This document shows, piece after piece, positions 1 through 64,000 of a stretch of DNA of 64,000 nucleotides; position 1 is the stretch's first letter; every line of letters starts with the position of its first letter. The notes under the pieces were generated by a model that was given only the letters and a program-made list of their open reading frames with translations, was not told the DNA's origin and ran no database searches. Source of the DNA: Globodera rostochiensis (taxonomy: Eukaryota; Nematoda; Chromadorea; Rhabditida; Heteroderidae); assembly GCA_018350325.1 (NCBI GenBank), contig JAEVLN010000030.1, positions 310,001-374,000 on the forward strand, given 5' to 3'. Position numbers and translations under genes: made by a program.

Positions 1-2403
1 GGAAGGCCATCTTTTGCAATACAACCCAGAATGCATGCATTGAAGAAAAACGTGCAACACAAGCGAGGATGTATGCTATCAAAGAAAATGAGAGTGTCGC
101 ACATTAATAAACAGAATCGAAAACTTTAAAACATATATTTAAAAAAAGGCAGATGCACTTAAAATTAATTTTATTTTTAAGCTTTATTCCATAATTCAGA
201 TTAACAAAAGGAATTAACATTTACAAAAAATTATAATAAATTATTTTAATCCAAAAATTAACCAATTTAATTTAATAAAAACGGGATACGAGTCTAAACT
301 CAGATCATAATTTATAAGAAAACCAACGCTTTAACTCAACTACTTCTGCTAAGAAAATATACTACAAATCTTAGTGAAGAATTATGAATAATTCTAAACA
401 ATAATTGTTAAAGTATGAAAAGTAAACTCTAAAATATTCATGTTTATCACAAGAACGATAAATGCAAATTGAAAAAATGTTTAAAAAATAAAATTGTTTT
501 AGAAGTGTTTTAAAAATCGATATGATTTGCTCTTCTCAAATAATTCGAGCAAATCCAAAAATTAACCAATTAATTTAATCAAAAAACGGGATACGAGATC
601 TAAACTCAGATCATAATTTATAAGAAAACCAACACTTTAACTCAACTGTATCAAATATTTAAATTACAGAAAATTCAATGTTCACCATCCATTCGTATTT
701 ATTTTAATATATTAATCACAATTACTTAAGTATTAATAAATTACCGTATCTTTTGTTGAATAAAATAAAAAACAAATATTGTAGCTATAAAAATGCCATA
801 AGTCTGGACAACTCAATGATCAGGATGACACATTGCATCTGGCACGGGGCGTTCAATTTATTTAAAATCGAATTAAATAAAACAATATAAGTGGTAAATT
901 CCAAAATTAAAAAAATATATATTTTATTATATTTAAACCATGCTAACCAAGCTATATTAAACAAAGAACAGTAACTTTGGAATAAAATTAAATTTTTGCT
1001 GCTACTGCACCGAAAATAAAAATGATAAATTCTTTACTAATTAAAAGTGAAATAAAAAAAAGAATATGAGAAAAGAAAATGAGTTAAAAGAGTAATTGGA
1101 AAAGAAATGAAAAGAAAGCAAATGAATATTCAAAATATGTTAGTTAAAATGTCAGTTTTTTCTTGGACTAAAATGTTCCCAACTTAGCAATTTAGAATAA
1201 TTAGCCCGAAACAATTAAAAGAGTAATAAAAGAATGCCATTTGAAACATTTGACTAGGACGCTGTATACAAAAATAAAATTAATAAGCAATTAATGCTTT
1301 TATAAATTATTAAACTATATTTTAATCAAAAAATGAACATTTTTCGATGATGGGCCAATTACAGATATTTCGGCAGGTTCTTTTTGCATTTTTAACAATT
1401 AACATTCTTTTTAAAAATTAAACTCATGTCATGTTAAATATTAAATCAATCCTTAAAAAAGATAACACCACATTAATTTTAGAGTATTAATCTGAAAAAT
1501 CAATTAGTTTAATTTGTATGGATTAAGAATTATGGGATTATTTTTGTTAAAAAGGAATAAGCAATAAGTTTTGTAACGTGATTAATTTTTCAAACATCAT
1601 AAAACAAATATTTTTGAAAATATAAAATGAAGAACAAAAAGTAGCTCATATTGAAATTCATTAAAATATTTTTTAAAGCTATTTTTATGTTGTTTAGCGT
1701 TGCACCAATTCATAACAATTTGAAAGCGAAGAGAGGATTTCGAACATTTCTTCAAGAACGACAGATGCAAGATTCCAACGAGGATCCCAAACTGAAACAA
1801 AAATTTAAAGTCTGAGCATATTTTTTAAATAAAATATAAAATGATTTTAAATCACCATTAAACCAATAACGCAATGACATTATTGTTTTCAAAAAAAAAC
1901 AACTAAAAATGCCGGTATGTCCCTGACAGTAAGCTACTAGCTTTTCGTATTCAACAAAAAGTTGTTAATTTTTAGAAAAAATTGTTTAAAATTTATATAA
2001 TTTTATTTAAAATTAATTGCAGTGTAAATAAAGGTTTATTCAATTTAAATCCGTACGCGTTAAATAAGAGTCATCCACACGATTGGCTTGCTCAATAACG
2101 TTATGAACAAGAGAAAAACAGCAATTGAACAGATTTGAGGTTGGTGCGAGACATTAGTTCAAACGAAGCATATTTAAAAATTAATTCGAGAGGAAAACAA
2201 AAATCATTGATTTTTCCTTTTTTGAAACTTAACGATACTATTTGGACAATATTAAATAAATTATTTAAAAAATAATAATCTTTGAATTTTGTAAATAATA
2301 AAACACTAAGAAAATGAATTTAAACAAAAATACAAAAAATTATTTTATAAAATAACAAAAAATTAAACAGACTTATGAAAGCTGTATCAAATTAATTTAA
2401 AAT
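1..2403. other. AT-rich DNA without a recognisable gene
   Basis: Very AT-rich with long A/T runs and stops in all frames. Slightly GC-richer islands lie near 786-850 and 2070-2115 and could be small exons, but each is open in more than one frame and lacks convincing splice sites on both sides. A diverged direct repeat lies at 249-647 (separate entry). The gypsy-derived coding DNA starts abruptly at 2404, with a sharp rise in GC. Confidence 0.5.
249..647 (+). repeat. Direct repeat pair of about 95 bp
   Basis: Positions 249-341 and 553-647 are close copies, both running from ATCCAAAAATTAACCAAT through ACGGGATACGAG and ending CTTTAACTCAACT. They differ by a few substitutions and 1-2 base indels and are separated by about 210 bp of unrelated AT-rich sequence. 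Neither copy is flanked by an evident target duplication, so a local duplication is as likely as a mobile repeat. Confidence 0.8.
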
Positions 2404-4014
2404 TCAGAAAGTATAGAAGGTCTCGTTTAGAATGTTCAACATCTTCCGGTCTTTGTTACCCGGACTTCGCCTGCCTTCTCGATTATCATTCTCGGCCATC
2501 CCGTCCTTTGATTTTCGGCTGGGCTCATAGATGTTGTATCGCCTGGGGTACTGCTCCCGGCGTCCACCGTCTGAGTGTGTCCGTTCGGCCCCTTGGGCGA
2601 CGAATTGTCTGGTCAGCCCCACCTTATTGGTTGCTACCTTTCTCAGGGATCCTAAAAGTCCCAGCTTTCCCATCATGTCGAGGCCCAACACGTTTTCTGC
2701 GCCTTCCTTGGCGGCATAAAATTTTCCTTTGGTCGTCTGTCCACCGAACGAGAACAGTGCCTCACCCTTTCCCACGAAAGGGCGGATCGTCCCGTCAAAC
2801 AGTTTCGCTTTCTCACAGCAGTAGAACAACCGTGGGCTGCCGATCAACCGGTGGGTTTTCTTGTCCACCACCGTGACTTTGGCGCCGGTGTCGACCAGGA
2901 ATTTCACATTCTTTCCATTTACCACAATTGGGGCCTCAATCATGTTGTGTGAGTGGTTTATCGAATTCACCAACTTCACTCCCCCAAGCCGAACGGTATT
3001 TGTCGGGATTTGGCTCTTCCGATCTCCATTTCTTTGAAGCCAGGCCTGATGCGGCTCACACATTCGCTCCCGATGGCCAAATCCATTGCACTTTCGGCAA
3101 TTCCAATTCCGATGTGGACAGTTTCGCGGAGGATGTTGGCTTCCGCACCGCCAGCATTCGCGCTGCTTCCAATCTTTGAAGCTCGAGGAATCACTTCTAT
3201 TCGAAGAGTTATCCAAATTCTTTCGCCTCGGGGATGGCGACTTCCTTGTCTTCTGCACGGCATTCAACGCCGGCGAATAAGTTGGCGCCTCAATGGCCCT
3301 GGTCTCCGAAACTGTCGCTTGAAAGTTGATCAACTCTTCGACCACACTTTCATATTTGGCGTTCGTTCCGTCCATCGCTAATTTTGCCAAAATGCGTTGT
3401 CGCAGTATAGCGTCGCTGTGCGACTTCAATGCCGTCAGTAACATGAGGCAATAAAATTGTTCCTTGCTCAGCTCGTCAAATTTAAAATCCGCTAACAACT
3501 TCTTGTGGCGATTGACGAACTGGCGGAAGTCTTCGCCCTCTCCCCTCACCGCTTTCAGGCACTCGTACCTGTCGATGAAGATGGACTGGGGTTTGGCGAA
3601 TAATTTCTCCAACTTCTGGATGGTTGTCGCAAAATTGAAGTCCGTCACCGCCGACGGGAGGACTGAGCGACTGTATTCGCTGAACGCCATTTCACTCAGC
3701 TTGTTCATCAGGCATTTGACCTTTGTTTCGTCTGTTGCCGTCGGCGCTGCACAATCAAGCGCAAATTTGAAGCGATCGAGCCATTCCGTGACTCGGCTTT
3801 TCTCGTCGCTGGGCTCAAACAGTGAAACGTCCGGCAGCGCTGGGATAGTAATTGCAGCCGGAATACTGGGCTGGCCAGCGGCTGTCGCGTTTTGGTTGGT
3901 CAGCAATTGAGCAATCTGCTGAGTTTGTTGCTGCACCAATTTTTGTTGTTGCTCCATCTGCTGTTGCTGTTGAGTCAGCAATTTTATCAGCTGATCGATA
4001 TTCAGTTGTGTCAT
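2404..4014 (-). CDS. Ty3/gypsy retrotransposon Gag-protease fragment (K02A2.6-like), 536 aa
   Basis: This encodes the capsid/nucleocapsid precursor and aspartic protease of an LTR retrotransposon. Residues 1-40 are a glutamine-rich coiled segment. Residues 60-235 are a gag-like helical domain. Two zinc knuckles follow: C-X2-C-X3-H-X4-C (287-299) and C-X2-C-X4-H-X4-C (306-319); this short-then-normal pair is typical of K02A2.6-like gypsy elements of invertebrates. The retropepsin active site LVDTGA is at 373-378, with a second-strand motif NVLGLDMM near 441-448. The ORF ends shortly after the protease; no reverse transcriptase, RNase H or integrase lies downstream (below 2404), where sequence is again AT-rich. 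The copy is therefore truncated on its 3' side. The first ATG is at 4014, next to a structured leader. GC content is far above the surroundings, marking it as inserted DNA. Family assignment is firm; activity is unlikely. Confidence 0.93.
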   Translation of the reverse strand: MTQLNIDQLIKLLTQQQQQMEQQQKLVQQQTQQIAQLLTNQNATAAGQPSIPAAITIPALPDVSLFEPSDEKSRVTEWLDRFKFALDCAAPTATDETKVKCLMNKLSEMAFSEYSRSVLPSAVTDFNFATTIQKLEKLFAKPQSIFIDRYECLKAVRGEGEDFRQFVNRHKKLLADFKFDELSKEQFYCLMLLTALKSHSDAILRQRILAKLAMDGTNAKYESVVEELINFQATVSETRAIEAPTYSPALNAVQKTRKSPSPRRKNLDNSSNRSDSSSFKDWKQRECWRCGSQHPPRNCPHRNWNCRKCNGFGHRERMCEPHQAWLQRNGDRKSQIPTNTVRLGGVKLVNSINHSHNMIEAPIVVNGKNVKFLVDTGAKVTVVDKKTHRLIGSPRLFYCCEKAKLFDGTIRPFVGKGEALFSFGGQTTKGKFYAAKEGAENVLGLDMMGKLGLLGSLRKVATNKVGLTRQFVAQGAERTHSDGGRREQYPRRYNIYEPSRKSKDGMAENDNREGRRSPGNKDRKMLNILNETFYTF

Positions 4015-4035
4015 TGCTCACCGATAATTGACCGA

Positions 4036-4251
4036 CCGCACCCGGCGGATTTTTGTTGATTTGGTAGGAAAAACCGCACCCAGCGGAACCTCAACCTCCT
4101 GGGTTGTTTGGTTTTTTGTTGATAAAATTGGGAAAAACCGCGCCTAGCGGACTTTTCCTGCCGACTGATGGTTGAACTGCACCTGGCAGACCTTTCTCCC
4201 ACCTAGGGTATACTCGGTTTTCGTCGAATCACGTTTAATCGCACCTAGCGA
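4036..4251 (-). promoter_or_regulatory. Array of six co-varying mini-hairpins in the gypsy leader
   Basis: Immediately upstream of the gag start (minus-strand sense) are six short stem-loops at 4036-4048, 4074-4086, 4138-4150, 4177-4189, 4198-4208 and 4239-4251. In gag sense the stems are CCGC/GCGG three times, CTGC/GCAG, CCC/GGG and TCGC/GCGA, while the 5-nt loop keeps the form YRGGY (CGGGT, TGGGT, TAGGC, CAGGT, TAGGT, TAGGT). Changes in one arm are matched in the other. The last one extends to about 11 bp through flanking CGTTTAA/TTAAACG, and the third through GGAAAA/TTTTCC. This points to selection on RNA structure in the 5' leader. Packaging signal, Gag-binding site or translational control are all possible; the function is not shown by sequence. 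Confidence 0.7.
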
Positions 4252-4334
4252 ATTAAACGGTTGATGTCGAACTTCCGGACGATAGTTCGAGCAATTCGGG
4301 ACCTGTCCGCAATTGCTGCGTTTAGTGCTTGATT

Positions 4335-4352
4335 TCTGCACAGGCGTCGCCA
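4335..4352 (-). other. Possible primer-binding site of the gypsy element
   Basis: In gag sense the sequence reads AACAACTGGCGACGCCTGTG. TGG is the expected first triplet of a primer-binding site paired to a tRNA 3' CCA end, and a CA dinucleotide that could end a 5' LTR lies two bases before it. No second LTR is present to delimit the LTR, so this is suggestive only. GC content falls to background by about 4410. Confidence 0.3.
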
Positions 4353-4399
4353 GTTGTTTGGTCCTTGTGAACAGCGTCAATTGCAAAGATTTTCAGAAA

Positions 4400-7300
4400 A
4401 AGCGTATTTCTTACTATCACAAAAAATTATCTTCTAAAGTGATTAAGTTCGGAATTCTCTGCGTAATGGAACAAGAGATAATGCCCGCAATGTGTTGCAG
4501 GATGTGCGATAACATTTGTTAAAATGATGTAATATAAAATACACGAATTTACCTCATCCAATTATTTCTATTGAATAATTATTATATAATCACAAGCCTG
4601 CTTTATGATATAAAAATAAAGCTATTCATCGCCTTATATAGCGAAAGTCTTTTATTTTTTGGTGACTAAAGGTGACTAAAATAGGACTTAAGTGACTATT
4701 TTGGGCTTTTTCAAAAATGCAATAAAACCGAAAAATGCACACCTAAAAAAAGATAGAAGGATTTTTTTCTAGACAAAAAGTCTGCACGCCAAAAAATACA
4801 TTTTTTAAAATTCTCCATATTTTAAAAAAAATTTTTGAATTTTTTTACTTTTGCTTCAAATTTTTTGTGACAAGTTTACACCCCTAATTTGGCACTTTTT
4901 ATGGACAATTTTGACCTTTTTTATGACTATTTTGGCATTTTAAGGGATTATTTGACTAATATTTTTGAGTTTTTTAGGTGATTGCACACTTAATTTTCAA
5001 TAAAATTGTTGTTGATAAAAAATTTTAATTATCCAAAAAACAAATCATTTACGATTCAACCGGATTGAGAACAAAAAATTCAAAAAATTAAAGTAATGCA
5101 TAAAAATAATTATTCAATACTTGAATCGTTAAATTTGTTGAAACAGCAACCAATTAATTTAAAAATAATTCATATATAAATATTATGGTGACGATTTTAT
5201 TCAAATCATTTTTTTTATGTCTTCAATAAATTTTTACAAAAATGTACGCATTTAGTTTATTTTTCTTGTGGAGCAAACGAATCGTCGAATTAACACCCAA
5301 CGCAACATTTAAAAATAAAAGGATTGTAATCTTTGAAAATTTAAATCCTATTAAAGCGAAAAAAGATACAACGAAGATGGACTGTCGAATGCCCATGTAA
5401 AAAAAAATTTGAATGAATTTAAAGCGGCGAACGATTTACTGAAAAGATTATTTTATAAATAAATATTGAAAAGTTGGTTAAACGACAACAAATTTAAAAA
5501 AATAAAATTTAAAAAGATGCCGCAGATGCAACGCTTGGCCGAATTATACCATGCCTATTCTCGAAACAAAAATAATTTTGCAAATATCTTTTATACAATC
5601 GTTGCCGTAACATCCACGAATAGGTTGTTTCTATTATATGTGTGAAAATCCTTTTTTTAATACGCAAATTTTTCCTTATATTACTATAATAATACCAATT
5701 TTGAACAGCATAACTTTTTTTAATTAACTAAAGGAAAGAAGTGCCAAAGATTTTAATGACAATTGCTGCCTTTGTTTATTGTATTTCAATGAATTTATTT
5801 TCTTTATTTTGCATTAGTAAGACTTTAAAACTTGTTTTGTATAACATTTAAATATTTATAATATCAAGTTAAACTTTATTATATTTAATAACGGCATGGA
5901 CCCCGCTTACCATCGTACGCGAAATATTTCTTTTTTATATAGATATGTTAAACTTATTAATGTTCATTCCGAACTTCTGTGGCACTCTCTCATAACTATA
6001 GAATAATTAAATAAAAGATAAATTATTTATTTTTATTATTTTTTTATAAATTACTTTCAATAAAACAGTGCTTTAAATTTGATTGTTATTTTAAAATCAA
6101 TTTTGTTATTTAAAAATCAATTTTAAATGTTGCTCTGATTTTGATTTTTGTTATAAATTTTAATATTTAATTGTTTAGTTTGTTTTGCCTTTTTCAACCT
6201 TTTGCGATTATGCATTTAGCAAATAAAATCTTATATTAAGGTTTTATAAAATTTGTTTGGCTTTAATTTTTAAACTTAATTTATTGTCAATTTATAAAAT
6301 GCCATTGTATTTTAGCGATTGATTAATTATTTTTCCTTGCATTTTCTGGTAATCAACGGCTTTCACTGCCCTTCTTATTCAGACAAATTACCCTATATTT
6401 CAACATCTTCCGACTTTCATATAATTAATTAATGACTTAATTTTTTGCGTAAATTGTCTTTCATTAAGTTAATTATTGTTTTTGTATATTAAACAAAAAT
6501 CTCTAAAACTAGTATTATTTGGTTACTTCCTTAAGAGATTTTTATTTAATCAATATTATTATGTTTTTCAATTTCTTTTATGTTTTTTGCCAGAGAGATG
6601 TGTTAATATATCTTGTGAAAATGTTGTCGTGTATTTCTCATAAAATAAATAAAATTTTTTTTTAATAGCTTTGATTAAAACTAATTTAACAATACATATG
6701 TTATGCTCGAGCTATAGATTAAGTTAAAGATAAACATGCGTCTAATTTATTTTTGTTTTAATAATAACGATTAATTAATTTGTGTCAGAATATCTGGCCT
6801 TTAATTTTTTAACTAAGATTTGGTTAAATTCAACAGAGATCGATAAAAATTTTATCAAACACATTTTTTACATATTTTAGATTGTTTATATTTACACAGA
6901 CACCCCTTCTTGACAAGCAGATTTGGAATTCTCTCTAAGGTCGCTTAGCGCTTTTTTAAATTTTTTATTAATGAGTTAAATTAACGATTGCTTTTTGGGC
7001 TTTTTCAGTGACTTCATTTTTTGTTAGTTTTTTTTTAAATAAAGCTATGATAACAACTAATTGTATTTATGGGGATTTACTTTTGTTTTTGAAAATTATG
7101 GAAAACATTTGGTCACATTTTTAGTCATACAAATTATTATTTTTTCATTATGCATAAGTTAATTTGTTTTGAAGAATCCGGTAAGTTAATATATAACATT
7201 TGTAATTTTTGATATTGTTTTTTAAAAAACTTTTATTATATTGTCAATGATAACATTTTTCTTAAATTCATTTTAAGCAGTTTCAGATCATCTAAATTCA

Positions 7301-9400
7301 ACATGCCATGACATTGCTTCGATAGAAACCTTTTTTTAATTATTCCATTTTCTGGTTTAAGCAATTTTTAAACATCACTTAAATAATTTATTTTTTCTAA
7401 TGTAGACAATTTATAATAGTTTTAATACATTTCTTTAAATTAACGGCTGAGAACAATATCCAAGTGCGTATAACTATTTATTTTAATTTTATTATTTGCT
7501 GAAATGTATTATCATTTAAATGGTTTTAAACAAAAGAGGTGGCCACTCAAATTTTTGTATTTATATTTATTTTATTAGTTTATCTCAGATAATCATATAA
7601 CAGTAATGCAATATTATTCTTCAAAAGGTCCTTTAATTTATTTATTTATTTTTGTTCACAAAAAATGGATATACAGAATAAATGAAGTTTTCTTTGTTGA
7701 CTTCTTTGGCTCAGTTAAAAAAAATGTGTTGACGACAGACCAATCCAACATTCGCTTAACTGATTTCGTTATCAAATTTATCAATTGATTTTTTTGGGGT
7801 AGCGTTGGTAATACAAAACACCTATATTTTTTAGTTATTTTTATTCATATAATATTTGTTTCTAGGTAAATTATAATAATGTGTCATCCATCATCTGACT
7901 CAATTGAAGTAAATGAAAATATCTAAAATTAGCATTTTTCTTGGTGATTAAAATACATTGTTCATGATCATATGTTTAAGGTTATTTTCATTTTTATTTT
8001 CGTGTTAATCAATTATTCATATGCATCGTTAACTTAAATATTTATTGTAATTAAGTTAAATCTGCATTTATATATTTACTTTATTGACATCTGTATGAAT
8101 TTAAAAACTTTTAAATTTAATAACTCAATATTTTACTTCATCTTTCTCATTTGGAGGATTGAAGTAGAATTCTCTTGTCCTTTAAAAATATTTCACAATA
8201 AAAGTTACGAAGTTTAGTCGAAAGAAAAAAAATCTTATTGCTCCTTAAAGTTTTATAATTAATTCAAAAAATATTTTTACAAAAAACTAAAAATCATTTA
8301 AATGATATCCTAAAAATGAATGAATGTTAAAATTAGAACTTAAATAAATAATAATTGTTGGACTTATTAAAAATAAGGCTTAAATTATAATCTTACAGCA
8401 ATAAAATATTAAATCGATCATAATTTAAATTCAAAAAATCAAAAGTAATAAAACCGTGCTTTTTTGTATAATAAAGTGCAGAGAAAACTAATTTATTATA
8501 AAAAACAGAAATTTCACTTTAAATTAAGGTTACTAATTAAGTTATTTAATGTTTTTCAAAGTTCGATAAAGAATCCGTAAAATGCTTGGCATTATAAACT
8601 AATATAAAAAAAAATATATAATCTATATTATTATATGGTGACGGTGAAAAGGTACAAACAAATTAAAATTTTAAAAAACAATCAGAAAACATTATAACAA
8701 ATACTTAAAAATAATTATTGGTATATCAATAAAATAAAATTAAATTCGATGCCGTAAAAATTACACCCAACAGAAAATAGTTCAAACTTAATTAAAAAAT
8801 AAACAATTAATAAAAATAAGAAGTTTCCTGAACTTGAACATAATAAATTTAATCATGTGACTAGCCATGATTAGCCGAACACGCGTATAAAAAATTCTCC
8901 TTCCTTTAAAATTTTGTAATCAAAATAAAGATTTAATGTCTTCGAATAAATTAATGAAGTATAAATTATCAAATTTGAAAAATGTTCTACAATACATAAA
9001 TACCTATTTATTTGTATATCAAAGAATAAACTTGCTAAAAATTAATTTTTTTAAAGTTTCACAGGAGAAAAGCAAAATAAGCAAAAATTAATGTTTCAGC
9101 AAATAAAGAAATGTAGAATAATAAAACTGTAAATTTAGGTATCTTTTTTTCAGCAAGACGGTTTAATAAGCCAATGCTATAGTAAAAAGTATTTAACAAA
9201 GTTTGTTGGCAAGAAATAATTAATAAGCAAAACCCATCAAAAAAAAAAATTTCTCTATTTTGGCAGACCAAAATCCTTTATTACAATTCGACATCTAATC
9301 GAGATTTGAACTTAATGTACCTTTTTTCTTTGAGGTTAGAAGATGCTTGCATTATACGTGCAAAAAAAAATTATCTTTTTAATTTTAATATCTTTAATAA
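4400..9400. other. AT-rich DNA, no gene recognised
   Basis: Long AT-rich stretch with stops in all frames. Around 4655-4985 a degenerate word GTGACTA / TGACTATTTTGG recurs, suggesting an old repeat. GC-richer islands near 5280-5400, 5515-5640, 5890-5930 and 6340-6415 could hold fragments of exons, but none has paired splice sites that I can defend. Nothing resembling a structural RNA was seen. Confidence 0.5.
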
Positions 9401-9514
9401 TATTATACTTCGATTTTGGTCGGTATAAACAAAAGATCTATTAGAATATTCAACCGAAGCATCATATTTCGTGCCAAGAAATTAAAAATAACTTTAAATT
9501 TAAAAAAGCGCATT

Positions 9515-9658
9515 ATGCGTGGAGATGCAAAATTTTACGTCGGCACATTAGAATTGGAAGATGAACTCAGGGCGGAGGCTCCGCTAGACAACGAAGACAG
9601 TGGAACGAATGAGGAAAAAGCCCTGGCCAAAAAAGTAAAAGCTGAACAATTTAATTAA
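9515..9658 (+). CDS. Candidate small ORF or exon, acidic, unidentified
   Basis: An ORF opens at ATG 9515 and ends TAA 9656-9658 (47 aa), beginning MRGDAKFYVGTLELEDELRA. The reading frame is open upstream to 9416, but the upstream part has AT-rich composition. The core is much richer in GC than its surroundings and acidic (runs of E and D), with a lysine-rich tail. A GTAAAAG at about 9636 could instead be a splice donor after the codons for AKK, in which case the last residues are intronic. No family recognised. The choice between a short ORF and an internal exon is open. Confidence 0.35.
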   Translation: MRGDAKFYVGTLELEDELRAEAPLDNEDSGTNEEKALAKKVKAEQFN

Positions 9659-9659
9659 T

Positions 9660-11356
9660 TATTGTTACAATTAAATTAGATCATCAAAAACATAAAGTTT
9701 ATTTTATTAAAATCGATCGAAAGACAGAGAAACAAGGGGGTCCGAAGGATTGCTACAAGATATTTTCACATTCTAATTAACGAATTAAATGAGTAGTAGA
9801 TTCAATATTTATGGAAATCAAATATAAAAGTAGTAAATCAAATACCATTTAATAACAATATCAAGGGTTTGCCAAATAATTGACGCCGAACTATTTATTA
9901 AAAGAATAATAAACAAATATTTTGGCATTGAAAGCATGGAAAACTATCTACGTCGTTGGTGCAGAAATTACAATCGAATTGATAATCAATAATTTCAGTG
10001 AAAATGATAAAAAAAAAGGAAATAATAAAGTAAAGAACAGAACTTATATTTAAATAGTATTTAAAAAGCACCTAAATAAAATTTATAATCTAAAGAAATT
10101 ATCCAAATTGCCGTTTCAGCTCCAAAACAAAATAAATATATGTTGTTTTGATATGATTTCTCTTGATTTTTAAGTAGATCAGCATCATTATAAATTATAT
10201 CCCAAATCTAATTTGTTTTATGAGTAATAAATTTTTACATTAACCAAAAGATATTAATTCGCATTGGCTAAATTGAAGATAAATATAACTTGTAAAAGAT
10301 TAAATATGTTAAATATCTTAAAAGTATGAAGGTTTTATTTAACTAAATGCTGCTGTCTATTGTCCTTGTGAATATATTTGCATTTTCATAAAATAAATAA
10401 TTACAATTATCGGGCAAGGTGTTGACATCAAAGTTTTGTTGATAAATAATTTTGATTTATTATAAAAGTTGTCTTATATTTTTAATGGCAACATTTGAAA
10501 ATGCATGTGCTATTTAAAAATTTTATTAAATAGATATTTAGATAAAATTGGTGTATGTAAATTAATTTTTTTATAAAAAGAGACATGATTATTGGAAAAT
10601 CGTTTTCATATTTATGTTTTGTTTGGTCTTTTGTTTTGTTCACGTATAAATCTAATTTTTACAGTTCACTTATTATCTTATTTTAAATATTTAGTCAAAA
10701 TTATTCTTGCGTATGGAAACAACAGACAAAACGCCATTCTTTTCCTCTAGCATGGTTTGCTTTTTGGATTCATGGTAAATGCAGTCAATGCTGGTTTCTG
10801 CATAATAAAATGAAAATATAAACTTGATTGTAAATTTAAATGGTTGTGGATGTTTAAATAATAAAAGATAATATTTAAATTAATAAATTTGTAATTATTT
10901 ATTTTATAAATGAAATTTTTATATTTTAAATGACCTTTATCATTTATGGTGTATAAATTGTTAATGCTTGTTTAGAGCTGCTAAGCGCACCCAAATATTT
11001 ATTAAAAGTTAAAATTTTATCTTTTGATTTTTATTTTAACATTTTTTACACTAGGTTTTTTGAATGCCCGACTTTGCTCATTTCTCATTTTTTTCGGACA
11101 CTTTATTTTAGATTTTTTTTTATTTTTTTAGATTTATCAATAAAGTTTATTTAATTTATTTTAACTTGTTGGCATGTTCACATAGTCCGAGATCCATTAT
11201 GGCCTGATCCAACTACTTTAGCGTTTATACCCCTATAAATATTAAAAGTTTTACAGTCTATTTTTATAAAAAAAGCCGACAGAATTTCATATTTGATTTT
11301 ACGAGGATTTTTTAGACTTAATTAATAAATAAATATGATATGTGCAACTTTAAGTC
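9660..11356. other. AT-rich DNA with minor islands
   Basis: No convincing gene. Islands at 9724-9775, 9935-9990 and 11175-11220 are GC-richer and briefly open in a frame, but lack clear splice boundaries. The rest is long A/T runs. Confidence 0.45.
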
Positions 11357-11364
11357 GTTTTTAT

Positions 11365-12200
11365 TAGTGATGCACGAGACCCAAAATTTACCGAGACTCG
11401 AGAGTCGAGACCGAGACCGAGACTTGACCCCGAGACTCGAGACCGAGACCGAGACTTGACCCCGAGACTCGAGACCGAGACCGAGACCCAATAAACCCGA
11501 GAAATTTCTCGAGTCGAGACTCGAGACCGAGACTTTTTTGAAAATTTTTTAATTTTTTGGTTCAAAAATTTGGAAAAATCAAAAAATTTTTGCAATTTTT
11601 ATTAAAGGGTTTTGCAGGGACCAGCGGTGCCGGCAGGCGCCGCAGCGAACAAGAATTTATTTAGTTTAAATTTAGGAGTGTATTTTTGGGTTACCGTATT
11701 ACCTCTTGTAATTCCACATGTGGAATTATTTTTCAACCTCCTCAGAAAGGGCGGAATTATTAGAGAGTGTGGAATTATCAGAGAGTGTGGACTGGGCCGC
11801 AAATGTCGGGCCGCAAATGTCTATTTTGTTTTAAGCCGCAAATGTCTGGGCCGCAAATGTCTACACACCAAAAATAACTACCGAATTTAATTATGGGAAT
11901 AGAACCGCCGATACATAAGTTACGATATAGAGCTTAACCACTGAGTCATAAGAGGATCCAACGGATGCGCTGTGCAAAGGATTTATTTAAAGGATTTTTA
12001 AATTTGATTTGTCATTATGTTTTTCAAATCTAAGCTTTGAATTCTAAACAAATTCTCTCCAAAAATGCCATCTTTACCAGTGCAAAAAAGTCTCGTTTTC
12101 CGAGACTAAAAACCCGAGAGTCGAGACCGAGACCGAGACCCAAAAAACCCGAGAAATTTCTCGAGTCGAGACTCGAGACCGAGACTCTCGTGCATCACTA
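11365..12200. mobile_element. hAT-type non-autonomous element (836 bp)
   Basis: The ends are inverted copies, starting TAGTGATGCACGAG and ending CTCGTGCATCACTA. They are flanked by a perfect 8-bp direct duplication GTTTTTAT (11357-11364 and 12201-12208). The TAG/CTA ends and 8-bp target duplication match the hAT superfamily. Inside both ends are iterated words such as GAGACCGAGACC and CTCGAGACC, arranged inverted, probably subterminal transposase-binding repeats. The interior has a second iteration, GCCGCAAATGTCT, four times near 11800-11865, and a GC hairpin at 11624-11643. No transposase ORF; short ORFs across the repeats are low-complexity translations. Confidence 0.88.
11624..11643. other. 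GC-rich hairpin inside the hAT element
   Basis: GCGGTGCC and GGCGCCGC (8 bp, one G-T wobble) flank the loop GGCA. It resembles in composition, though reversed in order, the hairpins at 15578 and 17565. Confidence 0.6.
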
Positions 12201-12208
12201 GTTTTTAT

Positions 12209-14458
12209 ACAAAAGCTAAAAGTCAATATTATTTTAAAGTATCTGTTAATTTTCAGAAGTTTTAATTATAACATTTTAAATAAATTATATGTTTAAATAT
12301 TAATGTTTTTGTCTTCACTTTATATTTTTACGGCAGCATCTTTTTGTCATGGACCCGTTCTTGAAATGCTTCGTGCGGTTCAGCTGTTGAATTTGAGCCA
12401 TATGCGATTATATTTAGTGATTAATCCATAATTTTATAACATTAACTTAGGCACAACTTTCATTTTGCCATTTCTTTCTTGTTCAAAAATAATTGTAATC
12501 ACGAATCGTTTGTTTATTCATTGGGTATTCGAAATTCCATTCTTTTTTTAAATAATAAGGTCTGGATAAATCTAAGAATAATTTCATATTCGTTTCAAAT
12601 AAAATTAATTTTTGATGTTTAACATTTGAATTGAACTAAAATTTTAATTTGATTAATATTCAGTATGTTAAAGAAACGATTTGTAATCGATTCATCCAAA
12701 CACCCTTTAGTGCAACTAAAGTATTAAATCGTAATTCATATAAAAATAAATTGATGAATAAAAGTGCAGTGATATATTTATTACTTTCTGTCGTCGGAAT
12801 ATCGAAAAATTTTAGTTTAATTTTATTTTTTTGAAGATTTTTAAATAATTGAATATATAACTTTAATTTATTTTTTTGGCTAACATGCAGATATATAAAT
12901 TCACTAAATTAATTTAATTGTTAATATTTTTGAATTCTTTATTTCAATGAATAAAAATTTTTAATTTCAATTTTTTAATTAAAGTTACAATTTGTTTACG
13001 ACCCTCTTATGTTCTCAATTGCATAAAAAACAAGTAAATTTCCAATTCGCTTTATGTTCAGGCATATCGTGAGTAATCTGTAAAGAAAAACACTTAAATA
13101 ATTAATATTTAAATATAAAAAAACTTGTATTATTACATGTAATATGACTAATAATATCAGTGGGTGAGGTGCAACGCAGGTATAATTTTATATTTTTCAA
13201 TTTTCTGCATTGATTATTTAAAGGTATTTCGTAAAAATAAATATTGGGCTTTGACTATCCAAAGAAAGGAGAATTATATAAAAAAATAAATTTGTTGGCT
13301 ATTTTTTATCATTACTTTAGTGTTTGGTCATTTGAGTTTTATTTAACTTTCAATTTTATTTGTTTGCTTTCTATTTCATAAAATTATTTTGCCCATTATA
13401 ATTTGCTATTTTAATTGAAACTTCATAAAAATAATTTTATTTTTTTATTTATATGAATATTTTTGTTTATAGCAAATGAGCATTGTGATTGTAACCTTGT
13501 GGATGTTTAAGTATAATTATCACGTACAAATTATAATTGGTCCGATTTTTTATTATAAATATTTTATTTACAAATTCACAATTCTCTTTCTATTTCTTTA
13601 TTCCTTGCGTCTATTGCGACAAAAATATTATTTTTATGATCTAAAAAAGCTTCTAGCTGATTTACTACAGGCTTACCCTTGATAAAGTTGCAGCATGGAT
13701 GTACCGCAATATTTTTTGCAGTTCTAACATATACTATCATTTTCATTTGAAGTTTCTTTTATTTTTAATATATTTTTAAATTTGATTTTGGGAATTCCGA
13801 CATTACAAACTATAATGTTTTTTAATACTAATTTAACTTAAATGAAACTTTATTTTATTTATTAGTACAGTTTTAGTTTAATAAAGCATACCTTTTACTT
13901 GCTTTAACTGTTGCTAAAAGAAAATTTGCAATTATGGGAATTTAGGGGCAGCATTCAGGTTTCCCCTTTTTTAGAAAATAATTTTTAGAATTGAAATAAA
14001 TAACTACAATATTAATTGTTAGTCATTTCGGAGTTTTTCTTATTGATAAGATGGGCGGGCATATTCGTTCAATCAAATATTTTTATGACCTAATTTTCTT
14101 ATCCTTGAATATTTAATGTTTGTCTTCAATATTTTTTTTTTGTTTTTGACACTTTTGATTTAAAATTAAAGTGAATTTCAACTTTTGTCAAAAGCACTAA
14201 ATTGAATTTTTAACCATTCATTCATAAATGATCAAAAATTGATGTCTTTTTTAAAAATTTATGTTAATTAATACATTATGTAATTATTATTTTAACCAAG
14301 ATGCGCCGCGTCAAATATTATTTATATTATATTTTGCGAGTTTTGCTTATTTACCTTTCCCATTATTAACTTTTAAATACTATATACTATTGTATATTGA
14401 TGTATTGTTTCAAATTTTTTTTTAACAACTCTCAATTTTATATCGTTTCTTCCCGCAG
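12209..14458. other. AT-rich DNA with one exon candidate
   Basis: Mostly A/T runs. The only segment with both a splice-acceptor-like and donor-like boundary is at 12337-12416 (separate entry). A few open stretches of 60-68 codons here are AT-rich with poor composition and are not supported as genes. Confidence 0.45.
12337..12416 (+). CDS. Candidate internal exon, unidentified
   Basis: A pyrimidine-rich stretch ending TTTTTACGGCAG precedes position 12337, and TTTA/GTGATT at 12416-12417 could be the donor. The 80-nt segment is open in one frame from 12339 (26 codons, including LEMLRAVQLLNL), which would form an amphipathic helix. It is clearly GC-richer than its flanks. The start of the island is also open in another frame, so the strand and frame are probable rather than certain. 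No protein family recognised. Confidence 0.3.
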
Positions 14459-14624
14459 TTCACACATCATTTTCTATCGTTTGTTAAACTTGAAATGTAT
14501 TTGTTCCTTTTGGATCGCTTTTGCGGATGGAATTCAAATATTTGAGGACGTTAGGCAAAATAGTTGGTATTTGAATCGGGAGATTTTTAAAAATTCTTTG
14601 AAACAGTTAATTCATGCTGTTTAG
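14459..14624 (+). CDS. Candidate terminal exon, unidentified protein
   Basis: A good acceptor, TTTCTTCCCGCAG, ends at 14458. After one phase base the segment codes about 54 residues to a TAG at 14622-14624, including FADGIQIFEDVRQ and ending NSLKQLIHAV. Hydrophobic and charged residues alternate as in a folded C-terminus, and composition rises above background exactly at the acceptor. The next island (14909-15182) reads from the other strand, so two genes may converge here. Function unknown. Confidence 0.42.
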
Positions 14625-14908
14625 GTTGCGGTCCAATGACGATCTCATTTTTTATCAATAATTTTTAAGCCCGATGTTTTACATATATTTAATTTAAAGT
14701 GACTTTTTGGCATTATGCAAATATTTTGTTATGTAATATCATAAATGGAGTCTTAATAAATATTTCCATTAATTATTTTGCACGAAGATTGTTTATTTTC
14801 ACAAAAATGCATTTAATCATTTTTTATTGATAAATGTTACATTGTATTTTTTGTAAATTTTAATTCTTTTGTTGCAAAAATATTTAAAATTGATAATTTT
14901 GATAAATT

Positions 14909-15182
14909 TTAAAATTTATGAATAAAGGTTTTGTTATAGAGAGAGACGCGAAATTTAACATATTGCGCCTCACAATAACGTGGATAGCGGGGTAATTCAT
15001 TGAAAGCCCTTGTGAGAAATGGCGTAGGATCCAATATTATTTGCATATTACAATTAAATAAATCAAAGTTTAATATTTGATTCGAATGCATATCAATTAG
15101 AATTTGTTTTTTGATGTATTGTAATTGAATTGTAGTCGAAATCCTGTTGCGTTGCTGGACTAATTTTTCTTCGACCAAAAGT
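14909..15182 (-). CDS. Candidate terminal exon, 90 codons, unidentified
   Basis: On the minus strand an acceptor AATTATTTAG ends at 15183. The following 274 nt are open (90 sense codons after one phase base) to TAA at 14909-14911. The protein has a glutamine/arginine-rich start (VEEKLVQQRN), a middle with DPTPFLTRAFNELPRYPRYC and a basic end. Its length in such AT-rich DNA makes chance unlikely. I do not recognise the family. It faces the plus-strand candidate ending at 14624 tail to tail. Confidence 0.42.
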
Positions 15183-15577
15183 CTAAATAATTTAAAATTT
15201 TTGTATTTTATTTAAATAATTTAATGGATACGGGCTGCTGAATTGTCTCATCTGGCACGAGTCATGCCTCAATTAATGATTTAACCATATGTATTTCATA
15301 AATTATTCTTAGATTTTTTTTATAAAGGGTCCATTTGATTTATTTCTGTACAACACCACAAACGAAAAGCAGTTTAAAAGTACGCGATTAGACAGTTTAA
15401 TTTAAAGAGGTAATCGATAAAATATTTTTGTTTTTAACTACATTAATTAATTTAAAATTTAAATGTTATTTTTCAATTTGACGTATCATATTGGATATAT
15501 TTTAAAAAATTGTAAACATTTCGCCAATATTTGTACCAATTTTCTTAACAAATTCCATCAAAAACTTAGAATTTTTC

Positions 15578-15603
15578 CCGCTGGCGCCTATAGGCGCCGG
15601 CGG
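15578..15603. other. Near-perfect 12-bp GC hairpin
   Basis: Twelve paired bases (CCGCTGGCGCCT against AGGCGCCGGCGG, one G-T wobble) surround AT in an otherwise AT-rich region. It shares the core GGCGCCTAT and the following ACC with the hairpin at 17565-17588. Confidence 0.75.
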
Positions 15604-17564
15604 ACCTCTCCCATTTCGCAAAAAAAGCTTTAAAATATTACTGTATTTTTAGAAATTTTGATTGCAAAATTGCATTTAATGAATACTCATTAACAAAAAT
15701 TCAATAATGTAAAAACACACCCTAAAAGTCGATTTCCCCCCCCCCCCGAAAGATTTTCTGGCTACGGGTCTGGCATAATTACTTCCTTTCTCGGCCAAAT
15801 TTGCTCAAATGGTGAAAAGTGGTGATAAATATGTTATTTAATTATTGCCGAGCAATTTTATATTAAATTAAAGTCTTAAATAATTTTCCACGTTTTTTCC
15901 ACGTTTTGAAAAAAATTTCCACGTTTTTGGGTTTAAAACCAAGAGCTCTTTTTGCTTTGTTTGTGAATAAAACAGCGATGGCCGTTCTTTAAGTTTGCAA
16001 TGCATGATATTGATAAAAAATTATTATTATATTTCTGTATTTGTTGAAGTTTTTATTTGAAGCTTTACTTATAATTATTTTTGATCTTTAATAATATTCT
16101 AAATTAAATAAGGTATTATTTTTCTATAGGCCGTTAGATAAATTTATGGCTATAAAATTATAATAATTTCTGCCCACTTTCTTCTCGTGGTTTTTACTTA
16201 CAACATATTTGTATTCTTAATTCTTAAAAATATAAACATAAAATTAAAATCAGAAATTTAATAACAAAATCTTATTTGCCAAATTGCGCGTTAAAATAAA
16301 TGAAATTAGAGTTACTTAACTTAACTGCTATCAGCTTTTAAAAAATGAACAGTTAGATGCTAATAAATACAAAATAGAATGTAATAAAAGATGCTAACTA
16401 AATTTAAAAATAAGGTGAAAATTAAAAATCGTGTTATTAAGAAATCGAAAAAGAAAACAAACTTTTATTTATTACGTAATGGTTTGCTTATATGTCTAAT
16501 CTTACCGCACTTGATCACTTAAGCCTTAAACATAAGACTTCGATATGAACAGAAAATTATCATTAATTAATTATCTAATATATTTGCAACTGACATACAA
16601 TTTGGAGTTTGCGGCTAAAAAATAAATGTCATATAATAAACAAACTTTTGTTAAAAAAATATTAAAAAATTTGTAAAAACATTTATTAAGCTAACAGTGT
16701 AATGAGACACGCTATTATAGCAAAAAAATTATTCCAAAACTGATTAATAACAATTTGACGTAATGTGAAAATTAAATAATTATAGATCAAATATGAATGA
16801 ACATAATTAAAACTAAATAGTTAATAAAACTTAAACAATAATAACTGTCCTTATTTATATTTATTTAAAAGAATACAAACAAGAAAACGAAAGAGCTAAA
16901 GGTTCTAATAATAAATTATCTAAAGTGTATAAAATCCAAATAAAATAAATTTTGCAGCCCACAGTAGACGATTAAAATTTAAATAAATTTAATTATAAAA
17001 AAATCATTACGTACATTTTAATTTCGAAACCGACAAAATGAAAGCATAATAAACTAATGCACAATCATAGACTGTTATTAACAATAAATAAAATTACTTT
17101 GATAAAGGCAATTATAATTCTATTATTTTTGAAGGCCAGTTCCGTTTTACAAAAAATAAGTCAAATACTAATGTAAATTTAAAGGTTTACACATTTAAAC
17201 AGAACTTTGGAATCAAGAAATAAACAGCGTTGCTCATGGTCACTAGCACTTTCAATAAAATAAATGGCACAGCGACTATTTATGCATAAAAAAAGCAAAA
17301 ATATATTAGCAATTTATAAAAATATTAGTAAATTAATTAATAAGTAGGGCCCGGATTATTATTATAACATTTTTTTTTCGTGGATTTCTTACCATAAGAG
17401 AAGCCCAAAAAAAGTATTTGTTTTGAAAAATTTTTGAATTAGGGCGACTTTTTAGCACATATCAAAACATATTTGTATTTTTTGGCATATATTTACTGAC
17501 ATATTTTAAGCTTTTTCAGAGTAGCACATATTTCGCCATTTGAGTCAAAAATTCAAAATTTTCT

Positions 17565-17588
17565 CGGCGGCGCCTATCGGCACCGCCG
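17565..17588. other. GC hairpin related to the one at 15578
   Basis: CGGCGGCGCC and GGCACCGCCG pair around TATC with one mismatch. Both this and the 15578 hairpin are preceded by a T-rich stretch and followed by ACC, suggesting copies of one dispersed element. Confidence 0.7.
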
Positions 17589-18705
17589 ACCCACCCGTGC
17601 GAAGAATGTTAAAAAACTTGTTTTAAAATTTTTTCGTTTCGTTTCGTCGGAAAAAAATTTTGAGGTTTGCCCAGCTCTGATCAGGAAAAGGAAATGGATG
17701 ACCAAAGTATATAAACCCGAAGATAAGATTAAATTGCAGAAACCAGAAAATGGAATATTAAAAACTCACAAATCAGCATAAGGTTTCTCAATATATTTAA
17801 AATTATAAAAACAAACCAAAAAACAAATGTTCTATATCAATTTTCTGTTTTCAAAACAAAGGCTCAAATAAGAAAAATATTTGAGCTCTTTTGTGATATT
17901 TTTAATGAATTAATGCGCCTTATAAAATTTTTAAGTTAAAAATAATTACTTGATTACTAAAAACATCAACTTAATAGTTAAGAAAATTTAAAAAAACATT
18001 AATAAATTCGCTTGACGATTTTACCATAAACATTTAAAGTAAAAATTTCTGTTTATATTATTAAGCAAAAATCAAACATTTAAAATGGGTAAAAAAGTCA
18101 AAATTAAATTATTAGTGAAATAAATAACAAAAGTCAAAAATTTTGTTAACTCAACGTTGCCATGTTTGCTACTAAATATTAAATATTTTTTCTCAAATTG
18201 AAGATGAGCATTGTTAAAAAGGATAATCCAATGAATGCATTTATTATATCTTTATACAGATGGATTTAATTTAACAAAAAAAAGAACTAATTCAAAAGCA
18301 TTTAAACATTAAAACTTTAAGTTTATTTAAATAATTCAGATTAAAAATATATTTAAATAATATAACCTTAGAACAAATACCATAAAATATAAACATCAAC
18401 CTTTAATACCAACAACCAAAATACCTTTACTATTAATTTATTAAATATATTTTAAATGTCATATACACAGCAGTGACTTTGAATGTTTTTTTAAAAACAA
18501 AATTGCATAAAAACAAAAATAAATTTTGAATCATTCTTTTAAAGTGGCTCAATGATAATTTGGCAATAATTAATATATTAATTAACATTAATAATAATTA
18601 GAATTTAATTAAGTTTATTTCTGATATGAAAATTTAAAATAATTAAAAGCATATGCCGAGTTACATTTGATAAAAATGCGTTGAATTTTTAATATGAAAT
18701 AAAAC

Positions 18706-18867
18706 ATGTTGAAATTCATAGTTTTGAATGTTTATAGCCTTACCCAAACCACCAAAATAATGTGTTTTAGAGCTTTTAAATTAATTTATCAAGCATATGT
18801 GACGAGCATCTTCATTGAATTTGGAGTGATACTGGGCATGCGACAAACTAATTCATCGACCGAGTAA
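18706..18867 (+). CDS. Candidate small ORF, 53 aa, hydrophobic
   Basis: ATG at 18706 opens a 53-codon frame to TAA 18865-18867. The C-terminal half (from QAYVTSIFIEFGVILGMRQT) is GC-richer than background and contains a hydrophobic stretch of about 14 residues. The N-terminal half is more AT-rich and might be intron, in which case this is a terminal exon beginning near 18760-18794. Unidentified. Confidence 0.33.
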   Translation: MLKFIVLNVYSLTQTTKIMCFRAFKLIYQAYVTSIFIEFGVILGMRQTNSSTE

Positions 18868-19520
18868 AATTGTACTTATAAATATAAACAAATAAAAATA
18901 ATATTAATTGTTAACAAGCAAACATTTAAATGTATCGAAAAATCACACAATTAAAGGATTATCAAATTTGGTGAAAAACCATGAAATATCTTAGAAATTA
19001 AAATATGTAAATATTGTCCGTTATCAGGAAAAATTATTTATCAAATATGAATGAACATAATTAAAACTAATTAGTTAATTAATCTTTTTAGTAAATTAAA
19101 CAATAATAACTTTCATTTACAAGGGGAATTTTAAGAAAATACATGGTTTTAATGATTTTTTATCTTTTATTTGATAGTATAACTAAATAAATAAAACAAA
19201 TTTAAATCATTTTTAAAAGATAAAGTTAGCGTAAAAATTAATTTATATTTCATTTAATACTTGATTAAGTGTAATTTTTAAATTTTGCCTCGTACCCCAC
19301 GAAATTCAGCTAAATTGTATAAATTTATAGTTGAATTAAACCAATGTAATAAAGGAAGTTGAAAATTAATTATATGGTGAAACTCAAATAAACAAAAATG
19401 CAAAGATCTCATCGAATGCACGCCGAAATGTCAAGAATTACAAAAATTTACAAAAATACATACAATATTTAAACTATCTTTATAAAATAGCATACGATAA
19501 TTTTGAGATCATTTTTATAG

Positions 19521-19603
19521 AGGATTTTTATTGTGTATTGTGGGTCGTCTTAAATTACGAAACTTTCCCTGAAGCCAGCCACTCCTTATTTGTTATTGAT
19601 TGA
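19521..19603 (+). CDS. Candidate terminal exon, unidentified
   Basis: The acceptor ATTTTTATAG ends at 19520. After two phase bases, 26 codons lead to TGA at 19601-19603, with the central sequence WVVLNYETFPEASHSLFVID. A competing frame on the same strand is also open for part of the island, so the frame is uncertain. No family recognised. Confidence 0.35.
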
Positions 19604-19815
19604 ACTATTTAGATTTATTCAAAAATGAATTAAATTATTTAACAACTGATTGAAAAATTTTGAAACAAAAAATTAAAAAAGTTAAAATTATATTAATAAA
19701 CTAAAGAATTTATTAACCATATAACTAAAATATTTATTAACAAACCACTGGAATAAAAAATAATTTAAAATAAAATAAAGCTACTAATTTAATATATAAT
19801 AAAATGCATTTTGAT

Positions 19816-19882
19816 TTATTCAAAACTTGTTGCACCGTTATGAGGGAAACTGAAGCGAACAACTCCGTCCATTAAACCATTT
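19816..19882 (-). CDS. Candidate terminal exon sharing an LMDGVV motif with 38.3 kb
   Basis: A strong acceptor, TTTGTTCTCCACCAG, precedes position 19882 on the minus strand. After one phase base the 21 codons NGLMDGVVRFSFPHNGATSF-E end in TAA at 19816. A second minus-strand island at 38256-38309 (and its duplicate near 55.6 kb) reads NLMDGVVAFSA in frame. Between the two, the shared residues are mostly encoded by different synonymous codons (TTA/CTG, GAC/GAT, GGA/GGC, GTT/GTG, TTC/TTT). That pattern argues for real coding sequence under selection and for two members of one gene family. The family is not recognised. Confidence 0.45.
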
Positions 19883-20343
19883 CTGGTGGAGAACAAAGAT
19901 AAACAAAATTTAAGAATGCATAATGAAATCTTATAACAATTAAATATGAACGCAATATTAATTTATTCTATTTTTTAATAATAGAATACAAGAAAAGACA
20001 GACTTCAAAAAAACCGTTTTTATTAACTTAAGCATGAAATCATGTAAATTTTGTGTTAATTAATTTTTGTTTAAAAATAATTTTATCGTTAAAATGCTTT
20101 AAAATATAAAATAATATGTATATTAATATTACAAAATCACTTTTTTAAATGTTAGCACGTTTTTTAACTTTTTCATCACGGCCAGGATTATTTATTTTTA
20201 CATTTAAAAATTGAAATTATGCAAAGTTAAAGATCTATATTTAATTCTGAATATATTATTTCATGGTGGCCAAAGTACATTATTTTACCAATAACACAAT
20301 AATAGCCCGTTGGAATTGCTACAAAAGATGCATAAAAACTGTT

Positions 20344-20796
20344 GGTAATACTCCAGTTTGTCCCCCGCCCCCCCCCTTTTTCGAAAAAATACAAAATTTT
20401 TAAAAGTCATATAAAACACATTTCCGGAGGGTTTTCGGGGTCGCTGATCACGATGCTGCCATTTATTTTACGCAATTCCGAACCCCGGACCCGAATTCGA
20501 ACAAAATTTTTCGAAACTTCAAAATTTTCCAAAATTCAATTTTAGCCTCAAAATCATTCAAAAAGCATAAAATTACAATGAAAAAGCAAATAATGATCGA
20601 ATTCATGCTTTTTAAATGATTTTGAGGCTAAAATGGAATTTTGGAAAATTTTGAATTTTCGAAAAATGTTCGAATTCGGGTCCGGGATTCGGAATTAGCG
20701 ACCACGAAAACCCTCAGGAAACATGTTTTATATGACTTTTAAAAAATTTTGTATTTATTCGAAAAGGAGGGGGGGAGGACAAACTGGAGTATTACC
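20344..20796. mobile_element. Fold-back MITE, copy in unit 1
   Basis: The whole 453-bp element is an imperfect palindrome. It begins GGTAATACTCCAGTTTGTCC, ends with its reverse complement, and is flanked by the 8-bp duplication AAACTGTT (20336-20343 and 20797-20804). Ends contain C9/G7-type homopolymers followed by a long hairpin through CCCGGACCCGAATTCGAAC. An 8-bp duplication fits hAT, Merlin or P-type elements; the GG start is unlike classical hAT ends, so the superfamily is open. No coding capacity. Confidence 0.85.
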
Positions 20797-23682
20797 AAAC
20801 TGTTCTCTAAAAAAATCAATCAAAAATTACTTATACTCATTTAAATAGTAGAAGCAAAAATTCAAAAAACATAAGACCATGACTGTATATTTTAAGTTTA
20901 AATTTTTGAACTATTATATAAATTAAAATTTATGTTTGAGGTTTAAAATTGACTGGACTTTGGCAACGCTTTATGGTAACTTTTTGTATTTTTACTAAAT
21001 TAGCATGCTCAAATGTTATTTCAGTTTTTAATTTTTAAAATCGTTTTTTGAATTTTTAAGTAATAAATATTAATTTAGCGTATTTTAGATTATTTAATTT
21101 GTAAATAAACTTTTTTAATATAACCACATAAATAACGCTTGAGGCTTTTGGCATTAAACAATGTATGAAATAGGTAAAGTTTCATAATTTTGTAGAATGC
21201 TTTTATTATTTTTGCTCAATATTTATTGGCTTTTACTGACAATTTTTATGATGCACATTTTATTATTGTAAAATCCTCCATAAGAAGTGATATTTTGTGG
21301 TATTCATGGGAAAGAGATCGGTTTGTTCGTTTTCACTTCCATCTTTGATTTAATTTTATTTTGCATTTGAAGATTTAATTTACGGCGCTAAGGGCTTCAT
21401 AATTTTTTGGGCAGAAGAAGTATTTTGGCAACATTAATGTTTTAATTAACAGACAGTTAATTGCAAATTTCTAATATTATCGTATAGATTATTGATTTAG
21501 TTAGAAATCTAAGATTTTTCACGTTTTAATTATTTTAGAAAGTTCTTAAATTATTTTAATTTATTTACACCTTCTCAGAAAGTTTGAGCAAATATTACGA
21601 AAACATTTTATATTACTCCAAAAATCTTAGAATTTTTAATTACTAATAGGTTTTGACAGGACAAATTGTCCGTGACCGGTAAAAATTTTAAATAATTTAT
21701 TGATTCTGCTTTCTCCATATATAATCCAATAATATAAAAAGCAATAAAATAAATAAAGTTATTATATTCAATAATATAACAGAAAGCAATGAAGGTTAAT
21801 CATCATTGTCCTGATCCCGAATCTGCGAAAAGATTTGATAAATAAAATAAATGAATAAAACAAAATGATAAAGGCAACCATTTAACATAAAACATAGGCT
21901 ACTTTTAGTTATCAAAACATGCATATAATAATATACATTACAAGAGCAAACGTAATTTAACTCGAAAATTAATATATTTATATATTTCATTGATTCGAAT
22001 TAAGTTTATTGCGAAGCAGTTTATCAATTAACTGGAAGTAAGCAACAAATAAAGACATCGTCACACGAAGAGATTGAAAGACGTTACGCAAGACCAGATA
22101 CCAAGTTTATTAGTAATTTAGAAAATGAAAATTTCATCATTAATTGCAAACACAAATGAATCATGTTTCAATGTTTCAAAAAATTAATAAAACTAATATT
22201 GTATTAATGAATCATTGTTATAATTAGTATGAATATTTTGAAATCAATTCAATAAAATTTTAATTATTCAACAAAATTTAAATATCCATTTGGCCTCTCT
22301 GCCGGGCATTATCGACCCGAATCTTCTGTAGAAAAAAAGAAGGCGCTAATCTTCATGATTTCCGTTATGTCCGGTTAATTTGTTTTGTATCCAGACCATT
22401 CTTACCATTGTTAAATTTTTTTAAATTATAATTTATTATGCTATTTTAACTGTGAAAACATAAAATGATCAGTAATTAAATTCTCGTAGCTCAGGTATAC
22501 ATATTTGTTTGCTAAAATTAAAAGAAGGTTATAATCAAAGATTTAATCTAAAATTAAAATAATAAACAAAAAACCAAAGTGAACATTGAAATACTGTTTG
22601 TGCCGAGTCCGCCATTTCTCAACAATATGCAATGCAATTGAATTAAAAAATTTTACTCTAATATGTTACGCAAATGAATTTGAAGGAAGAAATTTGCCCA
22701 AAATAATAATGTAAATTTATAAACGGCAACAAAATAACGCCGAGGTACAAAAGCCGGAATGTATGGAGATTATTGTGTTTATTACGCGAGCGATGCAACA
22801 ATGATTTGAATCTGAGAATAGCAAATATTATTTGAATGGTTACGAAACAAAGCTATTTAAAAAAATAAATTTATAAATATTTTTGTTTTAAATAAAAAAT
22901 TTTTAATATTTTGTTTAAATTTATATATGTTTTTATCTTATGTTAAACAAAGCCGACAGTGTTGCAAGTGCATGAACCCTATAGACGTTTAAATGATTAA
23001 TATATAAAGAAGTGCAATAGTCAATAAAAATTTTAAAGCAATAGAGTACAATTTGGTATTTTAATTTCAAATAAAAAAAATCACTTCAATATCGTTTTTA
23101 ACCGGCGCGTAGTAGCAATTAATCTATTAATTTGAAATTTAAATTAATTATAAATTTAATAGTTAAAAATTTTGTTAATAATAATTGCTCTATTTATTAA
23201 AACAATAAAGTTATAATACATTCAAAATGCAACTTAATGCTTGTGAGCCATTTGTTCAAATATCAAATTCAAAATTGAAATCATTTAAAAAAAATTATGA
23301 GACGAGCAGGAATCAAAATATTGTAAGCAATAAAATTATTACTAAACAATAAAATAGGGATATTTTTAAAAGTAATTATAAATTTTCTTGTTGCATAAGT
23401 ATTAATAACCTCACAAGCATAAATCTTTTCTTTGTGCTTAAAAATAAAAACAATTTCAAAATCATCAAGATTATAGTAAAAATTGTAATTAAATAAATAA
23501 ATAAAATAATACCGTTTGAATTGATTATTAGCTTGATTTTAACAATTAAGCAAAACTTTAAAAAATTCAAAACATGCAGCCAAGGAAATGGTAACAAAAA
23601 AATTAAATTTAAATTCTATATTTATGTGAAAGAGAAGGAGCGATTTCGCTAGAGTGTGAAACTTTCCCAATTAAATTCGCAG

Positions 23683-23782
23683 ACAAGCCTTGATGTCTCT
23701 ATTGGAGACTCTGACCATCTTCAAAAGCTCGGAGGGCAAAAAGATGGCGGATCAGCTGCTGGGCTTTTACAAAAATAAATGA
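23683..23782 (+). CDS. Terminal exon of an unidentified gene (unit 1)
   Basis: The acceptor AATTAAATTCGCAG ends at 23682. After one phase base, 32 codons lead to TGA at 23780-23782; the peptide begins QALMSLLETLTIFKSSEGKK and ends LLGFYKNK. Leucines and alanines fall on one face, as in an amphipathic helix, and the frame is GC-rich against an AT-rich background. A second frame is also open, but its peptide is low-complexity. I do not recognise the protein. Upstream exons probably lie in the 22.3-22.8 kb islands of the same unit. Confidence 0.5.
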
Positions 23783-24111
23783 GCTAAACAACTAATATTT
23801 TATATGAACTTCGTAAATTATTTTTCATCATTTAATTAATAAAAATAATTTTATCGTTAAAATGCTTTAAAATATAAAATAATATGTATATTAATATTAC
23901 AAAATCACTTTTTTAAATGTTAGCACGTTTTTTAACTTTTTCATCACGGCCAGGATTATTTATTTTTACATTTAAAAATTGAAATTATGCAAAGTTAAAG
24001 ATCTATATTTAATTCTGAATATATTATTTCATGGTGGCCAAAGTACATTATTTTACCAATAACACAATAATAGCCCGTTGGAATTGCTACAAAAGATGCA
24101 TAAAAACTGTT

Positions 24112-24565
24112 GGTAATACTCCAGTTTGTCCCCCGCCCCCCCCCTTTTTCGAAAAAATACAAAATTTTTTAAAAGTCATATAAAACACATTTCCGGAGGG
24201 TTTTCGGGGTCGCTGATCACGATGCTGCCATTTATTTTACGCAATTCCGAACCCCGGACCCGAATTCGAACAAAATTTTTCGAAACTTCAAAATTTTCCA
24301 AAATTCAATTTTAGCCTCAAAATCATTCAAAAAGCATAAAATTACAATGAAAAAGCAAATAATGATCGAATTCATGCTTTTTAAATGATTTTGAGGCTAA
24401 AATGGAATTTTGGAAAATTTTGAATTTTCGAAAAATGTTCGAATTCGGGTCCGGGATTCGGAATTAGCGACCACGAAAACCCTCAGGAAACATGTTTTAT
24501 ATGACTTTTAAAAAATTTTGTATTTATTCGAAAAGGAGGGGGGGAGGACAAACTGGAGTATTACC
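24112..24565. mobile_element. Fold-back MITE, copy in unit 2
   Basis: Same element as at 20344, one base longer in a T run, with the same AAACTGTT flanks. It was carried here by the tandem duplication, not by a second insertion. Confidence 0.85.
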
Positions 24566-27450
24566 AAACTGTTCTCTAAAAAAATCAATCAAAAATTACT
24601 TATACTCATTTAAATAGTAGAAGCAAAAATTCAAAAAACATATGACCATGACTGTATATTTTAAGTTTAAATTTTTGAACTATTATATAAATTAAAATTT
24701 ATGTTTGAGGTTTAAAATTGACTGGACTTTGGCAACGCTTTATGGTAACTTTTTGTATTTTTACTAAATTAGCATGCTCAAATGTTATTTCAGTTTTTAA
24801 TTTTTAAAATCGTTTTTTGAATTTTTAAGTAATAAATATTAATTTAGCGTATTTTAGATTATTTAATTTGTAAATAAACTTTTTTAATATAACCACATAA
24901 ATAACGCTTGAGGCTTTTGGCATTAAACAATGTATGAAATAGGTAAAGTTTCATAATTTTGTAGAATGCTTTTATTATTTTTGCTCAATATTTATTGGCT
25001 TTTACTGACAATTTTTATGATGCACATTTTATTATTGTAAAATCCTCCATAAGAAGTGATATTTTGTGGTATTCATGGGAAAGAGATCGGTTTGTTCGTT
25101 TTCACTTCCATCTTTGATTTAATTTTATTTTGCATTTGAAGATTTAATTTACGGCGCTAAGGGCTTCATAATTTTTTGGGCAGAAGAAGTATTTTGGCAA
25201 CATTAATGTTTTAATTAACAGACAGTTAATTGCAAATTTCTAATATTATCGTATAGATTATTGATTTAGTTAGAAATCTAAGATTTTTCACGTTTTAATT
25301 ATTTTAGAAAGTTCTTAAATTATTTTAATTTATTTACACCTTCTCAGAAAGTTTGAGCAAATATTACGAAAACATTTTATATTACTCCAAAAATCTTAGA
25401 ATTTTTAATTACTAATAGGTTTTGACAGGACAAATTGTCCGTGACCGGTAAAAATTTTAAATAATTTATTGATTCTGCTTTCTCCATATATAATCCAATA
25501 ATATAAAAAGCAATAAAATAAATAAAGTTATTATATTCAATAATATAACAGAAAGCAATGAAGGTTAATCATCATTGTCCTGATCCCGAATCTGCGAAAA
25601 GATTTGATAAATAAAATAAATGAATAAAACAAAATGATAAAGGCAACCATTTAACATAAAACATAGGCTACTTTTAGTTATCAAAACATGCATATAATAA
25701 TATACATTACAAGAGCAAACGTAATTTAACTCGAAAATTAATATATTTATATATTTCATTGATTCGAATTAAGTTTATTGCGAAGCAGTTTATCAATTAA
25801 CTGGAAGTAAGCAACAAATAAAGACATCGTCACACGAAGAGATTGAAAGACGTTACGCAAGACCAGATACCAAGTTTATTAGTAATTTAGAAAATGAAAA
25901 TTTCATCATTAATTGCAAACACAAATGAATCATGTTTCAATGTTTCAAAAAATTAATAAAACTAATATTGTATTAATGAATCATTGTTATAATTAGTATG
26001 AATATTTTGAAATCAATTCAATAAAATTTTAATTATTCAACAAAATTTAAATATCCATTTGGCCTCTCTGCCGGGCATTATCGACCCGAATCTTCTGTAG
26101 AAAAAAAGAAGGCGCTAATCTTCATGATTTCCGTTATGTCCGGTTAATTTGTTTTGTATCCAGACCATTCTTACCATTGTTAAATTTTTTTAAATTATAA
26201 TTTATTATGCTATTTTAACTGTGAAAACATAAAATGATCAGTAATTAAATTCTCGTAGCTCAGGTATACATATTTGTTTGCTAAAATTAAAAGAAGGTTA
26301 TAATCAAAGATTTAATCTAAAATTAAAATAATAAACAAAAAACCAAAGTGAACATTGAAATACTGTTTGTGCCGAGTCCGCCATTTCTCAACAATATGCA
26401 ATGCAATTGAATTAAAAAATTTTACTCTAATATGTTACGCAAATGAATTTGAAGGAAGAAATTTGCCCAAAATAATAATGTAAATTTATAAACGGCAACA
26501 AAATAACGCCGAGGTACAAAAGCCGGAATGTATGGAGATTATTGTGTTTATTACGCGAGCGATGCAACAATGATTTGAATCTGAGAATAGCAAATATTAT
26601 TTGAATGGTTACGAAACAAAGCTATTTAAAAAATAAATTTATAAATATTTTTGTTTTAAATAAAAAATTTTTAATATTTTGTTTAAATTTATATATGTTT
26701 TTATCTTATGTTAAACAAAGCCGACAGTGTTGCAAGTGCATGAACCCTATAGACGTTTAAATGATTAATATATAAAGAAGTGCAATAGTCAATAAAAATT
26801 TTAAAGCAATAGAGTACAATTTGGTATTTTAATTTCAAATAAAAAAAATCACTTCAATATCGTTTTTAACCGGCGCGTAGTAGCAATTAATCTATTAATT
26901 TGAAATTTAAATTAATTATAAATTTAATAGTTAAAAATTTTGTTAATAATAATTGCTCTATTTATTAAAACAATAAAGTTATAATACATTCAAAATGCAA
27001 CTTAATGCTTGTGAGCCATTTGTTCAAATATCAAATTCAAAATTGAAATCATTTAAAAAAAATTATGAGACGAGCAGGAATCAAAATATTGTAAGCAATA
27101 AAATTATTACTAAACAATAAAATAGGGATATTTTTAAAAGTAATTATAAATTTTCTTGTTGCATAAGTATTAATAACCTCACAAGCATAAATCTTTTCTT
27201 TGTGCTTAAAAATAAAAACAATTTCAAAATCATCAAGATTATAGTAAAAATTGTAATTAAATAAATAAATAAAATAATACCGTTTGAATTGATTATTAGC
27301 TTGATTTTAACAATTAAGCAAAACTTTAAAAAATTCAAAACATGCAGCCAAGGAAATGGTAACAAAAAAATTAAATTTAAATTCTATATTTATGTGAAAG
27401 AGAAGGAGCGATTTCGCTAGAGTGTGAAACTTTCCCAATTAAATTCGCAG

Positions 27451-27550
27451 ACAAGCCTTGATGTCTCTATTGGAGACTCTGACCATCTTCAAAAGCTCGG
27501 AGGGCAAAAAGATGGCGGATCAGCTGCTGGGCTTTTACAAAAATAAATGA
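27451..27550 (+). CDS. Terminal exon of an unidentified gene (unit 2)
   Basis: Exact counterpart of the exon at 23683-23782, produced by the tandem duplication; acceptor, phase and stop codon are all retained. If the duplication is real in the organism, the gene has two alternative 3' ends or a duplicated tail. Confidence 0.5.
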
Positions 27551-27822
27551 GCTAAACAACTAATATTTTATATGAACTTCGTAAATTATTTTTCATCATT
27601 TAATTAAATTTGTTACAGCAAAAGCAAAAAACAACTACCCAAATAAGTAAATATGAAAGTCTTATATTTATTGATACATAAAATACTTAAAATAACTATG
27701 TGTTATTCTTTAAAAGTTAACAAACCCTAATATTTATAAAAATAAACGCATGCTCTTAATTTAAAATGTCTCACATTTTGTAATATCATAAATATTTAAG
27801 CAATAATTAGTTGGATTTTTGC

Positions 27823-27912
27823 ATGACAGTGTTTGTCAGCACAGGAGATGGTCGACCTAAATATAAAAGTATATTCAAAACCGATTCGAAATACAGCCAA
27901 ACAAATGCTTGA
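27823..27912 (+). CDS. Candidate 29-aa ORF or exon
   Basis: ATG at 27823 opens MTVFVSTGDGRPKYKSIFKT and continues to TGA 27910-27912, 29 residues, hydrophilic and basic. It lies just beyond the tandem duplication. It could be a short peptide gene or an exon of the neighbouring gene. No family recognised. Confidence 0.3.
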   Translation: MTVFVSTGDGRPKYKSIFKTDSKYSQTNA

Positions 27913-28886
27913 GTTTAGTACATATTAATATGCTGTCAAATTAAAATTATATTAAATTAAAATTTGTTTATTTCCTTTGATAAGTCAATTGCAAAAAATT
28001 AAAAACATTAAGAATAAGGAGTTTAAACTTAATAATTAAAGCACACCAGGAATATACTTTTTAGGGCGATTAAGCGACAAAAACGAAACACCTCGGCATC
28101 AGATCTTATGGGTAAAAATGATAAAACAATTCATTCTAATTAGATGTCACCGAATACGGGTAACAAGAAAAATATCGCTGTGCGAGTACAAAAAACGGCG
28201 GTTTGTTCGCGAGTTTATAAAAACAAATAAATTTACATATAAAAATGTATAAGCTTTAAAATTCTTAAATACATAAAGCCATTACTACACAAACACAGAA
28301 AGGAGAATTATTTGAGCTGTAAGCAGATCTCAACGAGTAATAATTATTCTGTCGGTCCTTCAATATAACTCGAAATTCAATTGAAAATTAAAAATTGTTT
28401 ATTTAAAAGTTTGGGACTCAGGCTGTAAATAAAGTGATTCAAAATAATATCTAAATATTTAAATCTAAGATAACAGAAAACAAACTGGTCTAAAATAGCG
28501 TTAAAATTTTCAAAAAGAATATAAGAACAATCAAAAATAAAAATAATTATAATTTGAACCAAAAAAATATCAAAAAACGTATTTATCCAAGCAATTTTTA
28601 ATTTGTTCGGAATAAAAAGTAAATAATAAAACAACATTTTATCGTAATAATGATAACAGAATTTCGTCCACCATCTCTGGCGCTATCTGGATTTGACGAG
28701 CAGATGTCTGTGATAACCACACGCAAGTCGCGATATTTATGCAATACATTTTACATATATTTGTAATACTTTTATAAAGAAAAAGTAAAATATGTAATTC
28801 ACTATATAATAAAGGAAACTAAAATAAAAATTTTATCATATTCAAATTAAAATAAATTATTGAAACCTTACAATAAAAGTACGAAT

Positions 28887-29025
28887 TAGGGTTGGACAAG
28901 AACGGATATCCGGAACCGGAACCGGGCCCGGTATCCGGGTGTTTTGGGCAAATTATCCGGGACCGGTATCCGGGTGTCCAGCATCCGGGACCGGGGGTTG
29001 GATCCGGGCGGGTTAAGCACCCCTA
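28887..29025. mobile_element. Possible hAT-type MITE remnant
   Basis: Begins TAGGGTTGGACAAGAACGGA and ends TTAAGCACCCCTA, imperfect inverted ends, with iterated CCGGTATCCGGG and CCGGAACCGG words inside. No 8-bp target duplication is evident (GTACGAAT against ATTATGGT), so the element is degraded or the ends are misplaced. It lies in the segment absent from copy 2 of the dispersed duplication. Confidence 0.4.
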
Positions 29026-29545
29026 ATTATGGTATTTTTCGGAGAGATTTTTTTTTTGATGGTGTTAGCGCTAGTAAAATTTTTGAATTTGCGAGACAAT
29101 TTGCTATTCCCTATTAAAATTAAATAAGAGAAATGGGCTTCTGTATTTTTTTATAATTAATTAACAATTTCACAAAACAATTGGCTCTCAACAAAAATTG
29201 CTAAAATTTTCTTTAAAAATTATGCTTGCGCTAATTTCGAGCTAATTTAAATAAAATAGCTAAAAATAGAACATAACAAATTTAAAAACAAAGCTATTCG
29301 AATGCTTAAAAAGCATACTACGCCGGGTTGTTTATTTAACTACATACAGAAATTGATAATGATAATTTTCACACAAATTTAACCTTTAACTTAATTTAAG
29401 CAACGTTTAAAATTAATTTAAAAATATTGCATTACAGAAAAAAATGGGTTATAAGCAGAAATCATGTTTGCAATTTAAGTATGAATATAACTAATCAACG
29501 CAAACTTTAATATAATAAAAATATACAAATTAATTTTTAAATTGT

Positions 29546-29551
29546 AATAGA
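29546..29551 (+). repeat. Target site duplication, left (AATAGA)
   Basis: AATAGA immediately precedes the element start AGCAGTG and is repeated at 37821-37826; the empty site at 55219-55224 has it once. Confidence 0.92.
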
Positions 29552-30340
29552 AGCAGTGTTGCCCCAAGAATCTGGCCCCAAATTTCATGGCCCGTCAACC
29601 CCTTCCCCTCTTCCCGCGCACACACCTTTCCACCCGCCCGGGAAGCCAACTGAGCGCCAACCTCCCAAGCCACCGGCTTTCCCTTTTCCTCCCTCCCCCA
29701 CCTTACCCCGAACCCTGTCCCTTCCCCTCTTCCCGCGCACACACCTTTCCACCCGCCCGGGAAGCCAACTGAGCGCCAACCTCCCAAGCCACCGGCTTTG
29801 CCTTTCCTCCCTCAGGGGAAGGCCGATTGAGCGCCAGCCTCTTAAGAAGGGCAACCAGATACTAAGGCCCGCTGAGCGCCATAATTTAAGGGAAATCCGC
29901 CCCAAATTTCATGGCCCGTCAACCCGCTCCCTCCCTCCAGACTCCCCCCCCCCCCTTTTCCAGCACATATCTTTCCCCTTCCCTCCCTCCCAACCCCTAT
30001 CCCCTTCCTTCCCTCCCTATTGACCCCTCACCTTCCTCCCCTCCCCTTCCCCACACCACTTCTCCCTCACGGGCAAGCCAACTGAGCACCAGACTTTTAT
30101 GAAGAAAACGGCTTCCAGAGATTGAAGCCAGATGAGCACCAGATTTTTTTGATGTAGGGAATGATACGGATATGGCCCCAAATTTCTCTGCCCGTCAACC
30201 CTATCCCCTTCCCTCCCTCCCGACCCCACCCCCCCCTTCCCGTGCACACCACTTCCCTCCCTCCCGGAAAGCCAACTGAGCGCCAGACGTTTATGAGAAA
30301 ACGACATCTCCACCCGCTCCTCCCTCTTATCGTATTGAGA
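29552..30340 (+). repeat. GC-rich subterminal repeats of the left arm
   Basis: Imperfect tandem modules combine CCCCAAATTTCATGGCCCGT (three times: 29574, 29903, 30175, the last diverged), C/T-rich tracts, and a GCCAACTGAGCGCCA-type word that recurs seven times (for example 29645, 29764, 29823, 29869, 30075, 30127, 30272). Strong C-over-G skew on this strand. Open frames here are proline/serine/arginine repeats produced by the tracts and are not genes. Confidence 0.85.
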
Positions 30341-30677
30341 TCTTAATGGCGAAAACATAAAAGGAATTTTATATAATCAGGAACTTGTAAGGGTTTCAGA
30401 AGACCCCAGACTTGCGGAATATTAAAAACGCGAGTTCGTAAAGGGGTCAAAGAACATTTTGTTCGGTGGTTGGTAGACACAAACAAACCAAACAGTTGGG
30501 TAAAAGATTCGGATTTTGAAAAGAAATAGAATGGGGGTTATTCCATACCGAAGAGGACATGTTTTAGAAGAATTAGAGGTTTCTTCTGATCTCAAAAGGT
30601 GAATGCCTATTAAGAAAAAGGTGAATGATAAACCAATTTATGTTTATAAGGAAGGTCAAAGGATGAGATGCCCAAGA

Positions 30678-31262
30678 ATGACAAACAGTACGACAATGTA
30701 TCACGATTATGACAAACAGTATGACTACGACGTGAAAAGTGTGACTATAATAGGACGTTATAAAGACTCTTGTATGATTAAGTATGACTATTATGAGCCT
30801 GTTATGACAATTATATGACAAAACAATGACTATGGTATGCCTATTGTATGACCAAGTATGACAAATGATGACTGTGACATGAGAAGATGACCAGGTGATG
30901 ACTATAACGTGAGAAAATTATGACTATGACATGACTAATGTATGACAATACGATACCACGGTATGACAAAATATTACTATGATATGACATATTATTAGTA
31001 TTACAAGACAAAGTATGAATAGTATTACAAATGGACGATCAAGGGAAGACAAATTAAGACTCGGTTATGACTATCACACGAAAAAATAATGGCGATTATG
31101 ACTATGACATGACAAATATATGACAAACAGCATGCCAAAATATAACATACGCATGATATGACAAAAGATGACAATAATTGACAATAACGACTATGTTGAT
31201 GGAGTGTTAATGACGATTAGTAATGATGCATATGATAGGGTATAATGATTAAAATGCCGTAT
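30678..31262 (+). repeat. Degenerate TATGAC tract, left arm
   Basis: About 580 bp dominated by variants of TATGACAA, ATGACTATGACATG and GATTATGAC. The apparent 71-codon frame in it is a translation of the repeat. Confidence 0.85.
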
Positions 31263-31823
31263 GAGATGGGGAAAAAATGAGGGCAAAAATATATCGTATG
31301 ATGACTACGAATATGCTTTTGATGTGACAAATAAATATTAAGTAAAATTCTCTCTTGGTAACAATGCTATCAACAAGATGTGGCGTCACTTCCGTCCACA
31401 ACCCATTACAAATGGGGCCAAAGGAGTATCCTTTCCAACCCAACCGCCCGGCGAAGGTCCATCAAGAGGTCTACAAAACCTATCTAGTCTGTGAATTTGG
31501 ATCTGTTTTATACAAATGATATATCATTTGAAAGAGGAGATTTTTCTGCACAGAATTACTTCGCAAATATTTTTTTAAAGACCAATGAACGATACTATGT
31601 GCTCATAGTGTAATAAGGCTATTGGTACTGCAAAATACAAGTTCAAAGTAATCCATTAATTTAACCGAGATCCAAGCCTAATGGATGTTTTTTCTACAAA
31701 AAATGCCCCGATTACACAAACCACCAACCAAAAGCTTAATCAAATGGTCCCCCAAAACTTATTGGGCCCATTGCCAAATCCAAAATTCAACTTCCCCCCC
31801 CCCGTCCCTCAAGGTCATTTCGG

Positions 31824-32046
31824 CACCTGTCAATCAAACTTTTCTCCGTGCACCAAAAATTTCATCGGACCGATTACCTGTCAATCAAACTTTTTTCTCC
31901 GCTTAAAATTTGCAACAAAGATTTCGACAGATTACCAATCGATTTCATTTTTGTGACATGTTAAATAAGGTTCGAAATAAGGGGTAGCGAGTCGGGTAAA
32001 AGTAGCGAAAGGGGGTGTAGCGAGTTGGCGGGTAGCGAGCAGGGTA
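31824..32046 (+). repeat. Short direct repeats in the element spacer
   Basis: CCTGTCAATCAAACTTTT occurs twice (near 31827 and 31879), and a GTAGCGAG-type word recurs four times at 31984-32040. The same repeats are mirrored in the right arm (35355-35580). Function unknown; this is the only sizeable non-coding stretch between the TATGAC tract and the genes. Confidence 0.6.
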
Positions 32047-32407
32047 AATACCCCGGCGGCTGTAATTTCACCTAAACGATATAGGGCACGTGTTTACGGA
32101 GGGAGGGGGGTGATAAAATAAGAGGATGGGGGCGCTGGTTAAAAACCAAACCCTATCGGGCCTTTTGCCAAATCTAAAATACGTACCCGCCACATTTTCA
32201 AGGCCATATCGCCGAGTGAAAAATATGAGAAGAAGGTCAGAAATTTGAGAAACTTTATCAGAATTATGAGAAGCTGGTCGGAAAAATTGAATTAGGACAG
32301 AAACTGATGGTCAAAGGAGAATAGAATGACCAATATGAAAAACGTGGATATGAGAATAAGAGAAAAAAAACTGCGAACTGTACGAAATTCAACATCGTTG
32401 AAAAAAA

Positions 32408-32415
32408 TATAAAAG
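32408..32415 (+). promoter_or_regulatory. TATA-like box before the left first gene
   Basis: TATAAAAG lies 35 bp upstream of the ATG at 32443, implying a very short leader. Confidence 0.45.
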
Positions 32416-32442
32416 CAAATCCAAATCACCGAAAAAGAAAAC

Positions 32443-32793
32443 ATGTACGAATTTAGCCCTCAAGTAAGGGAGAATACAGTATTTCTGAAAAAGATAGCCT
32501 CTAACCGTTCAGATCGAAAGAAGAACGAATTAATCGAGTCTGCAACTACCGACCAAATTTTGGCAATTGTTGAAATTTGTGTAAACATTTTGAGTTTTAA
32601 TTTCAAACTTAATAAAAGCCAAAAACAAAAACTTATCCAGTACGCAGATTTTTATCGGGCTATTGCCAGATCACGTTCGGAAAAGGCAGCAAGAAAAGAA
32701 ATACAGCAGGGAAGCGGAATAGCGCTAGGAGCACTCATAATCCCTGTTCTAAGTGTTCTAGCTCAACATTTGTTAGAAAAAATCATATCATGA
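32443..32793 (+). CDS. Element gene 1, left copy: 116-aa basic protein with hydrophobic Gly/Ala tail
   Basis: A predicted virion- or core-type small protein. Residues 16-30 are basic (KKIASNRSDRKK), 35-60 form a probable helix (DQILAIVEICVNILSF), 60-86 are basic and helical, and 89-112 are a Gly/Ala/Leu-rich hydrophobic tail (QGSGIALGALIIPVLSVLAQ). Small basic proteins with this kind of tail recall, from memory, the pX-like core proteins of adenovirus/adintovirus-like elements; this is a resemblance in architecture, not a verified homology. The start follows a TATA-like box by 35 bp. Its stop codon TGA overlaps the next gene's ATG as ATGA. An identical translation is encoded by the right arm (34464-34814). 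Codon use and GC content are unlike the AT-rich host islands. Confidence 0.75.
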   Translation: MYEFSPQVRENTVFLKKIASNRSDRKKNELIESATTDQILAIVEICVNILSFNFKLNKSQKQKLIQYADFYRAIARSRSEKAARKEIQQGSGIALGALIIPVLSVLAQHLLEKIIS

Positions 32794-33302
32794 AATTTGC
32801 AAAGAAAACGATAATGGTCCCAGAAGCGGAATACCATTCGTTATTAAACGCGTTCAGGGGCGGAGATTATCTGCAAAATGAAAAAGCCTTATTAGATGCA
32901 AAGATTATGCAAAATTTAGAAGATCCAACAATAAGTGAAGATCTTAAAGCGAGTAGACATAGTTGGCTTTATAAGGAGCGAAGAATGATAAAAAGAATGG
33001 TTGATAATAGACCGCAAAGAGTTGTGATTGTTAACCAAAATGCGGCACCTAATGTTGCACCATATTTGGGGGTTAGTCAGCCGAATAGCCAGGCAACCGA
33101 GGAGCCAAGAAAATTCATAGTGCCTACAAAAAGGCTCAGAAGGGAAGAAAACGAAAGTGAGGAAGTGGATAAAAACTTGATAGATGAAAACATGAGGGCG
33201 GTGATTCAATCTTCGTCAAATGAAGAAGAACCCCCATTCGAAATACACTCCCCAGTTTCTTCCGAAACATCGTCGACGCCACCAAGTCTTGAATTTTCCT
33301 GA
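32790..33302 (+). CDS. Element gene 2, left copy: truncated at the fold-back junction (170 aa)
   Basis: Overlaps gene 1 by the four bases ATGA, the arrangement used for coupled termination-reinitiation in some viruses. Residues 1-162 are identical to the 292-residue right-arm copy. At 33277 the arm ends and the frame runs into unrelated sequence, adding TPPSLEFS before TGA. The C-terminal 130 residues of the intact protein are therefore missing. It keeps the N-terminal MVPEAEYHSLL region, a basic KERRMIKRM stretch, the PTKRLRREE basic motif and an acidic serine-rich linker. Probably non-functional or dominant-interfering; that is speculation. Confidence 0.75.
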   Translation: MKFAKKTIMVPEAEYHSLLNAFRGGDYLQNEKALLDAKIMQNLEDPTISEDLKASRHSWLYKERRMIKRMVDNRPQRVVIVNQNAAPNVAPYLGVSQPNSQATEEPRKFIVPTKRLRREENESEEVDKNLIDENMRAVIQSSSNEEEPPFEIHSPVSSETSSTPPSLEFS

Positions 33303-33980
33303 CTTATGCTTATAATAACGATAACCATCGCAAAATTTCCCCTTCACATCTTTTATTGTGTTTAATTTGGGCATTTTTTATTTTGCATATACCCCCCTAA
33401 AACGCATACCCTATATACTTTTAGGTGAACTTTCACCCGATTACACCTCTTTTCACCTATTTTGTGTTCACCTTTTTCACCTACTTGCATTTCACCTTTT
33501 TACCCGGTTGTGTTTAACCCGCATTATCTTTTTGACACGTCGACGCCGGCCATACGCGCGCAATAACGTACGGCAATATCATATTAATCTATAGCCTTGC
33601 CCATAATGTAGGCTTAAACGGTTTTTTCATCTGCTGTTGCGTGCCGGTATTTTTTATAGGGTTGTTTTTTATAAAAACTTTTGTACCTTTTCCCCACATG
33701 GCGCTTGACTTGTCAACCATTTCTCGTATTTTCGCGTCTTTTAAGAGCCTATCCTTTAGAAATTTTGCTCCCCGGGGTGTGTCCATCTCTTCTCCTGCGA
33801 GATATTTCAAGACGTTCTTATAATTGCTGTCATCAATTGGCAGGTTTTTATTAGACTGAACTTTCCCTCTTGCTGTTATTTTAAATGTATCTTTGTTTTT
33901 AGATACATAATTAAAAAGATCTCCTAATAAGTTGGGGTGAATGATCGTAGTAGGGCGCAATTTTTCGGGTGTTTTAAAAA
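33277..33980. other. Unduplicated centre of the palindrome
   Basis: 704 bp holding the C-terminal part of the right-arm gene 2 (33589-33980) and about 310 bp of non-coding DNA (33277-33588) with a TTTCACCT repeat block. This is the only part of the element present once, and it contains the fold-back junction. Confidence 0.85.
33421..33500. promoter_or_regulatory. TTTCACCT repeat block, central copy
   Basis: The word TTTCACCT or close variants recurs about every 10-16 bp, beginning TTAGGTGAA. More than 50 bp are shared with the block at 35181-35282, including ACCTCTTTTCACCTATTTTG. It lies beyond the end of gene 2, where the next gene of a parental element would start. Candidate promoter or factor-binding array. 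Confidence 0.5.
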
Positions 33981-34467
33981 TCGACGATGTTTCGGAAGAA
34001 ACTGGGGAGTGTATTTCGAATGGGGGTTCTTCTTCATTTGACGAAGATTGAATCACCGCCCTCATGTTTTCATCTATCAAGTTTTTATCCACTTCCTCAC
34101 TTTCGTTTTCTTCCCTTCTGAGCCTTTTTGTAGGCACTATGAATTTTCTTGGCTCCTCGGTTGCCTGGCTATTCGGCTGACTAACCCCCAAATATGGTGC
34201 AACATTAGGTGCCGCATTTTGGTTAACAATCACAACTCTTTGCGGTCTATTATCAACCATTCTTTTTATCATTCTTCGCTCCTTATAAAGCCAACTATGT
34301 CTACTCGCTTTAAGATCTTCACTTATTGTTGGATCTTCTAAATTTTGCATAATCTTTGCATCTAATAAGGCTTTTTCATTTTGCAGATAATCTCCGCCCC
34401 TGAACGCGTTTAATAACGAATGGTATTCCGCTTCTGGGACCATTATCGTTTTCTTTGCAAATTTCAT
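33589..34467 (-). CDS. Element gene 2, right copy: full-length 292-aa protein
   Basis: The intact version of the second gene. Residues 1-25 begin with KKTIMVPEAEYHSLLNAF, 50-72 are basic (SWLYKERRMIKRM), 112-120 look like a nuclear-localisation motif (PTKRLRREE), 120-165 are an acidic Ser/Glu-rich linker, and 175-292 are a basic C-terminal domain with NLLGDLFNYV, NVLKYLAGEEMDTPRGAKFL and SSAMWGKGTKV. The combination of a short N-terminal motif, disordered linker and compact C-terminal domain suggests a small nucleic-acid- or capsid-associated protein; no enzymatic motif is visible. Overlaps gene 1 by ATGA. Similar small proteins occur, as far as I recall, beside gene 1-like proteins in invertebrate Polinton-type elements, which a search should test. 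Confidence 0.75.
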   Translation of the reverse strand: MKFAKKTIMVPEAEYHSLLNAFRGGDYLQNEKALLDAKIMQNLEDPTISEDLKASRHSWLYKERRMIKRMVDNRPQRVVIVNQNAAPNVAPYLGVSQPNSQATEEPRKFIVPTKRLRREENESEEVDKNLIDENMRAVIQSSSNEEEPPFEIHSPVSSETSSIFKTPEKLRPTTIIHPNLLGDLFNYVSKNKDTFKITARGKVQSNKNLPIDDSNYKNVLKYLAGEEMDTPRGAKFLKDRLLKDAKIREMVDKSSAMWGKGTKVFIKNNPIKNTGTQQQMKKPFKPTLWARL

Positions 34468-34814
34468 GATATGATTTTTTCTAACAAATGTTGAGCTAGA
34501 ACACTTAGAACAGGGATTATGAGTGCTCCTAGCGCTATTCCGCTTCCCTGCTGTATTTCTTTTCTTGCTGCCTTTTCCGAACGTGATCTGGCAATAGCCC
34601 GATAAAAATCTGCGTACTGGATAAGTTTTTGTTTTTGGCTTTTATTAAGTTTGAAATTAAAACTCAAAATGTTTACACAAATTTCAACAATTGCCAAAAT
34701 TTGGTCGGTAGTTGCAGACTCGATTAATTCGTTCTTCTTTCGATCTGAACGGTTAGAGGCTATCTTTTTCAGAAATACTGTATTCTCCCTTACTTGAGGG
34801 CTAAATTCGTACAT
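34464..34814 (-). CDS. Element gene 1, right copy: 116-aa basic protein
   Basis: Translation identical to the left-arm copy (32443-32793). This copy keeps its upstream TTTCACCT block (35181-35282) and is followed by the full-length gene 2, so it is the better candidate for an expressed unit. TGA at 34464-34466 overlaps the gene 2 start. Confidence 0.75.
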   Translation of the reverse strand: MYEFSPQVRENTVFLKKIASNRSDRKKNELIESATTDQILAIVEICVNILSFNFKLNKSQKQKLIQYADFYRAIARSRSEKAARKEIQQGSGIALGALIIPVLSVLAQHLLEKIIS

Positions 34815-34841
34815 GTTTTCTTTTTCGGTGATTTGGATTTG

Positions 34842-34849
34842 CTTTTATA
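34842..34849 (-). promoter_or_regulatory. TATA-like box before the right first gene
   Basis: TATAAAAG on the minus strand, mirror of 32408-32415, 35 bp before the gene 1 ATG. Confidence 0.45.
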
Positions 34850-35180
34850 TTTTTTTCAACGATGTTGAATTTCGTACAGTTCGCAGTTTTTTTTCTCTTA
34901 TTCTCATATCCACGTTTTTCATATTGGTCATTCTATTCTCCTTTGACCATCAGTTTCTGTCCTAATTCAATTTTTCCGACCAGCTTCTCATAATTCTGAT
35001 AAAGTTTCTCAAATTTCTGACCTTCTTCTCATATTTTTCACTCGGCGATATGGCCTTGAAAATGTGGCGGGTACGTATTTTAGATTTGGCAAAAGGCCCG
35101 ATAGGGTTTGGTTTTTAACCAGCGCCCCCATCCTCTTATTTTATCACCCCCCTCCCTCCGTAAACACGTGCCCTATATCG

Positions 35181-35282
35181 TTTAGGTGAAATTACACCTG
35201 ATTTCACCTCTTTTCACCTATTTTGTGTTCACATTTCACCTGTTTAGTTTTCACCTCTTTTCTCCATTTGCGTTTCACCTTT
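35181..35282. promoter_or_regulatory. TTTCACCT repeat block, right arm
   Basis: At least six TTTCACCT-like words in 100 bp, about 370 bp upstream of right-arm gene 1. Closely related to the central block at 33421-33500. The corresponding region of the left arm has been deleted, leaving only TTTCACCTAAACG at about 32068. Confidence 0.5.
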
Positions 35283-36142
35283 TAAATATTTATCCGCGCA
35301 TTATTCCAAACTAAAGGAAACCCTTGGTACCCGTACAAAGGTAAGCCGCCGGGGTATTTATCCTGCTCGCTACCCGCCAACTCGCTACACCCCCTCTCGC
35401 TACTTTTACCCGACTCGCTACCCCTTATTTCGAACCTTATTTAACATGTCACAAAAATGAAATCGATTGGTAATCTGTCGAAATCTTTGTTGCAAATTTT
35501 AAGCGGAGAAAAAAGTTTGATTGACAGGTAATCGGTCCGATGAAATTTTTGGTGCACGGAGAAAAGTTTGATTGACAGGTGCCGAAATGACCTTGAGGGA
35601 CGGCGGGGGGAAGTTGAATTTTGGATTTGGCAATGGGCCCAATAAGTTTTGGGGGACCATTTGATTAAGCTTTTGGTTGGTGGTTTGTGTAATCGGGGCA
35701 TTTTTTGTAGAAAAAACATCCATTAGGCTTGGATCTCGGTTAAATTAATGGATTACTTTGAACTTGTATTTTGCAGTACCAATAGCCTTATTACACTATG
35801 AGCACATAGTATCGTTCATTGGTCTTTAAAAAAATATTTGCGAAGTAATTCTGTGCAGAAAAATCTCCTCTTTCAAATGATATATCATTTGTATAAAACA
35901 GATCCAAATTCACAGACTAGATAGGTTTTGTAGACCTCTTGATGGACCTTCGCCGGGCGGTTGGGTTGGAAAGGATACTCCTTTGGCCCCATTTGTAATG
36001 GGTTGTGGACGGAAGTGACGCCACATCTTGTTGATAGCATTGTTACCAAGAGAGAATTTTACTTAATATTTATTTGTCACATCAAAAGCATATTCGTAGT
36101 CATCATACGATATATTTTTGCCCTCATTTTTTCCCCATCTCA

Positions 36143-36731
36143 TACGGCATTTTAATCATTATACCCTATCATATGCATCATTACTAATCGTCATTAACAC
36201 TCCATCAACATAGTCGTTATTGTCAATTATTGTCATCTTTTGTCATATCATGCGTATGTTATATTTTGGCATGCTGTTTGTCATATATTTGTCATGTCAT
36301 AGTCATAATCGCCATTATTTTTTCGTGTGATAGTCATAACCGAGTCTTAATTTGTCTTCCCTTGATCGTCCATTTGTAATACTATTCATACTTTGTCTTG
36401 TAATACTAATAATATGTCATATCATAGTAATATTTTGTCATACCGTGGTATCGTATTGTCATACATTAGTCATGTCATAGTCATAATTTTCTCACGTTAT
36501 AGTCATCACCTGGTCATCTTCTCATGTCACAGTCATCATTTGTCATACTTGGTCATACAATAGGCATACCATAGTCATTGTTTTGTCATATAATTGTCAT
36601 AACAGGCTCATAATAGTCATACTTAATCATACAAGAGTCTTTATAACGTCCTATTATAGTCACACTTTTCACGTCGTAGTCATACTGTTTGTCATAATCG
36701 TGATACATTGTCGTACTGTTTGTCATTCTTG
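36143..36731 (-). repeat. Degenerate TATGAC tract, right arm
   Basis: Inverted counterpart of the left-arm tract; it reads as GTCATA variants on the plus strand. Confidence 0.85.
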
Positions 36732-37029
36732 GGCATCTCATCCTTTGACCTTCCTTATAAACATAAATTGGTTTATCATTCACCTTTTTCTTAATAGGCA
36801 TTCACCTTTTGAGATATCCTCTTCGGTATGGAATAACCCCCATTCTATTTCTTTTCAAAATCCGAATCTTTTACCCAACTGTTTGGTTTGTTTGTGTCTA
36901 CCAACCACCGAACAAAATGTTCTTTGACCCCTTTACGAACTCGCGTTTTTATTATTTCCGCAAGTCTGGGGTCTTCTGAAACCCTTACAAGTTCCTGATT
37001 ATATAAAATTCCTTTTATGTTTTCGCCAT

Positions 37030-37820
37030 TAAGATCTCAATACGATAAGAGGGAGGAGCGGGTGGAGATGTCGTTTTCTCATAAACGTCTGGCGCTCAGT
37101 TGGCTTTCCGGGAGGGAGGGAAGGGGTGTGCACGGGAAGGGGGGTGGGGTCGGGAGGGAGGGAAGGGGATAGGGTTGACGGGCAGAGAAATTTGGGGCCA
37201 TATCCGTATCATTCCCTACATCAAAAAAATCTGGTGCTCATCTGGCTTCAATCTCTGGAAGCCGTTTTCTTCATAAAAGTCTGGTGCTCAGTTGGCTTGC
37301 CCGTGAGGGAGAAGTGGTGTGGGGAAGGGGAGGGGAGGAAGGTGAGGGGTCAATAGGGAGGGAAGGAAGGGGATAGGGGTTGGGAGGGAGGGAAGGGGAA
37401 AGATATGTGCTGGAAAAGGGGGGGGGGGAGTCTGGAGGGAGGGAGCGGGTTGACGGGCCATGAAATTTGGGGCGGATTTCCCTTAAATTATGGCGCTCAG
37501 CGGGCCTTAGTATCTGGTTGCCCTTCTTAAGAGGCTGGCGCTCAATCGGCCTTCCCCTGAGGGAGGAAAGGCAAAGCCGGTGGCTTGGGAGGTTGGCGCT
37601 CAGTTGGCTTTCCGGGCGGGTGGAAAGGTGTGTGCGCGGGAAGAGGGGAAGGGACAGGGTTCGGGGTAAGGTGGGGGAGGGAGGAAAAGGGAAAGCCGGT
37701 GGCTTGGGAGGTTGGCGCTCAGTTGGCTTCCCGGGCGGGTGGAAAGGTGTGTGCGCGGGAAGAGGGGAAGGGGTTGACGGGCCATGAAATTTGGGGCCAG
37801 ATTCTTGGGGCAACACTGCT
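37030..37820 (-). repeat. GC-rich subterminal repeats of the right arm
   Basis: Inverted counterpart of 29552-30340, with the same seven TGGCGCTCA-type words on the plus strand and the same homopolymeric tracts. Confidence 0.85.
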
Positions 37821-37826
37821 AATAGA
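37821..37826 (+). repeat. Target site duplication, right (AATAGA)
   Basis: Follows the element end CACTGCT directly and continues into host sequence TATGAATAATT, matching 55225 onward. Confidence 0.92.
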
Positions 37827-38007
37827 TATGAATAATTAAAGAAATGATGCGATAATGATATTTTTGTTAACTTTTTGGATATTAAAACCAAGAAGTAGAA
37901 TTATTTATTTATAAGGATTTAATAAATATTAGTACTCAAAAACAAATATAACCAAAAACACCTAAAAATATAAAGGAATAAATAAAGTAACTAATAAAAT
38001 ATCTTAC

Positions 38008-38096
38008 CTTGATATAAGAAAAGTGTTTATCATTAAGAGCTGCCGGAAGTCATACCCTGGCAGCGTATTCGGGCTGTTGCGTGCGAATCGAGAATC
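38008..38096 (-). CDS. Internal exon of an unidentified gene (copy 1)
   Basis: On the minus strand the acceptor ATTATCTTTGTCAG and the donor ATCAAG/GTAAGAT bound an 89-nt exon. Only one frame is open: 29 codons plus two bases, beginning DSRFARNSPNTLPGYDFRQL and ending TFLIS. The duplicate at 55326-55411 differs by a 3-bp in-frame deletion (LPGYD becomes LPYD) while AT-rich flanks show frame-breaking indels, which supports coding selection. The palindromic element begins only about 190 bp downstream of this exon, so it was inserted within an intron or just beyond the gene. Protein family unknown. Confidence 0.62.
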
Positions 38097-38255
38097 CTGA
38101 CAAAGATAATATGGTAATAATTAATATATTTTAAATAATTAGACATTAAATAAAACCAAACAAAAATAACACTTTTAAATAAAGCAATCTTTGATACAAA
38201 ATATGTAATAGTTTATTTATTTTTTAAAAATTTATTGCCTAAATAATTTGAAGAT

Positions 38256-38309
38256 TTAAGGTTCAGCAATTTCAACTGCTGAAAACGCCACAACGCCATC
38301 CATCAGATT
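38256..38309 (-). CDS. Candidate exon with LMDGVV motif (copy 1)
   Basis: The minus-strand frame reads NLMDGVVAFSAVEIAEP then TAA at 38256-38258. The related exon at 19816-19882 encodes NGLMDGVVRFS with different synonymous codons. In the duplicate near 55.6 kb the same core is kept (ALMDGVVAFSAVEIAEP), but one base is missing just upstream, so the splice phase would differ. Its 5' boundary here is probably TGTGAG at about 38313, a weak acceptor. Confidence 0.42.
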   Translation of the reverse strand, partial: NLMDGVVAFSAVEIAEP

Positions 38310-38390
38310 TGCCTCACAACATAATTATATAACTAAAATTAAGCAAAACAATTATAATCAATGAAAATTTATTTAAGAACGAAGATTAAA

Positions 38391-38450
38391 TAATTGGATA
38401 AGGAGCAAAGCTTAAATAAATAATTGGATAAGGATCAAAGCTTAAATAAA
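38391..38450 (+). repeat. Two-copy 30-bp tandem repeat
   Basis: TAATTGGATAAGGAGCAAAG followed by CTTAAATAAA, repeated with one substitution; a third partial unit follows. Absent from copy 2 of the dispersed duplication. Confidence 0.85.
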
Positions 38451-39645
38451 TAATTGTTATACTATAAACCTAAAACATTTAATGAAACGTAATTAATGTT
38501 TGTCTTCACATCATCGACTTTATGACAAAATTGATTTTTTGCATTAAAAAGTTATTATTTAAAACTCAATCCAAAAAGATGGGGCCTGATTCAAACGATA
38601 AAAAGTCAAAGCATACTATATATAGGTTGATAATTTAGCCCAATTGTAAAATAAAAGGCTGTAAACAAATATTTAAATAACATTAATTAAATTATAACTT
38701 AAAGCAAATTATTAATTAAATAAGTTAGCTAACTTATTTTGCGTAAGATTATTTTTTTTATTGGGCAAATTAAAATTAAGACAATTAAGCACTGATCATT
38801 TTGCAAACCGTTTGCAATGTTTGTTGAATCTAAATGTTGATTAAATATATTGTCACATTATTAAAAAAAATAACAAATTGCTCTTACATTGTAAAGCCTC
38901 AAATTTTGAATTAGTCAACTCAAAGAAAAAGGTCCTGCCATGCGGGTTTGATACTCATATCCACAAGGCGGCGAATAAGGTAAAGAAAAATATGTTTCAT
39001 TCTTACATTAAAATCTTAGAAAACAAAATGATTTGACGTTACGAGGAAATAATTATATATAAAGTAATAAAACCAAAGAATATTTATGCAATTAATTTTT
39101 CAACGAATTTGTTAATTTTACGATTAATAAATAAACAAATCGGAGAATGCAATGAGAGAGGATAAGAAAATATTTTTAATGTTATTTTAGTTAAACAATT
39201 GAATATTTGAATTTTGTTGGATAATTAAAAATTTTACTGAAATTATTTTCAACAAACTTTTAAAATATTAATAATAAATTAAATAAAGATAAATGCTTAA
39301 ATTATTTTATATTTAGTGCTCAAGGGCATCTTTGTTAATTCAATTATGGATATTATTTAAATTTACCAGATTTTTGTATGATAGTGCAAAAATAACACCT
39401 TTAAAATACACTTTATAAATATTAAAATTAATTTCTATCGAAAAATAGGAATAGCGATTTTTGAAAGATCTGTGTTCGATGTTATTTGGAGCGGATGCCC
39501 AAGATTTATCATCAAAACTAAAGCATTCTACAAGAATAAAGCTGCGTTCTTATATCAAAAATAAATATTAATCATGCGTTTGTAAACAACTTCTAATTAT
39601 TTAATTTTAAAAAAATCTTATTTTTGACTTAATTAAAATTTAAAT

Positions 39646-39866
39646 ATTATACCAAACCGTCGCAAACCGTCAAATGTGCAAACCAAAATTAAAATGAAAA
39701 TTGTAACAAATTTGTAAATATTAGAGATACTGCGGATGACGGAACGCTCCATGAACTCGCAGAGCCTTATCAGCAAAACCTGAGCAAATCGGGTAAATAG
39801 CAAAATGTTATACCAAACCGCCGCAAAGTGACAGATGTGTAAACCCAAAATTAAAATGAAAAATTG
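39646..39866 (+). repeat. Direct repeat flanking an exon candidate
   Basis: TATACCAAACCG(T/C)CGCAAA through AAAATTAAAATGAAAA occurs at 39646-39705 and 39808-39866, one copy on each side of the exon candidate 39731-39779. Confidence 0.7.
39731..39779 (-). CDS. Candidate 49-nt internal exon
   Basis: The minus-strand acceptor CCCGATTTGCTCAG precedes 39779 and a donor-like GTATCT follows 39731. The encoded peptide, VLLIRLCEFMERSVIR, is open and GC-rich. The surrounding 71-codon open frame extends past both boundaries but is AT-rich outside them. Same strand as the exon at 38008. Confidence 0.38.
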
Positions 39867-40297
39867 TTTTGCGAACTACTAAAAATGGTCACCGAAATTT
39901 TAATTATAAAGATATTAAGCATACATAGATACATACAATTACGCAAATATTAAAATGACATAAACAATACTTAATATAGATTCAAAAAATTTTTTGTTGA
40001 GCATCTATAATTTATAAGCTAAACTGAAAAATTTATATTATTTTGCACTTTTAAAACAATAATTTTCTAAAATAAAATAATAATTAATAAAGAATAGTTT
40101 TAATTTAATTTTGTTGTAAGATTCAAATATAAATTTTTTAAAATATTTTTAAACACAAACATTCACCCTTCAAATTTAAACCTATGTTTAAATAATAATA
40201 TAAAACTCAAATATGAAGCAAAACAAACTAAATAAATTGGATAAAGTATAAACATTTTATTAAAATGTCCGACAGGGGAAGAACCATACAGATGTAC

Positions 40298-40333
40298 CAA
40301 CTTGAATCGCAGGTTTAGTGACAAGGCGACCAT
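40298..40333 (-). CDS. Candidate 36-nt micro-exon
   Basis: Acceptor TTTTCGTGGACAG and donor TTG/GTACAT bound 12 codons, MVALSLNLRFKL, within a longer open minus-strand frame (40163-40357). The exon could be larger if the donor is not used. Weak on its own; listed because it lies in line with other minus-strand candidates. Confidence 0.25.
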
Positions 40334-40359
40334 CTGTCCACGAAAAATCATTGACACAG

Positions 40360-42158
40360 TTTGAACAAAAAATTTTAATTAAATTCATAAAAAATTGAAT
40401 TGCAAAAATATAATTTTAAAAATAAAAAAAGGTGAAGAAGCGTTTAAAAGAACATTTGAACAATCGCAGCCATAGTTTTCACTAAAAATAAACAAAACAA
40501 CAATCTAAAAAATGATAAAATATAAGGAAATCATATTCAAGGACAAAGCAGAAGTGTTTGATCTTTTATTAAAAGTTTTTTAAATTATATTTTATCTGTA
40601 TTATATTTAAAAATTCAAGATCATTTTGGTTTTAATATTAAAAGCCCAAAAATGCGAAATTTCATTCTTATGCTAAAAATTTATTTTAAAACTTAAATAT
40701 ACATTCAATTAGTCATAAAATAAATAACGATATAATATAACTCTTTACAAATGATAAAAAATACACGCCAAAAAAGAAAAAAAACTTATTTATGAAACAT
40801 TTTTAAGCAGAAAAATAACGGATTTTGTGAACACTACAGAGTTTTTCTGCAAGGAACAATCCGGATTTCATAAAACCAAAATTCTGCATTAGGGTGGAAT
40901 AATTTAAAAGGTTTTTAATATAAATTATGATTTGACGATAAACATTATATTAGCTACAAAAAGAATGAGAAAAAAATTTTAAAAAATCTTCCTTGCCCGA
41001 AAAATTCAAACTTAAAATGTTTAAAAATTCCGCGGGCTCCCCCAATCTATGAAAGTATGTTGGCAATTACTTTAGAAATAGCCGTTAATACTTTATTAAA
41101 TTCAAAATGTAAAATGCTCATAATACGCATGTTGAGCGAAAAAATGGTATATTAAGAAATAATAAAATTTGGAGATGAAGTATAAATAATTATTTACTTC
41201 CGAATTCGAGATCATCAGTATCAAAGTCTCTGCCCGTAAGTATAATGTTTTAAGTATTTTTTACAAAATATAATTGTTTTGCTAATGTTACTCAAAAGTC
41301 AAATTTTTATTGTTTAAAAAAATAACCTTAAATAACCAACTTTAAAGAATAAATTTTTTTTTTCATAATTTATTGATGATATTATTTTATGCCAATTTTA
41401 AATAGTTTATGGGCAATTATTTCGCTTTGACAACATGGCAGAAGTCGCAAGTGATTTTGGACTCATCTGAAAAAGTTTTTAAACAAATTTAAAAAGCTAT
41501 AAGCTACCTAGTTTATTTTTTCTAATTTTATTATAATTCTGGATACTAATGTTTGGTAGATGTTTACAATATAATAGAGCAATCGAATTCAACTCCAATC
41601 ATTAATTTTAATTAATTTTTTAAATATTAACTTGCTTGCTTTTATTGAAAATGATGAATTGTAATGTTATAAAATTATTTAAATTCATGTTTTTCATTAG
41701 TTGCAGTTTATTTGTCTAACAGAAGGCAAAATTGGTTGATCCACTACAAACTCTTTTGAAATAAGAAGGTTCTGACTACACATACTAATTTTTAATTTTT
41801 TGGGGAGTACTTTTTTTGGTTTAAATATGCTTTAATTTTTACTTAATTTTTTGATTGGATTGTAAGTATGAGTATAAATACAAAAACTCAATTGTTTTTT
41901 CATAATTTAGTGGTTTTTTTCCATTTAATATAAAAATCAATTCTTTTGTTTATTTTTTTAAACTTTATTTTTATATTTTACTTTCCCCCATTTTACATAA
42001 TTTTAAAGATTTACTTTTTAGTTCTCAAGTTATGTTTATTATATTTTTTTGAATTGTTTTCATTTTTTTGAAATTTTTAAAGCAAAGATTGGATTGCATT
42101 AAAATTGAAATTAAAAATATTAATAAATAATAAACATATTAATTCCCCAGTACAGGGT
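40360..42158. other. AT-rich DNA, nothing recognised
   Basis: Long AT-rich stretch. The words CCGAATTCGAGATCATCAGT near 41210 and GACAACATGGCAGAAGTCGC near 41430 are the only GC-richer islands; neither has paired splice sites. Confidence 0.4.
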
Positions 42159-42310
42159 TTATTTCGTAGTTATTGGGAAGTGAATATTTAAAATATGGAC
42201 GATCGTAATAAACGCAATTGAATTTTGTTCGGCACAATTGCGCTTCAGAGCCTCGCGCGCTTTGAAGATGATGCCAACCTTGAGTGTGAAAAAGAAGGTC
42301 AAGGGCTCAA
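42159..42310 (-). CDS. Candidate terminal exon, 49 codons
   Basis: After a weak acceptor CCCATAAG at 42311, two phase bases and 49 codons run to TAA at 42159-42161. The GC-rich first part reads EPLTFFFTLKVGIIFKAREA, continuing LKRNCAEQNS; the end is more AT-rich. The first part has convincing composition and charge pattern. No known family recognised. Confidence 0.4.
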
Positions 42311-44272
42311 CTTATGGGTTAATGCAGCCCCTCTGCAGTTAATATTTAACAATATTATTGTAAATTTTTTTTTGAAAATATTTTTTAATAATTGATTTAA
42401 GCAAGCAATGTAATTAAAATCTGGAGTTATTTAAATTACTATATTTTATCTATAACAATTTGGCAAAAATTAGTGGATAAAAAATTTATACCCAAAGCAA
42501 AAGCCACCGGCCAACAACAGAAAATTATGTCTGTCCATGCGCAGCCAATTATAAAATACATTCAGAAGGGCAAATTTAAAGAATAAATAAATTGATGAAA
42601 TATAATTTACACTAGTTTAACATCAAGAATTAATTCAAAATTATTTTGCTTAATAAAAAATTAATAAACAAAATGATTGAGTACAAATAGCTAGATTCTG
42701 AATTTGAAACTATAAATTTTACAAAACCTAATAAATTTGCAGTCTAAAACTATAATAATGAATTAATTTTGGTTTTAATTTGATCTCGTTTTCATTGCTC
42801 ATTTATCGGCCCCAGCGGCTGGTTGTGATTTGAATATTCCACGACAATAAATAATTATTGATGTTTTTTTCAATATTTGATATTTCCGATTTTTCGAATT
42901 TGCAAAATAAATTTTATAATTGAATACTTTTAAAAATTTACTTCATTTCTTGATTTGTTAATACTTTAAAGCTATCGGTGACCAGGATTTTCATCTTAGC
43001 ACTGTAACAGCTCAGTAAATCATTTGTGTAAAAAGGTGAATTTAAACGAAAATCAAAACATATAATAATGGTTCATATAAATGCGATTCAATGAATTTAA
43101 CGAATAAAAATAAAAGGCAAAGTTAAAAGGAAATTTTAGCAAATAACAACATTTAAAAAACACTTTTTGCGAAAATTAAAGCATTATCTCTTTTGGTGGA
43201 AGACATGAATTATGAACAGTTTAATTAATGAGGATTAATAATCAAATGTGGCTCAATCAATTACCTACCCTGATAATTAAATATAGTTTGAATAAAAAAA
43301 TGTAATTCTAAATTTTGATTTTAACAAAATATAATAAAACTAATATAAAAATGAAGTAATACAAATAAGTACGATTAAATTATAACAGATATCTAAAATC
43401 ATCTGAATAGAAGTAAATTTATAATGTTAAAAATTCCTCTCAGAAAGTTTTGTTTTTAATGGTCAAAAAAGATTTAAAAGAAAGAATAAATGAAATACTA
43501 TAACTAAATATAGTGTTATTTCATGCTTACACATTCATTTAATAAAATATAAATGTGAACTGTAAAATTTTTTAATATAAAAGGGTTGAAAAAAGAGTGT
43601 CTAATTAATCTTGAAATTATTTCAATAAATTTTTTTCATTAATAATAAAATTTAGAAGAATAAAATTTTTTTTATAAATTTTGCAAGATTATGAAAAACA
43701 AATTATTTCCTCATAAATAAGTTCATAAAAATTAAGCCAACAATAAAAAAATGTTAGTTGGATGTGAGCTTATAACCTTATAATAAAATATGATTTCCAA
43801 AATTTTAAATGTGGTCTATAAACAAGTCAATGTAAAGAACTATATAAAACTATTTAAAACAAAATTTTTAAAAATAAAAATATTAAAAATACTTCCAAGA
43901 TGCAAAATGGGATTCATCTGGTCCAAATGAACGATGCTACTGAATCAAAGACCTTAACAAAACTATATAAATCATCTTAAACTATTTAAATATCAGTTTA
44001 ATTTAGTTAAAAATAAAAAGCATTGCTAAAATTAAATTAACACAGCTCATAAAATTTACGCCGTTTTATTCTGTTAATATTATAGTTGCAGATTTTTTTT
44101 TTCAATATTCCTAATTAATTCCTCAAAAAATTTTCTAAGTTTGCTGAGTTGATTACAAACTTAATATGACGGCAATTTAAACCTTGAACATTATTATAAT
44201 TTAACAAACCCCAAAAACATTTGTAGACAATAAAAGAATTTAACAGAATTATTACTATAATAAAAATTAGAC

Positions 44273-44358
44273 GATGATGAACTGCTTGCTGTGTAGCACT
44301 TAAAGACAGCGAGATCCCGGCTAACGCTAGCACGTGGAAAGGAAACGACTCGGTCAGG
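44273..44358 (-). CDS. Candidate internal exon, 86 nt
   Basis: The minus-strand acceptor TTTTATTAATAG ends at 44359 and a GT follows 44273. One frame gives LTESFPFHVLALAGISLSLS then ATQQAVHH, which resembles a signal or membrane segment. A second frame is also open (rich in S, R and V), so the frame is not certain. Same strand as neighbouring candidates. Confidence 0.38.
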
Positions 44359-45229
44359 CTATTAATAAAATATTAGCAAAATAAAGACATTAGGCATCGC
44401 AAGAAGTTCATACTATAAAAAATAACGACATTTTATATAACAAAGTTTAAATTTTATATAAATGGTATATCTTAAAGAATATGTTTAAAATATCTCAACG
44501 GAGTGATTATCGATAAAATTAATAAAACATATTTAAATAATATAAATAGAAGAAATAAATATAGTCTACATTAAATACTTGCTAAATAATTTTTTTAAAC
44601 AATATAGGTATTAGAAAATGCAAATTTAAAATTCATATAAGCTGTCATCTTTATTAAAACCTCTATAAAAAATTTACAAATTTTAAAAATGATAACTCTG
44701 GAATGCATTTTGTTGAAAAACAAAAAAAGACAACCATCTATTTTTCCCCATTGGTTGATATGTTGATCATATATTTAACTATAATTCTGGAAGAACCAAA
44801 TAGAACGCATTGATGACATTTATTCAACTGTTTTTTTTCATTTAAATCGGAAAGCTAGACATTACTTCACAATCTGAGCGATTAATGCCAAATTAATTAA
44901 TGAATTTTAATTTAAATTGAAAATTTTATTATGCTTTACACGTATTGTTTTATTGCAAACAAATATAGAAGTCAGTTATATAGTAATAGATTTTAGCCCT
45001 TTGGAAGACAAGTAAAACATTATGCAAGATTGATAATCATTTAAAAATACATAATTCGAAATAGATACAGCTGCGCTGACATTTAATAATAAATAGCATT
45101 AACGATAAACTCTTCAAAAATAAAAATATTCGGTCACTGAGAAATAATATTATAATTCAAATAAAAAACTTTAAAGAGAAGATGGACTACAACGGGTCAG
45201 GCAGGAAGGAGAAGCCTTAATAGCTATCA

Positions 45230-45478
45230 TCAGCATTTTTGGCAGAGGATGGACAGATCGTTGACGGTTTGATCAAATGATTGAAGGAGCCTTTGGTGAA
45301 ACGGAAGAAGGACAGCATATTCAATACAAGAAATAGAGGAGTACCTCCGCGTGCTGTCCAAATAATGTCCGAAATAAAAGGTTTTTAGAATTTGCAAATT
45401 TTTTTTGTTAATTTCAAAATTTAGCACGAAATCAAGAGATTGCTGGAGGAAAATAGTCAGAGCGAAGCATTGGTTACC
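45230..45478 (-). CDS. Candidate terminal exon, 82 codons
   Basis: On the minus strand the frame is open from just after TAA (45479-45481) to TGA at 45230-45232. The sequence includes NQCFALTIFLQQSLDFVLNF, HYLDSTRRYSSISC and ends RLLQSFDQTVNDLSILCQKC. Eighty-two codons without a stop, with regularly spaced leucines, is unlikely by chance here. The exon probably begins at the AAG at 45480-45478. Family not recognised. Confidence 0.45.
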   Translation of the reverse strand, partial: GNQCFALTIFLQQSLDFVLNFEINKKNLQILKTFYFGHYLDSTRRYSSISCIEYAVLLPFHQRLLQSFDQTVNDLSILCQKC

Positions 45479-45484
45479 TTAATC

Positions 45485-48400
45485 AAATCAAACATTATAA
45501 AAATATTACTCAAAACCAAACAATAATAAATCACTTACCAAAAAGCATTTAAATTGGGAATAAATGGAATAAAATTGTATTTACTTAAATATAAATATTA
45601 AATGTAGAAAAAGATGAAATTCTAATTATTATCAGACAATTTGAAACTTCGTTTTATTACGCATTAAATATTAAAACACTCAAATTGCTTAAGCAAACAT
45701 TTGGCAGATATGATATTGTATATTTTTTAATGAATTTAATTATGTAGGCTATTTGTTTAATTTAAGTTTATTACTTCGTATATTATAGATAACTGTTATT
45801 AACTTGGGCCGGGCCGGGACCGCCTGAGCGCCACATTTTAGAAAAAAACAATCGTCATTCAAAATAAATAATGGAAATATTTAAATTAAAACCCCTTTTA
45901 TGATATGATAAAATAAAATATTTGCCTAATGGCAAAAAGTCATTTTAAATTAAAAATGAAAAACAAATTATTAATCAAGAAAATTATAACAAAAAGTACA
46001 GGCGCCCACCGTGCTTGCACGCAATTGGTATAAAAATTGAATATTTTGAAGGGTGTAGAAATCTCTTAGAATTTTAAGTTTTGCCATAAAAAATGTCTTA
46101 GACTTTTCAACATTATTTCAAAAATCAATTGATGAACGGCATCAATGTTGCTTCTTTCTGTTCGTTGGAAGTGCAAACAGTATTTTCCGTCAGTATTTTA
46201 TAACCCTGTGCTTTTTTGATTATTCAGGTTTATAGACTATCTGACATTTTTTTTCTTGAATGAGTCATAAATATTTTAACGTTTATATAAATTATTGATT
46301 CTATCCTGTTTGTACTTATATGCATTTATCAAATTGTAAAGCTTTATCAAACAAAAAAAGTTTAATTTTCTTCATTTATTTTGGTTCATAACTAGCGCTG
46401 ATTCCGTCCGTCTGGGTGTGTCCATAACATATTGTTAAATAAATGGAGGCTTTTTTAAAATTCTGATTTAAATTTATTAATTTTTAAAAAAAAGATTAAA
46501 TGCATATGTTTTTATTATTATATTAGATTTTTAACGGTGTTTCATCAGTAATTAATGGTTAATTTTTTGAATAATTTCATTCAAATCCGCAGTTACTAAG
46601 ACATTATATTTTATAATCAATTTGAGTTAGAGTAAATGGTCAATAATTAACTTTTAAATAGGGTTAGTTTTAATTGACTTTAAAAACAGCCGATTATTTT
46701 TGCTTATGGAACTTACAATTAAATATTTTTACTGATTTGGAGGAATAAATATTTTATGAAAAACGCTCGTTTTTTATGGGATTCAGTCATTAAGATTTCA
46801 ATATTTCTTAAAACAAGCTTTTTGTTGTTTCATTTTTAATGTAATAGCAATGTTTTTAAATTAACTGGATATTATATTTGTGATTTTCTAAAAATCAAAA
46901 TTTAAATTTTTAATTAACTTGGTTTATTCTATTTTTTTTTGTGTAATTTATAATATAACTTTATTTTTGCCAATTAGATAATTATTATAAAATGTATTTT
47001 TTTAGAATACTGTTTTATACTGTTTTTCTATAGTCTTTTTTAAATTATTTAATCATTGTCATTTAATTTTAATCGATTTTACATTAGAAAAATCTAAATT
47101 TTTGTTGAAGTCCATAAATTAACGATATGTTTTTGATTTTGTTTAAAATTTGAACTTTAAACAAATATTTAAGGGGATAAAAAATTGTTCATTCGGCTAA
47201 TTAATTGACTGGGGGCCGCAAGGTCGCACCGGGAGCGCAAATTAGTGCAGGTGTTAAATGCAAAATTTTTGATTTCTTTAGTTTTTGGCACGAATCTTAT
47301 TATAATAAAAATTTACTGTTTTTTGTATTAATTTATTTTAATAAATATTTATTTAAATAGTTGGTTTTCTCTTTTTTAGATGTCTTAAAACATTTTGCTG
47401 TATCCATTATTTGCTTTTAAGATTAACTAATTTTCGCCACCTTGAGCCTATTGCTAACGGTGCGACACCTGCCAAGTTACAGGAAGGTTCCCAGATATCG
47501 CTACAGACGTCAAATTGTATGATTACAAACATTTTTTTGTTAAATAAATTTTAATTTTTTATTTTTTATTAAATATGTTGTAGCTTCGTTTAATATTAGA
47601 CATATTAAATTCAGCGCTTGGTTAATAAATACTTTAGTTAAATATATAATTTAATATTTTTAAATTTTGATACTATTAATCAATTTTATTTATTTTTTTT
47701 ATGTTTAATAAAATGAAGAAATATGATTTTATTCTTATGAGCTGCGCCGTCGTTTTCACAAAAAGAATATTTTTCTATTTTTTACTTTCGCCCAATATTG
47801 ATAAACAGTTAAGCTATAACATAAGTATTTTATTAATTTTCGTAAATTGTTTTTTCAAAACATAACTTTATATGTTCTTAACTTGATCGCTCTCATTAAT
47901 GTTTCTTTTAAAGCAGTTTTTACGGCTTTTTATTTTAAATTAAAGTTTTTAATTTAATTATTAGATTTTCACAAACAGAAATAAAATTTGAAGAGGAAAT
48001 ATTTTAGGTTTTTTTAAAATTTTGCTTTATAAACAGTTGATTTTTTTCAAAAAACACATTTTTATTTAGATTCATTCAACAATATTACAAAAGCTATTCA
48101 AATCTTTATTTTATTATTCCATAAATTATTTTAAATCTATTTCAATAGGAATATATTTTGAGTTTAATATTGGGTTTGTTCAGATAAATAGTGTTTTTCT
48201 TATAAATATTTTGAGTTTTCTTTTTTATTAATGCTTTTAATATATTTAATGATTATTTATATATTTAAAAATATTCGAATTTTCTGATAAAGACTTTGTA
48301 ATAATTTTTAAATTTATTCAAATAAAGAAAAATAATAAATTTTGTGAAGTCGGATTGCATTATTATAGTTTAAAAAAAATTGCTAAAGTTATTTATGTTC

Positions 48401-48510
48401 TATAATAATAAAGTGCCAATTTAATCACATGCTTTGCAATATTATGTATAATATAATTTTGAGGCTAAAAATCATTTTTAATTTTTTAACATTTTATTAG
48501 TCGTTGTCAG
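45485..48510. other. AT-rich DNA with scattered islands
   Basis: GC-richer patches near 45810-45835 (contains CCGCCTGAGCGCCAC, resembling the subterminal word of the palindromic element), 46140-46200, 47208-47262 and 47440-47520. The last is open on both strands, so no exon is called. Confidence 0.4.
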
Positions 48511-48749
48511 CAGGGTTGCAACGGATCATCCGAAATCCGTTATCCGTTATCCGAAATCCGGTGTTTTTCTCAATCCGATATCCGAAATCCGATCCGACAA
48601 ATTATGGCAAATCCGATCCGAAATCCGTTATCCGATATCCGAAATCCGGTGTTTTTTCAAATCCGATATCCGAAATCCGATCCGACAAATTTTGGGTTAT
48701 CCGATCCGAAATCCGTATCCGACTTTTTTCTCAATCCGTTGCAACCCTG
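48511..48749. mobile_element. hAT-type MITE, 239 bp
   Basis: Starts CAGGGTTGCAACGGAT and ends ATCCGTTGCAACCCTG, perfect inverted ends, flanked by the 8-bp duplication GTTGTCAG (48503-48510 and 48750-48757). The interior is almost entirely iterations of ATCCGAAATCCG and ATCCGATATCCG. Ends and duplication length fit hAT. The 61- and 88-codon frames across it are translations of the repeat. Confidence 0.92.
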
Positions 48750-48759
48750 GTTGTCAGTG

Positions 48760-51218
48760 ATGTCTCCTAAAAGCGCAGTCCTGTTTTAATTTTTGAATAA
48801 AGAGAGTCCGGAATCAAACTAAATACCGTAGTCGTTGTCAGTGCTGTCTTCAAAACTTGTAATAATTTTATAGTGCATTTGATTTTTAATTTAAGGATTA
48901 GCCAATTTAAGAGTTTTTAAATAATTTTTGTTGGTCAATTTTGACAATACTTGGAAATTTGCATCGGAATTTGCCAATTCACTAACAACGCATACATTGG
49001 CACAACATTTGAATGCATAAGCCAATCTTTTAAAAAGGCAAGCGCAAATAAATTGCCGTATTTAAAATTATTATTGCAAAAGCTCTAATTTATTTTTACT
49101 TAAATCAAGACCTGATTTTAATTTATTTCTGCAGGATGCTCTTTGTAGTAAATTTTTTTTTCAAGGTTTAGTTCGGAAATAGACAAAAAGTTTATTATAT
49201 TGTAAATTTAATTTAAAATATTGGTTTACTTGATATTTAATAATTTTTAACCGGATAATTAATTATATTTGTAATTAAATAATTCCATAATTGCAGTCGG
49301 CTGTAGACGGACCAGTTGTCACCTAACGATTTTTTTATTGCCTTTTTTGTAATCCCTTTTTAACCAATGGATTTTTTAAAAATTTATTGGGTTAATTTTA
49401 TTATAATTAAAGAAGTTTGTTTTGTAATTTTAGTTGTTTGTTTAATGATATTTTTTTTATAAATTTATTTTTGTTTAATGATTTTAAGATTTATTTTGTA
49501 TACTTTTTTTCTTTGGTTGATGAAAGTTTATTTTCAGTTTTAACATAATCTAGGTAGAACGAAATGTTTTTCACATTATTTTAAAAGCATTTCAAATGAT
49601 ATAATATTTTGCCATTGATTGATTGATATACAAATCGCTTTTGGAAATATGTGACTTTTTTTAATGTGAGTTATATTTTATTATAAATAATGTTGATTTA
49701 TACGTTATTTTTCAAAATTTAAAATGCTAGCTAAACTAAATGTGTAAATCTTTAGCTGTTGTTTGCTTAATAAATATTGTAAATGTTTTTTTGCACAAAA
49801 ACGGAGCAACTCACGATGAACGCTTGACGCGGCGATAGAGCTCCGTATTCATGTCCATTCTGCAATCGGTAATGCGCGGTTGATTCGCGCTGCTCAAGTG
49901 TCTATAAAATAAAATTTGAAAATCGACGCAATTAATAAACAAATTTTTCCATTAAAACATATTAATATTTTTATAAATAAAGAAATTGTTTTTACTTGTA
50001 ATGGGCATCATTATCAATGGGACTGCTTTAGTTAACATTTAATTTATAAATATTTTCGCGTACTCAAGAGATTTTATTATTATTGCAATTATTATTTTAA
50101 TGAATTATTATTTTAATAATAAATTGATTTAAATCAATTAGCACCAATGTTTCCGCATTTCGAAATTGCAAAAATTTTAAATTTTTTTTTAAATAATTGC
50201 GTAACTTATAATTGCAATTTGCATAAAGTATAAGCTGTATGTAGAAAGGTAAGCAATTTATTATTTTTATTAAAACTATAATTTGAATAAAATTTGCTTG
50301 ATTAATTTGCTGGCTCATTGTTATTGCATAATTTTAAAAACGGTTTAATCTTTTTGATCGAACGCAAATCTTTCGTTCCGATTTTCAATGACCTAATTAT
50401 TTAATAATTCAAATTTTCTTTTATGTGCATTTAAAATTTGATTACTTTTTGCAAATTATAAAAAAATTTGTTTTTTTGCAGTAAATAATTTTTATTTGTT
50501 ATTTTGTTTATTATAAAATCACTAATAGGCAGGTTTTGAATGCAATATTTTTATAATTACTAAATTAATTATTTGTGATTTTTGGAATTGATTTTAATTT
50601 ATTTTCTTTTAAATTAAATATGAAATATCTATATTTAAATATTGTTTATGTCACAAAAAATTACTATTTTAACTCATAAGGTATTTTTGTATTTTCTTTT
50701 TTTTAATTTTAAGTGGGCCATTTGTAAATTGCGGTATGCACAATTAAATGTTTAAGCTTATTATACTTGGCCTGCACCAAAAATTGTTTCGCGATGTTCT
50801 TGTAGATGTTGTTTTGATGTTGAATCCCACAAATATATTTTATTTTTTAAATATTTAACGTATTTAGTAGTAATCTTAAAAATACTATTCCCTCTTTTTT
50901 TATCTCAGATAGCTTTTTTACATCAACATATGAAATTTGTTTGTAAAATGTTATATAAATATTGCTTTTTAAGAATAGAAATTTTAAAGATAAGGAAAAT
51001 TTATTTTTACCTAATATTAACACATTTTGCGTAATTAGCTAGAATTATTTATTAAAACTGCATAAAAAGATTAAAAAATTATAAGTAAAAACTTTATTTA
51101 AAAAAAAGTCTAAGATTATTGCGTGATCAAATATAAATTTTGATGATATTAGAGATTTATTTATCTCATTTTGATATTTCATTTATATTTATCAAAGGCT
51201 ACTTATTTGCATCTGGTT
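48760..51218. other. AT-rich DNA with one clear exon candidate
   Basis: Apart from the exon at 49815-49901, no supported gene. A small island at 49295-49320 is GC-richer without splice sites. Confidence 0.4.
49815..49901 (-). CDS. Internal exon with canonical splice sites, 87 nt
   Basis: The minus-strand acceptor AAATTTTATTTTATAG and consensus donor ATC/GTGAGT bound 87 nt of GC-rich sequence. Two frames are open: one beginning TLEQRESTAHYRLQNGHEYG, another, offset by one base, ending MDMNTELYRRVKRSS. The matching splice consensus on both sides makes this one of the best exon candidates in the window, but the reading frame and gene are unknown. Its strand agrees with candidates at 38.0-45.5 kb, so it may be a 5' exon of the same gene or of a neighbour. 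Confidence 0.5.
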
Positions 51219-53775
51219 GTATCAAAAAGTTGAATTTTGGAAATTTGGATTTGATTATTTAAAACAAAATTATTGATTTCATAACAGTGGCATACGCAAA
51301 TAAATTAAACAAATAGATTAAATAAATTCAAATATAACTAAAATTTAGGCTTATGTTGACTAAAGTCTATCGATCGATTGTTTGCAGTCTGCGGCTAAAT
51401 CCCAAAATTTTTTCACTAAAATTCTTGATTAAACATTTGTTTTAATTAAAATTGGTATGTATTTTATTTTTTAATAATAATAACGTTAACATGTGTATAG
51501 ATGGCGGTCGTTCCCATTGAGAAACTATTTTTTATAGGTAATTTACTTAAATTCTTAGATAATTATGTGTAATGTTATAACCCAAAAAAGTTATTTTTTA
51601 TTTTAAAGTTGTTATATTCCCTCCGGCTGGCCATTTGGTTTTGTGCCGTGTAAAAAGATATTCAATAGTTATTTCTAATTTTTTAGATTATCTGTATTTT
51701 CCTTTATAATAATTCGAAAAGCTTATTTTGTTAAAATCTTTAATTGTTGATAATTTTTGTTTCTGTTTTAATTTTGAGTTGTTTTATTATTTGTATGCGA
51801 TTGCTTCTTATTATTTCTCAAATAAATAAAGTTGTCGCCAGCCAAACTTGTTTGATACGCCATGTTTGCACTGCAAGATGGGAATGCACCAAATTGTTTT
51901 GATCGATGTTGGACTATCTAAATTTAATAATTAAATTACAAAAATTATTATTTTTAATGTGCAAACGATAAAAGAGTGTCTAAGAAAAATTGCCAGAACG
52001 ACATTCCAAACAATTATAAAAAACAATACAAAAATAACTTTAAAACAAAAATAAATTTTTATATAAGTGAAAAGGCTTACACATTTATTCTTACTATTAA
52101 ATTCAACCCAGCTTTGGAAAAAATAATAATTTTTTTAATTTTAGTTAAATATATATTTATTTGACAAATGTTTATTTTTTAAAATTGGTGCTAAAATATC
52201 TTTAAATTCAAAATGACACGTCAATTTTAAATTAATATTTTATTTAAAGAGATTTCAAAAAGAAATTTCATTAGGTATTTTTGTAGAATTGTTAAAATGC
52301 AAAAAGTTGAACCCAATATAAATAAATCTGATTAATTTTTGATTCAAATTATTATTTTTTAGTGTTTTAATGCAAACCCCCTCTCAACCTCGTGAATAGG
52401 ATACGGGATCGGAACTTTTCTGTGTCGCCATCGTCATATTCGACGTCATCGGGGAGATAAATCGACCAAATACTTGTAATTAATTGATGATTCGATTTGT
52501 ATATTCATGAGTATTTATGATTATTATTTAATTATACAATAAAAAATTTTGACAGTTTGAAATAATTATATATATGATATAAAATTAATTAATAATGCAA
52601 CTCGTTAAAATTTTAATTTAATAAACGCTAAAAAAGCTATAATGACAAGTCTGATAAGACAAGCCACCGCGCAAAATCCAAGATGGCCATTATTAACCAG
52701 TGCTTAGAATTTTAAAATGGAGGAATTTTGTTTAGCAATTTAAACGATGAGACAACATTCATCACGTATCTTGCCATATAAAATCATAATCAAAATTAAA
52801 TCAAATATGATAAATAAAAAATAAATGAATTATCGTCAAATGCAAGACTTTGAGCTAATTTAGAGTAAGCCAGAATGCAAGTGTAAAAATCAACTATAAC
52901 AGTGTTAAAGAATATATAATTAGCAGATCAATGCGTGCTACTTCTACCAGCCGGGCACAAGTAATCATTTTGTTATAATATATTTTGTTTAGGCTTACAT
53001 GGAATAAGATACTAATCGTTGCAGCATAAATTGAACCCGTGTTTAAATACTGTTGAAAATTTTAAAATAACATTATATGAAAGCTCATTTTTTATATAAT
53101 AATCGTTAAAATAAATAATTTATTTATTTAGACTGTATGATTAACGAAACACATAAAATCGCGTCAAATCATCCCGTGCATCTGCATGTAAATAGTTTGG
53201 CAAGAGATTTATGAAATATTTTGAAAACATTTATCTTTATTTTGTTTGGACTTGAAGTTTAAAATAATTATATAGTTCAGGCCCGCCTGAGCTACATATG
53301 CTGAGCCATTGCGAGAAATTTTGCGTATTTTTGTTATGCATTGATTTTGTATCGTGAGGCTCTCGTGATTCATTAATCATTTATGTGTGTTAACCTTTAT
53401 ATCGTTAAAAGATTTTTTTAATTATTTAAACAATTTTAAATGTTATAGAATATTTATTAAATATGTAAGTATCTTCAAATATTTGGTAATCGAGAAAATT
53501 TTAACAATAACAAATTAAATAATATAGAAATAAAACACTTCGAAACATGTAATACAAAAGTTTTAAAAGTAAATGGCAGCCTTTATTTTGAACAATAATT
53601 ATATTTGTTATTATTAATTTAATATCCATACACAATTAATGAAATAAATTTAAATTTACTAGAATTAATAAAAAGATATCTCATCTTCAATTTTAAAAAA
53701 TTTGTTCTTTTTGGTCAATTGTATTCAATTAAGAAACTAAATATTAAACCAGAATACACTTAACCATTATAATGC
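51219..53775 (+). repeat. Inverted segmental duplication, left arm
   Basis: 51830-53775 is the reverse complement, with about 5-10 percent divergence by eye, of 57630-59830. 51219-51416 is the reverse complement of 62707-62894. The inner 51417-51830 is unique to this arm, while the other arm has about 2.9 kb at the same place. Contains the exon 52389-52472. Confidence 0.88.
52389..52472 (-). CDS. Exon candidate, inverted-duplicate copy A
   Basis: 84 nt bounded by AATTACAAG acceptor and a GTTGAG donor on the minus strand. It encodes IWSIYLPDDVEYDDGDTEKF followed by RSRILFT. The sequence is identical to the other arm (59043-59126) although the flanking AT-rich DNA differs by substitutions and indels. 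Acidic and unidentified. Confidence 0.5.
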
Positions 53776-54332
53776 ATGATATTTTGATAAAATTCAGAGG
53801 TTTTTCTTTCTCATTCTTGAGTTCTATAATTTGTCCATTCTGCGCGCATACCCATGATACAACAGCTTATTGTGCTTTATTGTTGGTGATGAATAAGTAT
53901 CGGAACCTGCGACTCAAGAACATGACATCGCCAGCCACACTGGCAAATTAATAGAAAAATAAAACTAAATTTATTAAAGAAAAAAGAATTAATTCTGCGA
54001 TTAGCACAACAAACTTTTATTTTTTATAGCGGAATATTTTGAATCTGAAAAGCGAGCAAACTAAACAGTCAATTTATAAATCAATATTAATCAATCGATA
54101 TTATAATTTTTAATTCTACATAAACAAATTGAAAAAAATAAAAAATATATTAAAACCAATAATAATTTCTAAAAAACATTATTTAATTTGCTGACTGTGA
54201 TTTAAGATCACGCATTAAAAGCCTTTCAATTTAAAATAAAGCACAGCGCGGATTATTCATAACTATATTTTTATAAATTCAACATATTTTAAAAACAAAA
54301 TTCTGATGCAAATATGTTATAACATTTAACAG

Positions 54333-54415
54333 TGTCACCGCGAGGCTTATTCAAAAAGTTGATGAAGTATAACATTCAAACATGCCATTTTAGCACGACG
54401 GATCAGCTCTTATGG
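54333..54415 (+). CDS. Candidate exon cut by the duplication boundary in copy 1
   Basis: Acceptor TAACATTTAACAG at 54332 and donor TGG/GTAAAAATG bound 83 nt encoding SPRGLFKKLMKYNIQTCHFS then TTDQLLW. Homology with copy 1 begins inside the last codons (CTTATGG), so copy 1 at 28.1 kb keeps only the exon tail and donor attached to other sequence. Basic, unidentified. Confidence 0.42.
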
Positions 54416-56505
54416 GTAAAAATGATAAAACAATTCATTCTAATTAGATGTCACCGAATACGGGTAACAAGAAAAATATCGCTGTGCGAGTACAAAAAAC
54501 GGCGGTTTGTTCGCGAGTTTATAAAAACAAATAAATTTACATATAAAAATGTATAAGCTTTAAAATTCTTAAATACATAAAGCCATTACTACACAAACAC
54601 AGAAAGGAGAATTATTTGAGCTGTAAGCAGATCTCAACGAGTAATAATTATTCTGTCGGTCCTTCAATATAACTCGAAATTCAATTGAAAATTAAAAATT
54701 GTTTATTTAAAAGTTTGGGACTCAGGCTGTAAATAAAGTGATTCAAAATAATATCTAAATATTTAAATCTAAGATAACAGAAAACAAACTGGTCTAAAAT
54801 TTAAAATTTTCAAAAAGAATATAAGAACAATCAGAAATAAAAATTAATATAATTTGAACCAAAAAAATATCAAAAACGTATTTATCCAAGCAATTTTTAA
54901 TTTGTTCGGAATAAAAAGTAATAATAAAACAACATTTTATCGTAATAATGATAACAGAATTTCGTCCACCATCTCATGCTTAAAAAGCATACTACGCCGG
55001 GTTGTTTATTTAACTACATACAGAAATTGATAATGATAATTTTCATACAAATTTAACCTTTAACTTAATTTAAGCAACGTTTAAAATTAATTTAAAAATA
55101 TTGCATTACAGAAAAAATGGGTTATAAGCAGTAATAATGTTTGCAATTTAAGTATGAATATAACTAATCAACGCAAACTTTAATATAATAAAAATATACA
55201 AATTAATTTTTAAATTGTAATAGATATGAATAATTAAAGAAATGATGCGATAATGATATTTTATGTAAACTGTTAACTTTTTGGATATTAAAGGAATAAA
55301 TAAAGTAACTAATAAAATATCTTACCTTGATATAAGAAAAGTGTTTATCATTAAGAGCTGCCGGAAGTCATACGGCAGCGTATTCGGGCTGTTGCGTGCG
55401 AATCGAGAATCCTGACAAAGATAATATGGTAATAATTAATATATTTTAAATAATTAGACATTAAATAAAACCAAACAAAAATAACACTTTTAAATAAAGC
55501 AATCTTTGATACAAAATATGTAATAGTTTATTTATTTTTTAAAAATTTATTGCCTAAATAATTTGAAGATTTAAGGTTCAGCAATTTCGACTGCTGAAAA
55601 CGCCACAACGCCATCCATCAGAGCGCCTCACAACATAATTATATAACTAAAATTAAGCAAAACAATTATAATAAATGAAAATTTATTTAATATTTTAACT
55701 TAAAGCCAATTACAAATTAAAAAAAAGTTAGCTTAACTTATTTTGCGTAAGATTATTTTTTTATTGGGCAAATTAAAATTAAAACAATAAAGCACTGATG
55801 ATTTTGCAAACCCTTTGCAATGTTTGTTGTATCTGATTATTAATTAAATATATTGTGCCATTAATAAAAAATAACAAATTGCTCTTACATTGTAAAGCCT
55901 CAAATTTTGAATTAGTCAACTCAAAGAAAAAGGTCCATTGTCATGCGGGTTTGAAACTCCTATCCACAAGGCGGCGAATAAGGTAAAGAAAAATATGTTT
56001 CATTCTTACATTAAAATCTTAGAAAACAAAATGATTTGACGTTACGAGGAAATAATTATATATAAAGTAATAAAACCAAAGAATATTTATGCAATTAATT
56101 TTTCAACGAATTTGTTAATTTTACGATTAATAAATAAACAAATCGGAGAATGCAATGAGATGAGGATAAGAAAATATTTTTAATGTTATTTTAGTTAAAC
56201 AATTGAATACTTGAATTTTGTTGGAAAATTAAAAATTTTACTGAAATTATTTTGAACAAACTTTTAAAATATTAATAATAAATTAAATAAAGATAAATGC
56301 TTAAATTATTTTAGATTTAGTGCTCAAGGGCATCTTTGTTAATTCAATTAGGGATATTATTTAAATTTATCAGATTTTGTATGATAGAAAAATAATGCCT
56401 TTAAAATATACTTTATAAATATTAAAATTAATTTCTATCGAAAAATATGAATAGCAATTTTTGAAAGATCTGTGTTCGATGTTATTAGTAGCGGATGCCC
56501 AAGAT
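54405..56505 (+). repeat. Dispersed duplication, copy 2 (empty-site copy)
   Basis: Matches 28102-29551 joined to 37827-39505 without the palindromic element. The uninterrupted insertion site is at 55219-55224 (AATAGA). Lacks the 28676-29302 segment, the 85-bp segment near 37.9 kb and the 30-bp tandem repeat. Ends at CGGATGCCCAAGAT. Confidence 0.92.
55326..55411 (-). CDS. Internal exon of an unidentified gene (copy 2)
   Basis: Counterpart of 38008-38096, with the same acceptor TTTGTCAG and donor AAG/GTAAGA. It is 86 nt long because of a 3-bp in-frame deletion that removes one glycine (LPGYD to LPYD). Frame remains open. Confidence 0.6.
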
Positions 56506-56779
56506 GAATTAAATTATTATTTTACATTCCAGCTTCAATAATTCTTTAAAATTTTGGTAGGCTTGTGATCAGTTCATTCGTTTCTTTGATTTTGGTTGTT
56601 CATATTCGTCGCATTTCGTTACAAAACTACGACCCTTTATAAATCTTGTAATTAGTTTTGGTATTCATTATTTGGTAAATTTTATTGTCAAATAAAATAA
56701 ATAATGCGAGATTTTTTTATTTTGATTATTTTTTTAAATAATTTGTTTTAGATTGTTTTTATTTGTTCAATGTTTTCCC

Positions 56780-57536
56780 AACTTTTCTTGTTACCGAATT
56801 CGTATGTCGGTTGAATGGGTGGTTCACCATTTTGTTATGAAATATTTATAACTTTATGTGTAAGTCGATTCGTTTAATGTCAATTAGAGTTTGTTGAAGA
56901 AACTTTTGTAATTTTATAAATTTAAATTTTTTTATTGATCCAATGATTTTGTAATTCTTTCATAAACATTTGCTTGATTTATTCACTTTTTGTTTTGTTG
57001 TTTTTTATTTCCGTACAAATTATGCATTATCATGCACAACCTCAATTCTTAAGAAAAAAAGAATTAAATAAATCAACTAAGAATCGTTATTACACGCCAT
57101 GCGGCTGAATCTGCGCACCAGGCACCTCCGAAGGCTGTATGGCTTGTCCCTTTTCTGGCGTAAAGTCCAGACAGTGCCATTACCTTAAATTAATTTAGGC
57201 ACTAATTTTTTTTTTTGCTTGTATTTCATTAAACCAGATTATTTAGTTTTTGGTTGCATTTTAAAATTTAATAGCTTTATGGCTTAAGATGACTTATTTA
57301 TTTTATATATATTATTTATTCGATTTCAATTTTTTGTGGTTTGTTTATACTCAAAAAATCAAACGCAATAGTGCTTGGTGTAGAAATTAATATTTTTCGT
57401 TGTTTAGGTAACATAATAATAATATGTTAAAGTTAGTTGCTCTATAAGTGCGGCAAGAGACCTCTATGTGCAACTTTTCTTGTTATCAAATTCGTATATC
57501 GGTCGAATGGGTGGTCTCCACCGTTTGTTATGAAAT
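56780..57536 (+). repeat. Direct repeat of about 64 bp
   Basis: CAACTTTTCTTGTTA(C/T)C through GAATGGGTGGT to TTTGTTATGAAAT occurs at 56780-56843 and 57471-57536, with about 85 percent identity. A shared downstream GTCGATTCGTTT extends the similarity. Could be a duplicated exon, but the frames differ. Confidence 0.75.
57096..57183 (-). CDS. Candidate internal exon, 88 nt
   Basis: Minus-strand acceptor TTAATTTAAG and donor GGC/GTGTAA bound a GC-rich island. One frame reads VMALSGLYARKGTSHTAFGG, ending WCADSAAW; another, NGTVWTLRQKRDKPYS, is also open. Splice signals are fair. Frame undecided; family unknown. Confidence 0.35.
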
Positions 57537-57629
57537 TTCTGTGTCAGTCGATTCGTTTTTTGCATATCTACAGATTTTATAATTGCAATTTGTTTGTATC
57601 CTTTCTCACCTCCAAAATAAATAATAAAT

Positions 57630-59830
57630 CATGCATTATAATGGTTAAGTGTATTCTGGTTTAATATTTAGTTTCTTAATTGAATACAATTGACCAAAAA
57701 GAACAAATTTCTTAAAATTGAAGATGAGATATCTTTTTATTAATTCTAGTAAATTTAAATTTATTTCATTAATTGTGTATGGATATTAAATTAATAATAA
57801 CAAATATAATTATTGTTCAAAATAAAGGCTGCCATTTACTTTTAAAACTTTTGTATTACATTGGTTTTTATCATTTTACAAATCCGTTACATTAATATAC
57901 CTTTGGAATTACCATTTTGTCTATTATTTAAAAAATATTTTATTTTGACCGGATAATTTTAAAGTTTCGAAGTGTTTTATTTTATATTATTTAATTTGTT
58001 ATTGTTAAAATTTTCTCGATTACCAAATATTTGAAGATACTTACATATTTAATAAATATTCTATAACATTTAAAATTGTTTAAATAATTAAAAAAATCTT
58101 TTAACGATAAAAAGGTTAACACACATAAATGATTAATGAATCACGAGAGCCTCACGATACAAAATCAATGCATAACAAAAATACGCAAAATTTCTCGCAA
58201 TGGCTCAGCATATGTAGCTCAGGCGGGCCTGAACTATATAATTATTTTAAACTTCAAGTCCAAACAAAATAAAGATAAATGTTTTCAAAATATTTCATAA
58301 ATCTTTTGCCAAACTGCCCTATATTTACATGCAGATGCACGGGATGATTTGACGCGATTTTATGTGTTTCGTTAATCATACAGTCTAAATAAATAAATTA
58401 TTTATTTTAACGATTATTATATAAAAAATGAGCTTTCATATAATGTTATTTTAAAATTTTCAACAGTATTTAAACACGGGTTCAATTTATGCTGCAACGA
58501 TTAGTATCTTATTCCATGTAAGCCTAAACAAAATATATTATAACAAAATGATTACTTGTGCCCGGCTGGTAGAAGTAGCACGCATTGATCTGCTAATTAT
58601 ATATTCTTTAACACTGTTATAGTTGATTTTTACACTTGCATTCTGGCTTACTCTAAATTAGCTCAAAGTCTTGCATTTGACGATAATTCATTTATTTTTT
58701 TATTTATCATATTTGATTTAATTTTGATTATGATTTTATATGGCAAGATACGTGATGAATGTTGTCTCATCGTTTAAATTGCTAAACAAAATTCCGCCAT
58801 TTTAAAATTCTAAGCACTGGTTAATAAGGCCATCTTGGATTTTGCGCGGTGGCTTGTCTTATCAGACTTGTCATTATAGCTTTTTTAGCGTTTATTAAAT
58901 TAAAATTTTAACGAGTTGCATTATTAATTAATTTTATATCTATATATATTTATTTCAAACTGTCAAAATTTTTTATTGTATATTTAAATAATAATCATAA
59001 ATACTCATGAATATACAAATCGAATCATCAATTAATTACAAGTATTTGGTCGATTTATCTCCCCGATGACGTCGAATATGACGATGGCGACACAGAAAAG
59101 TTCCGATCCCGTATCCTATTCACGAGGTTGAGAGGGGGTTTGCATTAAAACACTAAAAAATAATAATTTGAATCAAAAATTAATCAGATTAACTTTTTGC
59201 ATTTTAACAATTCTACAAAAATACCTAATGAAATTTCTTTTTGAAATCTCTTTAAATAAAATATTAATTTAAAATTGACGTAACATTTTGAATTTAAAGA
59301 TATTTTAGCACCAATTTTAAAAAATAAACATTTGTCAAATAAATATATATTTAACTAAAATTAAAAAAATTATTATTTTTTCCAAAGCTGGGTTGAATTT
59401 AATAGTAAGAAAAATGTGTATTTTTACACTTATATAAAGTTAGTTATTTTTGAGGTTTATCATATTTAATAACATTTTTTTGTTAATTTGGTTTAAGTTT
59501 AACTGATGCGGCGTACCTGGATTTCATTTTTTTAACATTGCAAAGTAAATATTAACAAAAGACCTTAATTTATGCTCTTGTGTTCTGGCCAAATAAGTTC
59601 AAAATATGAGTTATTGTTTAGATTGTCGTTCTATCAATTCTTTCTTACACACCCTTCTATCGTTTGCACATTTAAAAAAATAATTTTTGTAATTTATTAT
59701 TAAATTTAGAGAGTAGTCCAACATCGATCAAAAAATTTGTTGCATTCTATCTTGCAGTGCATACATGTAGTATCGAACAAGTAGATAACATTTTGGGCTG
59801 GCGACAACTTTATTTATTTTTATATTCTTT
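57630..59830 (-). repeat. Inverted segmental duplication, right arm
   Basis: Reverse complement of 51830-53775. It has extra sequence of about 110 bp near 57861-57970 and a 7-bp indel near 58310. GC-richer islands conserved with the other arm lie at 58555-58600, 58640-58700, 58745-58800, 58836-58880 and 59043-59126. A further homologous stretch at 62707-62894 pairs with 51219-51416. Confidence 0.88.
59043..59126 (+). CDS. Exon candidate, inverted-duplicate copy B
   Basis: Plus-strand twin of 52389-52472, identical over all 84 nt, including the YLPDDVEYDDGDTEKFRSR core. Acceptor ATTACAAG is fair; donor GAG/GTTGAG is weak. Unidentified. Confidence 0.5.
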
Positions 59831-62706
59831 TACTACATCAAGCAAGACCAGTTTAATGTCCGATGCCTGAATAATTTAAAAAAAAGTCTTAATTTAATTT
59901 AATAAATACAATAAATAAACGATATTTAATATTTTTGAACAAACATTTCACTCAAACGATATATATTATAGCATTTAAATAAACACCAAATGAAAACATA
60001 TGTATAAAAGAAATTCCCTTTTTTTCTTTTTGTTTATAAAAATTAATTTTAAAATTAAGCATTTGGTTGGTTATTGTGTTAATTTTACATTAAGTTATTT
60101 GTATTTTTTATTTTTTTGAACTCTTTCAACTTTATTTAAATAAACATTTAATTAAAACTAGAATTGCCGATCTTCTTCCTCTCGCTTAGATCTGCAATAA
60201 AAAGTCAATCGATTGGGCGGTTTTTTTGTTTTGATGGCGTTTAAAGTACATTTGTATTTTTAAAAGCCTATTTTTGTTATTTCGAAAGAATTGCATTTTA
60301 TATACCCTTATTTAGCTTAAAAGTTATTAGCAAGTTGATTAACCTTTTTTTGTATTGATTTGCAGAATTTATAATTTACTCACTGTCACTCATTGGCTTT
60401 TTTGGATGTTTAGCGCTAATATCACAGCTGTTTTATTGATAATTAATAGGAAAATTAAAGGTTGTAATTTTATCAATCGTAAATAACTAATAAGTGGGTA
60501 AATGTTAAATTAAGTTTATTTATATTGACATTTTTTTTAAAATTTTTATTTCAAATAATTAGTAAAGTTGTATTCCAGGCTTTTTGATTTAAATAAATAA
60601 TTAATTAGTCGTGTATTTGCAGTAAATAAAACTTCATTAATGGCTTTAATTGTTTATTTTATACAAAATTTTCTGTTTATTTACTTATATTTAAGTTCAT
60701 ATTATGCTATATGTACCAATGGCGTAAAATTCTGCAGTCCATCCGGCATGCTGGTGCTGACGAAACAAATGTTTCTTCCGCGAAGGGTTGCCACATGCTG
60801 TTTGTACCTGCCCCATCTAGAAGCATAATTTACTTTTTCACATGAATATTTTAATAACTAATATTTTATCAAACATTAACTAAATGTTTTTTAGTACAAA
60901 ATTTTTTTCATTTATTGTTGTGACGTGAATTGCTGTATATATTATAGATCTTTGGAAAGAATTTTTGGGTTTAAATTTTAATTATTTAAAATTTTGTAAA
61001 TGATAAATAAAAATTAAATGAAAATCCATATGAATAACAAAATCTTACTAACCTTTACTTTTGGTTTAAAATTATACTTTTTTTGGTTAAACATTTTCTA
61101 GTTTGAAAAACAATTCGTCGTCGGGGTTTTACTTTTTAATTTTAATATCAGAATTTCTTATAATTTTTTTATTAAAGAATAATATAAGATGTTGCACTTA
61201 ATTTTTTTGTTTAACTTTTTGTCGTATTTGTTTATTTTTATTATGAAGCTTATGTATAATTATTATTATTTTTGATATAAATGCATTATTTGCAGACGTG
61301 TTAGTGTTAGCCTTTTACGGCGTTGCGAATTGCTTTGATCTTCTTAACCTGTTTAAAATTCTATAAATTTTTGTTATAATACAATGAATAATAATAACGA
61401 TTGATAAATGCAAATGCTTTTAAATATTTTTTTTAGTATTTAATATTATATATGCCTTGTGGGAAATGGTCCTGACAAATCTTTTGCCTTTTTTTAAATG
61501 AATAATTTATATGTTTTTTGCTGTTTGCTTTATGTCCTCTCAATTGTTTGGCTTCTTCTGAGAAAGCGTTTTAATTGTTTTAAATGCGTTTGCCAATCTA
61601 ATTTTTTATTTATTATATTTTTCGTTTATTTAATATATATTTTATGGTTTAACGCATTCTGACAATGCTTCGATTTTAATTAAATAATTTTTGTCTATTT
61701 TTATTTGTATTGTTTTTCTCTCAATTATTTAAATGTATATGTAGTCGTTATTTATTAAAATTTTTAAAGGCTCTCTTTCCATGCTGAATTGCGCTCTCTT
61801 CTGCTATGAACATTCTGCCATTCTTCTACATTATAAAACTTTTATTATAGTTTTAGTTATTTATAATAGATTTTATGAATATTTGGGTTCAATTTTTTAT
61901 AATAAATGAAAAAACCTATACAATGTTTTAATTTATTATGCAACTATAGTTTATTTACACGTCCTTTTAACCTTTAATTGTTTTAGTACTTTTAATAAAC
62001 TGCCATAAAGTTTATTCGATTATTTTTTCAAATTTTTAGCATATGTTAGTTCTGTTCACTAAAAAATCCGATGATTCCTTTTTATTAGTTTTTGAACATA
62101 CAAATGCACTTTCTTTAGATTTCATTTGCAATTGACTTTGAATGCGTATTTAGGAGCGATTCCGCTTTAAAACTTGTTGTACATCGAGAACACATGCATA
62201 TCATTTGGTAAGTATTGTCTTCCGTGATTACTCCACATTTCCACGATTGTCAGTTAATTTGTTTTGCACTGCCTATTCAATGTTCTCTCACAGCCCATAA
62301 ATATTTATTTATTTCGTGAAATATGCGTCAAAGTTTCATACACTTTTTTTTAACATTAAAATTTTAAATGCTTTTTTAGTTGTTTTAATTTAGTATATAT
62401 TTGGATTTTAATTTGTTTAAATATTGTCATAAAATGGAATTTATTTAAAATAAATTTATGCTTTGCTACATTGCAAATAGAATGTCTTACAATTGGTAAT
62501 ATTGCTCTTCACCTTTTTGATAACTTTAAATTTATTAAAAAATAAAAATTACTATGAATTATGAAATCTTTCTTGATATTTGCTGTTTTGTCGAATTATT
62601 TTAAATAATTCACTTTAATGTACATTATGTTATTAATTAGTTATAGGAAATAAAATATTTAGGGTTGAGATTATATTTTTAGAACAATTATCCAAATCGT
62701 TATTTT
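59831..62706. other. AT-rich DNA specific to the right arm
   Basis: About 2.9 kb without counterpart in the left arm. One exon candidate on the minus strand (60717-60816) and a GC-richer island at 61295-61345; otherwise A/T runs with no recognisable gene. Confidence 0.4.
60717..60816 (-). CDS. Candidate internal exon, 100 nt
   Basis: Minus-strand acceptor TTATGCTTCTAG and donor CCATTG/GTACAT enclose a strongly GC-rich island. All three frames are open, one of them reading HVATLRGRNICFVSTSMPDG, so the true frame cannot be chosen. The plus-strand 62-codon frame over the same bases is mostly AT-rich leader and less likely. Confidence 0.38.
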
Positions 62707-62894
62707 AAAAAAAAAATTTTGGGATTTCGCCGCAGACTGTCGATAGACTTTAGCCAACATAAGCCTAAATTTGTGTTATATTTTGAATTTATTTAATCTA
62801 TTTGTTTAATTTATTAACTACGCCACTGTTATGAAATCAATAATTTTGTTTTAAATAATCAAATCAAAATTCCAAAATTCAACTTTTTGATACA
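62707..62894 (-). repeat. Outer piece of the inverted duplication
   Basis: Reverse complement of 51219-51416 with small indels (a 10-bp insertion beside TCTATCGAT in the left arm). Separated from the rest of the right arm by 2.9 kb. Confidence 0.85.
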
Positions 62895-63429
62895 CTCTGT
62901 AATAAAAATATTTGTTTTTTAAATTAATAATTACAAGACCATTAGCAAGACGATTACTTTTTAACAAAGATACACCCCGCTAAATTTTTTAGTAGATCAA
63001 CGAACAAAGTATTAAATAGGTAAGTGGATTTTTTATAAGAATTAAGAAAATTTATTTAACAAAAGTTTTTACCTTTGGCAGCTAAATGCTTTTAAACATT
63101 TAAGTACATTTATTTGTATTTATTATATATATTTTTATTTTATTATATTTAATAATAAAAACCAGGCATGGACACGGTTATGAATTTCCTTAACCGTAAC
63201 CGCCCGTCCTCAAACACTTATAAACGTTAACCGTCCGTAACCGCCCGTCCTAAAAATCTCATAACCGTTAACCGCCCGTAACCGTGCCCTTTGAAAATTT
63301 CATAACCGTTAACCGCCCGCGGTTATCCGCGGTTAACCGCATTATTTAAAAATCATTATTCAAAGCAAATTTTTTCCGATCGTGATGTATCGTCTTAGTA
63401 AAATTAAATAGAAATTAACAAGAGATTTA

Positions 63430-63864
63430 TTAAATTTTGTTTAAAGAATCAGCAAGAAGTAGCTTCGAAACATTCTCTTCGGTCAGGTTAAATCGCTGAT
63501 CATCCATTACATATTTCAATCTACTGAAGCCACGTTCAATTCCCGAAGAACTCGCTGGTAGCGCAAGCACACTTCCAGCTACTTGCGACAAAAATGGCAG
63601 CATTTTCTCGTTCTTCTTCCAAAATTTTCCAGGGGTGGTGCAATCCTGGGCATCTTTGTCGAATACATTAGAAATGTAATGGTCCACTTCGTCCGGTTCG
63701 GATCGCCTTTGGGTTCTTTGCTGTCGTTCGCTCAGAAAATCATCTTCAAAGAATTCGAGCTCCTCAGTACTGTCAAGATTTAGAGCATATTCTCCTCCAA
63801 TTGCCTCACTGACCGAAGAGAGCCTTCTTTTCTGCCGCATCAATTGGCGCGTAAAAGCATGGAT
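63430..63864 (-). CDS. hAT transposase, last exon with C-terminal dimerisation domain
   Basis: Catalyses cut-and-paste transposition; this exon carries the hATC dimerisation region. Seen: a serine/acidic linker, then [30 protein letters not shown] and a final helix [11 protein letters not shown] before [18 protein letters not shown] corresponds to the conserved A-P-S-S-E-R-F-S block of hAT transposases. The exon starts after acceptor AAAATTTCTAG at 63865. No stop or frameshift is seen in the exon, so the gene may be intact beyond the window. Confidence 0.9.
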
Positions 63865-63908
63865 CTAGAAATTTTAAAATAGATTTGTTGATTACAAAGT
63901 AAAAATAC

Positions 63909-64000
63909 AGTAAATTTTTCCGCTTCTGAGACTCCATTCAGCAGCCGCCTTTTAGGAGCTAAAAAAGTGCCCGTTTTGTGAAGATCGGTGATAAACCCTT
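63909..64000 (-). CDS. hAT transposase, upstream exon (partial)
   Basis: Open minus-strand frame entering from the window edge: GFITDLHKTGTFLAPKRRLL then NGVSEAEKFT. The T-FLAP-R block matches the position of the TFLDPRFK motif of hAT transposases. It ends at donor ACT/GTATTT and joins the next exon in phase across a 44-nt AT-rich intron (63865-63908). Confidence 0.75.

Follow-up and report, generated by a model that had tools for sequence, protein, structure and literature searches.

Which kind of mobile element is almost entirely inverted repeat and carries two small genes is the question raised by a locus in the nematode Globodera rostochiensis. The window analyzed here is a 64,000-nucleotide stretch of contig JAEVLN010000030.1, and the element within it was originally predicted to be related to Polintons/Mavericks. 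Polintons probably replicate through protein priming in the form of linear DNA, and they may also form virions. To our knowledge, little of this replication cycle has been observed.

A giant palindrome at an occupied target site

The element spans window positions 29552-37820 (8269 bp) and is a near-perfect giant palindrome. The left arm (29552-33276, plus strand), whose outer part contains short internal repeats, was aligned with the right arm (33981-37820, minus strand), which revealed 7 mismatches and 6 gap events over 3691 aligned positions. Among the gaps, the large ones are two: the left arm lacks 148 bp at 32061, and the right arm lacks 30 bp. Blocks of 1216 and 1214 nt within the arms are 100% identical, and a chance palindrome is rejected on this basis. 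The unpaired center (33277-33980, 704 nt) is shrunk by asymmetric deletions relative to two other copies, C67a and C45a. The ends are AG/CT; the element starts with AGCAGTGTTGCCCC, and the other end is the inverse of this start. A 6-bp target-site duplication, AATAGA, flanks the element at 29546-29551 and 37821-37826. The same hexamer occurs once, at 55219-55224, in an unoccupied paralogous segment (54399-56505) that has 94-98% identity with the element's surroundings. The palindrome, the duplication, the AG/CT ends and the preserved empty site of the original prediction are thus all borne out.

The palindromes form a genome-wide family

About 20 loci in the 92.6-Mb genome carry inverted pairs of the window element's arm, and they fall into two subfamilies that differ by ~10%. 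Both ends were located for 10 of the 12 palindromes tried. All 10 start with AGCAG and are flanked by a perfect 6-bp duplication, a different one in each case, and these ten complete palindromes measure 6.8-10.0 kb. The second end was not found at the symmetry-predicted position in C45a and C12a. None of the 20 palindromes had a match to PolB (protein-primed DNA polymerase B, PF03175) among the best-scoring candidates. The window element has neither a PolB nor an rve integrase match, as anticipated, and integrase matches were found in both arms of at least two of the 20 palindromes (C67b and C56a), the C67b ORF scoring above the Pfam cut-off. The existence of an entire family of PolB-lacking palindromic derivatives accounts for the puzzle of a near-total inverted repeat with two genes. 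Among the titles and abstract openings listed in literature searches, none described a palindromic Polinton.

The two genes of the arms

The 116-aa gene, a member of a Polinton gene family, is present as two identical copies at 32443-32793 (plus strand) and 34464-34814 (minus strand). The 292-aa gene, which has relatives in Globodera and Heterodera, is complete at 33589-34467 (minus strand); its left copy (32790-33302, plus strand) is truncated near codon 163 by the center deletion. The center also holds a 98-nt remnant (33277-33374, minus strand) of about the first 33 codons of a 74-aa FLYWCH-like gene, recognized by homology with C67a 1493331-1493428. This gene is open in copies C67a, C45a, C31, and C33. 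The expectation of two small genes per arm therefore nearly holds, but one of the four copies is cut and a third gene has left a trace.

A Pfam search gave no match for either protein, and a PDB sequence search with the 116-aa family gave no relative. The predicted structure of the 292-aa protein was too poor for use (pLDDT 50), and that of the 116-aa protein was of modest confidence (pLDDT 67). A structural search with the 116-aa model returned no match at 1e-3 or better; the top match was the box turtle adintovirus 'GasderminX' (E = 1.1e-3, TM = 0.60/0.63, 25% identity), and the next match was at 0.35. As modeled, the 116-aa protein resembles an adintovirus protein. A literature search for adintovirus and gasdermin found nothing.

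In subfamily 2, the 116-aa gene passed a test for purifying selection (17 non-synonymous and 23 synonymous changes, p = 1.1e-5), and purifying selection on the 292-aa gene was less clear (57 and 34, p = 0.0024); both counts used the longest open frames and are biased toward intact copies. In subfamily 1, changes in the 116-aa gene are few (2 and 4, p = 0.037), and the 292-aa gene shows no sign of purifying selection (17 and 4, p = 0.76).

Full-length Polintons with related ends

The Polinton/Maverick assignment is supported by two full-length relatives in the same genome that carry PolB, an rve integrase, and a 6-bp duplication. The first, C26 (250513-265423, 14.9 kb; duplication AATACA), also carries the 116-aa gene, the 292-aa gene, and an ATPase-like ORF of the A32 kind, whose match to PF04665 is below the cut-off (E = 0.0059). 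The first 13 terminal bases of C26 (AGCAGCATATGGC) are common to four subfamily-2 palindromes. The second, C2 (672105-685269, 13.2 kb), has the terminus AGCAGTGTTGGCC, which is like the termini of several subfamily-1 palindromes. The search for relatives with the ends of the window element itself succeeded in part: related ends accompany PolB and integrase in C26 and C2, but its exact 14-bp terminus is matched elsewhere only at C5 and C45, with no accompanying PolB match. Among 46 non-palindromic places of the 116-aa gene, hand-picked from 102 rows, an rve integrase lies ≤2.6 kb downstream in 36 and PolB lies ≤20 kb away in 26.

Outer arms differ between copies and mostly agree within them

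The genes of the window element and C67b are 99.76% identical (834 columns), and their outer 900 bp give only a 55% alignment with 866 gap columns. Within single copies, the left outer arm was compared with the right one by global alignment. The aligned positions agree in 894 of 897 for the window element, 897 of 899 for C67a, 896 of 897 for C67b, 809 of 816 for C56c (with 168 gap columns), 1393 of 1393 for C56a, and 175 of 176 for C63, which is at least 99% in all six subfamily-1 copies compared. C13 of subfamily 2 is the exception. Only 336 of 413 aligned positions agree in its outer 580 bp, and the alignment has 334 gap columns; its end symmetry is lost or was never complete. The outer arms of the window element, C67a, and C56c are related to each other (93.5-95.6% where aligned, 440-1204 gap columns); only C67b and C56a are therefore clear cases of wholesale replacement.

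The right end of Polinton C2 matches both C56a ends over 1446 and 1473 columns at 99.4 and 99.3% identity with 3 mismatches each, whereas the left end of C2 matches them at only 86% with 137 mismatches. Judged from these alignments, both ends of this one copy appear to derive from one parental end, as in snap-back genomes. Their source could also be a Polinton in which both ends are of the C2-right type.

Chromosomal gene conversion, as in Y-chromosome palindromes, would keep arms alike with no replication intermediate. It would fit the identity of arms within a copy, which is 96.8-100% in 17 of 18 copies measured (93.8% in C12b) while the subfamilies differ by ~10%, and the unequal outer arms of C13. 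Arms are sisters in 8 of the 11 copies of the tree (5 strongly supported), and one arm of C13, C63, and C67a is nearer to another element than to its own partner. Exchange between elements therefore also occurs, which is in line with conversion, and it could contribute to end swapping. However, after capture of a foreign end, conversion would have to replace at least 1.4 kb up to the very terminus in C56a. Unpaired indels such as the 148-bp gap of the window element also persist, so conversion is not constant. We consider gene conversion an unlikely explanation of the symmetry.

A common unpaired center within each subfamily

C67a and C45a have 1071 bp of center, including the loop, in common at 98% identity, and most of this stretch is present in C12a and C63. 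The subfamily-2 loops are 94.6-100% identical to each other where covered. An unpaired center common to the copies of a subfamily indicates that palindromes multiply as palindromes. Between subfamilies, the near-center parts of the arms show homology, with 80-85% identity in their best blocks, and loop homology is weak: the local score of the C33 loop against both subfamily-1 loops is above all 200 shuffles, and those of the C31 and C13 loops are not. Both subfamilies may have had one common palindromic ancestor.

The weak loop homology would suit separate origins, in which each palindrome was produced from a full-length Polinton, through fold-back error or deletion, and inserted once, without reproduction as a palindrome. 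Linear protein-primed genomes are expected to make such errors, and the two arms of a copy are mostly sisters. Four places match the near-center part of the arm at 76%, three of them ≤10 kb from a PolB match; Polintons with that stretch thus exist. None of the four has a loop match, however, and the subfamily-1 loop was not found in any element with PolB. Three elements (C49, C56:1830k, and C17) part from the palindromes before the loop. The same unpaired center at different sites within each subfamily disfavors separate origins, which we regard as improbable. Formation of the palindromes by folding of PolB-bearing C49-type elements is unsupported, the homology ending at about C49:45705, before the loop. 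As a separate observation, the tree places C49 within subfamily 2.

Although fold-back chimeras occur in long-read data, an assembly artifact from such reads is highly improbable given the different left and right flanks, the perfect target-site duplications of the 10 two-ended copies, the real arm-specific indels, and the empty paralogue with a single AATAGA.

Proposed replication from a single arm

We prefer, with a probability of roughly 0.6, the reading that the element is a non-autonomous palindromic Polinton derivative, likely a satellite that takes its PolB and integrase from full-length Polintons, with each cycle probably rebuilding the whole from a single arm. This reading draws on palindromes at many sites with 6-bp duplications, Polinton genes and ends but no PolB match, the common center in each subfamily, the sister arms of most copies in the tree, and outer arms that vary from copy to copy but, in the six subfamily-1 copies compared, are alike on the left and right. 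The unequal outer arms of C13 slightly lowered our confidence in it.

In the proposed cycle, protein-primed synthesis would begin at one end of an extrachromosomal linear form. The displaced strand would fold back, or the polymerase would switch template near the center, to give a one-armed hairpin. When copied, the hairpin would become an exact palindrome of two arms whose ends are identical, and integrase would insert this product. Because one arm templates both, a change in a single arm would show on both sides after the next cycle, and capture of another Polinton's end by recombination is one possible change of this kind.

More tentatively, and at slightly under even odds, these palindromes may be a long-lived class of Polinton satellites. 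The giant palindrome would be regenerated from a single arm every cycle, making the arm the heritable unit and two complete copies of each gene automatic, and a change of helper would come about when one foreign Polinton end is captured and afterward copied to both sides. If one-arm templating is the cause of symmetric end replacement, such replacement would record in the genome an extrachromosomal stage with protein priming and fold-back intermediates. Animals would then also harbor a class of defective-interfering-like, helper-switching satellites of virus-like transposons.

Comparison with known systems

The palindromes are closest to Polintons/Mavericks. They have the 6-bp target-site duplication that is a Polinton/Maverick feature (PMC8097293), found here in all 10 two-ended palindromes and in C26 and C2. 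In that source, the terminal motifs of vertebrate Polintons are AG or AGT repeats, compared with AGCAG in the palindromes, so only the AG start is common. The AG/CT termini and terminal inverted repeats, which in Polintons/Mavericks are hundreds of bases long, are like those of Polintons/Mavericks in nematode lineages; the 116-aa and 292-aa genes, the 13-base terminus of C26 and four palindromes, and the integrase matches in at least two of 20 palindromes are further likenesses. Unlike C26 and C2, the palindromes have no PolB match, are almost wholly inverted repeat with the same end twice, and are shorter (6.8-10.0 kb for the ten complete copies versus 13.2-14.9 kb). Adintoviruses, Polinton-like animal viruses, provide the best match to the 116-aa model, although its pLDDT is 67 and no match reaches 1e-3.

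Snap-back or hairpin derivatives of protein-primed or hairpin-ended linear DNAs include the symmetric genomes of adenovirus, the yeast pGKL1 hairpin plasmid, and AAV snap-back genomes. In these, too, one end is doubled, both ends are identical, and the center is the turning point. The palindromes differ in being integrated at many loci, in bearing genes (conserved in subfamily 2 at least), and in having swapped ends with autonomous relatives. Long inverted repeats and the lack of a complete machinery of their own are also traits of non-autonomous fold-back and MITE transposons, but the palindromes are set apart from them by kilobase arms with protein genes and by symmetric end replacement.

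A palindromic element with its empty site

The original prediction of an 8.27-kb palindromic mobile element with a 6-bp target-site duplication (TSD) was correct. The window is C24:310001-374000 in a 92.6-Mb genome of 80 contigs, and the element occupies 29552-37820 of it, with AATAGA on either side. Across 3691 aligned positions the two arms differ by 7 mismatches and 6 gap events, the large gaps leaving the left arm short of 148 bp and the right arm short of 30 bp, and the 704-nt centre is unpaired. The predicted empty site is also present, as a paralogue of this locus (54399-56505) contains a single, unbroken AATAGA. This copy lies in the 3.8-kb spacer of a second inverted repeat (52046-59452, arms ~97% identical), whose relatives elsewhere in the genome are two partial matches of at least 600 bp (77-79%) and a few short ones. 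The window also holds a tandem duplication at 20072-27607 (3.77-kb units 20072-23839 and 23840-27607, 99.9% identical) and two minus-strand frames recognised by eye, one Gag-like with a zinc-knuckle-like motif (2404-4014) and a short one resembling a hAT transposase C-terminus (63430-63843).

Palindromes form two subfamilies

A genome search with one arm and the two encoded proteins located inverted arm pairs at about 20 loci, named here by contig with letters for separate copies. Subfamily 1 has nine members (the window element, C63, C67a, C67b, C42, C56a, C56c, C45a and C12a) and subfamily 2 has eleven (C13, C14b, C16, C28, C31, C33, C56b, C45b, C59, C24b and C12b), with C45b and C59 counted from arm-search matches alone. 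C14a has a single arm within the DNA fetched. Arm identity within a copy, measured on fetched DNA of 18 copies and frequently on partial arms, was 96.8-100% in 17 and 93.8% in C12b. Both termini were found in 10 of the 12 palindromes tried, and all 10 have a perfect 6-bp duplication: AATAGA (window), AACATA (C67a), TGCAAA (C67b), TCCGTA (C63), GGGGTC (C56c), TTTTTC (C56a), GATAAA (C13), CTCAGC (C16), TATGCT (C28) and ATTACC (C56b). In C45a and C12a one end was located, and the second was absent from the position predicted by symmetry.

The C67a centre, including its unpaired loop, is 98% identical to C45a along all 1071 bases, and it matches C12a over 1035 bases (97%) and C63 in pieces (98%). 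Subfamily-2 loops match one another at 94.6-100% where covered. Between the subfamilies the centre-proximal arms are homologous and the loops only weakly so. Copies with a common centre sit at different sites, each with its own TSD where both ends were found; therefore, within each subfamily the palindrome itself was copied.

Symmetric end replacement in subfamily 1

A gene-region tree of 33 rows placed the two arms as sisters in 8 of the 11 copies having both (strongly supported in the window element, C16, C28, C31 and C33), the exceptions being C13, C63 and C67a. The window and C67b genes are 99.76% identical (834 columns), whereas their outer 900 bp do not truly align (55% identity, 866 gap columns). 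The outer arms of the window element, C67a and C56c are related (93.5-95.6% where aligned), with long insertions and deletions between them. Within a copy, left and right outer arms agree at 894/897 aligned positions in the window element, 897/899 in C67a, 896/897 in C67b, 809/816 in C56c (168 gap columns), 1393/1393 in C56a and 175/176 in C63 (177 bp only). The sole subfamily-2 copy compared, C13 (490948-499993), is asymmetric (336/413, 334 gap columns), with an apparent change to the end repeats of one arm. We infer from these alignments that the arms of a copy come from one template, the outer-arm symmetry being more telling than the tree.

Compared with a full-length Polinton on contig C2, the outer 1446 and 1473 columns of C56a, which take in the integrase, match the right end at 99.4% and 99.3% (3 mismatches each) and the left end at 86% (137 mismatches). 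Two independent captures would have required one type of Polinton end to be taken up twice at one position, so a single capture that was then copied to the other arm is the simpler explanation.

Full-length relatives identify a Polinton origin

The predicted Polinton affinity was borne out for origin and integration by full-length relatives in the genome with PolB, integrase and a 6-bp TSD. The C26 Polinton (250513-265423; 14,911 bp; TSD AATACA) begins AGCAGCATATGGC, a start shared with four subfamily-2 palindromes (C13, C16, C28 and C56b). In it an ATPase-like ORF (PF04665 E = 0.0059, under the cut-off) is followed by the 116-aa and then the 292-aa gene and by an rve integrase, with a convergent PolB last. 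The C2 Polinton (672105-685269; 13,165 bp; TSD ATCAAC) starts AGCAGTGTTGGCCCC and has PolB matches. Its terminal repeats are 87% identical over 1.65 kb with one integrase gene inside each, a possible step towards the palindromes. The exact 14-bp terminus of the window element occurs elsewhere only at C5 and C45.

Among the best candidates listed, PolB had no match inside any of the 20 palindromes, and two of them (C67b and C56a) had integrase matches, present in each arm. By a strict Polinton definition the element falls short in PolB and, in the window, in integrase; it is a non-autonomous Polinton derivative.

Several other loci combine these parts. Chimaeric-looking elements at C49:42390-48728, C56:1830442-1834132 and C17:969817-974674 join a subfamily-2 arm (116- and 292-aa genes) to PolB, with no rve match between arm and PolB, and the C49 element nests among palindromes in the gene tree. 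At C22:459630-475230 a Polinton terminus and its left flank occur twice, 15.5 kb apart and in direct orientation; the DNA between includes 461922-471590, with ends of subfamily-1 type and an integrase match on either side. The 1.7-kb intervals C5:1604719-1606455 and C34:332906-334642, between inverted 14-bp Polinton termini with one mismatch, are possibly miniature derivatives.

Genes carried by the palindromes

The 116-aa family has relatives in Meloidogyne, and the 292-aa protein in Globodera pallida (62%) and Heterodera; these named relatives, all from nematodes, point to a probable tylenchid host. Hand-picking from 102 rows of the 116-aa search (about 80 aligned residues or more) gave 46 non-palindromic places, 36 of them followed within 2.6 kb by a same-strand integrase and 26 with PolB within 20 kb. 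Integrase or PolB lies within these distances at 40 of them (neither at 6), which marks the 116-aa gene as belonging to Polintons in this genome. The structure predicted for its product (pLDDT 67) best matched box turtle adintovirus 'GasderminX' (E = 1.1e-3; next 0.35). On the centre side of the 292-aa gene, C67a, C45a, C31 and C33 have a 74-aa frame on the opposite strand with similarity to FLYWCH zinc fingers (PF04500 E = 4.7e-4 in C67a and 0.11 in C33, both below the curated cut-off); about 33 codons of it are left in the window element (33277-33374).

Of 33 gene-set rows, palindromic and full-length pooled, 28 keep the 116-aa frame intact. Purifying selection acts on this gene in subfamily 2 (17 non-synonymous and 23 synonymous changes, p = 1.1e-5) and weakly on the 292-aa gene (57 and 34, p = 0.0024; this count is biased towards open frames). 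Within subfamily 1 there is little support for selection on the 116-aa gene (2 and 4, p = 0.037), and purifying selection on the 292-aa gene is unsupported (17 and 4, p = 0.76).

A model for palindrome formation

What is new is that a palindromic family multiplies and has its ends replaced symmetrically; no description of a palindromic, multiplying Polinton family was found in the literature searched, which covers part of the relevant work. A linear extrachromosomal molecule would be primed at a Polinton terminus; near the centre, folding back or a switch of template would then yield a one-armed hairpin. Copying the hairpin would produce a two-armed palindrome with identical ends, which a Polinton integrase would insert, making the 6-bp duplication. 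An outside source would have to provide PolB, and also integrase for the 18 copies without a match. The snap-back forms of adenovirus, a yeast linear plasmid and AAV are precedents.
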